The translations under genes were made by a program, and so were the position numbers. The notes under the pieces are model-generated. The model had not been told where the DNA came from and did not search any database. It saw only the letters and a program-made list of their open reading frames with translations. From IMG/VR virus record IMGVR_UViG_3300020445_000940, positions 1-57,246 of that record: 57,246 bases of DNA. The stretch is one strand, 5' to 3'. The stretch comes from a virus. Shown piece by piece: positions 1 through 57,246 of the stretch (positions within the stretch are counted from its first letter, which is position 1; each line of letters starts with the position of its first letter).

Positions 1-752
1 TGTGCAAGTATCTTTTGGTCTGCAAGTAGAGGCATAGTTTTTAGTTCTATCTCAAAGTTTGCAGATAAAGTTCTTCTTTCTCCTTCACCATAAAATGGTG
101 ATACAGAATGTTTTAACCAATTAGGAAACATTAAGAGTTTACCAACTTCTGGTTTTACAAATGCTTCTTGAACTGGTTTTAATTGTTTAATATCACTAGT
201 ACAGTTCATACCCCAACTAAAAAATGTAAAACCATCAGTAGTACCAGATGCATTATTTAAATCTAATTTAAGTCCACCAGTTTCATATTCTTTTGCACTA
301 CCAGATAGTTTTTCTATCTGTGGTGGTACTTTTAAATATAAAATGCAAGACATTCCAGTAGGCGTTTTGACGCCGTGATCGTGTAGTGGATTATAATCAC
401 CTTCATAACTATGAACTGTCCACATAGATACACAATCGCTTTTTGCATCTGCACAACCTAGAAATTGTAGATATGAATGTGTGAAACCTTCAAGAAGTGC
501 TTTCAAACCTTTTACTGGCTTATCTTCAAAGTTCATATCTAATTGTGCAGACTTTTTATTTGATTTGATTTGTCCTACAAGTTCGTGTGAAAAACTTTTT
601 GCACTTCCTCTTACACCATCAATATACTCATTAAATTCATCTGTAACATATTCTGGTAAAAATACTTCCAACATATTTAATGCTGGTTTAGTAACCATTG
701 ACATCTTAATATCTTTTGCAAGACTAATTGCCTCTTCATTTGTATCAACCAT
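1..752 (-). CDS. 2OG-Fe(II) oxygenase-like protein, 3' end cut by window edge
   Basis: The minus-strand frame starts with ATG at 752, after an AGGAG ribosome site, and runs off the left edge, so about 250 N-terminal residues are visible. A double-stranded beta-helix signature is readable: HDH at residues 124-126, followed by the hydrophobic strand SCILYLKVP, then MFPNWLKHSV with a distal His near 215 and an ERRTLSAN strand whose Arg near 226-227 could bind 2-oxoglutarate. The HxH in place of the usual HxD is shared with other phage oxygenases in this window. The start lies 9 bp downstream of the gp44 stop, so it is probably co-transcribed with gp45-gp44. The substrate cannot be told from sequence. 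Confidence 0.75.
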   Translation of the reverse strand, partial: MVDTNEEAISLAKDIKMSMVTKPALNMLEVFLPEYVTDEFNEYIDGVRGSAKSFSHELVGQIKSNKKSAQLDMNFEDKPVKGLKALLEGFTHSYLQFLGCADAKSDCVSMWTVHSYEGDYNPLHDHGVKTPTGMSCILYLKVPPQIEKLSGSAKEYETGGLKLDLNNASGTTDGFTFFSWGMNCTSDIKQLKPVQEAFVKPEVGKLLMFPNWLKHSVSPFYGEGERRTLSANFEIELKTMPLLADQKILA

Positions 753-760
753 AATAACTC

Positions 761-1699
761 CTATTTAAATTTACACTCACCCATCAACTGTGTTAGACAA
801 GCAAGTAAATTAATTTCTTGGTCGGCAACAAATGCAGCTTTGTATTGATAATCTGCAATCAATAAAACTGCTGTTGCGATTGAACGACCATCTTCAAAAT
901 ACTCATAAAGATTGTCATACATTTTTCTAAATATTCTAGCAGGGTCATTATCTAAATTATTAACAACCCACTTTCTCATACTTGTAAAATCTTTCTCTCT
1001 CAAGAATGTGATTAAATCTCTCATATTCTTTTCAGAAAGGTTTACTAATATTCCACTATCAATTTGTCCAGATGTAGCATATCTTTGTAATTCATTAAGA
1101 CATCTTCTCCAATCTGGAAAGAACTTCATAATTAATTCTGCAACAACTCTTTCTTCATACTTTACATTCTCTGTTGTGAGAACAGTATTAATACTAGACA
1201 TAAATTGTTTTGCAAGATTAGGTTTTTCAGTTTTTGGAATATTAAATTCAACCACACTACAACGACTATGTAAAGGTTCTATGATTCTATTCTTAAAATT
1301 ACAAGTAAGAATAAATCCACAGTTCTTGTGAAACTCCTCTATCATACCACGAAGTGCTGGTTGTGTTGATTGTGCATTTAGATAATCTGCCTCATCAATA
1401 ATGATAAACTTTCTACTACCCTCTAACGACATAGTAGATGCAAAGTTTTTCATTTTATTACGAAGTACATCAATACCAGATTCTTCAGAACCGTTAATCA
1501 TAATATAATCATAACCTATTTGTTCTAACATTGCTTTTGCAACTGTTGTTTTACCAACACCAGGCCCGCCTGTTAGTAATAGATTAGGAATACCATTTTT
1601 AACAAACTCAGAAAAAGTTTTCTTTAGAGTTTCTGGTAATACACAATCTTGTATAGTTTTAGGTCTATACTTCTCAACCCATAAAAAGGTGTTATTCAT
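761..1699 (-). CDS. 44: Sliding clamp loader large subunit gp44 (AAA+ ATPase)
   Basis: This is the ATPase of the phage clamp loader, which with gp62 opens the gp45 clamp and loads it on primer-template DNA. The AAA+ motifs are complete: Walker A GGPGVGKTT at residues 44-52, Walker B FIIIDEAD at about 98-105, sensor-1 TCN at 132-134, and the SRC arginine-finger motif at 145-147. The 312 residues are close to T4 gp44 (319). It lies 9 bp downstream of gp45 in the T4 order 45-44. The partner gp62 is not seen in this window and may lie further left. Confidence 0.96.
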   Translation of the reverse strand: MNNTFLWVEKYRPKTIQDCVLPETLKKTFSEFVKNGIPNLLLTGGPGVGKTTVAKAMLEQIGYDYIMINGSEESGIDVLRNKMKNFASTMSLEGSRKFIIIDEADYLNAQSTQPALRGMIEEFHKNCGFILTCNFKNRIIEPLHSRCSVVEFNIPKTEKPNLAKQFMSSINTVLTTENVKYEERVVAELIMKFFPDWRRCLNELQRYATSGQIDSGILVNLSEKNMRDLITFLREKDFTSMRKWVVNNLDNDPARIFRKMYDNLYEYFEDGRSIATAVLLIADYQYKAAFVADQEINLLACLTQLMGECKFK

Positions 1700-1708
1700 T
1701 TAACTCCC

Positions 1709-2383
1709 CTATGAATTGTATGTTGATTCTGGTTCTAATGCAATAAAATATGATACATCTAAATCTTTATGTTGGAAATAAGAAATACCTTTAGATGAAA
1801 CTTGTACTTTATAATCACCAGGCAATAGTTTTAAATTCTCTACTTTAAAATAGAATTCAAAAGATGCAGTTGCACCATTACCGATTGTGATTGCAAAGTC
1901 ATTTGATGCTTTGTTCTTTTTATCTTTTACTTTTAGTTGTATTGTATTATCTTTTTGACCAGTTAATACTAAATCAGATACACCTAATGTACCAGCTGCA
2001 GTAATAACTTTCTTTAGATTTACTTCTGTGATATCAACCTCTGCATCAACAGATGGCATACTAATTTCTTTATCAACTGTAACGATAACAGATGGGTCAG
2101 AATAATGATACTTACAACTTGAACTATTATCTTCTTCTGCGATAGTCATATACTTATCATTAAAAGATAAAACTGGTTCTTTAAATAAAGACATAGCTGC
2201 AAGATATTCATTTAAATTGTAGATAGGAATCTCTTGTGAGAACTCATCTGGAACAGTTGCAGATGCAACAATGTTTTTCATTGCAGATACAGTTCTTAAC
2301 TGATTACCTTGTTTGATTAAAATGTTTTGATTGATTTGAGAATAGTTTTTTAATATCTCTTTAGTCTGATTTGACAATTTCAT
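1709..2383 (-). CDS. 45: Sliding clamp gp45 (DNA polymerase processivity factor)
   Basis: At 224 residues the protein matches the length of T4 gp45 (228). It lies immediately upstream of the clamp loader gp44, the T4 arrangement. The sequence shows alternating beta-strand patterns typical of clamps and no catalytic motif. In T4, gp45 trimers tether the polymerase and also act as the mobile activator of late transcription together with gp55 and gp33, so it connects replication to the late promoters found in this window. The 5' end overlaps the DUF3310 gene by 23 nt, which suggests translational coupling. Confidence 0.93.
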   Translation of the reverse strand: MKLSNQTKEILKNYSQINQNILIKQGNQLRTVSAMKNIVASATVPDEFSQEIPIYNLNEYLAAMSLFKEPVLSFNDKYMTIAEEDNSSSCKYHYSDPSVIVTVDKEISMPSVDAEVDITEVNLKKVITAAGTLGVSDLVLTGQKDNTIQLKVKDKKNKASNDFAITIGNGATASFEFYFKVENLKLLPGDYKVQVSSKGISYFQHKDLDVSYFIALEPESTYNS

Positions 2384-2603
2384 TATTTAGTTCCTTCACT
2401 TCAATAAGTTTATTTAAGTACCATTGGGCTTTCTTTAAGTCCTCAGTACCATTTTTATAATTGTATCTCCAAATGTATTTTAATATATTACCTTGAAGAT
2501 AGCTTTCAAAACCATCACCAGTTGCACATTCTATTGCATCTATACATTCAATTTTTTGTTGATTGTAATGTGGTGGGTGGTTAACATTATCTATTTTTTT
2601 CAT
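2361..2603 (-). CDS. DUF3310 family small protein
   Basis: This 80-residue protein carries the DUF3310 pattern: NHPPHY near residues 8-13, then IECIDAIE, a central NILKYIWRY segment, and K-x-G-x-x-DLKKAQWYL at the C-terminal half. The family is common in phages; its function is unsettled. It is the first gene of a likely operon with gp45 and gp44. A perfect consensus host-type promoter sits directly before the ATG and no Shine-Dalgarno fits between, so the transcript should begin at or next to the start codon. Confidence 0.85.
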   Translation of the reverse strand: MKKIDNVNHPPHYNQQKIECIDAIECATGDGFESYLQGNILKYIWRYNYKNGTEDLKKAQWYLNKLIEVKELNNEIVKSD

Positions 2604-2608
2604 AAACC

Positions 2609-2638
2609 CATTATATATTAAAGGTGGGGTCTTGTCAA
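2609..2638 (-). promoter_or_regulatory. Perfect sigma70-type promoter for DUF3310-gp45-gp44
   Basis: On the minus strand TTGACA (2638-2633) and TATAAT (2615-2610) are separated by exactly 17 bp. The predicted +1 is about 2603, the A of the DUF3310 ATG, implying a leaderless mRNA. The -35 box lies inside the loop of a 7-bp GC-rich hairpin. This is a host RNA polymerase promoter, presumably early. Confidence 0.88.
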
Positions 2639-2645
2639 CCCCACC
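2623..2645 (-). terminator. GC-rich hairpin after hsp20, probable terminator
   Basis: An inverted repeat with a 7-bp stem (GGTGGGG / CCCCACC) and a 9-nt loop begins 8 bp after the hsp20 stop codon. Downstream on the minus strand is TTTAATATAT, a weak U-rich tract. In such AT-rich DNA a pure GC stem is conspicuous. It probably ends hsp20 transcription, while its loop carries the -35 box of the next promoter. Confidence 0.6.
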
Positions 2646-2652
2646 GATAAAT

Positions 2653-3084
2653 TTATTTTACTTGTATCGTTTGAGGTTTTTTGTGGTCGGGCACAATTCT
2701 TTCTAATGCAATGTATAACATTCCATTTTCCATTTTTGCACCTTTCACTTTCATCTCATCTGATAAAGTAAAAGTTCTTTTGAAACTTCTATGAGAAATA
2801 CCCTTATGTATCATAGTTGTATTCTCATCTATTTCTTCTTCTAGTTTTTTAGAAGAAATAGCTAAGTTTCCTTCCTTTAGTTCAATATCAATGTCTTTTT
2901 TGGAATAACCAGCCAAGGCCATCTCAATTTGATAGTTGTAGTCATCATTTTTGACTATGTTATATGGTGGGAATCCACCACTTGTTGTATGAAAGTCAGT
3001 ATCAAAAAGTCTATCAAATAGACTATCAAAACCAACTGTATACGGTGTTAACCTATTACGGTCTAATGTTGCTAAAGTATTCAT
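2653..3084 (-). CDS. Small heat-shock protein (Hsp20 / IbpA-like)
   Basis: This 143-residue protein has an N-terminal segment with FDSLFDRLFD near residues 19-28, typical of IbpA-like proteins. An alpha-crystallin domain covers roughly 40-135, including the ALAGYSKKDIDIELKEGNL stretch and the strand pairs ISHRSFKRTFTL and VKGAKMENGMLYIALER. It is an ATP-independent holdase that binds unfolding proteins. hsp20 genes are a known trait of marine T4-like phages. The start has a good ribosome site (AAGGAG). A leader of about 170 nt with several inverted repeats precedes it, below a host-type promoter. Confidence 0.93.
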   Translation of the reverse strand: MNTLATLDRNRLTPYTVGFDSLFDRLFDTDFHTTSGGFPPYNIVKNDDYNYQIEMALAGYSKKDIDIELKEGNLAISSKKLEEEIDENTTMIHKGISHRSFKRTFTLSDEMKVKGAKMENGMLYIALERIVPDHKKPQTIQVK

Positions 3085-3301
3085 ATCTATCTCCTTCTTT
3101 AAGCAAGATTAATATTGAGTCCCAAAAAGGCAACTCATAAAGTTGGGGTTTTTTTGTTAGAGATAAACCCCATAACTCTATTTATTTATGACACTCTAGG
3201 GTAGGTATACTATATTGTGTCATTGAGAAGTCTTATGAACGGCTTCTCATCTATATTTATATATTATTACACTACCATAGAGTCAATAATTTGTCAAGTC
3301 C
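3085..3301 (-). promoter_or_regulatory. hsp20 upstream region: promoter plus structured leader
   Basis: Near the top, TTGACA (3297-3292) and TTGACT (3286-3281) can pair with TAGTGT and TATATA (3263-3258), each at 17 bp. A T4-type late motif TATAAATA (3261-3254) overlaps the second -10. Below this the transcript contains inverted repeats TGAGAAG/CTTCTCA, ATGACAC/GTGTCAT, and CAACT/AGTTG flanked by A and T runs, the last resembling an imperfect terminator. No credible ORF is present. Whether the leader regulates hsp20 is inference. Confidence 0.6.
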
Positions 3302-4255
3302 CTAAGCAACTTCTGCCATTTTTAATGCAGTATCAAGTGCTTTTAACTTAACTCTTCTGTTCCTACCATACCAAGCAGAAGTAAGTCTTCCGTCAGTAGT
3401 AGAACCTTGTTGGTGGTCAGTATTAAAAGTTACTGCATTAAACGCCTGCCACCAAGTACCTTTTGCATACTGATTACCAGGCTGAGTTTCAATAACTTCA
3501 AACGCTTTCCTACCATTAACTGTTGTCGGAACAGATGGGTTTTTAATATCATCATCTTTGATATTAGATGGATATACTGTGTTAAGATACTCAACAAGTC
3601 TTTCAGTAGTATATCTTTTACTACCAAGAAACTCTGCCATAGTCTTGTAATTATCCATTTTTTCTTTTGCAATACCAAGTTGTTCTTTAACCATTTCTGG
3701 ATTAAACTCTCTTCTATGATTTACTTTTACCATAGAATCACTATCGGTACTCAAAGATAAAGTTAAAGTGTTATTACAAACAACCCTAATAGGTGTCATT
3801 CTAATATCAATAGACTTACCAAACTGATGTGGATTTGAAAACAACATATAGTTTTCTACCTCATCACCTTTGAATAATTCAAAACTTTGTTTAACTTTTG
3901 CAAGAGCCCATACCATTTTACCGTCCATTAAAGAACCAGCAGTATGCATCTCTAAATCACCAGCTTCAACATACTCAGAAAAGAAATCAAACGCTTCTTT
4001 GTTTTGAACTGGATTCCAGTTTTGTCCTACACTTGGTGCAAGAACTTTGTTATCAGAACTTCTAACTAATGCAAATGAACCAGTCTTTTGTTGTCCAGAT
4101 GGGTTATCTACATAAGTAGGTAGTTTTTCTACATACCAATCTAAACCAGATTTTTTTAACATCTCGTCAGTTGATAAATCGTGTGGAACTTTTGTTCCTA
4201 ATCCGTGCCAAGGCACTTCACCAGCATAAGCCATAGTTTCAACTAATGCACTCAT
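3302..4255 (-). CDS. DUF932 family phage/plasmid-like protein
   Basis: The protein (317 residues) opens with a hallmark of the DUF932 / TIGR03299 family: E-x-M-A-Y-x-G-E-V-PWHGLG at residues 6-20. It continues with family-typical stretches such as LVRSSDNKVLAPSVG and IRMTPIRVVCNNTLTLSL. The C-terminal part holds WWQAFNAVTFNTDH and R-x-x-SAWYGRN. The biochemical role of the family is unknown; members are common in phages, plasmids and mobile regions. It stands alone, with its own consensus promoter upstream and a 217-bp gap to hsp20. Confidence 0.87.
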   Translation of the reverse strand: MSALVETMAYAGEVPWHGLGTKVPHDLSTDEMLKKSGLDWYVEKLPTYVDNPSGQQKTGSFALVRSSDNKVLAPSVGQNWNPVQNKEAFDFFSEYVEAGDLEMHTAGSLMDGKMVWALAKVKQSFELFKGDEVENYMLFSNPHQFGKSIDIRMTPIRVVCNNTLTLSLSTDSDSMVKVNHRREFNPEMVKEQLGIAKEKMDNYKTMAEFLGSKRYTTERLVEYLNTVYPSNIKDDDIKNPSVPTTVNGRKAFEVIETQPGNQYAKGTWWQAFNAVTFNTDHQQGSTTDGRLTSAWYGRNRRVKLKALDTALKMAEVA

Positions 4256-4305
4256 AATATACTCCTTTTTTTAATTGTTATTATGTTATTTGTTATCATA
4301 ACTAT

Positions 4306-4333
4306 ATTATACTTGTTTTTGGAACAATGTCAA
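4306..4333 (-). promoter_or_regulatory. Sigma70-type promoter of the DUF932 gene
   Basis: On the minus strand TTGACA (4333-4328) and TATAAT (4311-4306) both match consensus with a 16-bp spacer. The predicted transcript starts near 4299 and has a leader of about 44 nt containing AAGGAG before the ATG at 4255. The DNA between this promoter and the small plus-strand ORF at 4434 is A/T-only in long stretches and shows no other gene. Confidence 0.85.
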
Positions 4334-4433
4334 CCCCTTTTTGTATTTTTTTGATATTTTATTTGTGAATATACTTTATATTTTTTATACAAAATACTAT
4401 ATAAAGATATAGACCAAGCCATAGGGGATTTAA

Positions 4434-4502
4434 ATGAATTTATTTACAATATCAATGTTAATTTTTACTTTTTTAATGAGTATAGGAATGGGAATCAACT
4501 AA
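4434..4502 (+). CDS. Possible 22-residue hydrophobic peptide, plus strand
   Basis: ATG at 4434 is preceded by an AGGGGA ribosome site 6-8 bp upstream. It opens a 22-codon frame with an almost entirely hydrophobic product (starts MNLFTISM, ends GMGIN) that could form one short membrane helix. The TAA at 4500-4502 lies in the A-run of a strong terminator. Upstream AT-rich DNA contains TTGTGA and TATACA at 17-bp spacing, a weak promoter candidate. This is one of only two plus-strand gene candidates in the window. It may instead be a small RNA. Conservation is unknown. Confidence 0.4.
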   Translation: MNLFTISMLIFTFLMSIGMGIN

Positions 4503-4531
4503 AAAAAAAGGGAACGCTAAGTTCCCTTTTT
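4501..4531. terminator. Bidirectional rho-independent terminator
   Basis: The stem GGGAAC/GTTCCC (4510-4515 and 4521-4526) with a 5-nt loop is flanked by nine A and five T on the plus strand. It can therefore work in both directions. It would end the long minus-strand run that finishes with the exported-protein genes and also the short plus-strand transcript through 4434-4502. Confidence 0.88.
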
Positions 4532-4532
4532 C

Positions 4533-4586
4533 TTATACTATATAAGGTAATAATAAATACCCTACAATACCTATTGCAATCCACAT
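4533..4586 (-). CDS. Possible 17-residue hydrophobic peptide, minus strand
   Basis: The frame starts with ATG at 4586 after GGAG at a suitable distance. It encodes a 17-residue peptide (MWIAIGIVGY then LLLPYIV) and stops inside the tail of the terminator at 4501-4531. Like its plus-strand counterpart it is hydrophobic and abuts the same terminator. It would be the last cistron of the exported-protein run. Chance is possible at this length; only conservation can tell. Confidence 0.3.
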   Translation of the reverse strand: MWIAIGIVGYLLLPYIV

Positions 4587-4590
4587 ATTT

Positions 4591-4911
4591 TTACTCCATA
4601 TGTACGACTACCCATTGTCCAAACTCTCTGCAAGCCAGTCCTACACGATTAGTTCCAGTAATAAACTTTTTACATCTTTTACTTTCTATATCGTGTATTT
4701 CTTCAGTTCGGTCAATATGTTGACCGACTTGACCACCAATGAATAATCCTAGTAGTCCACTAGCCGCAAGTGTATATGGGTCAGAAACATTTAATTGTTT
4801 CGCACCCACTACTCCTAAAAATGCACCAACACCCTCAAATAATCCCTTTTTAGGTTGACTAAATGCAGTTGTTGATGCAAACAGAAAAATTAAAACAACA
4901 AGCAATCTCAT
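4591..4911 (-). CDS. Small exported protein with glycine-zipper-like segment
   Basis: The start at 4911 was chosen because it forms a TAATG junction with the preceding gene and opens a clean signal peptide (MRLLVVLIFLFASTTAFS). A frame extended upstream by five codons would bury the signal. The mature part of the 106-residue product has two small-residue-rich hydrophobic stretches, FEGVGAFLGVVGA and ASGLLGLFIGGQVGQH, resembling glycine-zipper outer-membrane motifs. A cysteine-containing C-terminal domain (two Cys) follows. It is the last full gene of a four-gene exported cassette. The function is unknown; an envelope location is inferred. Confidence 0.72.
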   Translation of the reverse strand: MRLLVVLIFLFASTTAFSQPKKGLFEGVGAFLGVVGAKQLNVSDPYTLAASGLLGLFIGGQVGQHIDRTEEIHDIESKRCKKFITGTNRVGLACREFGQWVVVHME

Positions 4912-5618
4912 TACTCTGTCATCCATTTATCAGGCCCATATGAGGGAACTGTTTTGATGTGTCTATTATTATCACCCAAGTCATCCAATTCTTTTTCTAT
5001 ATTAGATAAAGATTGTACTTCGTCTCGGTTTAAAGATTTGTCAACACTTCTTTCTAATTCTTTAAATGCATTATTAGAACGAAGTTTTGCATATACAGCT
5101 CTGTCTTTTCTCATTCTATTCATAAGTATTTTTATAGCTTCTTCATCAGAATATTCTAATAATACAAATGAACGATATTGAGTTCCAGCAGGATATACTT
5201 CCATATCTTTAATTTTATAACCAGCAACATCTACAGATGCAATTACATTTTTAGATACTCTTTCTAATTCATTTAATACTTGAGAATCTAAATCCGTAGT
5301 ACCAGTTTTTGCAATGAATTGTTTGGTCATACTATTAAGTTTACCATTTATTCTATCTGCAAGAACTGTTTTAGCGTTCATAGTTGCAATATCAACAGAT
5401 AATTGTAAATCTGGTGCGATTGCAGTTCCAGATGAGTAAATCATTTTTTCATCTTCTGGAAGTTCTTTGAACCAATTTGGTATAACACTAGATGTACTTT
5501 CAACTTTCTGTATTTGTTGTTGAATCTCTGGTGTTTCAACCAAAGGGTCAACATCTACTTTTGTTGCACAAGAACCTAGTGCGATGAGAGGCAAGATGCT
5601 AAATAACTTCTTCTTCAT
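4911..5618 (-). CDS. LPP20-family-like lipoprotein
   Basis: The N-terminus is a lipoprotein signal peptide with a lipobox ending at Cys17 (ALGSC). Next comes PNWFKELPEDEKMIYSSGTA, matching the LPP20 family pattern in which a P-x-W-F segment and a G-T/S-A element precede a helix rich in Ala that contains A-T-M-N-A-K. The C-terminal third is a charged, probably coiled-coil region. LPP20-type lipoproteins include Vibrio and Campylobacter FlgP, associated with the outer membrane and flagellar base. The SD (AGGAGGTGA) lies inside the end of the preceding gene, which it overlaps by 20 nt. Confidence 0.75.
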   Translation of the reverse strand: MKKKLFSILPLIALGSCATKVDVDPLVETPEIQQQIQKVESTSSVIPNWFKELPEDEKMIYSSGTAIAPDLQLSVDIATMNAKTVLADRINGKLNSMTKQFIAKTGTTDLDSQVLNELERVSKNVIASVDVAGYKIKDMEVYPAGTQYRSFVLLEYSDEEAIKILMNRMRKDRAVYAKLRSNNAFKELERSVDKSLNRDEVQSLSNIEKELDDLGDNNRHIKTVPSYGPDKWMTE

Positions 5619-5793
5619 AATTAATCACCTCCTCTTCATCAGAATTTTGTAGTTTCTCTTTTCCCCAACCAGATACATCTTTTATATCTTGGCCGAATCC
5701 AGAAACAGTACCACAAGACTGTGTAAATATAAGTAGAGCAAAAACTCCACATAAAATTAAAACATTGGTTAAAATGCCTTTTCTTTTATTCAT
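5599..5793 (-). CDS. Entericidin-like small lipoprotein
   Basis: This 64-residue protein has a hydrophobic signal segment and a putative lipobox at Cys27 (TQSC, with an unusual Thr at -3). It continues CGTVSGFGQDIKDVSGWGKE, close to the entericidin pattern C-N-T-x-x-G-x-G-x-D-I/V. Entericidins are small toxin/antidote lipoproteins of Gram-negative bacteria. The C-terminus is acidic and contains a repeat of EEEVINY/EEEVI, whose codons also supply the extended SD for the next gene. Its own SD is AGGTGA. A role in host envelope stress or lysis is inference. Confidence 0.62.
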   Translation of the reverse strand: MNKRKGILTNVLILCGVFALLIFTQSCGTVSGFGQDIKDVSGWGKEKLQNSDEEEVINYEEEVI

Positions 5794-5796
5794 ATA

Positions 5797-6249
5797 TCAC
5801 CTATTACATTGTTTAAGTTTAACTTCTTGTAATCCCAACCCTGGCATTACAACATTAAGTGTTTCTACTGTACACTCAATTCTTGGTTTTGTCAAGGCCT
5901 TTACTTGACAATTTAAATTTTTTGTTGATTCTAATGTTTCTGGAACAAACTCTTGTAATAATCTTTCTTTTGCACGATTAACTGCATTTTGACAAGCTTC
6001 GTTTTCTGACATATCTGGTGTGAATATATAATCTTCTGAAGTGATATACCATTTACCTTGTACTTTTGCTTTAATTATTACTTTACATTTCTTTGTTTCT
6101 CTAAAATACTCTGTTACTGTTTTATCTTTAACTTCTAATGATTCTATTGTTCCTTGAATTGTAGATGTAGTTTGATTATCATATTCACAAGGGTTTGTTG
6201 CGAAAACAAATGATGGTAGTAAACATAATACACTAATCTTTTTAATCAT
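5797..6249 (-). CDS. Secreted six-cysteine protein of unknown function
   Basis: A signal peptide (MIKKISVLCLLPSFVFA) ends near residue 17. The mature 133-residue part contains six cysteines, enough for three disulfide bonds, which fits a periplasmic location. The segment EACQNAVNRAKERLLQEFVPET resembles the Cys/Ala-rich helix found in several LPP20/FlgT-like exported proteins, but the match is weak. It overlaps the methyltransferase by 8 nt and is followed by the entericidin-like and LPP20-like lipoproteins, so the set is probably made together. I do not recognise the family. Confidence 0.68.
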   Translation of the reverse strand: MIKKISVLCLLPSFVFATNPCEYDNQTTSTIQGTIESLEVKDKTVTEYFRETKKCKVIIKAKVQGKWYITSEDYIFTPDMSENEACQNAVNRAKERLLQEFVPETLESTKNLNCQVKALTKPRIECTVETLNVVMPGLGLQEVKLKQCNR

Positions 6250-7651
6250 AAAAATCCTCTAATGTTGATTTAGTTTCTACTGATTCTATTCTTGCAGTTG
6301 CAATATTAAAATATTGTTCCTCTTTTTCTATACCTACAAAATCAAATTTCTCTTCTTTTGCAGCCATTCCAGTTGAACCACTACCCATAAATGGGTCTAA
6401 TATTGTGCCACCTTTTGGTGTAATCAATCTACATAAGTATTTCATTAACTTGATAGGTTTTACTGTTGGGTGTATATTTTTCTTCTCTGTTACAAATCTA
6501 TCAGTAACATCATTATCTATTTTAGAATCTTTCATATCATCTGCATTTCTACGACCAGGCATACTTGATGCTTTCTTTGTTGGTAGATTATCTAATCCTT
6601 GATTTCTTTCTGCCTTTGATGTTTTTGCACAATAGAAAAACCTTGCAGCTGAACCTTCATCACCAATAGTTTCAACATCTCTTGGATACATTTTACCATA
6701 TACATTATACTGTCCACCCTCTATATGTTGTTTCATTTTTCCACTTTTAGTGTGTGGAAATATATCTTTTACAGCATCACTTCCATCGTGCATAACATTT
6801 GATGGAAATCTACCTCTAGGGTCTGCATCTGCATATAAAGTACCCTCTGCTCTAAAACTAGAATTACCATTATTAAATACAGAATCATCAGTTCTTGTTT
6901 TACGAACAACCTTTTTTCTTTTTACATTTTCTGTTTGACCAAAACTTAATTTATCAATACCCATATTTTCTTTTGATTGGCGGCCTTGGTCACGAAAGTC
7001 TGGATTAGAATCTGGATATTTTGCATCATTTCCCTCAACTCTACATTCATCTATATTAATACCACCAGTTCTATGTTTTAATACATTATCTACAACTGAT
7101 TTTTCTGATAAAGGTTTTCTTGCAAGAACTAAAGGTTCGTGTGCAGGCTTCAACGCAGTTCCCCAACCTTCCCATTCTGAATTACCTTCTGTAATTGGAA
7201 TATCTATTCTAGAATACTCATTTGTATCTGTTGCTGTACCAACATAGTTTCCACTTCTTATATCTTGTTTACTCTTGAGCGTACCGACCACTTCTCTTTC
7301 ATTACCTAGTTTCTTATCTAATGACTTACCAATATTCATACTCTTTGGAAAACCAGAACCATATAACCACATTACTTGGTCACGAATCTCAAAACCAGCA
7401 TCTTCTATTGCAACTGCCATTCTATGATATGTTCTACTTCCAGAAAATGCAAGTAGATGTCCACCAGGCTTTAATACCTTAAAACATAGTTCCCAAGTTT
7501 CTTTTTGAAATGCAATACCAGTAGAATCCCAGCTTCTTCCCATAAAACCTAATTCATAGGGTGGGTCTGTAACGATAGAATCAACGAAGACTTCATCTTC
7601 TGCCATCATCTTTAGAACATTTAAACAATCACCGTTGTGTAATTTCATCAT
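6242..7651 (-). CDS. Beta-class DNA methyltransferase (N6-adenine or N4-cytosine)
   Basis: The catalytic motif IV DPPY (residues 29-32) comes first and the SAM-binding motif I, DPFMGSGST (about 419-427), comes last. This order defines beta-class amino-methyltransferases of the N6_N4_Mtase family. Between them are about 300 residues, longer than needed for the core, including an extended low-similarity segment that would hold target recognition. No restriction enzyme partner is seen, so this is an orphan enzyme that may protect phage DNA or alter promoters. It overlaps gp46 by 4 nt. The recognition site cannot be predicted. Confidence 0.92.
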   Translation of the reverse strand: MMKLHNGDCLNVLKMMAEDEVFVDSIVTDPPYELGFMGRSWDSTGIAFQKETWELCFKVLKPGGHLLAFSGSRTYHRMAVAIEDAGFEIRDQVMWLYGSGFPKSMNIGKSLDKKLGNEREVVGTLKSKQDIRSGNYVGTATDTNEYSRIDIPITEGNSEWEGWGTALKPAHEPLVLARKPLSEKSVVDNVLKHRTGGINIDECRVEGNDAKYPDSNPDFRDQGRQSKENMGIDKLSFGQTENVKRKKVVRKTRTDDSVFNNGNSSFRAEGTLYADADPRGRFPSNVMHDGSDAVKDIFPHTKSGKMKQHIEGGQYNVYGKMYPRDVETIGDEGSAARFFYCAKTSKAERNQGLDNLPTKKASSMPGRRNADDMKDSKIDNDVTDRFVTEKKNIHPTVKPIKLMKYLCRLITPKGGTILDPFMGSGSTGMAAKEEKFDFVGIEKEEQYFNIATARIESVETKSTLEDFYD

Positions 7652-9354
7652 AATAATTTACTAAAGTTTCTTTGTTTTTCAAACTTTATCACACTTCTAA
7701 ACTTATCAAACATTGTATCTCCCTTATGACTTATGACAAATACATTTTGGTCAGCAAAAGTGTGCAATATTTTTAAGAAATCATCAGTACCAGTAGTATC
7801 TAAACTACTATCAAAGATTTCATCTAGTATTAGTAAATTAGTGTTGGTTGAGTTCTTCATTTTTGCAACAGCTCTCCAAGTAAAGAGAAGTGCAAGGTCA
7901 ATCCTCATTTTTTCACCCTCACTAAAAGAAGAATAACTAAATTCATCTCTGTGTCTGGACTTAATAGTTTCATTAAAATTATTGTCCAGTTTAAAGTTAA
8001 CATAAAAATCCATACTTGTCAAGTAGCCATTGATTAATTTATTCATAATCGGTAAATACTTGTTTATTATCTTTGTTTTGATACCAGTATCCATTAATAG
8101 ATTTCTTGCAACATCTACATAAAACTTATCTTCTCTTAGTTTAGTTATCTGTTCCTCTTGTAATTTACATCTTTCTGATAGTCTTGTAAGTTTAACTTTA
8201 TCTTCTTCAGATACTTCACTCTTTTTCATAACATTAATTTGTTGTGCTGTTTGAGTAATTAATCTTTGCATATGTGTTATAGAAGTACATATCTTTGCAA
8301 CTTCAACTTCTTTTTCTCTAATTTGTTTTGACAACACATCTATACCTTTAAGAAGTTGTTCTTTATCGTGTAGTTCTATTTTAAGTTTGTCTATACCACT
8401 ATTAAGTTCTTGTATTCTTTTTGATTTTTCTTCTATCTTTTGTTTCTTTAAATCTAATTCTATATCTTGAGTACAAAGTGGACAAGATTCGTTATTTTCA
8501 AAGAATTCTTTTTGTCTTTTGTTTTCATCTATTCTATTAGAAAGTTTAGCTTCCATCTTATGATATTCACGAATACTACCTTTAACAATATCTTTTTGTA
8601 ATGTTTCTGGTTGTAAACTTTTTATTTCTAAATTTATCTTATCTGCTTTCTCTTGTTCTGACAACACAACTCTGTCACTATCAAATATTAAATGTTCTTT
8701 TTCTTCTATAATTTTTTCTTTGTTTCTTTTTATATCTTCAATATATTTGTTTTGTAAATCAATCTTTTCTTTTGATAATCTAAATTCATATTCTATTGAC
8801 TTTAGTTCTTCTGAAACTTCTTTTACTTTATGTTTTAATAAGAAATTCATTAATGAGAATATCTTAATGTCTAATATATCCTCTACTACTTCTCTTCTAT
8901 CTTTACTTCTTAATTGCATAAAAGGAACAAATGTAGATGAGCCTAAGATTACAACTTGAGTAAATGAACGATAATTTAATTTAAGGATTTGTTGTTCTAA
9001 TATCTTTTGTGTATCTAATGCATTTGCATCTTGATTCATCATACGACCATTACAATATATTTCAAATATATTTGGTTTCATACCACGAATAATTTTAAAG
9101 TTATTTTTTTGTATTACAAATTCTATCTCAACAATAGTTCCCCCTAAATTAATAGAGTTAATTAGTTGTGACTTACTTACAGTTCTAAATGGTTTATTGA
9201 ATAGTACAAAACATAATGCATCAAGAACTGTTGATTTACCAGAACCATTTTCTCCGACTATGAGTGTTGTAGGGCTTCTATCTAATTCAACTTCTAAAAA
9301 ATAATTACCAGTAGATAATAAATTTTTCCATCTAACTTTCTTAAATATTATCAA
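7648..9354 (-). CDS. 46: Recombination endonuclease subunit gp46 (SbcC/Rad50-like)
   Basis: This is an SMC-like ATPase that works with gp47 to resect DNA ends for recombination-dependent replication. It shows Walker A GENGSGKST (34-42), long coiled coils with a zinc-hook CPLC at 291-294, the ABC signature SFSEGEKMR at about 476-484, and Walker B LLILDE near 507-512. The 568 residues match T4 gp46 (560). In this genome gp46 is separated from gp47 by about 4 kb of cargo genes. The end of the Mom-like gene overlaps its start by 4 nt. Confidence 0.96.
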   Translation of the reverse strand: MIIFKKVRWKNLLSTGNYFLEVELDRSPTTLIVGENGSGKSTVLDALCFVLFNKPFRTVSKSQLINSINLGGTIVEIEFVIQKNNFKIIRGMKPNIFEIYCNGRMMNQDANALDTQKILEQQILKLNYRSFTQVVILGSSTFVPFMQLRSKDRREVVEDILDIKIFSLMNFLLKHKVKEVSEELKSIEYEFRLSKEKIDLQNKYIEDIKRNKEKIIEEKEHLIFDSDRVVLSEQEKADKINLEIKSLQPETLQKDIVKGSIREYHKMEAKLSNRIDENKRQKEFFENNESCPLCTQDIELDLKKQKIEEKSKRIQELNSGIDKLKIELHDKEQLLKGIDVLSKQIREKEVEVAKICTSITHMQRLITQTAQQINVMKKSEVSEEDKVKLTRLSERCKLQEEQITKLREDKFYVDVARNLLMDTGIKTKIINKYLPIMNKLINGYLTSMDFYVNFKLDNNFNETIKSRHRDEFSYSSFSEGEKMRIDLALLFTWRAVAKMKNSTNTNLLILDEIFDSSLDTTGTDDFLKILHTFADQNVFVISHKGDTMFDKFRSVIKFEKQRNFSKLL

Positions 9355-10145
9355 ATGAATTCCTCCAAACTTGCTGTTCCATACTTATCTGCAACTTTAT
9401 TTACATTAGTAGAGTTATGTTTTACTTTACCACTATCTTGTTTGAACGGCATTACCTTTGTCAAAGTATATTTCTCGTCCTCTGGTTTTTTAACTTTCCA
9501 TTCCAAGTCTTTATCTTTTGGATAGTCTAAATTCCAATTCATAGTAGATTTTTTAAGATACTTTCTATATGTTTTATTCATAGGATATATGTAACGAAAC
9601 TGTTTACCAAAAACTCTAGTAATTTTCATTTCTTTTAGTTGTTCGGAATTAGGTCTGTGTCCATACTTCATTCCATCATCATTTGGTAATTGTCCTTGTA
9701 ATGTTCTTGGATGTACCTTTTCCCCATCTAAAATATAAACATCTGTCCAAACAAATCCACCATATAAAAAATTTGCAGATTGATAAACATATCCAGGCTT
9801 ACCAACAATACCATCTGCCCAAGTATAAAGATATTTTATATTGGATAAATTTTCTCGTATATAACTTAATGTTTTTGATAACATTTGAGATTCAGAATTA
9901 CGAGGCATATCTTCATCCATACACATTTTTCCTATTTCATAATAATCTTTTGTATCTAATTCTGGAAATATTTTTTGTATGGTATGTTTAGGTCTAGTTC
10001 CCCAACCTAAAGTTATTACCCCAACTAACTTTTCATTTTGATAACAACCTAACCAATGTTTAGTTAGTCTAGGCATAACTGCACTATAATGTCTTTTTTG
10101 AACGAAAAGAGTTGCAACTTTCCAATCAATAGTCTTTATTATCAA
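9351..10145 (-). CDS. Mom-like acyltransferase-fold protein
   Basis: The 264-residue protein resembles the Mom DNA-modification family. It has HYS near residues 19-21, a strand VGVITLGWGTRP (41-52), the element RNSESQMLSKTL (82-93), then LYTWADG (106-112) and a Y-Q-S-A-NFLYGG segment (121-130). These follow the Mom order of His-Tyr, Arg-Asn-Ser and Ala-Asp-Gly motifs. Phage Mu Mom converts adenine to a carbamoylmethyl derivative that blocks host restriction. The Lys-rich C-terminal tail may bind DNA. It sits one gene away from the methyltransferase, suggesting a DNA-protection role. Chemistry here is inferred. Confidence 0.6.
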   Translation of the reverse strand: MIIKTIDWKVATLFVQKRHYSAVMPRLTKHWLGCYQNEKLVGVITLGWGTRPKHTIQKIFPELDTKDYYEIGKMCMDEDMPRNSESQMLSKTLSYIRENLSNIKYLYTWADGIVGKPGYVYQSANFLYGGFVWTDVYILDGEKVHPRTLQGQLPNDDGMKYGHRPNSEQLKEMKITRVFGKQFRYIYPMNKTYRKYLKKSTMNWNLDYPKDKDLEWKVKKPEDEKYTLTKVMPFKQDSGKVKHNSTNVNKVADKYGTASLEEFI

Positions 10146-10365
10146 TCTTTAAATCACTTTCTGTTTCAATAACAACTCTTGCACCACAAGGTAGAATTGG
10201 TTTATCATTACCACCATAAAATAATTTAGATGGGCCTAGTATTTCAACACTATGACAATAAGTATTTTTACGACCTTCTTTGATAGTAATTACTGCTTCA
10301 TTTGTTCCGTGTTTTTTATTTGCACGAATCTTGTGTTGATTTATGTGTATGTATTTTTTAGTCAT
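10126..10365 (-). CDS. Small conserved phage protein of unknown function
   Basis: The 79 residues begin with a basic stretch (IHINQHKIRANKKHG). They continue with an apparent beta-rich part containing K-x-NTYCHSVEILGPS and PCGARVVIETES. I recognise the general pattern from T4-like marine phages but know no function. It overlaps the Mom-like gene by 20 nt and the preceding oxygenase by 8 nt, so it is translated with them. A role as accessory factor to the Mom-like protein is possible but unproven. Confidence 0.7.
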   Translation of the reverse strand: MTKKYIHINQHKIRANKKHGTNEAVITIKEGRKNTYCHSVEILGPSKLFYGGNDKPILPCGARVVIETESDLKIDNKDY

Positions 10366-10879
10366 ATATGTAATCCATTGCGATTATTATTCTGTCTTCT
10401 TCTTCTAAGACATCTTTAGGTAAATCTGGAGCCCTATGTGGAATACTTGCATCAAAAACTACAAGTGAATTTTGTACTCCCTCTTTCATATCTCCAATAC
10501 CTATATAAGTTCCATACTTGGGATATTTATTTTGTGCATAATATATGATACTTAAATCTGGACTTTCGTTAGTGTCTGCTTTCTGGTGTGTGTGATACAT
10601 ATTAATCGTTTCTTTAGATTGTTTCATACCCCAACACATTGTAAATGCACCAAAACCTATCTTGTTTAATATAAACATATCATATATTGATTTAAATAAA
10701 TTATTCCAATGTTTATGTATTTTAACATATTTTCTGTGTATGTCAACCTTTGTTTGATATAAAGGTTTAAGTTTATTTGGAGTAGGGTTATGTTTTAACT
10801 CATACTGTATATCTTTTACTATAAGTAATCTATCTTCTTCTGATAGTATGTTATTCTTTGTTATTATCATTTTAGTCAT
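10358..10879 (-). CDS. 2OG-Fe(II) oxygenase-like protein (HxH type)
   Basis: The core motif MYHTHQKADTNESPDLSIIYY contains the presumed first iron ligands (HTH, about 114-116) and a following beta strand. The C-terminal motif LVVFDASIPHRAP has the distal His, followed by DRIIIAMDYI. The pattern resembles small phage dioxygenases with a jelly-roll fold. The 173-residue protein forms an overlapping pair with the oxygenase upstream (10872-11501, 8-nt overlap). The substrate is unknown; the usual Asp of the HxD triad is replaced by His. Confidence 0.66.
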   Translation of the reverse strand: MTKMIITKNNILSEEDRLLIVKDIQYELKHNPTPNKLKPLYQTKVDIHRKYVKIHKHWNNLFKSIYDMFILNKIGFGAFTMCWGMKQSKETINMYHTHQKADTNESPDLSIIYYAQNKYPKYGTYIGIGDMKEGVQNSLVVFDASIPHRAPDLPKDVLEEEDRIIIAMDYIYD

Positions 10880-11501
10880 TTACTATTAAATTTGAAACAA
10901 TAGTTATTCTCATTTCGTCATTATATGATTTATCTACTTGATGTTCTAAGTAAGATGGTATAATTATCATATCATCTTCTGTTGTCAAAACAAAATGTTT
11001 TTCAGAAAATATTGAAAAGTCTACTTCATTTATTCTAGGTTTAAATTTAGGTTTAATATGATGCAAACTTTTAGCAAACATACTAGGATTTCTAAATGTG
11101 GTTGGTTTATGAACATCTTTATTAAACTTTATATAATGAATACAAGAATAGTCTGCAACTGGTAAATGATTATGTGGAGCCATATATTGAGAACCTTTAG
11201 TTGCAACAATATTATCTAAACTATATTCAAACCTTTTAAATTTTAGTTGTTTAGTAAATTCAGTAAATGTATTATTGTAAACATCTGTTAGTTTATCTAA
11301 AACTGGTTTATCGTAATCATCATTGTCAAAATCAGCATATGAATGATGTAAGTCACTATTACTATCAAACTTATTTCTATAACTATTTTTTTGGTAATTC
11401 TTTTCTACAATATCAATTATACTTTGTTTATTATATAAGTTTGGGTCAATATGAAATTTGTAAATCATTGTTGGGAACAATGGTATGCTGTCAATCCTCA
11501 T
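10872..11501 (-). CDS. Putative 2OG-Fe(II) oxygenase (PF13759-like)
   Basis: The protein starts IPLFPTMIYKFHID, the usual opening of this oxygenase family. The metal site is MAPHNHLPVADYSCIHYIKF (HNH about 109-111 within it). The distal part is MIIIPSYLEHQVD with His, then MRITIVSNLIV with an Arg suited to bind 2-oxoglutarate. The 209 residues are of family length. It overlaps its two neighbours (11 nt and 8 nt). Such genes are frequent in marine T4-like phages. What they hydroxylate is not known. Confidence 0.8.
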   Translation of the reverse strand: MRIDSIPLFPTMIYKFHIDPNLYNKQSIIDIVEKNYQKNSYRNKFDSNSDLHHSYADFDNDDYDKPVLDKLTDVYNNTFTEFTKQLKFKRFEYSLDNIVATKGSQYMAPHNHLPVADYSCIHYIKFNKDVHKPTTFRNPSMFAKSLHHIKPKFKPRINEVDFSIFSEKHFVLTTEDDMIIIPSYLEHQVDKSYNDEMRITIVSNLIVND

Positions 11502-11988
11502 CTTTACAAATACCCATAATCAAAGATAAAAACATTTTGCCTGGTGGTGCAATAATTCTAATACCAGAATTGGGTGGCATTACAATAAAACTTCCCTCTT
11601 TGAGTGGTAGTTTAAAAATGCCTTTCTCACCAGTTTGAATGTCTAAGTCTATACAATCTGGAGAACAACAAGGTACATATAACATACGATAATGTGATGG
11701 AACATCTGTAGCCTTGTTTAAATCTGCTTGTACAACATAATATTTACCAAATCCAACATCTTCTAATAATTTCATTAGTTTATCAAATAGTGGTTGCATC
11801 CAATCGTGTTCAGTTACATCTGCAAATCTTTTGTCTTCTGTAAAAACATCTTTTGCAACATCAAGAAAATTCTCGTGAAAAGATAATGCTTGATTATGCA
11901 AAAGAGTTTTATCATTTTTATTACGATTTTCACCTAACCAAATAGAACCCTTTGGGTGTATATCTTTTATTTCATTAAATTTAATCAT
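11491..11988 (-). CDS. Unknown protein, possibly a degenerate cupin/oxygenase
   Basis: I do not recognise this 165-residue protein. Its C-terminal stretch GSFIVMPPNSGIRIIAPPGKMFLSLIMG has the rhythm of the oxygenase pattern 'FPS..xH.V.P...R.SL..G', but the metal-binding His is absent. The middle contains two closely spaced Cys (VPCCSPDC). It lies between PstS and the oxygenase pair and overlaps both (8 and 11 nt), so it belongs to the same transcript. A degenerate jelly-roll fold is a guess. Confidence 0.65.
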   Translation of the reverse strand: MIKFNEIKDIHPKGSIWLGENRNKNDKTLLHNQALSFHENFLDVAKDVFTEDKRFADVTEHDWMQPLFDKLMKLLEDVGFGKYYVVQADLNKATDVPSHYRMLYVPCCSPDCIDLDIQTGEKGIFKLPLKEGSFIVMPPNSGIRIIAPPGKMFLSLIMGICKDED

Positions 11989-12952
11989 TAAGTGGTATGA
12001 GTCCTTTACCTATCAAATATCCGTCATCACCTATTGCTTTATCAGATGTAAATTCTTTTATATATTCTCTAATGCCTGGAATTACAGTTGCGTGTGCATC
12101 TTTTACATAAAACCATAATGACCTAGAAATAGGATATGTACCATTACTAATTAATTCAAATTCTGGACTAATACCATTAATTGTTGCAGGCTTTACTTTA
12201 TCTCTATTTTCTTGTAGAAAAGAATAACCAAATATACCTAATGAATCTGGATTTGTTATTAATTTTTCAATTATTAGATTGTCGTTCTCACCAGCTTCTA
12301 TATATACACCATCTGTTCTTATTGCACGACATTCAGATTTATATAAATCTTTATTTTTTTGTTTAAGTTTTTTTCTCTCTGGATAAGTTTTACAACCTCT
12401 TTCAATACCAAGTTCATTAAGTGCATCTCTAGTACCAGATGTTGGAGGTGGGCCGTAAACGGCAATAGGTAAGTCTGGATATGTTGGATTTATTTCTATC
12501 CATTTTTTGTATGGATTAGGTTTGACAGTTTTACCATCAATGTCTGCTGGTACATCTTTTGCAAGTGCAAGATATAAATCCCTTATTGTTAAATGAAAGT
12601 TAGCACCTTTTTTTGAGTTTGCAATCGCAAGACCATCATATCCTATTTTAACTTCTGTAATATCTTTTATACCATTTTTTTTACAATTATCTATTTCGGT
12701 TTGTTTTATTCTTCTTGATGTATTTGTTATGTCTGGGTGTTGTGTTCCCATACCAGCACAAAAGAGTTTTAATCCACCACCAGAACCAGTTGACTCAACT
12801 ACTGGTGTTTTAAATTTACTAGTCTTACCAAATCGTTCTGCAACAGTTGTTGCAAATGGATATACAGTAGAACTACCTACTATTTTAATTTGGTCTCGTG
12901 CAAACAAAGTTGTTGCAAATAATAATGTAAATACAAATAAGAAGTTTCTCAT
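11981..12952 (-). CDS. pstS: Phosphate ABC transporter substrate-binding protein PstS
   Basis: ATG at 12952 was chosen because it opens a standard signal peptide (MRNFLFVFTLLFATTLFA) two bases after the peroxiredoxin stop. A longer frame would begin inside that gene. The mature protein shows PstS motifs: KIVGSSTVYPFA, E-STGSGGGLKLFC, the R-R-I-K region and GPPPTSGTRDA, which form the phosphate site. About 323 residues is family length. PstS is a known auxiliary metabolic gene in marine phages and would boost phosphate uptake in the infected cell. No pho box is visible because it is internal to a long run of genes. Confidence 0.93.
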   Translation of the reverse strand: MRNFLFVFTLLFATTLFARDQIKIVGSSTVYPFATTVAERFGKTSKFKTPVVESTGSGGGLKLFCAGMGTQHPDITNTSRRIKQTEIDNCKKNGIKDITEVKIGYDGLAIANSKKGANFHLTIRDLYLALAKDVPADIDGKTVKPNPYKKWIEINPTYPDLPIAVYGPPPTSGTRDALNELGIERGCKTYPERKKLKQKNKDLYKSECRAIRTDGVYIEAGENDNLIIEKLITNPDSLGIFGYSFLQENRDKVKPATINGISPEFELISNGTYPISRSLWFYVKDAHATVIPGIREYIKEFTSDKAIGDDGYLIGKGLIPLND

Positions 12953-12953
12953 T

Positions 12954-13490
12954 TTACTTTCCTTTATTACTTTTAATATACTGAAGTATATTTTGTGGTG
13001 AGGTTTCACCATATGGGTCATCATCTGCATTATCTTTTTTGTTTGGTTCAACAAAAAGATGTTCAATGTTTTTATCATTTATTATAGCCGCATATCTCCA
13101 CGACCTATCACCAAAACCTAAATTTTCTTTCTTAACTAACATACCCATTCCAGAAGTAAAATCTCCATTACCATCTGGTATAATTTTAACATTTTCTAAA
13201 CTATGTTGTTCTGCCCATTTATTCATTACAAATGCATCATTACAAGACATACAATAAATGTCATCTATTCCTTCTTCTTTAAACTGTGAATACATAGCTT
13301 CAAAGTCTGGTAATTGATATGTTGAACAAGTTGGTGTAAATGCACCAGGCAAAGAAAATAAAATAACTTTCTTACCACTAAAATAATCATCAGTAGATTT
13401 ATCTTCCCACTTATATGGGTTTGGACAATCCGTGCAATCATTATCTTTTACTCTTGTTTTAAAAACAACATTTGGAACTATATCAACCAT
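12954..13490 (-). CDS. Peroxiredoxin (Prx5-like)
   Basis: The peroxidatic site is the motif PGAFTPTCS near residues 49-57, the signature of Prx5/AhpE-type peroxiredoxins. A later stretch, GFGDRSWRYAAIINDKNIEHLFVEP, matches the Prx5 C-terminal region. The end carries DPYGETSPQNILQYI, a common ending in bacterial forms. It reduces peroxides with a thiol donor; the glutaredoxin encoded upstream at 15206-15424 could be one. The 178-residue gene lies between gp47 and pstS as cargo. An N-terminal CTDC pair near residues 19-22 is additional and may matter for redox. Confidence 0.9.
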   Translation of the reverse strand: MVDIVPNVVFKTRVKDNDCTDCPNPYKWEDKSTDDYFSGKKVILFSLPGAFTPTCSTYQLPDFEAMYSQFKEEGIDDIYCMSCNDAFVMNKWAEQHSLENVKIIPDGNGDFTSGMGMLVKKENLGFGDRSWRYAAIINDKNIEHLFVEPNKKDNADDDPYGETSPQNILQYIKSNKGK

Positions 13491-13498
13491 TTTTTCTC

Positions 13499-14566
13499 CT
13501 ATATTTCCATATTACTAGCCTCAACATACAATCCTTTTAACATTGTTTTGAGTCTATTTTTATCTAAGTTATTCACATCTATTTCTTCAACATAAGAATC
13601 CAATAAGGTTATTGTATCTTGTGCGTTTTCTATAATTTCATTTTTTACATTCTCAGCTTTCAAGTCTGAAAAGTCCTCTATAATTTTAACATCGTGTGCT
13701 TTTGATTCTGTTAAAACTTGGTCTACAAACTTATCAAACATATATAAGTCTTTTTTATTTACAACTATTAGTTTGACATATTTGTCCTCTAAATCTTTTA
13801 TTTGATTGAAATTATACTCTTGACTATTAGAATCATCATAATAAACTTTTTTAAATATTGTATATGGGTTTATAATTCTTTCTAATTCTCTTGTTTCTGT
13901 ATCAAATATATGAAATCCTTTTGGACATTTATCATCATTCCAATATATTTGATAAGGTGTTCCTAAATAAAATATGTGTCCGTCATCTGACTTTTTATGA
14001 AAGTGTCCAGACATTACCATATCAAATCTATTAAACTCTGATTTATCCATACCAGTTTCACTTGGAAAACCGTGATGCATTTCAAATCCTTTTATTTCAA
14101 GGTGACCCATTGCAACCGTAGCTTTTGTCTTTTGCATCTTCTCAAGTGTACTGTTGTAATTTGTTGAATTTATCCAAGGCAGAAAACATATAGGTATATC
14201 AAACTCAACAGTTTCAGCTTCTCTGTATATCTTTATGTTCTCATAACGATTACCAATTAACTCATCAAGTGAATTTACTTCATTAGTATTCTTAAAGTAT
14301 GTATCGTGATTGCCCACTATCATATGCACATTTATGTCATTTGTCACAAAACTTTCACAAAACTTTTCTCTGAAGTCTCTTGCAGTTTTGTATGACACAA
14401 ACTTTCTTCTATCCATAACATCACCTAGATGAATACAAGTGTCTATATTATGTTGTTTAAGATAAGGAAAGAATATATCCTCATAGAATTTATAAAAATA
14501 TGTGTTGAAATGGTCGTGGTCATTCCGAGCACCGAAATGGGTGTCGGTTACTAAAGCTATCTTCAT
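13499..14566 (-). CDS. 47: Recombination endonuclease subunit gp47 (SbcD/Mre11-like)
   Basis: This metallophosphoesterase is the nuclease partner of gp46. All motifs are present: DTHFGAR (8-14), HLGDVMDRR (46-54), GNHDTY (85-90), MGHLEIKG and SGHFHKKS with the metal-binding histidines. The 355 residues are near T4 gp47 (339). It is followed by peroxiredoxin after an 8-bp gap and preceded by the thermonuclease-like gene by 3 bp. The separation from gp46 by cargo genes is unlike T4, where only small genes lie between them. Confidence 0.96.
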   Translation of the reverse strand: MKIALVTDTHFGARNDHDHFNTYFYKFYEDIFFPYLKQHNIDTCIHLGDVMDRRKFVSYKTARDFREKFCESFVTNDINVHMIVGNHDTYFKNTNEVNSLDELIGNRYENIKIYREAETVEFDIPICFLPWINSTNYNSTLEKMQKTKATVAMGHLEIKGFEMHHGFPSETGMDKSEFNRFDMVMSGHFHKKSDDGHIFYLGTPYQIYWNDDKCPKGFHIFDTETRELERIINPYTIFKKVYYDDSNSQEYNFNQIKDLEDKYVKLIVVNKKDLYMFDKFVDQVLTESKAHDVKIIEDFSDLKAENVKNEIIENAQDTITLLDSYVEEIDVNNLDKNRLKTMLKGLYVEASNMEI

Positions 14567-14569
14567 AAT

Positions 14570-15001
14570 CTAATCTATTATGCCTTGTGATTTTAAATAT
14601 TGTCTATTTTGTAAGTGATGTTCTTGAATCTGTTGTTTGGATTGTCCATTATATTCAACACCTATATTGTGTTTTATCATATACTCAACGATACCCATTT
14701 CTCTATCTTCTTGTCCATCATATATTTTAAAGTCACCTAAGACCCTACCAAACTTACCAGACTTATCTTTCTTTGTCATTAAGACTTGACTTGAACCCAC
14801 TGGCATAAATCCTTCCACACACTTTTTTGCGTACAGACCAGCTTTCTTTTCTTCCAAGTCTCTTGTTCTTGATTCTGGTGTGTCAATTCCATAGAGGCGT
14901 ATTCGTTCATTATGAATCCAAGTACCGAAACCCAAATCAATATTGACATCAATAGTGTCGCCGTCCACAATCTTGACAATTTCACATTTATATTCATACA
15001 T
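14570..15001 (-). CDS. Thermonuclease-like nuclease (SNase domain)
   Basis: ATG at 15001 forms a TAATG junction with the preceding gene and has GGAAAG upstream, so it is preferred to a frame starting 27 nt earlier. The SNase fold residues are readable: VDGDT (12-16), then RIRLYGIDTPE (33-43) with Arg35, Asp40 and Glu43 in the positions of the staphylococcal nuclease site, and a later GRVLGD. The protein has 143 residues and no signal peptide, so it acts in the cytoplasm, perhaps in degrading host DNA. Confidence 0.9.
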   Translation of the reverse strand: MYEYKCEIVKIVDGDTIDVNIDLGFGTWIHNERIRLYGIDTPESRTRDLEEKKAGLYAKKCVEGFMPVGSSQVLMTKKDKSGKFGRVLGDFKIYDGQEDREMGIVEYMIKHNIGVEYNGQSKQQIQEHHLQNRQYLKSQGIID

Positions 15002-15186
15002 TATTTCTTTCCATTTATATGTTTCCAAAGTTGTTCAACAAGGTCATCTTTTAGATATCTTCTATCTAATTCAATACCGTGTTTACGACCCAAAGTTTCC
15101 AATTCTCTTTTAGTCATTGTTAAAAGTCTTGACTTTTTAATTGGTTTTGGTTTTGGTTTAAATAAATTTGTTATAAAATTAATCAT
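15001..15186 (-). CDS. Small SAP-like helical protein
   Basis: The 61-residue protein has a basic N-terminus (FKPKPKPIKKSRLL). A helix-extended loop-helix pattern follows: LLTMTKRELETLGRKHGIELDRRYLKDDLVEQLW, reminiscent of SAP or Rho-N-like DNA-binding motifs. It has a strong AAAGGAG ribosome site. It lies between glutaredoxin and the thermonuclease-like gene. Similar short proteins occur in other T4-like marine phages. DNA or RNA binding is inferred from charge and pattern only. Confidence 0.65.
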   Translation of the reverse strand: MINFITNLFKPKPKPIKKSRLLTMTKRELETLGRKHGIELDRRYLKDDLVEQLWKHINGKK

Positions 15187-15205
15187 TTTATCTCCTTTAA
15201 CTTTC

Positions 15206-15424
15206 TTATTTATTTAAGAACTTTACTAAATCATCATATCCACCTATCCATTTGTCATCTAACCAAATCTGTGGAACTGTTCTGAACCCTTGTTTTACTA
15301 TATAATCTTTTGCATCTTCATCTTGGTCAACATATATTTTTTCAAAGGGTAAATCTTTTGTTTTCAATAAGTTTTCAGCCTTATCGCAATATAGACATAT
15401 TGTTGTGCCATAAACTTTATACAT
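15206..15424 (-). CDS. Glutaredoxin
   Basis: This 72-residue thioredoxin-fold protein has the dithiol site CLYC at residues 10-13, the cis-Pro segment RTVPQIW, and the glutathione-side motif IGGYDDL near the C-terminus. It can supply electrons to ribonucleotide reductase and perhaps to the peroxiredoxin in the same run. Marine T4-like phages often carry such a gene. Its start touches the stop of gp55 (1-nt overlap), so the two are coupled. Confidence 0.93.
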   Translation of the reverse strand: MYKVYGTTICLYCDKAENLLKTKDLPFEKIYVDQDEDAKDYIVKQGFRTVPQIWLDDKWIGGYDDLVKFLNK

Positions 15425-15969
15425 TATTTTTCCTCATAAAAGTTTTCTAAACTCTTTTTAGTTTCTTTTTTCTTTGAACTACTTGTTTTATAAACCTCTT
15501 GACCATCAGCTGGTAACATATTCTTTTGTAAATAATCCATATACTGATTACCATAATTTGTATCATCAAGTGGATTTTGGTCAAAAGTAGCCATCATACT
15601 TTTTTCTATTATTTTATGTTTAGTATGTGTTTGTTTTTTTTCTTTTTGTATTCTACGAATAAATGCATAATATATTATTTGTGTAAAATATGAAAAAGGA
15701 TTCTTTGACTTTTCTGGGTCAAAGTTATTTACATACTGTAAACAGTTTTCAATACCATCACCTATCATTTCTTCTTTATATGAATAATTGATAAAGTTAG
15801 GTCTGAATGATAAATGTTGTGCAATCTTTAAAAAACACTCACCAATATAATCTGTTACTGGTGGTCTTTCTTCCCCTAAAGATTCTGCATCTTTTACCGT
15901 TTCTTTCCACTCTGTGATTGCTTCTAAGAATTGTTTGTTATTAACATAATGTTGTTTTTTTGCAGCCAA
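15424..15969 (-). CDS. 55: Late-transcription sigma factor gp55
   Basis: gp55 directs host RNA polymerase to TATAAATA late promoters, which occur before the structural genes in this window. At 181 residues it matches T4 gp55 (185). The segments FDPEKSKNPFSYFTQIIYYAFIRRIQKEKKQ correspond to the sigma region-2-like core shared by T4-like phages. The start codon is TTG at 15969 after AAGGAA. No ATG lies in frame upstream. A host-type promoter with extended -10 precedes it. Confidence 0.9.
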   Translation of the reverse strand: MAAKKQHYVNNKQFLEAITEWKETVKDAESLGEERPPVTDYIGECFLKIAQHLSFRPNFINYSYKEEMIGDGIENCLQYVNNFDPEKSKNPFSYFTQIIYYAFIRRIQKEKKQTHTKHKIIEKSMMATFDQNPLDDTNYGNQYMDYLQKNMLPADGQEVYKTSSSKKKETKKSLENFYEEK

Positions 15970-15990
15970 TATTATTTCCTTGTATTCATT

Positions 15991-16018
15991 ACTTTACCAT
16001 ATTTTATTTTATTGTCAA
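15991..16018 (-). promoter_or_regulatory. Sigma70-type promoter with extended -10 for gp55
   Basis: On the minus strand TTGACA (16018-16013) is followed after 16 bp by TAAAGT (15996-15991). TGG directly before it gives a TGn extended -10. Transcription would start near 15984, leaving a short leader with AAGGAA before the TTG start of gp55. It would drive the long run of genes down to the terminator at 4501-4531. Confidence 0.75.
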
Positions 16019-16042
16019 CCACATAAAAAAATAAATTACCTA

Positions 16043-16070
16043 TTGACAAAATATTTTTCGGTGTTATACT
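16043..16070 (+). promoter_or_regulatory. Strong plus-strand promoter with no plus-strand gene
   Basis: TTGACA (16043-16048) and TATACT (16065-16070) are 16 bp apart, with TG at 16062-16063 forming an extended -10. It points right, into the 3' end of the minus-strand gene at 16091-16534, where no plus-strand ORF is seen. Any product would be antisense RNA. Its -35 and that of the divergent gp55 promoter lie in an inverted repeat, TTGTCAA / TTGACAA. Confidence 0.65.
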
Positions 16071-16090
16071 TATTCTTGTATTGATTGAAA

Positions 16091-16534
16091 TTAGTGTTTT
16101 GTATCATCATAATCATAAGGTACATTTTGATATTCATCAATTAATTCTTCTAATTCTGTTTCTTCTAAATTAGTTATTTGTTTTTTTACTTCAATACTAT
16201 CATCATCAACTTTTAATTCATCACCGTTTTTATTTTTATACCGTTCAGCTTCATTATATCTTTTTAAGATATATTCGTAATATTTACATAATCCAATGTT
16301 TACTTCATAATGCAACACAACTTGATTTTTATCTATTGCAAATATTTTATCTTTAGTAAAGGTAGCCCATTTACGAAGTGCAAGGTTCTCTTCGTATTTA
16401 CCATCTTTTCCCATAGTATTTACTGTACACATTTTCATAGGATATGTTATTTTAAAATATCCATTTAGTGTATCGTGTAACTTACAAATAATCTCATCAC
16501 CATTTGATAATTTCATTATTCTGTAATTACTCAT
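16091..16534 (-). CDS. Conserved phage protein of unknown function
   Basis: The protein has 147 residues. Its N-terminal part, YRIMKLSNGDEIICKLHD, followed by FKITYPMKM and later VVLHYEVNIGLCKYY, suggests a small beta-barrel (possibly Sm-like) with a helical extension. The C-terminus is very acidic (LEETELEELIDEYQNVPYDYDD). It is the last gene of the uvsY-uvsW run and overlaps the preceding gene by 8 nt. I recognise no specific function. Confidence 0.7.
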   Translation of the reverse strand: MSNYRIMKLSNGDEIICKLHDTLNGYFKITYPMKMCTVNTMGKDGKYEENLALRKWATFTKDKIFAIDKNQVVLHYEVNIGLCKYYEYILKRYNEAERYKNKNGDELKVDDDSIEVKKQITNLEETELEELIDEYQNVPYDYDDTKH

Positions 16535-16778
16535 TCCATAACCTTAATTTTTTGTTTTGAGGTTTCCATTCAACTGGGGGTTCATCTAGTTTAGCTCTAT
16601 TCAGATTAATATTTCCCCAAAAATGTTCAAATACCTCTTCTTTTGTTTCTTCTATATTAAACTCAAACTCTTTATACATATTATCAATTCTTTTTTTTAT
16701 TTTTTCTTTATTATATTCTAGTTTTCTACTATAATCATACATTTCTTTCCACTTAATATAATCATCTTCACTTATCAT
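16527..16778 (-). CDS. Small charged protein of unknown function
   Basis: This 83-residue, helix-rich protein has many Lys and Glu residues and aromatic positions (YIKWKEMYDYSRKLEY, then VFEHFWGNINL). It overlaps uvsW by 4 nt and the next gene by 8 nt. T4-like phages carry a small late-transcription co-activator, gp33, but I see no clear resemblance to T4 gp33, so no symbol is assigned. It is probably a real gene because of the tight overlaps. Confidence 0.65.
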   Translation of the reverse strand: MISEDDYIKWKEMYDYSRKLEYNKEKIKKRIDNMYKEFEFNIEETKEEVFEHFWGNINLNRAKLDEPPVEWKPQNKKLRLWNE

Positions 16779-18214
16779 AAATTAATCCTATGTATTGTAT
16801 AATCAAATTGTTCTTCGTTGTATATATTTATTCGTTCCATAAAATGACGAAGTGTGAAGTTTTGTCTATTCTTATATGTAAAATCATCTGCAATATCAAA
16901 TAATTTACATTCAGTTTTGTTATCACCTAATCTCAAACCTCTACCTATGGATTGTAAAACTCTAATTTTACTTTTAGATGGTGATGAAAATATTATGTTA
17001 TGTAAATTTTTAATATTAATACCAGTAGAAAAAGTTCCATATGATGCAACAATAATTGCATCTTTAGATTTTTCAGTTATAGCTCTAATTTCTTCTCTAG
17101 TCAACGCATCAACACCACCACTTACAAAAAATACCTTTCTACCTTTGTAGGTATTCTTCATTAATTCATATAAAGGTTTTCCGTGTTTCTCTACAAATTG
17201 ATATAACACCAATGTATTTCCTTTGAGTGGATTAACTAATTTATTTACAAAATGTAATCTTCTTTTATCATTGACAATATAATCTATCTCATCTGCATAT
17301 TTTAAATCTTTTACAATCTTACAATCATTCTCATTATATCCTAAAATTAAACTATCTATTTTAAGATTAGATAATGTTTTCTTTTCTATCAGTTCTTTTG
17401 TAGTTATAACTTTATTTGTTGTACCAAACAATCCTTCTAAAACTAATTTATGAGTTTGTAAATCATCTAGTGTACCAGTAAGTCCAAAACGATATTTACA
17501 TAAATGTAATTTAGTCATTATAGATGTAAGTGATTTTGCTTTAAATAAATGAGCCTCATCACCTATTACACAACCGAATTGTTCAAAATATTTTTTAGGA
17601 AACTTATGTAAAGATTGCCAAGTAGATATCACAACATCTTTTTCTATTTTTTTACTATAACCAGAATATACTTTTTGAATATATGATTCTAACCAACCAT
17701 AGTCTATAAAATCACTAGACATCTGTTCTACTAAACTTGTTGTAGGTACAAGTATCAATGTTTTAAGATTTTTTAAATGACACCATCTTGTAAGACCGTA
17801 AATGATTAACGATTTACCAGATGCAGTAGGACAAACAAAAAGACCACGACATTTTCTGGCACCATAAAGAATACTAGAAATCTGATAATCACGAGCTTTG
17901 TATGGAATTTTAAGGTGTTTAATAAATGAAATAATAGTTGATTCATCAATGTCCTCTGGTTTTGTATTAAAATCTAATTCGTATCTAATGTCATTGCGTT
18001 TACAGAACTCTCTGATGTATGGTAATAATCCCAAATAGATTTGTCCAGTAGCAACTGAGAATAATCGTATTTTTCCATCCCATATTTTATTTCTATAACT
18101 GGGCATAAATTTTGCACCAGGCACTTCAAAGGTAAAATACTCTGAGAGTTCTCTTGCAATATGTGGTTCGGTTTCAATTCGTATGTATACTTCATTTTTT
18201 TTCTCTATTTTCAT
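16775..18214 (-). CDS. uvsW: UvsW helicase
   Basis: This superfamily 2 helicase unwinds branched DNA and R-loops and so switches T4-like phages from origin to recombination-dependent replication. The 479 residues hold a small N-terminal domain, an ARDYQ motif (107-111), Walker A PTASGKS (129-135), GDEAHLF (218-224), a GLTGTL motif III, and a C-terminal QSIGRGLRLG motif VI. T4 UvsW is 503 residues. It overlaps the upstream oxygenase by 23 nt. Confidence 0.95.
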   Translation of the reverse strand: MKIEKKNEVYIRIETEPHIARELSEYFTFEVPGAKFMPSYRNKIWDGKIRLFSVATGQIYLGLLPYIREFCKRNDIRYELDFNTKPEDIDESTIISFIKHLKIPYKARDYQISSILYGARKCRGLFVCPTASGKSLIIYGLTRWCHLKNLKTLILVPTTSLVEQMSSDFIDYGWLESYIQKVYSGYSKKIEKDVVISTWQSLHKFPKKYFEQFGCVIGDEAHLFKAKSLTSIMTKLHLCKYRFGLTGTLDDLQTHKLVLEGLFGTTNKVITTKELIEKKTLSNLKIDSLILGYNENDCKIVKDLKYADEIDYIVNDKRRLHFVNKLVNPLKGNTLVLYQFVEKHGKPLYELMKNTYKGRKVFFVSGGVDALTREEIRAITEKSKDAIIVASYGTFSTGINIKNLHNIIFSSPSKSKIRVLQSIGRGLRLGDNKTECKLFDIADDFTYKNRQNFTLRHFMERINIYNEEQFDYTIHRINL

Positions 18215-18926
18215 AAGGTACTTCTTCTTTGTTCAATTCTGGAAAAGCATCTCTTTTAGATAAAAGTTCTTCATCTGCCTTTGTAGCAGCTGCAATCTTT
18301 TCCTTATCTTTCGTTGTGTGTGAAAGACCAAGTGATGGTCTAGAATCAAATTTACAAAAATCACCAAATGGCCCATTTTTGTCTACATAATGTAAAAATA
18401 CTTGTGTTTGCCACGCACCCTCTGGTGCATCAAATGCTTCTCTCCAATGTTCCACTTCACACCCACGATAGATTACTCCATCACCAGGCTCCATAGGAAT
18501 CATCTTACCCTTTGTACCTCTTTTACCATCTTCTGAACCAACAAACATACCCCAGTTATAATCTTCTTTACCCTTGTAATCATATCCTAAACAACAAGTA
18601 ATAGATACTTCACAAGATGGTCTATCTTTATGTCTTTTTAATACATCACCTACTTTGTACAATCTATAATAAGAATAACTAGGCCACAATTCTAAACCAG
18701 TAGATTGTTCTATTTTCTTTCTACCAAAATTCAAAAGTGTTTCCATAAGTGGGTCACCATAAACACTATGACTGCCAGGAATTTGTGCATTTTCAGTTTC
18801 TGGTTGAAATAGTCTTGCTTTATCGTAATGTGAATATTGTGCCCCTACTTTTGCAATATCTTTAGGTATCATTTCTTTTATAAGAACATACTTTTTTTCT
18901 TTAAAAAATTTTACAGTATCAATCAT
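18192..18926 (-). CDS. 2OG-Fe(II) oxygenase (HxD type)
   Basis: The iron-binding triad is visible: HKD at residues 99-101 (VLKRHKDRPSCEVS) and a distal His at 160 (GCEVEHWREAF). The segment GDGVIYRG before the distal His is typical, and WQTQVFLHYVD follows. The C-terminal tail is charged. The 244-residue protein lies between another oxygenase (4-nt overlap) and UvsW. The substrate is unknown; cellular or phage proteins are possible. Confidence 0.82.
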   Translation of the reverse strand: MIDTVKFFKEKKYVLIKEMIPKDIAKVGAQYSHYDKARLFQPETENAQIPGSHSVYGDPLMETLLNFGRKKIEQSTGLELWPSYSYYRLYKVGDVLKRHKDRPSCEVSITCCLGYDYKGKEDYNWGMFVGSEDGKRGTKGKMIPMEPGDGVIYRGCEVEHWREAFDAPEGAWQTQVFLHYVDKNGPFGDFCKFDSRPSLGLSHTTKDKEKIAAATKADEELLSKRDAFPELNKEEVPYENREKK

Positions 18927-19786
18927 TTAAACATCTTTCCTAAATTCCATACTACTAAAGAGTATCTAGTTCCCTCAGTAACTGGAGTGACCAAGTGGTG
19001 TATGAATGATGGAAATACTATGATAGAACCTCTTGGTCTTATTTCTGTACAAGTGTGATATCTTTTATTACCCATATGGGGCCCTAAATCAAATTTAAGA
19101 TTACCACCTTTGTAATTTTTTGGATTGGTTAAATTTATCGTTACGGATAATTTTCTAGTCTTCCAGAATTGATTTGGATTATCTACAAAACCAGGCGCTG
19201 GAATATATCTTGGTAATCCTTCAAATTTACCACCCCTATATGTTTTATCAAACTTTATTTCTTTACCAGTATCATCTTTTGCAATCATATAATTACCATC
19301 ATTATCTTTTCTTCTTTGTTCTTCTACTGTTGGGTCAAATGGTATGTATGGTCTTGAACCACCATCAGTATGCCAAGAATAAAACTGGCCTGGATTGTAT
19401 ACTGTGAATTGACAAGTTTCAGAAAAATCCCATTCGTAATTCCAATTTGCTTTTTGATTTGCTTCTCGTATAAATGGGTGTATTAAATCATATATCCATT
19501 TATCTGCTAACCACCCAACTTTAGTATCTCTAACATAAACATCTTCTTCTTTAATACCTTTTTTTCTTCTACCTTGTGCAGTCAAATGATTTTGTGCGAT
19601 ATTACCAGCATTAGATGTTTCACCACCCTTTTGTCTAAAATCAAAAGTAGTAGCATCAGTTGCTTGCTTTCCATTCTTTTGTTCTGTGAGAGTCATATCA
19701 GATAACCCTCTTTCTATAATTGCATTACATTGTTGGTCATTTAATGCACCTATGAAATAATAGTAGTTATTTTCACATATACTCAT
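18923..19786 (-). CDS. PKHD-type 2OG-Fe(II) hydroxylase
   Basis: The catalytic motif SWHTDGG places His139 and Asp141. The C-terminal motif FPSFIHHLVTPVTEGTRYSLVVW supplies the distal His (about 264) and Arg274 for 2-oxoglutarate. This is the pattern of PKHD-type and prolyl-4-hydroxylase-like enzymes. The middle (about 150-210) is longer than in small family members. At 287 residues it is the most canonical oxygenase of the window. It overlaps uvsY by 4 nt and the next oxygenase by 4 nt. Confidence 0.88.
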   Translation of the reverse strand: MSICENNYYYFIGALNDQQCNAIIERGLSDMTLTEQKNGKQATDATTFDFRQKGGETSNAGNIAQNHLTAQGRRKKGIKEEDVYVRDTKVGWLADKWIYDLIHPFIREANQKANWNYEWDFSETCQFTVYNPGQFYSWHTDGGSRPYIPFDPTVEEQRRKDNDGNYMIAKDDTGKEIKFDKTYRGGKFEGLPRYIPAPGFVDNPNQFWKTRKLSVTINLTNPKNYKGGNLKFDLGPHMGNKRYHTCTEIRPRGSIIVFPSFIHHLVTPVTEGTRYSLVVWNLGKMFK

Positions 19787-20193
19787 AATGCACCCTCCGT
19801 ATATTTAATCCAAGTTGTTATATTTCTTAATTGAAATCCTCTACTATGCAAATTTTTTACTATATGTTCTAAATAACCAGAAACTACTTTAAGATAATCT
19901 AGTTTAGATTGTAGTCTAATCATATCTTCATCTGATTCTAAATATGTTGGAATATCTTGTCTAAGAATTTTTAACTCAAATGGTTTCTCTGCTTTACCAG
20001 AATAGTATTCCCATTTTTGTTTTTTTAATATTTTCATATCAGTTTCAGCCTTACTTAACATAAGTCTAAAATTAGTGTAAAGTTTTAAATATTTATTTAA
20101 TAATGCTGGACTTCTAGTCTCTTCTAGATTGATATTAGTTTCATCAATCTTTGAGTCTTTGTCAAACATTTCTTGTATTTTTGTTAAATCCAT
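19783..20193 (-). CDS. uvsY: Recombination mediator UvsY
   Basis: The 136-residue, helix-rich protein matches T4 UvsY (137 residues) in length and in pattern: an N-terminal acidic segment, then YLKLYTNFRLMLSKAETDMKILKKQKWEYYSGKA, and a C-terminal helix ending GFQLRNITTWIKY. UvsY loads the UvsX recombinase onto gp32-covered single-stranded DNA. It stands at the head of a run that includes UvsW. A perfect consensus promoter lies directly before the ATG. Confidence 0.92.
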   Translation of the reverse strand: MDLTKIQEMFDKDSKIDETNINLEETRSPALLNKYLKLYTNFRLMLSKAETDMKILKKQKWEYYSGKAEKPFELKILRQDIPTYLESDEDMIRLQSKLDYLKVVSGYLEHIVKNLHSRGFQLRNITTWIKYTEGAL

Positions 20194-20198
20194 ACTAT

Positions 20199-20227
20199 AT
20201 TATATACCATAATTAAAAAGTTGTCAA
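20199..20227 (-). promoter_or_regulatory. Perfect sigma70-type promoter for uvsY
   Basis: On the minus strand TTGACA (20227-20222) and TATAAT (20204-20199) are separated by 17 bp. Only five bases lie between the -10 hexamer and the ATG of uvsY at 20193, so the mRNA should start at or next to the start codon and lack a Shine-Dalgarno leader. Confidence 0.87.
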
Positions 20228-20230
20228 GTC

Positions 20231-20821
20231 TTATAACGATTCAAATTTAAATAATTGATATTGAAAAGTTGCAGTTGCACTCATATATTGAGTATCTGCT
20301 TGGTCATTTGTATATTGTAACGCAGAAAGTGATACTGGATATACATTTGAAAAGTTAACATTTAATACTGGGTTATTCTTATTAGATAGTATTGTTAATG
20401 ATGCATCTGAATACATTGCACCATCTGGTGTTCTAGGTTTAGGTGTATCTGAAGGTGCATTTATTTTTGATTGAGATGTAGGAAACTGGTCTACATTTTC
20501 TTGTCTAAAACTTTTGAACTGAGCTCTATCTTCTGGAAATCCAATCGCCATAATCCAGTTAAAAAGTTCTTGATAATTCTGTAATTTTTCATCTACTAAA
20601 AAAGTTATTTCAAGATTTTCAAATGTTACCTTATCTGGTAAAACTGGAATATCTTTGAAAGGTGTAGGAAATATTGCATCACCCATATTAACGCCTGGTA
20701 TATTACACGCAGTAGTAAAGAATTGTACTTTAGGTAATTGTATAATAGAGAACCTATACTGACTTGGTGCAGAATAGTCTATCTCTTCTGGCTGTCTTGT
20801 GAGTGCGTTTAAATCTGTCAT
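20231..20821 (-). CDS. Tail-tube-fold virion protein (second gp19-like protein)
   Basis: ATG at 20821 was chosen over an upstream TTG because a late motif TATAAATA ends five bases before it. The protein has about 196 residues. The N-terminal half (SQYRFSIIQLPKVQFFTTACNIPGVNMGDAIFPTP, then DITFLVDE-type strand ITFLVDEKLQNYQELFNWI) follows the tail-tube fold pattern shared by gp19, gp54 and gp48. It lies between gp23 and uvsY, where other marine T4-like phages have a tail completion or tube-associated protein. Which role it has is not decided by sequence alone. Confidence 0.75.
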   Translation of the reverse strand: MTDLNALTRQPEEIDYSAPSQYRFSIIQLPKVQFFTTACNIPGVNMGDAIFPTPFKDIPVLPDKVTFENLEITFLVDEKLQNYQELFNWIMAIGFPEDRAQFKSFRQENVDQFPTSQSKINAPSDTPKPRTPDGAMYSDASLTILSNKNNPVLNVNFSNVYPVSLSALQYTNDQADTQYMSATATFQYQLFKFESL

Positions 20822-20826
20822 ACTAT

Positions 20827-20834
20827 TATTTATA
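20827..20834 (-). promoter_or_regulatory. Late promoter motif before the second tube protein
   Basis: A perfect TATAAATA stands on the minus strand five bases before the ATG at 20821. With T4 late geometry (motif at -13 to -6) the +1 coincides with the A of the start codon, predicting a leaderless late mRNA. Confidence 0.75.
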
Positions 20835-20837
20835 ATC

Positions 20838-20868
20838 AAAAAAAAAGGGGAGCGAACTCCCCTTTTTT
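20838..20868. terminator. Bidirectional terminator with UUCG tetraloop after gp23
   Basis: The stem GGGGAG/CTCCCC (20847-20852, 20857-20862) is flanked by nine A on the left and six T on the right. On the minus strand the loop reads TTCG, a very stable tetraloop. It lies 23 bp after the gp23 stop and should isolate the highly expressed capsid transcript. Confidence 0.94.
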
Positions 20869-20890
20869 GTGGTGTGGTAGATTGTAGTTA

Positions 20891-22231
20891 TTACATTAAG
20901 TTAGCGACTTTAACTCTTCTGTAATATTGGTTAGTTTCTTTAGTAAATGCAGTATTTGAAGAACCAGCATCGTTGTTATCAGCTAACGCACCAGCGTCAA
21001 CTGCGAATGGGTTATCAATCATACCGTATCTAGTTTTAAAACCGATTTTAGGTTGGAAAGTTTGCTCACCAACTGCTCTCACCATTTGTAGTGGAACATA
21101 TGGGCAATAGAAAGTACCAGCATCATAAGGTGAAGTACCTTTATATCCAACAACATAGTATTGACTTGCAGCTACATTTGCAGCGTATGGGTCAACATAT
21201 ACTCTGTAACGACCATTCAATACACCAGCAAAAGTGTTTTGAGTGTCATCAACTTGTAGGTTGTTGTTTAATGCAGATTGGTAATCTAGAATTCCAGCCA
21301 TTTGTAAAGCAGAAGCAACATCAGCACTTACTAGTAAGATGTTACCTTTTCCTCTACGAGTCTTTTGACCGATTGCATTTGCATCTCTTTCAATTTGGAA
21401 CATTAGACCTTTGAATTTTTCAACAGACCATCTACCGTTAGAGTCTGTATCTAAGTCAAAAGTACCAGAAGTAGTTGTATTTACAGCAGCACCTTCTACG
21501 GCAGTTCTGTAAATTCTTCTTACTACTTCCCTATTGATTTCTGCAAGAATTTCAGCAGAAAGGATGTTTGCAAGTTCTGTTTCTGCATCAAGACCGTGAA
21601 TTGCTTTTAAGTCTTGTGCAAGTTCCATTGTGTACTCAGCTTTAAGTGCTCTAGACTTTGCAGTAACAGTTGATTTCTCAATAGAGAAAGCCATTTGTGC
21701 AAAGTGGTTTTGAGAACTATCACCTAATGCTTCTGCCTGTGCAGCAGTCATACCTTGTGCGAAAGTATAAGCGCCTTCTGGAGAGTCATTAAGTACACTT
21801 GGGTTAGTACCTTGTTGTGCAGCTGTCAGTGAAGATGATGAGTTATCAGCAGAATGTTCGCCATCTGCTTCATCAACTAGTGCTTCTGCACCAGACTGGT
21901 CATCAAATCTTGAACGCATAGCAAAGATTAAACCAGTTGGGCCAGTCATTGGTTGCACACCACAAATGTCATATGCAATTAAGTTTGGCATAGCTCTTCT
22001 TACTAATGAAATTAGGATCGGATCCCAATTTGCCATTGGATTAGCACCAGCTGCAGTTGCGTTAGTAGGAACTGATTCTGACAAGAAAGAAGCATCTTCT
22101 CTAAGTGCCTTTTCTTGGTTTTCTAAAATAACAGTAGTGACGGCTCTTCTATAAGCATCGTTGATTTTTGGTAAATCTGGATGGTCTAGAACGGGCTGCC
22201 ACTTCTCTTGTAAATGTGTTGTTTGAAACAT
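20891..22231 (-). CDS. 23: Major capsid protein gp23
   Basis: At 446 residues it is slightly shorter than T4 gp23 (521), as usual in marine T4-like phages. Conserved stretches include NWDPILISLVRRAMPNLIAYDICGVQPMTGPTGLIFAMRSR and, near the C-terminus, YVGYKG-type VVGYKGTSPYDAGTFYCPYVPLQM. The codons are the least AT-extreme in the window, consistent with high expression. The start has AAGGAG and a late-type GATAAATA upstream, and a strong terminator follows the stop. gp21 is expected to trim its N-terminus. Confidence 0.97.
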   Translation of the reverse strand: MFQTTHLQEKWQPVLDHPDLPKINDAYRRAVTTVILENQEKALREDASFLSESVPTNATAAGANPMANWDPILISLVRRAMPNLIAYDICGVQPMTGPTGLIFAMRSRFDDQSGAEALVDEADGEHSADNSSSSLTAAQQGTNPSVLNDSPEGAYTFAQGMTAAQAEALGDSSQNHFAQMAFSIEKSTVTAKSRALKAEYTMELAQDLKAIHGLDAETELANILSAEILAEINREVVRRIYRTAVEGAAVNTTTSGTFDLDTDSNGRWSVEKFKGLMFQIERDANAIGQKTRRGKGNILLVSADVASALQMAGILDYQSALNNNLQVDDTQNTFAGVLNGRYRVYVDPYAANVAASQYYVVGYKGTSPYDAGTFYCPYVPLQMVRAVGEQTFQPKIGFKTRYGMIDNPFAVDAGALADNNDAGSSNTAFTKETNQYYRRVKVANLM

Positions 22232-22257
22232 CTTAGTTTCTCCTTATATATTTACTA

Positions 22258-22265
22258 TATTTATC
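22258..22265 (-). promoter_or_regulatory. Late promoter motif before gp23
   Basis: GATAAATA on the minus strand matches the NATAAATA late consensus except at the first base. It lies 27 bp before the gp23 start and upstream of an AAGGAG ribosome site. It overlaps the last codons of gp22 by a few bases at most and would give gp23 a transcript of its own. Confidence 0.65.
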
Positions 22266-22266
22266 A

Positions 22267-23478
22267 TTACGATTTATTTACTGCCCTTTTATGGGTTTTG
22301 TTAATTGCAGCCGTATATGCCGCCATTATATCTGAGTTTGCTTCAATAGTCTTAGGACTTTCAGCGTCTTCAGATAATACTTCTTCAACTTTTTTCTCTG
22401 AAGGGAAGTATGATTCTTTCAAAGTAGATAGTTTTTCTTTAAAAGATTCTTCATCAGTGAATTCAACATCAGCAGTTAAAGAATGAAATTTTTCTTTTTC
22501 TGTTTCAGCTAGATTCTTTACAACTTCAGAAATTAATGATTCACGAACAAGTTCACCAACTTTATTCTTAGCTGATTTATCTTGTTCCATCAAATCGTTC
22601 ACTTTTGCTTTTAGTTCCTCAATTTCTTTAGTCTGTGCTTCAAGAATGTCATATTTTTCGTTTGGAACATCAATATAGTGGTCTTCAAATAAAGATTTAA
22701 GACCAGTAATAAAGTCTTCAGCGATTTCTCCCTTTAGACCTCTTTCAATAGCAAGTTGATTTTCTTTTTTCCACTCTTCAGTAACATAAGTTAGATATGA
22801 GTCAATTTTCTCAACCATATCTTCTTTTGCTTCTTCAATAGCTTGTACTTTCTCTTCTTGTAAAGTTCCCTTTACTTCAGAGATTTTAGATGATACTGCA
22901 GCTTCAAATATTGTTTCAGCTTTAGCTTTGAACTCATCAGAAAAGTCTTCACCTTCTAGTAATGCATTAACATCTTTTTTAACATCAATACTCTCAGTTG
23001 TCTGTTTTTTATGATTTTTACCATAAATTTCAGAGGCAAGTTGAGTTTTAGTCATACCTTTGGTGTATTGATTAACGAGTTCAGTTTTAGAAAGTTTAGA
23101 TAATTTTGATACAGCTTCTTCCATATCGTCATCATCATCATCTTCTTCATCATCTGTTTTCATATCTTTAGGTTCTTCTTCGTCCTCATCATCGTTTTCA
23201 GCTTCTTTAATAGTATCAGCCTTTTCTGGAGGAACAGCACCTTTAGTGGGTGCAGAAGTGTCCTTTTTAACTTTTTTTGCGGCGTCTGGTTTTCCAACCA
23301 TATTCGCATCTTTTTCGGGCGTTGGGCCACCTACATCTTCTGGTTTTTCACCATCTTTCATTTTTGGCATAGGGTCTGCCTTACCACCAGTAGAATTAGG
23401 TTTTTTGCCGTTGGCTTCATCTAGTTCCGCTACGACTTCTTTTTCCAACTCCTCAATAGTCTTATCTAGTTCTGACAT
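22267..23478 (-). CDS. 22: Prohead core scaffold protein gp22
   Basis: The 403-residue protein is very acidic and helix-rich. It has a disordered N-terminal part (residues 20-120) full of Asp, Glu, Pro and Gly, and long amphipathic coiled-coil regions after it. It lies between the protease gp21 and the capsid gp23, the T4 order. T4 gp22 (269 residues) forms the internal scaffold that gp21 later degrades. The extra N-terminal acidic tract makes this version longer than T4. Confidence 0.88.
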   Translation of the reverse strand: MSELDKTIEELEKEVVAELDEANGKKPNSTGGKADPMPKMKDGEKPEDVGGPTPEKDANMVGKPDAAKKVKKDTSAPTKGAVPPEKADTIKEAENDDEDEEEPKDMKTDDEEDDDDDDMEEAVSKLSKLSKTELVNQYTKGMTKTQLASEIYGKNHKKQTTESIDVKKDVNALLEGEDFSDEFKAKAETIFEAAVSSKISEVKGTLQEEKVQAIEEAKEDMVEKIDSYLTYVTEEWKKENQLAIERGLKGEIAEDFITGLKSLFEDHYIDVPNEKYDILEAQTKEIEELKAKVNDLMEQDKSAKNKVGELVRESLISEVVKNLAETEKEKFHSLTADVEFTDEESFKEKLSTLKESYFPSEKKVEEVLSEDAESPKTIEANSDIMAAYTAAINKTHKRAVNKS

Positions 23479-23509
23479 TGAAGGTTCTCCTTGTTTTAAT
23501 TATCATTAT

Positions 23510-23517
23510 TATTTATA
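23510..23517 (-). promoter_or_regulatory. Late promoter motif before gp22
   Basis: A perfect TATAAATA lies on the minus strand between gp21 and gp22, 32 bp before the gp22 start, with AAGGAG further down. It would start a late transcript for gp22 and, by read-through, gp23. Confidence 0.75.
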
Positions 23518-23520
23518 GTT

Positions 23521-24168
23521 TTATAACTTTTTAAGAAATTTTGCAAACGCAAGAGCTTCCACATTTGGAAGTTTTTTACGCACAGAACTCTCTATAGTTT
23601 CAACTATTTCACTTATTTCAACTTCTTTTAGAAGTCCATTATTCCAAACCCATTCCTTACCTTCCATAATTCCGTTTACGAAAGCTTTAGGTGCAGAGGG
23701 GTCTGCAACTATATCAGCAGCAGCTGCCAACATAAAATCTTTTTTCACATAATTTGCACCGTTTTTTTGTTCAAGACTACCCATACCTCTAGAAGAAACA
23801 CCAAGTGTGCCACCTTCATCTATGATATTTTTTACAATCTTACCCATTGGTGTGTTCATAATTTTTGCTTCACCTATAAAATCATCTCCATCTCTTTGTA
23901 AAGAAGTTACCATATGTGAAACTCTATCCAGATTTACCGTTGGGCCTTCTGGGTGTCCAAGTTCACCATATGCACGATTTTTTTCAATGAATTTTTCAGA
24001 GTATCTTTTTACTTCATTTTCCAAAACATCTGTTGGATATACTCTACCATTACGGTTCTTTATGTTACCTTGCATAAATACACCTTGAATTTTGTAATTT
24101 TTGCTACCTTTATCGTCTTCTTCGGTAAGAAATTTTACATTTTCAAGTGCTTCAGATATTAATTTCAT
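23521..24168 (-). CDS. 21: Prohead maturation protease gp21
   Basis: This herpesvirus-type serine protease cleaves the scaffold and capsid proteins during head maturation. It has 215 residues (T4 gp21: 212). The catalytic candidates are His72 in YGELGHPEG and the Ser of GVSSRG near 125-126. QGNIKNRNGRVYP is the conserved N-terminal element of prohead proteases. It lies between the small core proteins and gp22. Confidence 0.95.
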   Translation of the reverse strand: MKLISEALENVKFLTEEDDKGSKNYKIQGVFMQGNIKNRNGRVYPTDVLENEVKRYSEKFIEKNRAYGELGHPEGPTVNLDRVSHMVTSLQRDGDDFIGEAKIMNTPMGKIVKNIIDEGGTLGVSSRGMGSLEQKNGANYVKKDFMLAAAADIVADPSAPKAFVNGIMEGKEWVWNNGLLKEVEISEIVETIESSVRKKLPNVEALAFAKFLKKL

Positions 24169-24178
24169 TTATCTTTCC

Positions 24179-24565
24179 TTATGATAAGTTATCATAACCA
24201 GAAACTTTTCTTAATTTTAAAATAACGAAACCGACACAAGCAGCATCGTTTTCCATATCAATGTCACCATCTACTCCAGTTCCACCATTGTTTGAGATTA
24301 TTGGTAGTTGTTGACTGCCAGTATTAAAATTACCATTACCATTTAATGTAAGTGCAGTTACTGGTGCATCTGCGTGAAACTCTATTTCAGTAGTTGAACT
24401 TACACTCCAAGTGCAAGATACAATCGCAAGTCTAGGATTTGTTGAAGCTCCAGCAAGACTAGATGCATCTACAACTCCGGCTGCAGTACCGTTTGTTCCA
24501 GTAATTGTAATATGAACCACCGTTTCAAAATCTGTATCTTTTAGATTTCTTACTGTAAAAGCCAT
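24179..24565 (-). CDS. Probable structural protein of unknown function
   Basis: The 128-residue, beta-rich protein is high in Thr, Ala, Gly and Asn, unlike the Lys-rich non-virion proteins of this phage. This composition is typical of virion proteins. It lies between a core protein gene and the protease gp21, a position that could fit a head decoration or accessory protein. The C-terminal segment VGFVILKLRKVSGYDNL is the best-defined motif. I recognise no family. Confidence 0.65.
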   Translation of the reverse strand: MAFTVRNLKDTDFETVVHITITGTNGTAAGVVDASSLAGASTNPRLAIVSCTWSVSSTTEIEFHADAPVTALTLNGNGNFNTGSQQLPIISNNGGTGVDGDIDMENDAACVGFVILKLRKVSGYDNLS

Positions 24566-24566
24566 T

Positions 24567-24815
24567 TTACTTTCCTATTGTTAACATTTCTCTTTCAAAG
24601 TAACTCATCAATTCTTTGTTTGTCACTTTGTGTTTTTTAGAGACTAAATTAATATTGTTCTCAAAACTATTTATAAAATCTGAGGAGTTAGAATCCATTT
24701 TATTGAATATTTCATCAACTGCCTTCTTCATTTTAGGAGTCAGTTTTCTGTATTCCTTACTTCTTTTATGTTCGTCTTTTTCTACTATTTTAGAATAAAA
24801 ACTATCAAACTTCAT
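24567..24815 (-). CDS. Small head-cluster protein (gp67/gp68 position)
   Basis: This 82-residue helical, charged protein lies where T4 has the prohead core proteins gp67 and gp68 (between gp20 and gp21). The sequence (for example KLTPKMKKAVDEIFNKMD) gives no decisive match. It overlaps the preceding gene by 11 nt and precedes the next by 1 bp. A scaffold role is inferred from position only. Confidence 0.55.
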   Translation of the reverse strand: MKFDSFYSKIVEKDEHKRSKEYRKLTPKMKKAVDEIFNKMDSNSSDFINSFENNINLVSKKHKVTNKELMSYFEREMLTIGK

Positions 24816-24990
24816 CTTCCCCTACCTCTGGTATGTGTGATGTTACTATATCTTTTGAAATAGTTTGTCTTTCTTTTTCTAAAGTTTCTCCAACCTTATC
24901 AGACATAACACTTTTGAAATCAGACTCTGATTCTAAATTGTTTCCGTTAACTATATTATCAACCATTGATTTTATTTTTTCCTGGCTCAT
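24805..24990 (-). CDS. Small prohead core-like protein
   Basis: The start at 24990 (MSQEKIKS) is preferred because AAGGAG lies six bases upstream; longer frames start inside gp20 without one. The 61-residue product has the pattern IVNGNNLESESDFKSVMSDKVGETLEKER, similar to short scaffold proteins of T4-like phages where an F-x-x-x-M/L-x-x-KV-x-x-x-L-x-x-R element recurs. It overlaps the end of gp20 by 32 nt. The likely role is in the prohead core (gp67-like). Confidence 0.6.
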   Translation of the reverse strand: MSQEKIKSMVDNIVNGNNLESESDFKSVMSDKVGETLEKERQTISKDIVTSHIPEVGEDEV

Positions 24991-26479
24991 TACCATCTCC
25001 TTTTTGTTCAAAGTTGTTATCGCCATTTTCTTCATTATCGTCACCCTCACCCTCTATTTGTTTTTGCATTTCACCTATTTCGTCATCTGTTAAGTGTAAT
25101 ACATTCTTTTTTACCCACTCTTTAGAGAAGTATGTACCAACATAGTTTTCTACTTGTGATAACATTTCTAATCTTTCTTTGAGTAATTCTGCATTTTTTA
25201 ATTCAGTAAAGTTATTATCTTGTAAGAAATCAAACTGTATGTGTTCAGACATTTGTTTCCATTCTTCTTCTGCAATAACACCAGTAAGAATTAATTGTGT
25301 TCTAAGTAAATCATTAAAAATTACAGAGAATTTCTTTCTTAACTTACCTACAAATTTAGTAAATTTTAATTCATCTCTTGTAATCTCAGTTGACCTACCT
25401 AATGAAAAGTTTTGTTCTGCTTCTAATCTTGAGATAGGAACATTTAATGAACGATATAACTTTCTTTGAAAGTATGTAATATCATCTATCTCACCAAGAT
25501 TTGCACCACCAGGCAGTGTAGTAATCTCTGTACCTCTACCACCTTCTCTTCTTGGTAACCAAAAATCTTCTAACATAGACATATGATTTCTATCGTCACG
25601 AATTTCACCAGTAGATGCATCATATACTAGTTTGTTGCGATAACGATTCATAACATCTTTTAGATATTGTTCTGCTTTTATTTTAGGTAAATTACCTACA
25701 TCAATATAAAATATTCTTCTTTCTGGGGCTCTTGATATTCTGTATATTACCACAGAGTCCTCAATCATTCTTAATTGATTTACTGGTTTGATTGCTTTAT
25801 TAAGATACGATAATACAGTACCTTTATGCATATCAATAAGTCCAGATGGACAATATGCGATTGAATCATATGTTAATTTAACACCAGTAGAAGTATTATT
25901 TACTTGATGTCCTTGTTGATTATAAATGTAAAACTCTTTAAACTTTTTTACAACATCAACTTGACCTTTTTTACTAGTCTCTACTTCTCTAACTTTTTTA
26001 ATTTTTCTAGGGTCAATGTAACGAAGTTGTTGAACACCATTTCTGGGATTTTTTGCATCAATAACTTTGTGATAGAATAATCTTCCATCAACATACCATC
26101 TTCTAAAAATATCGTGTGCTTTATTATTAAAATCTAATAATTGTAGAACTTTTTCAAATTCTTCTTTAATTCTTTTTTTAATTGAAGTAGAAACTTGTAA
26201 ATTATCTAATGCAATGGATACACACATATCTCTTTCATCAGATGCGATTGCCTCACTTACGATATCTTCTATTGCACTATCACACTCTGGTTGTATTGCA
26301 ATATCTCTATATCTTCGGATTAAATCATCTTCTGTGCGTGAACGACCATCTGTATCTAGGATTGTGGAATAGAAACCACCACCAGATATATCGTATGTAC
26401 CATCATCAGTAGCTGGAGGCGTTACTGCCCCCAACTCCTTTTCTTTTCTTTTTATTTCAAAACCAAAAAACTCAGCCAT
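24959..26479 (-). CDS. 20: Portal vertex protein gp20
   Basis: The portal dodecamer is the DNA entry channel and neck attachment site. The 506 residues (T4: 524) contain strongly conserved blocks such as DLIRRYRDIAIQPECDSAIEDIVSEAI, RWYVDGRLFYHKVID, and the C-terminal FSLGRSTEITRDELKFTKFV. Gly, Asn and Glu dominate the last 35 residues. A late-type motif CATAAATA and an AAGGAG site precede it. Confidence 0.97.
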   Translation of the reverse strand: MAEFFGFEIKRKEKELGAVTPPATDDGTYDISGGGFYSTILDTDGRSRTEDDLIRRYRDIAIQPECDSAIEDIVSEAIASDERDMCVSIALDNLQVSTSIKKRIKEEFEKVLQLLDFNNKAHDIFRRWYVDGRLFYHKVIDAKNPRNGVQQLRYIDPRKIKKVREVETSKKGQVDVVKKFKEFYIYNQQGHQVNNTSTGVKLTYDSIAYCPSGLIDMHKGTVLSYLNKAIKPVNQLRMIEDSVVIYRISRAPERRIFYIDVGNLPKIKAEQYLKDVMNRYRNKLVYDASTGEIRDDRNHMSMLEDFWLPRREGGRGTEITTLPGGANLGEIDDITYFQRKLYRSLNVPISRLEAEQNFSLGRSTEITRDELKFTKFVGKLRKKFSVIFNDLLRTQLILTGVIAEEEWKQMSEHIQFDFLQDNNFTELKNAELLKERLEMLSQVENYVGTYFSKEWVKKNVLHLTDDEIGEMQKQIEGEGDDNEENGDNNFEQKGDGNEPGKNKING

Positions 26480-26504
26480 TATCTACAACTCCTTTATATT
26501 ATTA

Positions 26505-26512
26505 TATTTATG
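26505..26512 (-). promoter_or_regulatory. Late promoter motif before gp20
   Basis: CATAAATA on the minus strand fits NATAAATA. It lies 26 bp upstream of the gp20 start, in the short gap after gp19, followed by AAAGGAG. Confidence 0.6.
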
Positions 26513-26514
26513 AG

Positions 26515-27048
26515 TTATAAATTAATGCCTGTGACTCTGAATGTGTCATATCTCCAAATGATATCAAATTGTTCAATAGCATCATTAGTATCATATGCAA
26601 GGTCTATTGCACCTAATGATTGAGGAAAACAACCTTCAAGTACATATTGATGAAGAATTGTATCATCTCTATCTAATTGTTGAACAATCATATCTACTCT
26701 GTAATCAGCTGGGTTGGTTGCACCAGTATTATTAACTAAGTCATTAATACCGTTCATCCATCTTTCAACTTCTCTACGAACTCCAAAATCTGTATCGTTA
26801 AATACAGAAGTAGTCCAAGTATCAAATGTTCTTTCACCAGCAACATAAAGAGTTCTACCTCTGAATGGAATTGCAATTTCAGCAAGTGCTTGACCAGGCA
26901 AAGATGCTGACCTACACAGAAATGCAAACTGTTCAGTATTGATAGCTGCAGTTACTTGTCCGACTGGAGGAGGTAATATTACCCTAAACTGATTGGCACG
27001 AGCACCACCACCAGCAAGTCTTGATTTAAAGTCATTAATATTTGCCAT
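26515..27048 (-). CDS. 19: Tail tube protein gp19
   Basis: The protein (177 residues; T4 gp19 is 163) has the tube monomer pattern: NQFRVILPPP, FLCRSASLPG, then FRGRTLYVAGERTFDTWTTSVFND, and a C-terminal G-CFPQSLGAIDLAYDTNDAIEQFDIIWRYD. It stacks as hexamers inside the sheath. It follows the sheath gene gp18 by 4 bp, the T4 order. Confidence 0.95.
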   Translation of the reverse strand: MANINDFKSRLAGGGARANQFRVILPPPVGQVTAAINTEQFAFLCRSASLPGQALAEIAIPFRGRTLYVAGERTFDTWTTSVFNDTDFGVRREVERWMNGINDLVNNTGATNPADYRVDMIVQQLDRDDTILHQYVLEGCFPQSLGAIDLAYDTNDAIEQFDIIWRYDTFRVTGINL

Positions 27049-27052
27049 CTAA

Positions 27053-29065
27053 TTACCCTCCTATCTCTGTAAACGCAACACCAGTTCTTACGGCGACAAA
27101 GTTAAGAGTGATAAAGTTGATAGACCTTGTTGGCTTGACAAAAATGTCAGCAATAAATTCGTTTCTATCAATTACTTCACCAGTGTTATTAGATTCGTCT
27201 GAAACTACTTTAAAGTCAGTAATACCTCTTCGTCCTTGAATTTCTCTCAAGAAAGGTTCTACTAAGTTTTTAAACTGAGCTCTTGTGAATTCATCATTGA
27301 ACTCAAATAGTTGGAACTTAGCTGCAGTAGCGATTGCTTTTTCAAGAATAATGAATAGTCTTCTAACATTAATTCTATCAAACGCACTTGGTTTTGCAAG
27401 AGCAGTCTTATCACCAAATAACACAGTACCTTGGCCAGGAAATGAGTTAACTGGATTAATTCTTGCTTTATATAATGTATCTCTTTGGTCTTTATTAGGT
27501 TCGTATGCAAGTTTAACTGCACCTCTAATTTGACCTCTAGTAAAACCAGCAGGCGAGAAAAACGCATCTGCAACAGATTCAGTATATGCAGTTACACCAG
27601 CGATATCACCATTTAATGGTACATAACGATATACATCGTTAAATCTATCATATTGGTATTTGTAACCACTATCAAAAACTGCAAATGATGTACTTGGAAG
27701 TAAATCAAAAAAGTTCTTGACATTTGTAGTTTGTGTATTAGAATCTGCAGCACCTACAACATCACTTCTTTCTGGAGAAATAAAGACTAATGCATCTTTT
27801 CTTTTCTCAACAATAGTGATTAAGTTTGTTGCAAGAGTTGAACTTGCTTTTGCAGCCATAATTAGGTTTACATCAACTGCTTCACCGTCATCAAATCTTC
27901 CGTATGCAGTAAGTTGTTCACCATCTGTAACAGCATAATCGTCTGTTCCATTTGCAAGTGTAGACCTATCTACATTTTCTACACCAGTTGTAAATTTATT
28001 AAAAGCACTTGAACCTTGTACTGATAAATCAGATGAAAGAGGTTGACCCCAGTCACCAGATGCATCAATAGCTGCAGTTGGGTGGTCTCCCCAATAAACA
28101 AATTTAGAATCCCTATAAACTACATCTGGATAATAATTTGAATTACCTTGAGGTGTAGTTGCTTCTGGGTGTTTTGATACAAAAGCAAATGTTTCTAGTA
28201 TAGAGTTTAATCTCTCACCAGCAACATCGTTATCAAAACCAGTTTGTCTTCCAGATGAATCATATACAACTATGTGTATTTCATCATCAAGAACACCCCT
28301 TGCAGTTGCAAATTCAGATGTGCCTGGAGCTGTATCAAATAAATCTGCAAATCTCCAGTATCTTTTTACATATGAATCGTCTGCTAAATCTGCAATTAAT
28401 CCACTTCCAGCAGGGTCATCTAATTGTCTGATTGTAATTGTTTCACCAGATGTATCTACTGCTGTAATTTCATATTTTTGTGCTTCGTGTCCTACAGCGA
28501 AAACTGTACCACCAGCGTTTGAATAAAATTCTATAACTTCACCTACTGCAAAATCAGTAGCGTCAATAGCGTCCATTGTAATTGTTGTTTCGCCTGCTGA
28601 TGCAGAACCATCATTAGTTTGTTTGTTTGACATTTCTGAAAAGTTGTTTTTATCACAAATGTCTATTTTAATTCCGTTTGCGTGAATACCAGCCGTTCTT
28701 GCTGACCAAGTACCGTGAGTACCTTGTCCATTTGCAAAAGACTCTTGATAATGCAAAGTGTTTCTGATTAAAATACCAGAACCACCAGAAGATGCATTTT
28801 TCAATGTACTTTCAGTTCTTACAACTCTTAGTGAATTTGAATACTGTAAAAAGTTTGCAGCTGTAAAAAAATACTCATAATTGTCTGCATTTGGTTTACC
28901 AAATACTTCAACGAGTTGTTTTTCTGAACTGATACTTGTTATTTCACTTACTGGCCCTTTTTCAAAGGGGCCACAAACAGCACCAATAGTTGTAGAAACG
29001 GCAGGAACGATATTCGTTAGGTCAACTTCTTTGACTTCCACGCCTGGAGAAACTTGAAATCCCAT
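27053..29065 (-). CDS. 18: Contractile tail sheath protein gp18
   Basis: The 670-residue protein (T4: 659) opens with SPGVEVKEVDLTNIVPAVSTTIGAVCG, the sheath N-terminus that exchanges strands with neighbours. It ends with the conserved core: FTRGQIRGAVKLAYEPNKDQRDTLYKARINPV and FLREIQGRRGITDFKVVSDESNNT. A variable outer domain lies between about 90 and 330. A late motif and an AAGGAG site precede the start. Confidence 0.96.
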   Translation of the reverse strand: MGFQVSPGVEVKEVDLTNIVPAVSTTIGAVCGPFEKGPVSEITSISSEKQLVEVFGKPNADNYEYFFTAANFLQYSNSLRVVRTESTLKNASSGGSGILIRNTLHYQESFANGQGTHGTWSARTAGIHANGIKIDICDKNNFSEMSNKQTNDGSASAGETTITMDAIDATDFAVGEVIEFYSNAGGTVFAVGHEAQKYEITAVDTSGETITIRQLDDPAGSGLIADLADDSYVKRYWRFADLFDTAPGTSEFATARGVLDDEIHIVVYDSSGRQTGFDNDVAGERLNSILETFAFVSKHPEATTPQGNSNYYPDVVYRDSKFVYWGDHPTAAIDASGDWGQPLSSDLSVQGSSAFNKFTTGVENVDRSTLANGTDDYAVTDGEQLTAYGRFDDGEAVDVNLIMAAKASSTLATNLITIVEKRKDALVFISPERSDVVGAADSNTQTTNVKNFFDLLPSTSFAVFDSGYKYQYDRFNDVYRYVPLNGDIAGVTAYTESVADAFFSPAGFTRGQIRGAVKLAYEPNKDQRDTLYKARINPVNSFPGQGTVLFGDKTALAKPSAFDRINVRRLFIILEKAIATAAKFQLFEFNDEFTRAQFKNLVEPFLREIQGRRGITDFKVVSDESNNTGEVIDRNEFIADIFVKPTRSINFITLNFVAVRTGVAFTEIGG

Positions 29066-29106
29066 ATTTCTACTCCTTATATAGTTTAGTTAATCTACTA
29101 CAACTA

Positions 29107-29114
29107 TATTTATA
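29107..29114 (-). promoter_or_regulatory. Late promoter motif before gp18
   Basis: A perfect TATAAATA lies on the minus strand 42 bp before the gp18 start, in the gap to the divergent plus-strand gene. It should drive gp18 and gp19. Confidence 0.75.
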
Positions 29115-29156
29115 AAAAATCGTTTTTTGTATGTTTGTTTTTATACCAAGTCTAAA

Positions 29157-29164
29157 TATAAATA
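29157..29164 (+). promoter_or_regulatory. TATAAATA overlapping a plus-strand start codon
   Basis: The motif is a perfect late consensus, but its last A is the first base of the ATG at 29164. By T4 geometry transcription would start inside the gene. It is therefore either a coincidence of AT-rich DNA or part of an unusual start. The same arrangement (GATAAATATG) occurs at 45946-45953. Confidence 0.3.
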
Positions 29165-29490
29165 TGAGTGAACATTATCAAAAATACCGTAATACCATAC
29201 GAAAAGTTGCACGAAGACATCGTAGATTAAAAGATAAGTGGATTAATGAACAATTAAGAGATAAGTCTTGTAAATATTGTGGTGAGTCTGAAATAGTGGT
29301 ATTAAAATTTTATCCAGATGATAGAAAGATTCGTGCAGATTCTAAAAAGAAAAGTTTAAAAAAAGATACTAGAAAATTGTTATTAGAACATATAGACAAC
29401 AATGTAATAGTTTGTCATAATTGTTTTTTAAAAAAAGATAATGATTTAATTGATGAAGATGCATTTACCAATTTGTATCATACTTCCTAA
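29164..29490 (+). CDS. Zinc-ribbon protein resembling a degenerate HNH nuclease
   Basis: It is the only sizeable plus-strand gene in the window. The 108-residue product is rich in Lys and Arg and has two CxxC knuckles, CKYC (36-39) and CHNC (84-87). Spacing and flanks (CGESEIVVLKFYPDD ... LLLEHIDNNVIVCHNC) align by eye with short HNH endonucleases, C-x-x-CG...LEFHH...VLCANCH. The catalytic His positions are occupied by Tyr/Pro and Phe here. It converges on terminase gp17 and overlaps its last 26 nt. No SD is seen. It probably binds nucleic acid without cutting. Confidence 0.7.
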   Translation: MSEHYQKYRNTIRKVARRHRRLKDKWINEQLRDKSCKYCGESEIVVLKFYPDDRKIRADSKKKSLKKDTRKLLLEHIDNNVIVCHNCFLKKDNDLIDEDAFTNLYHTS

Positions 29491-31105
29491 CAACTGGCGT
29501 CCACCTTTCACCATATTCATCTATTTGTGGTATAGGGTCATCAATACCATTATCTAAGAATCCAAATGGTGCAAGGTCTTGTTCTAATTGATTTTGACTT
29601 TCTGCAAACAATTTAGCTCTAACATCACTATCAGTAAGTTCTTTAAAATAAGTTTGACCAGACAACCACGCAAATAATACACAACACATCATTAAATCAT
29701 CGTGGTGTCCTTCTTCTGCCTGATATGACTGTCCGTGAAGAACAAATGAAGACATCTCTGCAACTATATCATAATCTTCTAATATAATCTTATTAGACTC
29801 TACCATTGTTTTTAGATTAGAACAACCAATTTTTTTGACTGCCTTAGTTGTTCTCACACCAAGTTGTGATTTACCACCACTAAAACCACCACCAACTATC
29901 TGACCAGCACGACCTCTCATACTTGCCATTATAAGATTATCATATTCTAAATCAAATTGTAATGCGTTTGCAACTTGGTCACCAATGTCATTTACTTCTA
30001 TTAATACAAATGCTTGATTGTATGCAAGTGCAACATCTTTGATAATGTTTGGAAATAACATAGGCTTTATTTCATTATTTTTATATTTGCCTACTAATCT
30101 ATATGGTAATTGAGATACATCCATAACAGTAAACGCAGAAGAATCGCCTTGTATACCTCTAGCTACATCTGCAACAATAACATATGTGTGTTCTTTTTTA
30201 GGTTTTTCATATACATCAAGACCAGCATTAGATGTTAAAGGTGTTCTTAAAGGAATATTTTTTATTATAGATGCATTTATTAGTGTATTTGTAGAACCTA
30301 AAAACTCACACTCAAATTCTTTTTGAAATTGTGATTCACTTGTATTTGCAATCGTTTCTTTCTTCCACTTTTCATCTCTGCCTGGAACTTCAGACCAATG
30401 AACTTCTATCGGTACATAAGTATTCTTTTTTGTTTCTGCATCTGTCCATAATTTATAATACATATTCATACCATTTGGTGTTGATACAATAATAACTTTT
30501 GTAGATTGACCAGATGAAATAGTAGGATAAACTGAACTAAAGAACTCTTCTGCAATATTTGTAGGTACAAACGCAAACTCATCTAAAAATATCATATTGT
30601 ATGAACCACCACGAACTGCACTTGATGATGTTGAGGCTGCAACTATGCGTGAACCATTTTCTAATTCTAAACTACCTTTATTCCACGATAGTATTCCTTG
30701 TTGCAACCATTTAGGTAAATGTTCATATGCAAGTTGTAATCTGGATAAAATATCTCTTGCAGTCGCAGCTTTGTTTGCAAGTATTGCCACATTCATATTT
30801 TGATTGAACAAAACATAATGTAATATATAAGAAACCATTGTGGTTGTTTTACCAGATTGTCTAGGTAGTTTACAGATTGTAAAACGATTGTTGTGAAATG
30901 TACCAACCATTTCTTTTTGAAAAGGATACATATCAAATGGTATCAGACCTTTGTCTAATGATACAATTTTAATATATGTTTCTATAAAATATTGTGGGTC
31001 GTTCATACATTTTTGAAACTCAAGAATATTTTCTTTTGTAAACTCTTGACTTACAAATGCTTTCTTTAAATTAGGATTTCCAAGATATTGATGTTCTATG
31101 CCCAT
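29465..31105 (-). CDS. 17: Terminase large subunit gp17
   Basis: This is the packaging motor ATPase and headful nuclease. The ATPase domain shows Walker A LPRQSGKTT (80-88) and Walker B MIFLDE (171-176). The RNase H-like nuclease domain starts at VIVADVARGIQGDSSAFTVMD, whose first Asp is a metal ligand. The 546 residues compare with 610 in T4. Its ATG lies inside the last codons of a glycine-rich gene (10-nt overlap), so its N-terminal MGI is shared with the start of those paralogues. gp16 is 5.5 kb away. Confidence 0.96.
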   Translation of the reverse strand: MGIEHQYLGNPNLKKAFVSQEFTKENILEFQKCMNDPQYFIETYIKIVSLDKGLIPFDMYPFQKEMVGTFHNNRFTICKLPRQSGKTTTMVSYILHYVLFNQNMNVAILANKAATARDILSRLQLAYEHLPKWLQQGILSWNKGSLELENGSRIVAASTSSSAVRGGSYNMIFLDEFAFVPTNIAEEFFSSVYPTISSGQSTKVIIVSTPNGMNMYYKLWTDAETKKNTYVPIEVHWSEVPGRDEKWKKETIANTSESQFQKEFECEFLGSTNTLINASIIKNIPLRTPLTSNAGLDVYEKPKKEHTYVIVADVARGIQGDSSAFTVMDVSQLPYRLVGKYKNNEIKPMLFPNIIKDVALAYNQAFVLIEVNDIGDQVANALQFDLEYDNLIMASMRGRAGQIVGGGFSGGKSQLGVRTTKAVKKIGCSNLKTMVESNKIILEDYDIVAEMSSFVLHGQSYQAEEGHHDDLMMCCVLFAWLSGQTYFKELTDSDVRAKLFAESQNQLEQDLAPFGFLDNGIDDPIPQIDEYGERWTPVVRKYDTNW

Positions 31106-32904
31106 TGAAGTGAAACACCGTGAATAGTATTAATATGAGATAATCCAGCACCTACTAATTTCCAACGAACTTGAACTTGAGGACTTGCAGTACCAGTCAA
31201 AGGTGTACTACCAGTGAATATTTTAGTTCCACTTGAACCAGTCACATATCCATTATCAGTCAAAGTTATCGCATTAAAAGTTGTATTATCTCTAGTTGCA
31301 GATGCACTTAATTGTGAATTTAATGTACTATTAATTTCTGCAAAAACAACTATTCTTGCTTTGGTCGGAGTAGAACTTGCAGTAAAAGTATCTGATATTA
31401 ATGTTGTAGAAGTATCTGTTAATGTAGTTGATAATTCTTTAACAACAACAATACCTGGCCCCCCATCACCACCTAAACCACCACCAGCAGGAGTTGGATT
31501 GCCTGGATTTAATGCACCAGCACCACCACCGCCTCTATTTACACCGCCAGGTAAGCCTGGATACCAAGTAGGATTTCCATAATAGTTTGGATTTCTAGTA
31601 CCACCACCAAAAGGAACAGCAGCAGTGCCACCGTCTGCTGTTTGACCACCACCTAGACCACCACCACCGAAACCTACGGAAGTCGTACCATCTAATATAT
31701 TATAGTTTAGTCCAACACCACCATCACCACCAACATCTGTTCCAGTATCTTCACCAGCACCACCTATTCCACCACCACCAGCACAAGCACCTTCACCACC
31801 AGCATTATCATAACCGCCTGGAGTTAATACTCCACCATTATTTCCAAAACTGCCTGGTGAGTTTTCTGGTAAAACTGCTGGGGTCAATGGAATTGGATGA
31901 TTAGTAGTTTGAGTGCCAGGTGCAAAACTTGAGCCAGGTGCATTATTTGAACCACCAGCTGCACCACCACAACCACCTCCGTGTAAACCAGCTTCCGTTG
32001 TGCCTGGAGCATATGGTGCAGTTCCACCAGTTTGATAACCACCACCAGCACCTCCACCCTCTCCTATGAGAGGCCCAAAGGAAGAATCTGTTCCAGTTTG
32101 TCCAGGCCCATAATATGTATGAGTCATTGGATAATTATATTGTGGATGTTCATAACCACCATACTCACCAGTTCCAACAGATGGGTCTGGTCTTGCAGTA
32201 GGAGTGTAAGGATTTGAACCAGGCGCTGGAGGTAAATATCCACCACCTTCACCACCAACACCAACTACCACTGCAACTGAACCACCAGGCGTTACTGGAT
32301 AATTTGGATAATATATTGCACCACCAGCTCCAGCACCACCACCGTGAAGATTATTATAACCACCAGTACCACCACCTCCTCCACCACCAATTACAAATAC
32401 ATTAACATTAGAAACACCACTTTCAACATTAAATGTTGCAGGGCCTGTGGAAGTGAATGTAGTTATATCTTGAGTTGGTGGACTTGGACTAGTACCACTA
32501 CCACCAGAGTAATAATCTGATGCACTATCATAAGCCATACCTACATTTTCTGATGTATCTACACCAGATTCATCATTGAATTCATCAACTACACCATCTT
32601 TTAAATTAAACAATGTTAATCCTTCTGCAACTGCCATCTTGAAACCTAATAAACCAATATTAAAAGTATTTGTATCTGATTGTGCTACACTTGCAGCTTG
32701 AAATCCACCAGCGCCATTTAATAAATCTGACGAACTGCCAGGCAAACTTAATTTTGAAAATGCAATACTTGCTTGTGGTGATACATCTGCGTTTGTGATA
32801 GTATTATTCAATATAACATCTGAGTTGACACTATTGTCTGCAATTTTATCACTATCTAATGCACTATCACCAATAAGATTTTTATCTACTTTTGTTATTC
32901 CCAT
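31096..32904 (-). CDS. Glycine-rich tail fibre/adhesin paralogue 1
   Basis: The 602 residues fall into three parts. The first (1-145) has a DKNL/DSDKI-type repeat, VSPQASIAFSKLSLPG, and FNIGLLGFKMAVAEGLTLFNLKDGVVDEFNDESGVDT. The second (170-490) is extremely Gly-rich with VNVFVIGGGGGGG and IYYPNYPVTPGGSV, like the Gly_rich_2 domain and polyglycine-helix adhesins. The third is a compact C-terminal domain ending GVSLQWA. All parts recur in four other genes here. It is probably a host-recognition tail protein. Its end overlaps the gp17 start by 10 nt. Confidence 0.78.
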   Translation of the reverse strand: MGITKVDKNLIGDSALDSDKIADNSVNSDVILNNTITNADVSPQASIAFSKLSLPGSSSDLLNGAGGFQAASVAQSDTNTFNIGLLGFKMAVAEGLTLFNLKDGVVDEFNDESGVDTSENVGMAYDSASDYYSGGSGTSPSPPTQDITTFTSTGPATFNVESGVSNVNVFVIGGGGGGGTGGYNNLHGGGAGAGGAIYYPNYPVTPGGSVAVVVGVGGEGGGYLPPAPGSNPYTPTARPDPSVGTGEYGGYEHPQYNYPMTHTYYGPGQTGTDSSFGPLIGEGGGAGGGYQTGGTAPYAPGTTEAGLHGGGCGGAAGGSNNAPGSSFAPGTQTTNHPIPLTPAVLPENSPGSFGNNGGVLTPGGYDNAGGEGACAGGGGIGGAGEDTGTDVGGDGGVGLNYNILDGTTSVGFGGGGLGGGQTADGGTAAVPFGGGTRNPNYYGNPTWYPGLPGGVNRGGGGAGALNPGNPTPAGGGLGGDGGPGIVVVKELSTTLTDTSTTLISDTFTASSTPTKARIVVFAEINSTLNSQLSASATRDNTTFNAITLTDNGYVTGSSGTKIFTGSTPLTGTASPQVQVRWKLVGAGLSHINTIHGVSLQWA

Positions 32905-34685
32905 TGTAATGATACTCCGTGAATTTTATTTGCACCACTTAAAGATGAACCTACTATTTTCCATCTAAGTTGTACTTGTGGACTTGCTGAACCAGTCAGA
33001 GGTGTACTACCAGAATATATTTTAATACCACTTGAACCAGTTTGGTATCCTTCATCAGTCAAAGTTATTGCGTTAAATGTTGTATTATCTCTTGTTGCAC
33101 TTACAGCAAAATCAGAAGTTCCGTCTGGTAATTCTCCAAATAAAACTATTCTTGCAGTTGAAGGTGTTGAACTTGCAGTGAAAGTATCTGAAACTAAAGT
33201 CATACTTGTATTAGAAACATTTCGTTTACTTTCTGCAACTATTATAATACCAGGCCCACCATCTCCACCATATCCACCACCAGCAGGAGAACTAGGATTA
33301 ATATTTCTTGCACCAGCACCACCACCCCCACTATTTACAGCACCAGGCAAGCCAGGAAACCAATTTGGTTGTTGATGATTAGTTTGATTTGTATCTCCAC
33401 CACCGAAAGGTACTGAAGTGCCTTGTGGAAAACTTTCGTGGTCAACACCAGCACCACCACCAGCATAACCTACTGATGTAGAACCATCTGCAATATTATA
33501 ATTTAATCCTATACCACCTTCTCCACCTACTGCTCCTTCAGCATCTCCACCAACACCACCAGCACCACCGCCACCACCAGTTGCAGTGTCACTAGGAACA
33601 TCTGGTTGTATTAAACCACCATTATTACCAAAACTTCCAGGCGAGTTTACTGGTAAAACTGATGGAGTCAATGGTATTGGATGATTTGCAACTTGTTTAC
33701 CCTCCCCAGTATTCCCATAATAACTTGTAGGGCCTCCACCACCAGCACCACCACTTCCACCTTCGTGAAAAACTTCACTAGTTACACCCATATATGGATG
33801 TGAACCACTAGTTAACCAACCACCACCAGCACCTCCACCTTCACCTATAAGAGGCCCAAATGCAGAATCAGTGCCAGTTTGTCCAGGCGAGTAATATGTG
33901 TGTGACATTGGATAATTATATTGTGGATGTTCAAAACCACCAAATTCACCAGTTCCATTACGACTATCTGGTCTTGCAGTTGGTGTATAAGGTGCAGAAC
34001 CAGGCGAAGGAGGATTATACCCAGCACCTTCACCACCAGCACCTACTGATACTGGAATACTTCCACCAGGCGTTACTGGATAATCTGGGTAATAAATTAA
34101 ACCACCAGCCCCAGCACCACCACCATCAGTACCATTATAACCAGCAGCACCACCACCTCCACCGCCCCCAACGACTAATACATTAACTGTTGTAATGCCA
34201 GATTCAACAGAATATGTTCCAGAACCAAGTGAAGTAATAGATGTTCTACCTATTTCTGGAGAAGGTATAGGAATATTTGTTCCTTGATTCGTATAAAAGT
34301 CTGAACTAGAGTCGTAAGATGCACCAGATATTTCGGCAGTATCTACACCAGATTCATCATTAAATTCATCCACTACACCATCTTTTAAATTAAATATTGT
34401 GAGCCCATCATTAACTGCCATCTTAAAACCTAAGACACCAATATTAAATGCATTTTCATCAATACCAGTTGTATCAATAGCACCAAATGAACCATCACCA
34501 CGAACAAATTGTGATGGTGGGCCAGGTAATGCTAACTTACTTGCTGGAATGCTTGCACTAGGAGAGATATCTTCGTTTTTTACTTCTGCACCTATCTTAG
34601 AGCTATCAACTGCACCAGTGTTTATTTCACCACTTCCAATAGAGTCATTACTTAAATTCTGATTTCCTAACTTTGTTATGCCCAT
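32895..34685 (-). CDS. Glycine-rich tail fibre/adhesin paralogue 2
   Basis: The 596-residue protein has the same three-part plan as its neighbour and begins MGITKLGNQNLS. The flanks are nearly the same (FNIGVLGFKMAVNDGLTIFNLKDGVVDEFNDESG; C-terminal SDTFTASSTPSTARIV and TRDNTTFNAITLTDEGY). The Gly-rich centre differs in loop sequences, as expected for variable receptor contacts. The terminal codons (LQWE stop) overlap the start of the following paralogue by 10 nt. Confidence 0.78.
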   Translation of the reverse strand: MGITKLGNQNLSNDSIGSGEINTGAVDSSKIGAEVKNEDISPSASIPASKLALPGPPSQFVRGDGSFGAIDTTGIDENAFNIGVLGFKMAVNDGLTIFNLKDGVVDEFNDESGVDTAEISGASYDSSSDFYTNQGTNIPIPSPEIGRTSITSLGSGTYSVESGITTVNVLVVGGGGGGGAAGYNGTDGGGAGAGGLIYYPDYPVTPGGSIPVSVGAGGEGAGYNPPSPGSAPYTPTARPDSRNGTGEFGGFEHPQYNYPMSHTYYSPGQTGTDSAFGPLIGEGGGAGGGWLTSGSHPYMGVTSEVFHEGGSGGAGGGGPTSYYGNTGEGKQVANHPIPLTPSVLPVNSPGSFGNNGGLIQPDVPSDTATGGGGGAGGVGGDAEGAVGGEGGIGLNYNIADGSTSVGYAGGGAGVDHESFPQGTSVPFGGGDTNQTNHQQPNWFPGLPGAVNSGGGGAGARNINPSSPAGGGYGGDGGPGIIIVAESKRNVSNTSMTLVSDTFTASSTPSTARIVLFGELPDGTSDFAVSATRDNTTFNAITLTDEGYQTGSSGIKIYSGSTPLTGSASPQVQLRWKIVGSSLSGANKIHGVSLQWE

Positions 34686-36574
34686 TGTAGTGCAACTCCG
34701 TGAATTTTATTTGTACCAGTAAGTGATGACCCAACAACTTTCCATCTCATCTGAACTTGTGGACTAGCACTTCCAGTTAAAGGAGTTGAACCAGTATATA
34801 TTTTAATACCACTTGAACCACTTACATACCCAGTATCAGTTAATGATACTGAATTGTATGTTGTATTATCTCTTGTTACTGATATTGCAACATCAGTATT
34901 TAAATCATCTGCTATTTCTGCAAACAACACAACTCTTGAAGTAGATGGTGTCGCACTCGCAGTAAATGTATCTGATACTAAAGTCATACTTGTTGCACTT
35001 GAACCAGCATCAAAAACTAAAAGAATACCACCATCACCACCAGCATTTGTAGCACCACTAGTTGCACCTTCACCTCTAGCACCATCAGCAAAAAGTGCTT
35101 GTCTTGGTGCTGGTAATGCTGTGTAATATGGTGCTTCGTCAAATACACTTAATGGAGTAGGATTTGATGCACTACCAACTGCTGCTTCAGCTTCTATTGT
35201 TGGACTTGCAACATATGTAGGATTTGAATATCCAGCACCACCACCAGTACCACCAGTATAACCGCCTGGGTCAGATGTACCACCACCTCCGTGATATCCA
35301 GAACCACCACCACCATAGTGATAAGGTGGATAACCCATACCACCACCTTGAAAATGTATTGCATCTGGGTGTGGAGACTCTTGTGTCCACTCTCCTGGCC
35401 CAAATCCAGAACCTTCACCAAAAGGATATGCCGCCATATGTCCGTTTGCTTCTTGGTCTGCACCCCCACCAGATGCATTAGTACCACCAGAACTAGCAGT
35501 AGGTACACTAAAACCACCAGAACCATTAGTTCCAGCAGTAAATCCACCACCACCACCTTGTGCTTGTGGAGCACCATTTGAATTCTCACCAGCACCACCA
35601 GCACCTACAATTAAAACTGATTCACTTGCATTGGTTGGAGAAACTGTATCTGCAAAACCTGGCCCCTCATCTGGATAATTATTAGGTGAGCCTGGGGTTT
35701 GCCAATTTCCAGTTTCACCATATGTACCACCCTCTATAATTGTAACTTCACCATCAAAAATTCCAGTAAAACCACCACCTCCACCAATAGCACCATAAGC
35801 ACCACCACCATAACCACCAGTAGCACCTATATCTCCACTTGGATATTGGGGGGTACTGAATTGTGGGCCAACACCACCTTCACCTACAACATAATCCCAA
35901 GTAGCACCAGCGATTGATGGACTTGCTATTGTAGCTTGTACACTACCACCAGAACCTCCAGAACCTTGAGCATTGTTTCCAGCACCACCACCAACCATAG
36001 TTGCTTCTATTGAAGTTGTTAATGTGGGAAATGTAATACTACCTTGAGTTCCAAATGCACCATATGTTGCTTCTTGAGAAGTGACTGTTACTAAAGGTGC
36101 GTGTTCTGGATTTTCAAAAGTGACTGCATCTACACCTAAATGCACTGCAACACCAGGCGTTGGTGATAAATTTTGATAAAAATCTGATGCTGATTCGTAA
36201 GATGCATTTGAGTTTTCGCCAGTATCAATTCCACCCTCACTATTAAATTCGTCTACGACACCATCAACAAGATTAAAAATAGTCAGTCCTTCATTGACTG
36301 CCATTTTGAATCCTAACACACCAACATTAAATGCATTAGTACCTACTGCACTTAAATCAACAGCACCAAAACTTCCATCACCTTTTAAAAAATCTGATGA
36401 ACTTCCAGGCAAACTAAATTTATTTAATGCGATTGCAGCTGATGGAGAAATATCACTATTGGTTATTGTTGCATTTGATATATCAGCAGTTGAAACTGAA
36501 TTAGGTTGAATCTGTCCAGAACTAACTTTACCAGATTCTTCAATCATATTGCTGTTTACTTTAGTATCAGACAT
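34676..36574 (-). CDS. Glycine-rich tail fibre/adhesin paralogue 3
   Basis: The protein (632 residues) keeps the common N-terminus (FNVGVLGFKMAVNEGLTIFNLVDGVVDEFNSEGG) and C-terminus (SDTFTASATPSTSRVV, LQWA). The centre (about 150-490) is much diverged and lacks the YYPNYPVTPGG segment, with Gly, Ser, Thr and Tyr instead. It may represent a different receptor class. It starts 6 bp after the gp16 stop and overlaps paralogue 2 by 10 nt. Confidence 0.78.
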   Translation of the reverse strand: MSDTKVNSNMIEESGKVSSGQIQPNSVSTADISNATITNSDISPSAAIALNKFSLPGSSSDFLKGDGSFGAVDLSAVGTNAFNVGVLGFKMAVNEGLTIFNLVDGVVDEFNSEGGIDTGENSNASYESASDFYQNLSPTPGVAVHLGVDAVTFENPEHAPLVTVTSQEATYGAFGTQGSITFPTLTTSIEATMVGGGAGNNAQGSGGSGGSVQATIASPSIAGATWDYVVGEGGVGPQFSTPQYPSGDIGATGGYGGGAYGAIGGGGGFTGIFDGEVTIIEGGTYGETGNWQTPGSPNNYPDEGPGFADTVSPTNASESVLIVGAGGAGENSNGAPQAQGGGGGFTAGTNGSGGFSVPTASSGGTNASGGGADQEANGHMAAYPFGEGSGFGPGEWTQESPHPDAIHFQGGGMGYPPYHYGGGGSGYHGGGGTSDPGGYTGGTGGGAGYSNPTYVASPTIEAEAAVGSASNPTPLSVFDEAPYYTALPAPRQALFADGARGEGATSGATNAGGDGGILLVFDAGSSATSMTLVSDTFTASATPSTSRVVLFAEIADDLNTDVAISVTRDNTTYNSVSLTDTGYVSGSSGIKIYTGSTPLTGSASPQVQMRWKVVGSSLTGTNKIHGVALQWA

Positions 36575-36579
36575 TTTAC

Positions 36580-36969
36580 CTACTTGTTATTTTTTAACAT
36601 TTTTTGTAGTTCTGTTGTAGAACCAACAAACAATGCATTAGTTACATTCTTCGGCCCTTTGTCTGGTAATTCTTTCAACTTTTGCATTTTCAAATGTAAA
36701 TCACCAAGTTTCTCTGTGACCTCTGCAACATTTTTTATGAGTTGTCCAGCAACTTCATATGTTCTTGGATGTTCACTTTCTCTTGCAAGGTCTAATATAC
36801 CCTCTATTGCATCTTGTCCTTTTTCAACTAATGAATAAAAATTTTGTCTTTGATATTCAAAATCATTACCTTCATTATTTGTTTTGACAACAGTTTTTGG
36901 TTTATCTTCAACCTTCATAATTTGTTCACCTATCAATGTTTCATCTAAAATATTATTTACTTTAGACAT
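36580..36969 (-). CDS. 16: Terminase small subunit gp16
   Basis: The 129-residue protein carries the conserved gp16 core of marine T4-like phages: DFEYQRQNFYSLVEKGQDAIEGILDLARESEHPRTYEVAGQLIKNVAEVTEKL, followed by NVTNALFVGSTTELQKML. The small subunit recognises DNA and regulates gp17. It has a TAATG junction with the upstream fibre-like gene. In T4, gene 16 directly precedes 17; here three glycine-rich genes lie between. Confidence 0.9.
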   Translation of the reverse strand: MSKVNNILDETLIGEQIMKVEDKPKTVVKTNNEGNDFEYQRQNFYSLVEKGQDAIEGILDLARESEHPRTYEVAGQLIKNVAEVTEKLGDLHLKMQKLKELPDKGPKNVTNALFVGSTTELQKMLKNNK

Positions 36970-37838
36970 TATTCTAATATCCCATAAACTGTGAATTGAC
37001 CTTTTGTTATATTACCACTTGCACCCATAAACTTAATATAATTTTGTGCTGTTGTTAATGAACTTTCAAATCCAAACCATATATAATATGGTGAACCATT
37101 ATTGTTTTGATGTATATATGTGCCGTGATATATTTTATTGTTTTGTGTTTCTGTAAAATATGGTAAATGAAGTTCTAAAAAATTAGTTTTTATAGTGCTT
37201 GTTGCATCGTGAACCCAACCTTCAAATTCGTGATAATTAGTCTTTGCCGAAAATGCCGCACCAGCTTCTGTACCACTTCCCATTGTTCTATAAAAATAAC
37301 CTCCATTACTTGTAAAAGAAATTGTTGAACCATTATCTGGTGAATCAGCAAATCTAAAATTAGCATTTGTTGATAAAACAAAATCGTTAATTCTAATTAA
37401 ATAACTCTTATATGTTGATGTAAAAACTGTATTGTTAAAAGCAATTTCTGAACTTGCTGAAGCATTGGTTGTTGCTAATTTTACCAGTGTGCCTGCCGAA
37501 CCAAATTCAAATGCACTACCAGCACTATTAACTTTAAGTGCTTGTCCACCAGAACCTAAAGTATTAATGTTAAACAATCCAATTTTATCTACAAAAGTTT
37601 CGTCAAAAAGTATTCTATCATCTGCATTTGTACTAGAACCATCTGTACCATTTAATGATAAAAAGTCGCCCTTGTTTGCACCAGCGCCATCTGTTCCATC
37701 TAATATAATTGAATCGTTTTGCAGACCTAATCGTGTATCTGCATCTATTTTTATTTTTGATATACTAGAGTTTGCAATATCAACAGCTTGTATTGATGCA
37801 TCTGCAATAGCTCTACTTGGTAATGTTCTTATTGGCAC
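36969..37838 (-). CDS. Fibre-like virion structural protein
   Basis: GTG at 37838 after a GGAG site is the start; no ATG fits. The 289 residues begin with an N-terminal attachment-like region (AIADASIQAVDIANSSISKIKID) that resembles those of the glycine-rich proteins. A beta-rich receptor-type domain follows and ends NITKGQFTVYGI, a common ending of phage tail structural proteins. Position between gp15 and gp16 is unusual for a fibre and fits an insertion hot spot. Confidence 0.68.
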   Translation of the reverse strand: MPIRTLPSRAIADASIQAVDIANSSISKIKIDADTRLGLQNDSIILDGTDGAGANKGDFLSLNGTDGSSTNADDRILFDETFVDKIGLFNINTLGSGGQALKVNSAGSAFEFGSAGTLVKLATTNASASSEIAFNNTVFTSTYKSYLIRINDFVLSTNANFRFADSPDNGSTISFTSNGGYFYRTMGSGTEAGAAFSAKTNYHEFEGWVHDATSTIKTNFLELHLPYFTETQNNKIYHGTYIHQNNNGSPYYIWFGFESSLTTAQNYIKFMGASGNITKGQFTVYGILE

Positions 37839-37857
37839 TTTATTCTCCTACTCTTAT

Positions 37858-38658
37858 TTATTCATCACTACCAGTTTCTGGATTAAAGTCTTTTGCATCT
37901 TGGAAGAAAGATGTTGTTTCATTAAATCCAAAGTTATCATCAAAATCAGCAGATACTGGTTCTGGTGTGACACTATATCTTTGTTCTCTCTTAGGTGATT
38001 TGTCTGGTAAATCTGTAAACTGGTCAACTTGAACTGATTTGATAACAGACTGTGAAGTAACAGGCCCATACAAATAAAATTTTGCAGTAAAAGATAATGT
38101 ATAAATGATTGCTCGTCTTGTTGTGAAATCACCTTCGTAATTATCTTCGTAATCTATACCAGTCAATACAATAGGTACATCTCTTTTTTGTTTCATATCT
38201 AAATTATCATTGACTGTAATTGTATATTCTGGTTGAAAAAAAGGTAATATCTGTTCTATAATTTGTAGTGCATCATCACCACTTTTTGCCATAACAAATA
38301 ATTGTAAATCAACATTATAAGGTACAGGCATATATTGTGTTTCTAATTTAGAAGAACCTTTTGCACTTGTTTTTCTAATCTTTGTAACACGATTTAATTT
38401 TCTAGTTGTATCGTAAGAAAGTGTTTGTATTTCAAATGCAATTCTTGGTAATGTGATTGCAGTTGTTTTACTAATACTTGCATCTTCTCTAATTCTTGTA
38501 AGGAACTTTTGTTTAGGCCCATATGCTAATGGAACTTTCATAGATTGTGTAATATTACCAGAACTATTCTTTCTGATAATTTGAATATTATTAAAAATAG
38601 TACCAAATGATACTATAATTTTTCTAATTGTTTCGTGATAAAATTGTTGTCCTAACAT
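37858..38658 (-). CDS. 15: Proximal tail sheath stabiliser gp15
   Basis: The 266-residue protein (T4 gp15: 272) starts MLGQQFYHETIRKIIVSFGTIFNNI and contains VPLAYGPKQKFLTRI and LPRIAFEIQTLSYD, hallmark blocks of gp15 in T4-like phages. It caps the tail and joins it to the neck. It starts exactly at the end of gp14 (1-nt overlap). Confidence 0.93.
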   Translation of the reverse strand: MLGQQFYHETIRKIIVSFGTIFNNIQIIRKNSSGNITQSMKVPLAYGPKQKFLTRIREDASISKTTAITLPRIAFEIQTLSYDTTRKLNRVTKIRKTSAKGSSKLETQYMPVPYNVDLQLFVMAKSGDDALQIIEQILPFFQPEYTITVNDNLDMKQKRDVPIVLTGIDYEDNYEGDFTTRRAIIYTLSFTAKFYLYGPVTSQSVIKSVQVDQFTDLPDKSPKREQRYSVTPEPVSADFDDNFGFNETTSFFQDAKDFNPETGSDE

Positions 38659-39827
38659 TATGTTTCCTTCCCAGCGTCACCAAATGGATTTGATTCACTA
38701 AAGTCTAATATTGTATTATCTAAATTTTCAAAATCTTCAATCTGAGATTTTTCATCAATAGTATCTACATTATACTCTTCATTAATTAGATAATGATTTT
38801 CTTCTTTCATTTCAGTTATTGTTGCAGTAAACCCATTGTTTCTACCAGTAATAACTTCATCTTTTGCAAATGTTCCAGTTATATATTCAAAGTGTAATGT
38901 GTTACTATTTATTAATTTAATATAAGCCTGTCCACCGTTTGCACCAGTGATAACTTCGTCTAATTCAAACGCACCAGTTTCATCTTTAACTGTAATGTAA
39001 TAAGTATCAGCAGTTTCAAGTAATATAGAACTTGCACCATACTGTGTTTCAGAAATTAAATTATCACCAGCATCAGAACCACCACCATCTGTTCTATCTA
39101 ATAATAATAAATCATTATCTTCTAATGAAATTTCTTCTGTGTATGTTCCAGTTTGTTCTAATGTGAATTGATATGAAAGTGCATCTAAACTACTATCAGT
39201 TTCTATTTGGTCAATCGCACTTACACCAGTATCAATACCTTCACTTCCATATTCAAACAATCTACATTTTAATTTATAAACTGGATTGTTATCTAATTGA
39301 AAGAAAGGTTCATCGTGGTCAACAAAACTGATTTCAAACATTTTATTAATAATAGGATGAAAAACTAAATCACCCTCTAAAGGTCTATCTGCATCAGTAG
39401 ATTCATCTTCATTTACAAGATATGCACTTTCACTTGTAGTTGTTTCATCTTCTAATAATACTGCACCAAAAGTTTCAGTAGTACCAGACTCTAAAACAAC
39501 TTGTTTTGTTATGTCTTGAAATCTTTCTTTACTTACGACAAAGGTAACTTCATCTTTGATATCTAAACCAAACTTTGATACTAATTCTTTCTCACCCTCA
39601 AGACCACCCTCTGCATTTTCTACATACATTTCTATAAGTTGTGATTCAGAAAAAGTTGAAGATGTATCTTCACCAAATAAAGTATCTTCATTTACAAATG
39701 TTCTATTTACATAATAGACATCGTGTCCGTGAATCTGGATAGCTTCTTTGATTAGATTTTTATATAAGTTTCTCTCGGCAGATATAGAAGTTTTATTACT
39801 GTCGTGAAAAAATTTGTTGACTGCCAT
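38658..39827 (-). CDS. 14: Neck protein gp14
   Basis: The protein begins MAVNKFFHDSNKTSISAERNLYKNLIKEAIQIHGHDVYYVNR, the usual gp14 opening. It has SFVDHDEPFFQLDNNPVYKLKCRLFEY in the centre. At 389 residues it is longer than T4 gp14 (256), due to an acidic Ser/Thr/Glu-rich second half. gp13 and gp14 together close the filled head. Adjacent to gp13 (3-bp gap) and gp15. Confidence 0.92.
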   Translation of the reverse strand: MAVNKFFHDSNKTSISAERNLYKNLIKEAIQIHGHDVYYVNRTFVNEDTLFGEDTSSTFSESQLIEMYVENAEGGLEGEKELVSKFGLDIKDEVTFVVSKERFQDITKQVVLESGTTETFGAVLLEDETTTSESAYLVNEDESTDADRPLEGDLVFHPIINKMFEISFVDHDEPFFQLDNNPVYKLKCRLFEYGSEGIDTGVSAIDQIETDSSLDALSYQFTLEQTGTYTEEISLEDNDLLLLDRTDGGGSDAGDNLISETQYGASSILLETADTYYITVKDETGAFELDEVITGANGGQAYIKLINSNTLHFEYITGTFAKDEVITGRNNGFTATITEMKEENHYLINEEYNVDTIDEKSQIEDFENLDNTILDFSESNPFGDAGKET

Positions 39828-39830
39828 AAC

Positions 39831-40649
39831 TTATCCTACCATATAATTTATTGGTAACTCAAATCCTAGTTTCATTTCTTCTTCTAACTTAGTGATTTCA
39901 TCTAACGCTTGTTGATAGATTGCTTCACCGTTCATAGTAACTCCACCTAACATTTGAACACCATTAAATTTTGATAGGTTAGAACCCCATTGTTTTTTAA
40001 TTAATGCAGTTGCATATCTTTTTAAATACATATCATCAAATACATCTGTGTATACTGCTGGGTCTAATTTTCTATAACATTCAATTAAAAGAAAATCACC
40101 GTTATTGAAATCTTTTTCCATATCTGCGTGAATATATAATCTGTTTTGATGTTCTTTGAAATCTATTGGATATTCACCAGTAAGAATGTGGTCTAGAAAA
40201 TCTAGATGCCTCATTGTCATTTCATAGTGAATTATTGAAGTTGAACTGAAATCATATAAATCATTTAGTCTTAATTGATAACGAACATCAAATAAATTTT
40301 GAGTTAATTTATCTGTTACTGGGTATACTTTTACAACTGATAATACACTATCTGGAATAGGTAAATAATTTTCTTGTTGTAAGAAGTCTGCTGTAATTGA
40401 ACTATCAACTTTATCAGTTGCTGTAACTGCACTTTCATTACTTCTCATTCTTGTAATTTCAGTGGTTGTTAGTTGATGTTTTAAATATACTCTTTCAATA
40501 CCATCATAGTGGTATTTTGAAAAATATTGTAAAGCTTCATCTACTCTATCATCTAATTGGTCATCAGATATATTGATATCAATGACACCTTTACCTAATG
40601 CTCTTAAACAATATTCTTTAAATGTTGACTTTGAAGTAGGTACTGCCAT
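39831..40649 (-). CDS. 13: Neck protein gp13
   Basis: The 272 residues (T4: 309) contain FKEYCLRALGKGVIDINISDDQLDDRVDEALQYFSKYHYDGIERVYLKHQ, the characteristic N-terminal block of gp13, then KRYATALIKKQWGSNLSKF, typical of connector proteins. It is first in the neck cluster. A perfect late motif and an AAAAAGGA ribosome site lie upstream. Confidence 0.93.
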   Translation of the reverse strand: MAVPTSKSTFKEYCLRALGKGVIDINISDDQLDDRVDEALQYFSKYHYDGIERVYLKHQLTTTEITRMRSNESAVTATDKVDSSITADFLQQENYLPIPDSVLSVVKVYPVTDKLTQNLFDVRYQLRLNDLYDFSSTSIIHYEMTMRHLDFLDHILTGEYPIDFKEHQNRLYIHADMEKDFNNGDFLLIECYRKLDPAVYTDVFDDMYLKRYATALIKKQWGSNLSKFNGVQMLGGVTMNGEAIYQQALDEITKLEEEMKLGFELPINYMVG

Positions 40650-40668
40650 AACTAATCCTTTTTATAAC

Positions 40669-40676
40669 TATTTATA
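40669..40676 (-). promoter_or_regulatory. Late promoter motif before gp13
   Basis: A perfect TATAAATA stands on the minus strand 20 bp before the gp13 ATG. The short leader keeps the AAAAAGGA ribosome site. It separates the late neck genes from the oxygenase islet. Confidence 0.78.
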
Positions 40677-40687
40677 ATAAAAAGAGA

Positions 40688-41434
40688 TTATGTTCGTTTT
40701 TCAGCACCCTCCATAGTAAGAAAACCTTTTGCATCGTGTCCCTCTCTCTCCTCTTTAAAAGTAGCATCTTTTTTAAAACGAAAACTTACATTACCAGAAA
40801 CACTTACTCTTAACCCTTTTTTACCCTTTAATTCTGATAAATTAGGTTCTACTTCGTGTACAGCCCAAGATGGAAACATAATTAATCTGCCTGGAACTGG
40901 AGCCCAATATACTTCATTAAGTGTTTCTCTTAATCTAGGTTTTTTTGGGTTGTATGGTAATTGAACTGCGATTGCTTGAGCTCTAGGGTCAGAAAACCAT
41001 ATACTTCCACATTTTTCTGGAGATTGTAAATAATAAACAAAACTAAAGTGTGTGCCTGGGTGAGTATGATTACGATTATGAGCACCAAACTGAGAAACAT
41101 TTGCCCACATATTATCAATGACTGGTTCTGTATCTGGATTTAAATCCATCATTTCTTTTATTTTAAAACCTATTTGAAGTGCTTCTTTTCCCAAATCTTC
41201 ATATTCTTCTCGCATATGCATATCTACTGCACTATGCCAACCTCTTGAGTTAGAACGAACAATACCTTGATTATCGTCATCTTTCCATTTAAAAATATGT
41301 TTTAACCATTTTTTATTTCTTTCTTCATAATTTAAAATATCAACAAAATGAAATAGTGTTGGAAACCATATCTCAGATGTTATCTTTCCTCTTTTATCTA
41401 ATGGGACTTGTTGTGCGAGTTTATTAAATGTCAT
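40688..41434 (-). CDS. 2OG-Fe(II) oxygenase-like protein (HxH type)
   Basis: The start at 41434 forms an ATGA overlap with the preceding oxygenase, so translation is coupled; an earlier frame start would lie inside that gene. The metal motif is GAHNRNHTHPGTHFSFVYYL. The distal element is GRLIMFPSWAVHEVEP, followed by GLRVSVSGNVSFRF with the Arg. The 248-residue length and the order of blocks match the phage family PF13759/TIGR02466. With its neighbour it forms a two-gene islet between gp13 and fibre genes. Confidence 0.82.
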   Translation of the reverse strand: MTFNKLAQQVPLDKRGKITSEIWFPTLFHFVDILNYEERNKKWLKHIFKWKDDDNQGIVRSNSRGWHSAVDMHMREEYEDLGKEALQIGFKIKEMMDLNPDTEPVIDNMWANVSQFGAHNRNHTHPGTHFSFVYYLQSPEKCGSIWFSDPRAQAIAVQLPYNPKKPRLRETLNEVYWAPVPGRLIMFPSWAVHEVEPNLSELKGKKGLRVSVSGNVSFRFKKDATFKEEREGHDAKGFLTMEGAEKRT

Positions 41435-42090
41435 ACATAACTTGGGCCGTGTAACCAACCCTCAATACAATTTCTTACACCCTTTGTAACTTTAGTAACA
41501 CGCCAAGGGACAAAAGATGGAAATATAATTATTTGACCTTTTTGTCTAAATAATTTATTATCCGTAGTCATATTCATTAATTCAATATGTCCACCATCAT
41601 AATCTTTGGTGTCAGATAATTGAATAATAAAAGTTAATTTTCTAAATGGTGCATTGTTTCCAATGTCTAAATGATAATTATAGAAGTTTTTGTTCTTATA
41701 ACAAACTATTTGTGGATTGTCTGCTTGATAAAAACCAGCAAGTTGCATTTTAAAATTTTTATCATTAGCTTGTTGTGCAAGTTCTAACACTTTAGTATAG
41801 GGCCAACCTTTATCGTTCATAGGTAAAGATTGTTGTGTTGCTTTTCTCACACCTTTTAATGAACTATCAACCCATAATTCTTTAACTGTTTCTTTTACTA
41901 TTGCATCACATTCTTTTTCTGCAAAAAACTGTGATGTTAATATAGAAACTATATTTTTATTACCTACCAGTTTGACAATATTTTTATCATCTGGTTCAAC
42001 AATATTTTTTTCTTGGGTTTCTTCTTTTTTTTCTTCCTCTTTTTTAGGAAGTTCCAGAGTATCAATCTCTGAGTCTGTAAATGTATTCAT
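41431..42090 (-). CDS. 2OG-Fe(II) oxygenase-like protein lacking the distal His
   Basis: The first ligands are intact: HLD at residues 140-142 in FYNYHLDIGN. The segment KLTFIIQLSDTKDYDGGHIEL is standard. In the C-terminal motif IIIFPSFVPWRVTKVTKGVRNCIEGW, Trp196 stands where the iron-binding His is found in the related gene at 18923-19786. The Arg (206) that binds 2-oxoglutarate is kept. The N-terminal 40 residues are a charged, Glu-rich leader. It may be inactive or use another ligand set. Confidence 0.78.
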   Translation of the reverse strand: MNTFTDSEIDTLELPKKEEEKKEETQEKNIVEPDDKNIVKLVGNKNIVSILTSQFFAEKECDAIVKETVKELWVDSSLKGVRKATQQSLPMNDKGWPYTKVLELAQQANDKNFKMQLAGFYQADNPQIVCYKNKNFYNYHLDIGNNAPFRKLTFIIQLSDTKDYDGGHIELMNMTTDNKLFRQKGQIIIFPSFVPWRVTKVTKGVRNCIEGWLHGPSYV

Positions 42091-42109
42091 AATTTTTCAC
42101 CTTTTAATA

Positions 42110-42137
42110 ATTATACACTATTTTTTATCAATGTCAA
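42110..42137 (-). promoter_or_regulatory. Sigma70-type promoter of the oxygenase islet
   Basis: On the minus strand TTGACA (42137-42132) and TATAAT (42115-42110) are both perfect with a 16-bp spacer. The -35 lies in the last codons of the preceding gene (stop at 42118). A short leader with AAAAGG precedes the ATG at 42090. Confidence 0.83.
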
Positions 42138-42630
42138 TAGGGTTTTTAATTTGGTCAACATCTGCATTAGTAGGTTTTATTAACCATTGTTTTGTTCTGT
42201 GTTTTTGTCCATTAAAAACTTTTCCCTCTTTTGCATTTTCTAACCATTTATGTAATCGTGTAGATTTTACTGGTTTATATTCTTCTACCCAACCACCATC
42301 TAATTTTCTAGATAACCTACCACCAGTTTTAGGTTTAGGCATTTTATTCCAGTGAAAATGTTGTTTATTAGTATTATTACTCATATAATAATTTTTTTTA
42401 TGATATGTTCCTTCTTTGATTGCAATCCAAGTTTTAATTTGTTCTTTTTGTCTTTCTTTTTTACGAATCATTCGTTCCCAACGAAACAATCTTTGTGTTT
42501 CATCTTCTACTGTATAGAAACGACCTTGTTCATCAATCTTTGTACCACTATATCTTTTATCGTGATAACTTATGATTGGAGGAAATTCTTCTTTTGATGG
42601 GGTTTTGTATTTTTGTTTAAATATCTTCAT
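42118..42630 (-). CDS. Basic protein of unknown function
   Basis: The 170-residue product is strongly basic, with many Lys, Arg, Trp and His residues. Examples are RLFRWERMIRKKERQKEQIKTWIAIKEG in the centre and KPKTGGRLSRKLDGGWVEEYKP. It has no signal peptide or obvious fold. It lies between a glycine-rich fibre gene and the oxygenase pair. A nucleic acid-binding role would fit the charge but is not shown. Confidence 0.62.
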   Translation of the reverse strand: MKIFKQKYKTPSKEEFPPIISYHDKRYSGTKIDEQGRFYTVEDETQRLFRWERMIRKKERQKEQIKTWIAIKEGTYHKKNYYMSNNTNKQHFHWNKMPKPKTGGRLSRKLDGGWVEEYKPVKSTRLHKWLENAKEGKVFNGQKHRTKQWLIKPTNADVDQIKNPIDIDKK

Positions 42631-42643
42631 AATAATATATATT

Positions 42644-44254
42644 CTATGCCCACTGGAGTGCTACACCGTGAATTTTATTTGTAGCAGTAAGTGATGAACC
42701 GACTATCTTCCAACGAAGTCTAACTTGAGGGCTTGCAGACCCAGTAAGAGGTGTACTTCCAGAAAATATCTTAATACCAGAACTACCTGCTTGAAAACCT
42801 TCATCTGTTAATGTAATAGAATTAAATGTAGTGTTATCCCTAGTTGCAGATACACTTATGTCTGTATTTAAATCATCTGCTATTTCTGCAAATACAACTA
42901 TTCTTGCTTTACTTGGTGTTGAACTTGCAGTAAATGTGTCAGATACTAAAGTCATACTTGAACTTGTAACCGTTGCCTGTGAAACAGATACGATTACAAT
43001 TCCAGAACCACCAGTACCACCAGTGCCTGGATTTCCACCGCCTGTACCACCATTACCAGTATTTGCAGCTGCATCTGCACCAGCACCACTAACTGCTTCT
43101 GGGCCACTATTACCACCAGTTGCATAAGTTACTGGACTAGAACCATCTGCGATATTATATGCAAGACCAACACCGCCTGGATTTAATGCATTTTGTGGTT
43201 CAGTTGGTAAGTTATCATTACCTACTGCTCCAGCACCACCACCGCCTGCACCATCTCTATGTCCATCTGGTGGAGTTTGTGGAGTTGCTTGTGAACCAGC
43301 ACCACCTCTGTTTCCAAAACCACCAGGCGAATTTAGTGGTAATACACTTGGTGTCAAAGGAGTTGGATGATTTGAAACTTGTGTACTTGTTCCAATATAA
43401 TGTTGACCTTGAGGTGTTGGATTAGTTGGCAAACCAGTTGCTGGCAAAGGTAATGCATCTGAACCAAATCTTTCACCAACTGGTTGATATGCTGGAACGA
43501 CACCCATATCTGGAACTTTACCACCAATACCACCACCAGAACCACCAGGCCTTCCTAAAAAATGACTTTGTGGGAAACCTTGTGAATCTCCACCTTTACC
43601 TCCACCTTCACCTACTAAGGGTAAAGGGCTTGGGTGATTAAAACTTGAGTCTGCACCATTGTAAGCAAATGAAGGATGAGGGCCACCAGGCGCAGGCGTT
43701 TCTCCCATACCAGCACCAACAACATATTCATAAGTAGCTCCACCAGTAACTGGATAGTTTGGATAATAAATTAAACCACCAGCACCACCACCACCAGTTC
43801 CGTCTGATGCACTTCCACCTCCAGCACCCCCACCACCAACAACAAGAACATTTACACCAGTTGCAGTTGCTGGTGCAGTGTAATCTCCAGTACCAGAAGA
43901 AAAAGTAGTTATTGCAGTTGTATTGGGAACAGACCCTGCTGATTTATTTTCATAGAAATCTGAAGTTGCATCATATAGTGCGTTTGAATTTTCTGAAGTA
44001 TCTATACCACCCTCACTATGAAACTCATCAACAATACCATCTTTTAAATTATATACTGTCAAACCTTCATTGACTGCGTGTTTGAATCCTAATACACCAA
44101 TATTGAAAGGTGTGTTTGTGTCTGCTAAATCGGTATCAATTTCAGTTTTTGTAGATGTGATACTTGCACTAGGTGATATGTCTGCATCAGTAATAGTTCC
44201 ATCTGTGATGTCAGTTGATTTTATCTGAGTTAAACCAGTTAAGGGATTTGGCAT
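42644..44254 (-). CDS. Glycine-rich tail fibre/adhesin paralogue 4
   Basis: This 536-residue member of the same family has ITDADISPSASI, FNIGVLGFKHAVNEGLTVYNLKDGIVDEF, the centre GVNVLVVGGGGAGGG and LIYYPNYPVTGG, and the C-terminus SDTFTASSTPSKARIVVFAEI ... GVALQWA. The domain plan matches paralogues 1 and 2, but it lies about 10 kb away in the baseplate/fibre cluster. It begins 3 bp after paralogue 5. Confidence 0.78.
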   Translation of the reverse strand: MPNPLTGLTQIKSTDITDGTITDADISPSASITSTKTEIDTDLADTNTPFNIGVLGFKHAVNEGLTVYNLKDGIVDEFHSEGGIDTSENSNALYDATSDFYENKSAGSVPNTTAITTFSSGTGDYTAPATATGVNVLVVGGGGAGGGSASDGTGGGGAGGLIYYPNYPVTGGATYEYVVGAGMGETPAPGGPHPSFAYNGADSSFNHPSPLPLVGEGGGKGGDSQGFPQSHFLGRPGGSGGGIGGKVPDMGVVPAYQPVGERFGSDALPLPATGLPTNPTPQGQHYIGTSTQVSNHPTPLTPSVLPLNSPGGFGNRGGAGSQATPQTPPDGHRDGAGGGGAGAVGNDNLPTEPQNALNPGGVGLAYNIADGSSPVTYATGGNSGPEAVSGAGADAAANTGNGGTGGGNPGTGGTGGSGIVIVSVSQATVTSSSMTLVSDTFTASSTPSKARIVVFAEIADDLNTDISVSATRDNTTFNSITLTDEGFQAGSSGIKIFSGSTPLTGSASPQVRLRWKIVGSSLTATNKIHGVALQWA

Positions 44255-44257
44255 AAT

Positions 44258-45946
44258 TTATTTCCACTGCAACGCAACACCGTGTATTTTATTTTCAGCA
44301 GTTTGATTACTTCCAACAATTTTCCAACGGACTTGTACTTGAGGTTGGCCAGGTGCAGCTCCAGTTAATGTAGTAGAACCAGAATATACTTTTGTACCAC
44401 TACTACCACTTACATAACCAGTATCTGTTAATGTGATTGCATCGTAGTTAGTGTTATCTCTAGTTGCAGAAGCTGTAAAATCTGTATTTAAATCGTCACC
44501 CACCTCTGCAAATACTACGAGTCTTGCTTTACTTGGTGTTGAGTTTGCAGTAAATGTATCTGATACTAATGTGCTACTTGTGGATGTAGTTAATGCTTTC
44601 ATTTCCAATACGACTATTTGTCCACTACCACCATCACCGCCTGGCATATTAAAATAAGAAGGGCCTGAACCGCCTGGGCCTCCTGCGTGTGAACCACCTC
44701 CACTACCAGTATTTACAGCACCAGCATATCCAGTATCAGCTGCAGGATGATGAGTAGTAAATGGTTCGTGGTTTCCATCACCACCACCACCTTCACCACC
44801 TTCTGTTTCAGCGCCTGGTGCATATCTACCACCAGAACCACCACCAGCAACTTTACCATCTGGGTGAGCATAACCAGTAGGAATCCAACTTAATTGTGGG
44901 TTAGGAGCTCCTAGTGCAATACCATCACCACCAACACCAGCATTTGCACCACTAGCAGCTGTTCCTGCTGCACCAGCACCACCTCCGCCTCCACCAGCAT
45001 AACCTGGCCCAGAAGCATAACAGATACCACCGTCAAATCCTTGTTGTGTTAAATCTCCAGCAGGATGTCTATTTTCTCCAGTTTCACCTTCACCTACTGT
45101 GCCATCTTCATAACCACCACCTCCACCAGAACCACCAGGCAATCCATCTGTTAATTCTTGGCCAGGAAAGTCTGGGTCAGATGAAGGCTCACTAAATGAA
45201 TATCCGTGTCCACCAGAACCACCACCTTCTGCTAAAACAGTAGGGCCAAAAGTTGTATCGTTGCCTGGTCGTGAGTTTCTTCCTCCTGCCCATTGGGGAT
45301 TTGCTATTGAAAGTGGGCCGACTGCAGGCCAATCAACGGGAAAATATGGTTGTTCTGGAGTTGGATAAGATGGGTGATAAGGTTGAAATCTACCTTCACC
45401 ACCAGCTCCAACAACATATGCAACACTACCACCACCAGTTACTGGAACATCAGCATCTAAAAATACACCACCAGCACCACCACCAGCACCACCACCAGAA
45501 CCTAGTCCACCGCCACCACCAGCGCCACCACCACCGATTGCAAAAACTTTAACCTCAGTTGTAGTTGGTTCATTTGAAAATGTACCAGGCCCAGTTGATG
45601 TTAATCTTGTTAGAGTTGCTTGAGGTGAAGGAATAGGATTAGGGCCGTCTAAATTTGAATAAAAATCGGAACTAGCATCATATTTTGTAGTTGCATTTTC
45701 TGATGTGTCTATACCACTTTCATTGTTGAATTCATCAACAATACCATCAATTAAATTGAAAACAGTAAGTCCTTCACTTACTGCCATCTTAAAACCTAAG
45801 ACACCAATATTAAATGCGTTTGTACTAATTTGGGCTGCATCTAATCCAGCAACTTTAGATTCTGCAATACCAGCAGTTGGACTAATGTCTGCATTTTTTA
45901 CTTCAGCGTCTTTTATGTTTGATGATTTGATAGTTGTTAATGGCAT
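44258..45946 (-). CDS. Glycine-rich tail fibre/adhesin paralogue 5
   Basis: The 562-residue member has a shortened N-terminus (IKSSNIKDAEVKNADISPTAGIAESKVAG), the block FNIGVLGFKMAVSEGLTVFNLIDGIVDEFNNESGIDT, a Gly-rich centre rich in Tyr, His and Pro, and the C-terminal domain ending GVALQWK. Its ATG directly follows GATAAAT, so a late-type motif overlaps the start codon. The order and strand match paralogue 4. Confidence 0.77.
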   Translation of the reverse strand: MPLTTIKSSNIKDAEVKNADISPTAGIAESKVAGLDAAQISTNAFNIGVLGFKMAVSEGLTVFNLIDGIVDEFNNESGIDTSENATTKYDASSDFYSNLDGPNPIPSPQATLTRLTSTGPGTFSNEPTTTEVKVFAIGGGGAGGGGGLGSGGGAGGGAGGVFLDADVPVTGGGSVAYVVGAGGEGRFQPYHPSYPTPEQPYFPVDWPAVGPLSIANPQWAGGRNSRPGNDTTFGPTVLAEGGGSGGHGYSFSEPSSDPDFPGQELTDGLPGGSGGGGGYEDGTVGEGETGENRHPAGDLTQQGFDGGICYASGPGYAGGGGGGAGAAGTAASGANAGVGGDGIALGAPNPQLSWIPTGYAHPDGKVAGGGSGGRYAPGAETEGGEGGGGDGNHEPFTTHHPAADTGYAGAVNTGSGGGSHAGGPGGSGPSYFNMPGGDGGSGQIVVLEMKALTTSTSSTLVSDTFTANSTPSKARLVVFAEVGDDLNTDFTASATRDNTNYDAITLTDTGYVSGSSGTKVYSGSTTLTGAAPGQPQVQVRWKIVGSNQTAENKIHGVALQWK

Positions 45947-45948
45947 AT

Positions 45949-46749
45949 TTATCTCTGGTATCTTGCAACTACAACATCACCGTCAGATAATGCAGATGCA
46001 AATGTTACGGTTGTACCACTTACAGAATAAGCAGATGTTGGAATTTGACAAACTCCATTGATAAAAATAAATACATCATTCACTAAAACTTCGTGTGATA
46101 ATGTCATAGTAGTTGTTGAACTGCCACTTACAGTAAGTGTGTCTAAATTAAAACCAGTTCCTCTTCTTACTGATGTTTTAATTCCTAAATCTCTAACTTC
46201 TATTTCAGCAGATGCAGCTGGGGCAGATGTAAATGTAACAGTTGCACCAGAAGTAGAATAGTTTGTTGACGGTTTTTGAACAATACCATCAATCGTTACT
46301 AATAACGCAGTTGCAGCTGAAATTGTTGATGATGTAACAAATGCAGTTGTTGAATTATCACCAGTAAATGTATCTAGTGTAAATGTTTTTAATGTATCGT
46401 CTAAAAGAGATGCAGTAATAGAACCAGCAGCGATTGCAGTTTTTTCTGTACCAGGCCCTAAACCTTTATGAATGATATAAACTTCATCACTTCCAGCTAA
46501 TGCTTCAGAAAATTCTAAAATCTTTGGAACACCGTTTGCATCATCTTTGATAAAATATGCAACATCTGGTTCTTGTCTAATATTGTTTACAAATACTTCT
46601 ACATTAGATGCGTTAAGTCCAGGCACTTCTCGTGAAAGAACAACTGAATTTGCAATGCTATTATTTGTACCAGCATCAGAACCTACAAAGTCTTCTTTTG
46701 CAAACACATTTGCTGGAATATTTAAAAATGGACTACCTATATATGCCAT
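45949..46749 (-). CDS. Fibre-type structural protein with three beta modules
   Basis: The 266-residue protein contains three related modules. They are VEVFVNNIRQEPDVAYF (residues about 50-66), LLVTIDGIVQKPSTNYSTSGATVTF (about 144-168), and VFIFINGVCQIPTSAYSVSGTTVTF (about 226-250). Each has the pattern of a hydrophobic strand, (D/N)G(I/V)xQ, P, Y and a T-V-x-F strand. Such modules occur in phage tail fibres and tip proteins. It lies next to paralogue 5 and could be a connector or fibre segment. Confidence 0.72.
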   Translation of the reverse strand: MAYIGSPFLNIPANVFAKEDFVGSDAGTNNSIANSVVLSREVPGLNASNVEVFVNNIRQEPDVAYFIKDDANGVPKILEFSEALAGSDEVYIIHKGLGPGTEKTAIAAGSITASLLDDTLKTFTLDTFTGDNSTTAFVTSSTISAATALLVTIDGIVQKPSTNYSTSGATVTFTSAPAASAEIEVRDLGIKTSVRRGTGFNLDTLTVSGSSTTTMTLSHEVLVNDVFIFINGVCQIPTSAYSVSGTTVTFASALSDGDVVVARYQR

Positions 46750-46761
46750 TTACAAACTCCA

Positions 46762-47358
46762 TTAAGTTACATCTTCAAGTATTGATGCAACAACATCTAA
46801 TGTAGCTGCACTTCCATATACTAATACTTTATCGTTACTATTTAAAACAACCTTTTGTCCAGACACAATTTTAAGAGTTGATTGTGGTGGAATAGGTGCA
46901 TCTTTTACAATATGAAATGCTTTGTAAATTACAATCGTACCAGCTGCAGTTCCATTTGATGCACTTGTATTTTGTGCATATGTAAATGTAGTTGCACCAG
47001 TTCTTGTAATCTTGTAAATTCCATTAACATAGTTTGTTGTAGAACCAGTTACATTAACATACATACCAGTTTGTAATCCGTGTGCAGTACCACAAGTAAC
47101 CGTTGCAGTATCACTTGTTGATGCAACACTTGATATCGTTCCTAATGTTGCACTAGTGTCTTGAATAAATGCAGTTGCTGTTATTGCAGCATCACCAGTA
47201 TTGGCTGCATCTAATTCAATAAGAATTGAATTTACTCCAGAACCATTGTTTGCAGTATAAACTGTTTGTGGGCCTGTTAAAGAATCGGTTGCAGTTGACT
47301 GATAATATTCTCCAGCAGAACTTACACTTATGAATGAATTTTTAAAATTATTTGCCAT
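46762..47358 (-). CDS. Virion structural protein of unknown function
   Basis: This 198-residue beta-rich protein is poor in Lys and rich in Thr, Ala and Ser. Its framework (ANNGSGVNSILIELDAANTGDAAITATAFI ... AFHIVKDAPIPPQSTLKIVSGQKVVLN) is typical of baseplate or fibre-associated proteins of marine T4-like phages. An inserted domain (about 75-142, TATVTCGTAHGLQTGMYVNVTGS) resembles Ig-like or head-fibre modules. A GATAAATA motif lies shortly before its start. Confidence 0.7.
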   Translation of the reverse strand: MANNFKNSFISVSSAGEYYQSTATDSLTGPQTVYTANNGSGVNSILIELDAANTGDAAITATAFIQDTSATLGTISSVASTSDTATVTCGTAHGLQTGMYVNVTGSTTNYVNGIYKITRTGATTFTYAQNTSASNGTAAGTIVIYKAFHIVKDAPIPPQSTLKIVSGQKVVLNSNDKVLVYGSAATLDVVASILEDVT

Positions 47359-47374
47359 TTGTGTTTCTCTCTAT

Positions 47375-47382
47375 TATTTATC
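47375..47382 (-). promoter_or_regulatory. Late-type motif before a structural gene
   Basis: GATAAATA on the minus strand lies 17 bp before the ATG at 47358 and after the stop region of the preceding gene. It fits the NATAAATA late consensus with G at the first position. Confidence 0.5.
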
Positions 47383-47719
47383 CAAGTGCAACTGCGACTG
47401 CAATCGCAAACCCTTGTGTTGTTGCAGCTGTTGATTGTGAAGTCCCATCAGCAAATGTTAATGCACCAGAACTTAATGTTACACCAGCAAAAGTGCTACT
47501 ACCAGAAAATGTATTATTACCACTAAAAGAAATATTTGCAGTTGCATCAAAGGCAACAGCATTTAGTGCTACTATCGCTTCTACTACATCTGTTGAAGAT
47601 GCAATAGTACCAGTTGCAGCTAGTAAATTTGCGATATCACCAACATCACTCGCAGTTGAGTTAAATGTCGTTCTAAAAGTTTCAAACGAATTTGATGCTA
47701 ATACGCTTCTATCTGCCAT
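47378..47719 (-). CDS. Small fibre-like virion protein
   Basis: The 113 residues begin with a helix and the element SSTDVVEAIVALN, common in the N-terminal part of phage fibre proteins. A Ser/Gly/Thr beta segment follows (SGNNTFSGSSTFAGVTLSSGALTFADGTSQ), resembling trimeric fibre repeats. It overlaps the upstream coiled-coil gene by 11 nt. It could be a short fibre adaptor. Confidence 0.66.
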   Translation of the reverse strand: MADRSVLASNSFETFRTTFNSTASDVGDIANLLAATGTIASSTDVVEAIVALNAVAFDATANISFSGNNTFSGSSTFAGVTLSSGALTFADGTSQSTAATTQGFAIAVAVALG

Positions 47720-47951
47720 TGCTCTTCTCTAACATTTGTTTCATCATACTTTTCATTTCGTGCATTTCTGACTTAATAGTATTTATCTCACGAACTGCGT
47801 TTCTTAATTCATCTCTTTGTCTTTGTGCTTCCATTCTTCTTTTTCTAATTTTATTAAATGCACTTTCATCTGTATTTAATATTGCACCAGAGTAAGTATC
47901 TCTTACTAAATGGTCTTTATCCTTTACTTTCAATTCTGATATTTCTGACAT
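47709..47951 (-). CDS. Small coiled-coil protein
   Basis: The 80-residue protein starts with a short beta-like segment (LVRDTYSGAILNTDESAFNKIRKRR). A coiled coil follows from about residue 35 (MEAQRQRDELRNAVREINTIKSEMHEMKSMMKQML). Small proteins of this type occur near baseplate genes in other T4-like marine phages. It begins 4 bp after the DUF4815 protein. The function is not known. Confidence 0.7.
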   Translation of the reverse strand: MSEISELKVKDKDHLVRDTYSGAILNTDESAFNKIRKRRMEAQRQRDELRNAVREINTIKSEMHEMKSMMKQMLEKSNGR

Positions 47952-47954
47952 ATT

Positions 47955-50900
47955 CTATCCAGTTGCAACAACCCTTAATCTTTTTATAATTGGTGGATTA
48001 GTTGAATCTGTTCCTCTCATTCTTATTTTGATTTGGAACGCATTAAAGTCTGCAAGGTCTTTCGCAGAATATTCGTGTTCTATAAAGTCATCTCTTGTAG
48101 TAGATGAGTTAGTAGTAATATCTGGTTGACCATTTGTATTGAAGAAAGTATAACCAACATCATTAAAGTCTGATGAATCATCAGTTCTTAATGTTTTAAA
48201 CATTACATCAATAGTTGATGTTGCTGGTCTGACTGCATCAAATTTTACATTAATCTGATTGGCTGCACTCTTCATTTGAACTTGTCGTGTTAGATATATT
48301 GCTTCTAAACTATCACCCTCTGGTTCAGTTGCTGGAACATACAATGTAGTTGGATAAACATCTGATGAACTTTGAATATTATTAAGTCTATGAGTTACAG
48401 TTGCAATAGATGCTCTATCTAAATCAATAACTGGTGTTAAGTTATCAAACTCTGAAGTCATAGTCAAAGTTAAGAAGAATGATTTAGATGAATTCAATTC
48501 GTTTGTTTCATTAATTGTTGATGTAATCATTCTTGGTACATCAAAATAATAGTTTCTACCTAATACTATTGGTCTAGATGCACTAGTAGATTGTAAATTA
48601 AATGATGTTTGTGTACCGTCAACAGATGTTGCAGTTGTTGTTCTAATGTTTGCAGTAATTTTTGTATTTGGATATTCAACATTACTTACAAGTGGTTTCA
48701 TAACATCCATCATTGCATTTTCAGTTACAACAGTTGTTGAATCACCAAATTTAATACCAGAGGTTGCATTTGAAGCTGTTGTTGCAGTTGCAGTCTGGGT
48801 TGCAAGTGTATTTGCAGTTGTAATTGTATACGAATCAATTCCTACATTTCCGACTGCTGTATGAGTTCTATTAATTTGGTCTAATGGTATTCCATCTATT
48901 TCATATAATTCTATACCAGCACCAGAACTATGTGCAATCGCACCAGTAGGTCTTGTTATACTGGTTACAGCAGAACCAGAAATAGTACCACTAAAGATTT
49001 CATCTTCTCTTATATCACCAGTAGTTGAATCTCTTGGAACTGTAATTTTTAATCTTACTGAACCACTGCCTGGGAAACCAGTATTACTAGTTAATGTTAG
49101 TGAAGTATCAGAGGCACCAAAGGCACCGTTAAGAGTAGTTGAAACTCCAGACGATACACCACTAATTGCAACATTATTTGTTGTTGCATACATATGGTGG
49201 TTTCTATGTGTAACTTTTACTACACCAGAACTTGCAAGTGATTCTAATGAATTTTGTTTTAATGTTCTAGTTTCTACTGAATCATTTGTTAATACTAGAT
49301 TTGATGTTTTACTTGTATCAAATTTTGCACGATAAAGTGAGAACTTAATATCTTCATCTTGATATGCGTTCCAAGTTCTATTGTTTTGAGATTTAAATAA
49401 CACACCCAAATATGGTTGGTCATTAACAATCGTTCCAGTATCAATATCTGCATCACCTAATTTAGAAATCCAAAGTTTATAATCTCTTGAATCTGTTTTC
49501 ACAACCAATGCATATTCACTATGGTCTGCAACATAAATTGGTGATTCAAATTCAAATGTTGTAGCAGTAGTTGCGTTATCTGATAATAATATTTCAGAAG
49601 ACTCTAGTGTTTTAGATGCAAGTGGTAATAATTTCTCAGTTGGATAACCATCTCTCATCTCTCTGATTTGAACAGTTACTGGAACTCTTTCATCTTTTTC
49701 TTGGAAATATAAATCTACTTTTGTAATAAACTCACCACCAACACTATCAACAATAAATGATTGTGCAAGCGGATCCCAAGGCTGTATTAAAGTTCTACCT
49801 CTATGTTGGAAACTTCTTGATTCAAAAACTTCCTCTTGGAATAATTGTCCGTTTCTTGTTCTTGTAACAGTTTCTTCAATAGTGTTTAAGAAACCTCTTG
49901 CAGTATAGATACCCTCTGCATATGTTTCTACACCTTCTAAATTGACATCATCTGCTTCATTAATTCTAGAAGATGTTAATCTGAATTGTCTTTCACCAGT
50001 TTTAAATGCTGGGTTGCCTGGAGCGTTAGGGTCTGGAATACTAAAGACACCACTTATTGAACCAGTAGGGCCTGTTATGAAATTATTACCATCTTCACCT
50101 GGCGGTAATAGTTTTTGTACAGTTCCACTTTCTGGAGTCTGTGTTCTTGTTCCAGTAAATAAATTATATGTAATCTGAAGAACAGAATCTCTAGCAGTGC
50201 CTGGAGTTTCTGCACCAACTGGTGGTACTATTCCGTCAATAGTTGCACTTGGATTTGTTAAATTCTGGAATTGTACAACAGAACAGAATTGTGTTAAATC
50301 AATATTAGTTGTTGCATCTGCATTGAAAAATTCTACACCATATAATCTATGTCCAGCACAAGTATGAATAGGGTCTTCTGCTCTTTCAATCTGAATTCTC
50401 CAAAACTTTTCACCTTGAATGTTAGGGCCAACTACACCCTCAGCTGCAGTTGTAAAGTCATAAGTATAAAATGCATTACTATTTCTTGAGATGTTTATTG
50501 TTGTATGTAATGAGAACTGTCCTACTGTATTAAATCCATATTCAGAATCAGAACTCATAATTTTTGCAACATAATCGTGTGCAGTATCGTTGTTATCGTA
50601 ACCAAATCTAATTTTACCTATGGCAGTCCAGTTTGGAGTTTCTGGTAAAGTGATTGTTGTTAATGTTCCACCAGGCTTACCACCGTCTGGAACACAGAAA
50701 TCACCAATATATTGTCTATCAAAGAAAGGATAAACTCTTGTTTTAGGTTTCATTTTAGATGCTCTAAATGTAACATTTCTAGAACGAATAAATGGAACTA
50801 CATCTTGTCTAATTAATTCATTACCGATAGGTTTATGGTCATTAACTTCAGTTACAAAAGTTCTTGTACCGTTTCTAACTTGGTCTGTTAAAACTAATTC

Positions 50901-53900
50901 CCAAAGACCACCTCGTCCCCAACCAGCACTAGTTTGTCCGATAACACCAGATGAAATAGTTTCCCAAGCATTCCATATAGTACCTAATGCATCTTCACCA
51001 CCAGCGGCTTGTAATATCTGGTCAAAGTTACCCTCTAAGTTAATTACAATTTGTGGAAGTTTATTTACTTCAAACCATTCATCACCAGATGGGTCTAATT
51101 CTAATACACCAACCCAAGCAAAGAAGTATGCAGCTTGAGCACTTTCTACTCTAGTTGCAAACTTGTTTCCAACAGTTTCAACAGAAGTAAATGGTAGCAT
51201 ACATTGGTCACCAATTTTAGAATAACCATCATTTGCTCTTGCAGTAGAATCCTCGTTTTGTTCAATAAGTGCAACATTCTTCATAGAGTATTTTGGTCTT
51301 AGTGTTCTGTTTTCATAATCTATTGCACAACTATAATCTTGGTGAGATACATCACCAGTTTTATGTCCAGTAAAATTATCAACAACAAAACCAGATTTAA
51401 ATCTATCAAATCCGTTTGCATCTAATACTTGGAAGTTTTCTGTTTCTGCTTCTAATAAGTTAAGAGTTGTATAATCTTCTAGTCGTTCTATTCTATTTTC
51501 TAAACGACCAATATCTCTCATTGTAAATCTGTTATTTTTTTGTATTCTTAAAAATATATCTTGTTCTGGTTCTTTGACATAAGGTTGCATTAATACATCA
51601 ACTATTTTCATAGCTTCATTTTCAGATAATGGTTTAGGTGGTTCTGTTATTTCTGTTTCAACATCTAAACCTTCTTTAACTACAAACTGTTTATCTTTAG
51701 TTAAGAAAACACTATCTGTTCTACCTACATAAAAATCTAAATCATATTGAAAGTTAGAATTGTCTTGTGGAATATTTGAAACTATTGAACCAGCTGCAGA
51801 GAAGTTTCTTTGTGCAAAGTTAAATGTATAATCATTTACTCTTTCAGTAGATAAACTTTGTGATGATGTTGTTACAGTAGATATTGTATCATCATTTGCA
51901 ACAGTAGGTCTAAAATCTATTGAGTCGTGTAATAAGAATCTACCTCTAGGTTGTCTTTGTTCTGTGTCTACTCTTGTTGCAAGGTATGTAGGAATTTCTT
52001 TATAATCTATGTTTGAATATGAATCTACATTGAAGAAATCACCAGTACCGTGAGTAAAGTGGTCGCATACAATTAATAATTTACCAATAGGAACATCAAC
52101 ATTTGTTTTTCTGATTATTCTAGAAATATCATAATATGAATCTCTCATACCATCATCTAATACATAATTACTAGTTACTACTGTATCACCAGCAGTAACA
52201 ACAGTAGTTGTACCAGTTGCACCACTTGTTAAACCAGTAAATGTTTCGCCGTCTGAAAAGTTTTTATTAGATAATAAAACATAAAAGAAAGTAGTTGGGC
52301 CTGTGTTAATAAGAGAACCTATTGCACCACTAGTTGTACCTTTTATTCTTTCACCTTTAGTAAATGTTCCACTTGAAACTGTTCCAGTAAATTGTGGAAC
52401 TAATGGGTCGGTAGATGCGTTTGCAGATTCGTATATTGCTCTTATTTTATATACATCAGTTCTACCTAAAGAAATCTCTTTGTGATGTGCAGATGTACCA
52501 TATTGTACACCACCACCTACACCATTGTTATCTACAATAACTAAATGAGCAGGATTGTTTGTTTTGTTTTTTTGTTGTGCAGTAGTTTTTGAAATTGTTG
52601 CAGTCACTTTAACTACACAATCTGAAGATGTTCCGAAAACAGTTGTATCAGTAATTGTTGCAGTTTTAGAATCACCAGCCAATACAGCAGAAGTCATATC
52701 ATCAATATCAATAATATCTCCATCATTACACCCACCAGAACCATCATCTAAAATAGTAATTGCATAATTTGTATTAGATAGTGCATTAAATGTTTCGTTA
52801 GTTCCAGCAGTTATTACTATCTGTCCAGAAGCATTTGATGTAACAATAAATTGTTTCTTAAATGTATAAGAAGTTTGTGATACACCATTGTTGTCCGTAG
52901 TCAACATTGTTTTTGCATATTTCTTAACTGTTTTTCTTAAAAGAATATTTTTGTTTACATCATTAATTTTTGTTCTTGTTCTAATTGCACCAACACTTGT
53001 TACATCAGTAGAAATTAAAACTATATCTGAATTACCAGTACCAGCAGTATCTGGAGTTGTAATACCAGAGTTTACTGGATATGTAGCTGTATTATTTGAT
53101 GCATATGTAATAGTTGCTTTACCATTATATCCGTTAATTGCGTGGTCTTTAAATACAACAGTTCTACTTCCAGAACCACTTAATACTGAACCAGTAGTTG
53201 CAGTGAACGCTCCAGTTGCAGTAAATGTTGCAGTACCACTAGAACGAGTAGTATTAGATGTGTTTACAACTGCACCACCTTGAATACAGAAATAAGTTGC
53301 AGAAGTATTATTTGTTACACTTTCAATAACAATTTTTTCTGTTGCACTAGCAGCACCAGTTGGAACTTCTAAAACATCACCAGCTTTTAATTCGGTATTA
53401 AATAAAGTATTTTGTCCAACTAAAGTATTTGTGTTTCTTGTAAGTGATACTGTACCAGTAAGAGCGAATCTATTTTGCATAGTACAATCAGCACTAAAGT
53501 TTGCTTGATTAGAATCATCATCATTCATAAAGACTTGTCTGACTTGACTAATATCAAATGACTCTATTGCACTAATTGTTAAATCTGTTGTTGTACCATT
53601 TTGGTGTACGAATTCATCTGATTGAGTTGATGCACTTGATTTTGCTTTTTCACCACTTGAGAATATACCATTTACATTTGTAAGATAAACTGCATCTGAA
53701 CTGACAGAGTGAACAAATCCAGTTGCACCAGAATTTGCACCAGTTATTTTTGCCCCAGCAGCAAATTCAGATGAAGTTACTACTCCACTAAAATCAATCT
53801 CTGTAAACATTTTAATATCAAATAATCCAAGATTAAATGTTGAATCATTATCTGCACTATTTGATAAAAAGTCAGTTACTGTGGAATTGTTTGCAGATGA

Positions 53901-55280
53901 GTCAAAACTTCTTACTCTTGCAACACCAATTTTTCCACCGTCTTCTGTTAAAATACTATCTGTTTCTATTCCTCTTCCTGGCCCACCAGTTGTTCCAGTT
54001 ACTTTAGATGCTGTAAAATTATCGTGAAGTGAAACTTCCATAAATGGTTCATCAATAGAACCAGGCGTTTCTGGAGATATGTCTGGAGAACCAAATGCAT
54101 TTTCTACTACGATTGTATTACCAACTTCAACTGGTGTGATTGCGTTATCAACATTATCAGTTGTTCTTGGTTTTCTAATATCTATAAATGTTGGGTGACT
54201 TTTTTCTATTTCATAACCAGCAACATATGCCTTACCAGGCGTTAGATGTAAAGTAAGTAAATCTTCAGATGCTGTATTTCCACTATCAGTAGTAGCACCA
54301 GATTCAAATATTCCATTATTAATACCATCAGATAAAGTTTCTCTTGCATCTGGTTTAAAATCTCTAACAATATAGTGTCCAGATTCGTCATAAGTTCTTC
54401 TTGCAAGTGTTTCACCTAATACTGCATATTCAGTATTTCTTGATGCAGATAAAACATTACCAAGATTTACTCTCATTATTTCTACAAAATTTGTATCATT
54501 AGTATCTGTTAAAGATAATTTAGAAAGTGTTAATGAAACTTTTAATCTATGAGCACCAGCTGCGTTTTCGTTTGATGTACCAGTTGCATTATCATATAAT
54601 GTACTATCTTCTTCTGGAGTTACTAAATCTTCTGTAACTGTAAAACCTATTCTATATGATGGTGTGTTTCCATACTTATCTAAAACTAATGTTTGTTCTG
54701 TAACATTTACAAAAATACCTCTAACAAAATATGTTCCAGCCGCAACTGTTACTGCTGAACCTATTGCAGTTGCATCTGTTGATTGACAAGTTAATGATTC
54801 TTGTCCAGCAATAAATGAACCGACTGCACCGTTAGCTGTTAAGTTTTCACCATTAGAAAATACAAAAGTTTCACCAGTTAAATCTGGATTTAAATATTTT
54901 ACAAATAAAGTGATTGGGTCATCACCACTTGCAGCTGCAGTTCCTACAACTTTTGCAGATACTCCAGATGTTGCACCAGTAATAACTTTATCTACATAAG
55001 ATGAAATATTAGATGTAATGTCTGTGGTATTAAATGTTCCTTGAACTTTAACAGCATAATACTGTTTGTCCATTCCAACTTCACCACCAGATATAATTGC
55101 ACCTTCTTTAAAGATGTTTCTACCCATTTCTTCAACTTGATTTTGAAGTATGGATTGTTGTGTGGTTAGTTCTCTAGCCTGTACTGCAAAGCCAGGTCTA
55201 TATAATACTTTATGAAAATTTTTACTTGTATCAAAATCATCATAATATGGTGATACATTTAGATTTGTTTTTTGTGCCAT
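47955..55280 (-). CDS. Giant virion/baseplate protein with DUF4815 N-terminus
   Basis: At 2441 residues this is the largest protein of the window. The first about 70 residues, with VLYRPGFAVQARELTTQQSILQNQVEEMGRNIFKEG, match the DUF4815 family of T4-like marine phages. The middle has several GATSG/TTSGA modules (VITGATSGVSAKVV, IKGTTSGAIGSLI, FTGLTSGATGTTTV). Near residues 1800-1960, DPLAQSFIVDSVGGEFITKVDLYFQEKD is a conserved baseplate-type domain, followed by a fibre-like C-terminus. It probably forms part of the baseplate or a long tail appendage. Confidence 0.85.
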   Translation of the reverse strand: MAQKTNLNVSPYYDDFDTSKNFHKVLYRPGFAVQARELTTQQSILQNQVEEMGRNIFKEGAIISGGEVGMDKQYYAVKVQGTFNTTDITSNISSYVDKVITGATSGVSAKVVGTAAASGDDPITLFVKYLNPDLTGETFVFSNGENLTANGAVGSFIAGQESLTCQSTDATAIGSAVTVAAGTYFVRGIFVNVTEQTLVLDKYGNTPSYRIGFTVTEDLVTPEEDSTLYDNATGTSNENAAGAHRLKVSLTLSKLSLTDTNDTNFVEIMRVNLGNVLSASRNTEYAVLGETLARRTYDESGHYIVRDFKPDARETLSDGINNGIFESGATTDSGNTASEDLLTLHLTPGKAYVAGYEIEKSHPTFIDIRKPRTTDNVDNAITPVEVGNTIVVENAFGSPDISPETPGSIDEPFMEVSLHDNFTASKVTGTTGGPGRGIETDSILTEDGGKIGVARVRSFDSSANNSTVTDFLSNSADNDSTFNLGLFDIKMFTEIDFSGVVTSSEFAAGAKITGANSGATGFVHSVSSDAVYLTNVNGIFSSGEKAKSSASTQSDEFVHQNGTTTDLTISAIESFDISQVRQVFMNDDDSNQANFSADCTMQNRFALTGTVSLTRNTNTLVGQNTLFNTELKAGDVLEVPTGAASATEKIVIESVTNNTSATYFCIQGGAVVNTSNTTRSSGTATFTATGAFTATTGSVLSGSGSRTVVFKDHAINGYNGKATITYASNNTATYPVNSGITTPDTAGTGNSDIVLISTDVTSVGAIRTRTKINDVNKNILLRKTVKKYAKTMLTTDNNGVSQTSYTFKKQFIVTSNASGQIVITAGTNETFNALSNTNYAITILDDGSGGCNDGDIIDIDDMTSAVLAGDSKTATITDTTVFGTSSDCVVKVTATISKTTAQQKNKTNNPAHLVIVDNNGVGGGVQYGTSAHHKEISLGRTDVYKIRAIYESANASTDPLVPQFTGTVSSGTFTKGERIKGTTSGAIGSLINTGPTTFFYVLLSNKNFSDGETFTGLTSGATGTTTVVTAGDTVVTSNYVLDDGMRDSYYDISRIIRKTNVDVPIGKLLIVCDHFTHGTGDFFNVDSYSNIDYKEIPTYLATRVDTEQRQPRGRFLLHDSIDFRPTVANDDTISTVTTSSQSLSTERVNDYTFNFAQRNFSAAGSIVSNIPQDNSNFQYDLDFYVGRTDSVFLTKDKQFVVKEGLDVETEITEPPKPLSENEAMKIVDVLMQPYVKEPEQDIFLRIQKNNRFTMRDIGRLENRIERLEDYTTLNLLEAETENFQVLDANGFDRFKSGFVVDNFTGHKTGDVSHQDYSCAIDYENRTLRPKYSMKNVALIEQNEDSTARANDGYSKIGDQCMLPFTSVETVGNKFATRVESAQAAYFFAWVGVLELDPSGDEWFEVNKLPQIVINLEGNFDQILQAAGGEDALGTIWNAWETISSGVIGQTSAGWGRGGLWELVLTDQVRNGTRTFVTEVNDHKPIGNELIRQDVVPFIRSRNVTFRASKMKPKTRVYPFFDRQYIGDFCVPDGGKPGGTLTTITLPETPNWTAIGKIRFGYDNNDTAHDYVAKIMSSDSEYGFNTVGQFSLHTTINISRNSNAFYTYDFTTAAEGVVGPNIQGEKFWRIQIERAEDPIHTCAGHRLYGVEFFNADATTNIDLTQFCSVVQFQNLTNPSATIDGIVPPVGAETPGTARDSVLQITYNLFTGTRTQTPESGTVQKLLPPGEDGNNFITGPTGSISGVFSIPDPNAPGNPAFKTGERQFRLTSSRINEADDVNLEGVETYAEGIYTARGFLNTIEETVTRTRNGQLFQEEVFESRSFQHRGRTLIQPWDPLAQSFIVDSVGGEFITKVDLYFQEKDERVPVTVQIREMRDGYPTEKLLPLASKTLESSEILLSDNATTATTFEFESPIYVADHSEYALVVKTDSRDYKLWISKLGDADIDTGTIVNDQPYLGVLFKSQNNRTWNAYQDEDIKFSLYRAKFDTSKTSNLVLTNDSVETRTLKQNSLESLASSGVVKVTHRNHHMYATTNNVAISGVSSGVSTTLNGAFGASDTSLTLTSNTGFPGSGSVRLKITVPRDSTTGDIREDEIFSGTISGSAVTSITRPTGAIAHSSGAGIELYEIDGIPLDQINRTHTAVGNVGIDSYTITTANTLATQTATATTASNATSGIKFGDSTTVVTENAMMDVMKPLVSNVEYPNTKITANIRTTTATSVDGTQTSFNLQSTSASRPIVLGRNYYFDVPRMITSTINETNELNSSKSFFLTLTMTSEFDNLTPVIDLDRASIATVTHRLNNIQSSSDVYPTTLYVPATEPEGDSLEAIYLTRQVQMKSAANQINVKFDAVRPATSTIDVMFKTLRTDDSSDFNDVGYTFFNTNGQPDITTNSSTTRDDFIEHEYSAKDLADFNAFQIKIRMRGTDSTNPPIIKRLRVVATG

Positions 55281-55282
55281 TC

Positions 55283-56800
55283 TTAAAACTCAACTATAAT
55301 TTTTACATCCTCTGTTTGATCAGATGCTCGTGAAATAGGTCTTCTGTTTTCTATATAAATTATGTCCCCACTATCTGGGTGCATTTCTGGGTTTGCATAA
55401 CCACTTGAAAATGCGATACTATCAACAGTTTCAGAACCAGTTGATGATGGAGTGCCAGATGCACTAGAGTCTGCACCAGATACTGCATTTGCACCAGAGA
55501 ATAAAACTGTGTTACTTGCAGTATTAATACCATAATTTGTAAATCTTTCTTGTTGATAATATAAAATCTTATTTGTTGCATCCCATTCAACGACTCTACC
55601 GATTGCTCCAGTAGTTGCTTGAGTTATTTTTTCATCTGCATCAAAATCTCCACTTGGTGAAGGAATATAAATTGCATATGTTTGTCTGGCAGTAGATGCT
55701 GTAAATAATGACGAACTGTTAAATTGAGTAGGATTTTTCATAATACCTACTTGTCTAAAGTCGTTTGCAACAGTAATATCATTACCTTCTTCTTGTTCAA
55801 ACTTTGTATTTAAAATTACATAGTGTCCACCTAATTCTTCAACTGCATCGTGTCCGTGTCCAACTTGAGGTGATATAATTGGAGTTATAGTTCCAGCACT
55901 AGCTGAATTCCAAGTTGATAAAGTACCTCCACTTATTGCTGTTGTTGCACCAGCATTTGTATAAACATTAGTTCCTGCCAAATCTACTGTTGCAAAAGTA
56001 TAATTTGCACCACCAGCTTGTACTGATGATACACCAGTTTCACCAAATCTTGTTATTACATTTGAACTCACAACAACCTTTAAGATTCCACCAGTTCCGT
56101 CTCCAGCAACTTTAACATAATAAGTTCCGTCTGGATATCCACTACCTTGACTTGTTACCAAGAAAGTATCAATAGGAGCACCATTAAAAGGTGCAGAGTC
56201 TGTACTTGTTGTTACTGCACCAGATGATACAGTTGAGTCTGTTGCAACTGCCATAAAGTCAGTTGTTAAAAATTTGTCTACTTGAGTGGTTGTCAATGTG
56301 TACATATATTGTAAATAATAACCACCAACAAATTGTTTTACTGGGGAAGTAAAAGTAGGTTCTGTTGAAAGTGCGATTTTTACTCCAGAAGAATTTAAGT
56401 TATATAAAACTTTGTAAACTCTGTAATCTGAAGTTATGAAAAAATATGTAGAATCAACAAGATTACTTGCACCAGTTTGATTTGAAGGATTAGCTGCACT
56501 AATGTTATGTTCGTACATATCGTAAGTAGTACCAGATGTATATGTTCTTCTAGGAACACCTCTTGATACATCAGAAGATGCAATCGCATTTGCACCTAAC
56601 ATTGAGTCCCATCTATAATTCTCTGATGTAATATCGTCTACTGGACTTGGTGGGGAAGTATCACTTCCACCAGAAGTTCCACTAGTAAAAGGAGTTGATT
56701 TTCCTACAAACATATAATAGTTTTCGTTTGTTTCAGAAAATGATTCCTCAAACTGAGCAGCGTTTGTTTGTCTAAATTTTTCTGTAATAATTGCAGCCAT
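55283..56800 (-). CDS. 8: Baseplate wedge protein gp8-like
   Basis: The 505-residue protein begins MAAIITEKFRQTNAAQFEESFSETNENYYMFVGKSTPF, which fits the gp8 start in marine T4-like phages. YDMYEHNISAANPSNQTGASNLVDSTYFFITSDYRVYKVL and FVGGYYLQYMYTLTTTQVDKFLTTDFMAV are also gp8-type blocks. T4 gp8 is 334 residues; the extra length is in a C-terminal beta-rich part. It precedes the giant protein by 2 bp. Confidence 0.78.
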   Translation of the reverse strand: MAAIITEKFRQTNAAQFEESFSETNENYYMFVGKSTPFTSGTSGGSDTSPPSPVDDITSENYRWDSMLGANAIASSDVSRGVPRRTYTSGTTYDMYEHNISAANPSNQTGASNLVDSTYFFITSDYRVYKVLYNLNSSGVKIALSTEPTFTSPVKQFVGGYYLQYMYTLTTTQVDKFLTTDFMAVATDSTVSSGAVTTSTDSAPFNGAPIDTFLVTSQGSGYPDGTYYVKVAGDGTGGILKVVVSSNVITRFGETGVSSVQAGGANYTFATVDLAGTNVYTNAGATTAISGGTLSTWNSASAGTITPIISPQVGHGHDAVEELGGHYVILNTKFEQEEGNDITVANDFRQVGIMKNPTQFNSSSLFTASTARQTYAIYIPSPSGDFDADEKITQATTGAIGRVVEWDATNKILYYQQERFTNYGINTASNTVLFSGANAVSGADSSASGTPSSTGSETVDSIAFSSGYANPEMHPDSGDIIYIENRRPISRASDQTEDVKIIVEF

Positions 56801-56828
56801 TGTATTTCCTTCTACTATTTAGTCCATC

Positions 56829-57122
56829 TTATGACGGTTCTGTTGGCCAAGTGACTTTATTTACTTTGTCCTCAGTATCTAATCCTTTAGGCAAGTCTCT
56901 TAACTCTTGTCTATAAGTTTTCCAAGCAGTTGTCATAGTTACATCAGAATTTCCCATATAATCAGACTCTGCAAGTTTATTATTTCTTTCCATTCTTAAA
57001 CCAGCAATCGCTCTATCGTAAGCACCTTTTGCCCACTCTACATCTCTTGCTTCAAGTTCTTTTATTTCTGAATCGGTCAAAGGTACTTTTTCACCATTAA
57101 CCATCTTGTGTGTGTACGCCAT
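56829..57122 (-). CDS. Tail assembly chaperone-like protein
   Basis: The 97-residue protein has the pattern R-M-E-RNNKLAESDYMGNSDVTMTTAWKTYRQELRDLPKG ... VNKVTWPTEP, the motif of small phage tail fibre assembly proteins (Phage_tail_APC-like: RN-x-L-L-x-x-SDW ... W-x-x-YRQ-x-LRDLP ... WP-x-x-P). It probably helps fold or trim a fibre protein. It lies between gp8 and another structural gene. Confidence 0.78.
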   Translation of the reverse strand: MAYTHKMVNGEKVPLTDSEIKELEARDVEWAKGAYDRAIAGLRMERNNKLAESDYMGNSDVTMTTAWKTYRQELRDLPKGLDTEDKVNKVTWPTEPS

Positions 57123-57132
57123 TTTTTATCTC

Positions 57133-57246
57133 CTAAATGATTCCATATACTTTAACTTCACCAAATACATTATATCCAGTTGAAGAATGATCCATATTAC
57201 CTCCACCACCACCACCAGTAACTTTAATTTCAAATGATACATCAGT
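57133..57246 (-). CDS. C-terminal end of a structural protein (partial)
   Basis: Only the last 37 codons are in the window. They read TDVSFEIKVTGG, a short Gly run, and end GYNVFGEVKVYGII before the TAG at 57133-57135. The ending resembles the terminal strand of other fibre-like proteins here (compare FTVYGI at 36969-37838). The 5' part lies beyond the right edge. Confidence 0.65.
   Translation of the reverse strand, partial: TDVSFEIKVTGGGGGGNMDHSSTGYNVFGEVKVYGII

Follow-up and report, generated by a model that had tools for sequence, protein, structure and literature searches.

The window analysed here, a viral record of 57,246 nucleotides, contains four adjoining genes for exported proteins, CYS, ENT, LPL and GZ, that recur as a linked block in marine phages and have a rare parallel in SAR11 chromosomes. 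We read the block as a module, expressed early or midway, that would remodel the host outer membrane and through that remodelling cause superinfection exclusion, and we put the probability of this reading at roughly 0.4. The parts come from known fold families, and databases hold phage proteins named LPP20; their combination as a block is undescribed in the literature that we examined, as far as its accessible text goes, in line with the preliminary description, which knew of no phage system of this composition. The word lipoprotein is absent from the accessible text of the pelagiphage genome papers PMC9004378, PMC7029224 and PMC9599517, and the pelagiphage literature including PMC12753301, on two other pelagiphages, describes no system of this make-up in the portions seen.

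Layout of the block and its linkage in phages

In the window, T4-like structural genes occupy ~20 to 57 kb, and the part below carries replication genes (named mostly by eye). The four genes of the block all lie on the minus strand and are transcribed in the order CYS, ENT, LPL, GZ. A gap of 3 bases separates CYS from ENT, ENT and LPL overlap by 20 bases and LPL and GZ by 16, and the flanking methyltransferase gene overlaps CYS by 8. The features are:

5797..6249, minus strand: CYS, 150 aa, exported, six cysteines in the mature protein, class CYSA
5599..5793, minus strand: ENT, 64 aa, small entericidin-like lipoprotein
4911..5618, minus strand: LPL, 235 aa, lipoprotein with predicted Lpp20 fold
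4591..4926, minus strand: GZ, 111 aa, exported glycine-zipper protein, related to 17-kDa surface antigens but shortened
4502..4534, minus strand: terminator-like hairpin 3' of GZ, 14-bp stem, z -4.05 over a 103-nt stretch
6242..7651, minus strand: N6/N4 DNA methyltransferase gene, flank outside the block, overlapping the start of CYS
3302..4255, minus strand: DUF932 gene, flank outside the block; belongs to the next unit and has a promoter-like site ahead of it (4333-4306)

Export signals were judged by eye and with a lipobox pattern, and on that basis the four-gene exported cassette proposed in the preliminary description stands, with every reading frame in place and touching or overlapping its neighbour. 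With the hairpin after GZ and a perfect sigma-70-like site (4333-4306, same strand) ahead of the DUF932 gene, the block has the look of the 3' end of a single transcription unit. The hairpin is absent from the output of a consensus terminator scan, and the sigma-70 scan as a whole was at shuffle level (44 sites found, 42.0 expected). Close relatives have the same four genes in the same order, some being missing where contig ends cut the loci. Five pairwise dN/dS comparisons, made by simple counting with synonymous distances partly >1, gave 0.13-0.21 for LPL, 0.18-0.41 for CYS, 0.09-0.35 for GZ and 0.37-0.91 for ENT; three of the four genes are clearly under purifying selection, and ENT is the least constrained.

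The length of the neighbouring methyltransferase varies among close relatives (several have about 394-484 aa), and its identity is 59-77% where that of the adjoining LPL is 94-97%, as if its middle part had been exchanged. Elsewhere in the window, several long glycine-rich proteins with a similar C-terminal stretch (31096-36574 and 42644-45946, by eye) are perhaps products of duplicated tail-fibre genes, and adjacent PstS-like phosphate-binding and peroxiredoxin-like reading frames (11981-13490, by eye) are possible host-derived metabolic genes.

A translated search of 50,697 phage records with the window LPL returned seven, namely four Melnitz strains, HTVC008M twice and Mosig; the same search with CYS returned only the four Melnitz records. 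Versions of the block are thus present in cultured SAR11 and OM43 phages, often with a small membrane protein in addition. A profile search of viral contigs yielded at least 524 LPL relatives, of which 80 were kept. Together with a first scan (21 loci), 12 loci from bacterial assemblies and the isolates, these made up 86 loci with distinct LPL, a set from which identical LPL and the window copy (L022) were removed. Neighbours were sought up to 3 kb from LPL with profiles seeded by genes near LPL. Where more than 900 bases upstream and more than 700 downstream were available (58 loci), a CYS-type gene of class A, B or C was present in 58/58 and GZ in 44/58. The commonest orders were CYSA-ENT-TM-LPL-GZ (17) and CYSB-TM-LPL (12); the window type, CYSA-ENT-LPL-GZ, accounted for 9, LPL-CYSC-GZ with one or two GZ for another 9 (eight SAR11-type loci and L112), CYSA-TM-LPL-GZ for 7 and single cases for four. 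TM, which is missing from the window type, is mostly 44-60 aa long with one apparent helix (by eye).

Because the neighbour profiles had been seeded beside LPL, we also searched for the linkage in reverse, on contigs that were largely common to the first search. Starting from CYSA, LPL lay within 2.5 kb in 55/56 loci (80 loci, 63 distinct, 7 dropped for short downstream DNA), and starting from long GZ it lay upstream in 53/53 (80 loci minus 14 duplicates and 13 that were too short). The genes thus keep their synteny, and the scattered occurrence that would have spoken against the preliminary description was not what we observed. The sole exception among the 56 CYS loci, L211 (1560-1720), retains CYS and a TM-like gene and has no LPL. 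Flanking genes differ by phage group: the window group has methyltransferase and DUF932, HTVC008M and Mosig have glutaredoxin, and Melnitz has a cell-wall hydrolase; an S21-like gene lies downstream in 23/84 loci. Linked genes with flanks that vary by phage group point to a conserved unit set into different places. Another small protein with one apparent membrane helix is encoded directly upstream of the block at 22 loci (e.g. L040 5216-5440, which has no Pfam match), and in those phages the block may extend further.

Families and predicted folds of the four proteins

None of the window's four proteins scored above a curated cut-off in Pfam or NCBIfam, and their PHROGs matches were weak and partial, so their kinship is visible only through relatives and through the LPL model. 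That model was built with AlphaFold2 on 55 aligned sequences (mean pLDDT 68.7, pTM 0.56; core blocks 85-92) and has the Lpp20 fold, as the label LPP20-like had implied. It superimposes on Helicobacter pylori Lpp20 (HP1456, PDB 5ok8) with Z 10.4 and an rmsd of 3.1 over 105 of 114 residues, and Foldseek finds the same structure with E 3.6e-3 and probability 1.00. Lower matches were HP1454 (Z 7.7), Tip-alpha (6.2-6.6), FlgT (3w1e, 4.6) and dodecins (about 4), and Foldseek also gave a weak match to the Campylobacter motor chain 9hmf. At the level of sequence, the window LPL had no match to Pfam LPP20 (PF02169) at E up to 10, 5 of 55 relatives matched it (E up to 1, best 1.4e-5), and the LPL of L104 scored 21.2 bits against a cut-off of 25.9. 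Among the best five viral models for LPL, two are named LPP20 lipoprotein (one from Campylobacter phage CP8) and two lipoprotein. A lipobox-like motif is present in 76 of 79 distinct long LPL; two of the misses retain the cysteine and one has no N-terminus. LPL therefore resembles Lpp20 in lipobox and predicted fold, but differs in the window protein's missing Pfam match, in a longer C-terminal tail and in being part of a multi-gene block. FlgP, which belongs to the same fold class, has a ring-forming insert (PMC12222027, in the part available) at a site where the LPL model has a helix (112-123) and no strands over 105-135 (pLDDT about 60-67 in part); the model thus shows no hairpin of FlgP type.

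Entericidins EcnA and EcnB are a toxin-antidote pair of lipoproteins, entericidin B being bacteriolytic. The window ENT scored 15.9 bits against Entericidin (PF08085), under the curated cut-off of 23.3, and the name entericidin-like given to it holds through its relatives, 17/24 of which match the family (best E 9.1e-5). The lipobox cysteine is invariant in all 24 aligned rows (of 26 candidate rows), and a lipobox-like motif was seen in 28/29 ENT, the one miss still having the cysteine; the conservation on which the original proposal leaned is thus present in both ENT and LPL. The small lipoprotein of Melnitz gave no alignment with ENT. ENT shares with the entericidins its small size, its conserved lipobox cysteine and its relatives' Pfam matches, but it is set apart by its score, by a longer acidic tail and by its single copy (one in the window block, at most one per locus across the listed architectures), with no toxin-antidote pair. 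A spanin pair made of ENT and a one-helix protein was set aside as probably too short.

For GZ, 36 of 44 candidate rows were aligned, of which 27 match 17kDa_Anti_2 (PF16998; best E 1.2e-5) and 17 Gly-zipper_Omp, in keeping with the description of this protein as glycine-zipper-like. Comparison of the short window GZ with long phage GZ gave a profile probability of 98.6. A lipobox was seen in 55/69 relatives; the signal region of the window GZ has no cysteine, so that this protein is not a lipoprotein. Compared with the 17-kDa surface antigens, to which its relatives are tied along with the glycine-zipper proteins, the window GZ is shortened, lacks the lipobox and has no PF16998 match of its own.

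The six cysteines of mature CYS are invariant in 26/26 aligned rows of class CYSA, and two stay invariant once Melnitz, HTVC008M and Mosig are added (7 rows). The CYS model (pLDDT 76.0) has strands and one helix. Its best structural matches were of Rad52 type (Z up to 8.2), little above many common folds, so we claim no fold for CYS, and folds outside the list remain candidates. A single origin of all CYS is unsupported: profile comparison gave probabilities of 46.4 for A-B (over 35 columns around the signal region), 22.3 for B-C and 1.9 for A-C, and these low values led us to treat CYS as three classes in one slot. Searches of PDB sequences with the LPL and CYS profiles gave nothing credible, the best hit (E 0.0067, a Bcl-2-like protein) being taken as chance.

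A parallel operon in SAR11 chromosomes

New in the present analysis is an operon, carried by a few SAR11 chromosomes, that parallels the phage block. On Pelagibacteraceae contigs it runs from a small secreted protein (89-99 aa) through LPL (about 190 aa) and a 114-aa secreted Cys protein to one or two surface-antigen-like lipoproteins. Its surroundings look chromosomal, with phosphatidylserine synthase- and decarboxylase-like genes nearby on one contig and an aminotransferase-like gene on a second (both by eye), and a position beyond 810,000 on a third. In L110 (2444-4498), a Cas4-like PD-(D/E)XK nuclease gene and a gene for a DUF4116 repeat protein adjoin the operon. Profile comparison relates the chromosomal and phage LPL (probability 98.9, E 3e-17), the chromosomal antigen and long phage GZ (93.0), and the chromosomal Cys protein and the CYS of HTVC008M and Mosig (87.8). 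The chromosomal antigen gave a probability of 2.7 with the short window GZ, and class A CYS gave 1.9 with class C. The operon is therefore akin to the phage block in LPL and the long-form antigen, but differs in gene order and in its other small genes, with kinship unsupported for short GZ and class A CYS.

Few genomes carry the operon: with E up to 1e-3 as the limit, 4/101 genomes of the genus and 11/197 of the order match, in sets given without completeness, where a missing match does not prove absence. Strong matches number 2/101 in the genus, the seed genome and L117, which has a glucosaminidase nearby and resembles a phage contig, and 5/197 in the order, three of them already sources of our loci. 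The weaker matches that we viewed have a short LPL (145-148 aa) adjoining a small Cys protein. A resolvase-like gene lies close by in four SAR11 assemblies with short LPL (L124-L127; Pfam was searched for L124 and L127, the other two being judged by eye), which suggests that the short form may be mobile. In the SAR116 assembly L104, LPL adjoins a class B Cys gene. In a tree of LPL, the chromosomal proteins join those of HTVC008M and Mosig with weak support (83/26, long branches being present), and the window, Melnitz, L104 and other sampled viral contigs form a separate clade (96/96). We did not adopt a host origin for the phage block, given this weak grouping and the different gene order.

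Expression time and possible roles

The late-type motif TATAAATA, as in T4, occurs in exact form on the minus strand at 6 sites, 5 in the structural half and one at 3261, and at none between 3262 and 20833. Relaxed to the 7 bases TATAAAT, it adds 4 minus-strand sites at 12343-15019, none nearer the block. The window has no homologue of the tested endolysins from Melnitz, HTVC008M and Mosig, and in a 47-kb relative the 19.5 kb that begin about 5 kb downstream of the block read as replication genes, with no lysis gene recognisable by eye. The replication-gene setting, with neither late motif nor endolysin homologue, favours early or middle expression, and the block is probably expressed at that time, as judged from gene order and one motif; our literature search found no expression data for a block-bearing phage. 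The block had been placed at the end of a DNA-metabolism run, away from lysis and tail genes, which is true of the window phage but not of Melnitz, where it abuts a cell-wall hydrolase gene.

In the reading that we prefer, a T4-like marine phage would express the four genes as one module that remodels the outer membrane of its host. LPL would be anchored under the outer membrane and form a scaffold together with ENT and with CYS in the periplasm, GZ would insert into the membrane or be displayed on it, and the altered surface would stop further phages from adsorbing or injecting. The chromosomal copies in SAR11 may serve, or once have served, a similar protective end. We count in favour of this reading the gene linkage, the export signals and the conserved lipobox; the Lpp20 fold of the LPL model and the surface-antigen family of GZ; the setting described above, with its replication genes and its lack of a late motif and of an endolysin homologue; the differing flanks across phage groups; and the rare chromosomal counterpart, with its short form near resolvase genes. 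A precedent is T5 Llp, a small phage lipoprotein of the outer membrane that acts from the periplasmic face to block its receptor (PMC9586334, as far as the available part describes it); the resemblance is one of description, Llp being one gene as against a block for which exclusion is proposed. Under the outer membrane FlgP assembles into large rings (PMC12222027, again in part), which makes a scaffold of same-fold LPL plausible. The scaffold idea is weakened by the lack of a FlgP hairpin in the model and by H. pylori, in which deletion of Lpp20 leaves the motor unchanged (PMC11756786, in the accessible text). Against exclusion we count the lack of any matched exclusion family: PADLOC returned no match for LPL, CYS and GZ, the three proteins submitted, and the PHROG Cor matched the HTVC008M LPL over the signal region only (E 0.053). 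The strong purifying selection on LPL, which is not arms-race-like, the unsupported homology of CYS classes A, B and C, the hydrolase genes near the block in Melnitz and at other loci, and a timing drawn from gene order and one motif, with the additional TATAAAT sites, count against it as well.

Selection of this kind on LPL, and the wide retention of the block in phages, would also suit a role in envelope reinforcement, in which the outer membrane is kept sound over a long infection, or the supply of lipoprotein and antigen is balanced, and other phages are unaffected. We consider this unlikely, at perhaps half the weight of exclusion. The rings of FlgP speak for it, as does a lipoprotein encoded with flgP that guards the H. 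pylori barrier, but the same source, in its available part, reports motility, motor and bacitracin resistance unchanged after deletion of Lpp20 (PMC11756786), and the rarity of the operon in SAR11 chromosomes argues against a housekeeping need.

Lysis control, to which we assign a similarly low probability, would have the lipoproteins make the outer membrane weaker, or set the moment at which it fails, in step with an endolysin, with ENT acting like entericidin B. It draws on the entericidin likeness of the ENT relatives and on gene neighbourhood. In Melnitz, LPL overlaps the gene of a Hydrolase_2 cell-wall hydrolase (an endolysin PHROG); homologues of this hydrolase lie 2.7-5.7 kb downstream in at least 20 more of the 86 loci, a lower bound, as 4 kb of downstream sequence is present in 60/86; and glucosaminidase-type endolysins lie 3.1 kb (Mosig) and 3.5 kb (HTVC008M) downstream. 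The window-group block, however, sits among replication genes with neither an exact late motif nor a recognised lysis gene (partly by eye), ENT is the least constrained gene, and a parallel operon in SAR11 chromosomes would be odd for a lysis device. CsgG has been proposed to time lysis in these phages (PMC9004378, in the part seen), and the CsgG/CsgF curli pore of pelagimyophages (PMC7029224, PMC9004378, both in part) likewise consists of envelope genes in the same phage groups; unlike those loci, the window record, perhaps a fragment, has no CsgG (PF03783) match. A necessary link to csgGF was set aside: CsgG is present in 3/19 LPL-bearing records, most of them fragments, and is missing from complete Mosig, so the block is separable from phage csgG.

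By far the least probable is flagellar interference, raised in the preliminary description, in which LPL would target the flagellar motor as FlgP and FlgT do: FlgT and the Campylobacter motor chain do match the model, but Lpp20 scores far higher, the model has no FlgP-type hairpin, the genes have no flagellar setting, and SAR11 and OM43, the hosts of the cultured relatives, are not known to have flagella. It is also conceivable, though we hold it improbable, that the proteins form a multi-protein envelope assembly of a new kind that controls crossing of the outer membrane in marine phages and SAR11. Such an assembly would join to an Lpp20-fold scaffold a periplasmic partner rich in disulfides and a surface part with a glycine zipper, and in other phages a one-helix membrane part too.

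SAR11 bacteria are among the most abundant bacterial groups in the ocean, and how phages handle their streamlined envelope is poorly known. Kept by hundreds of viral contigs and with a counterpart on some host chromosomes, the block offers a defined candidate for lysis control, for exclusion or for takeover of the envelope, and its versions in Melnitz, HTVC008M and Mosig sit in cultured phages with known hosts.
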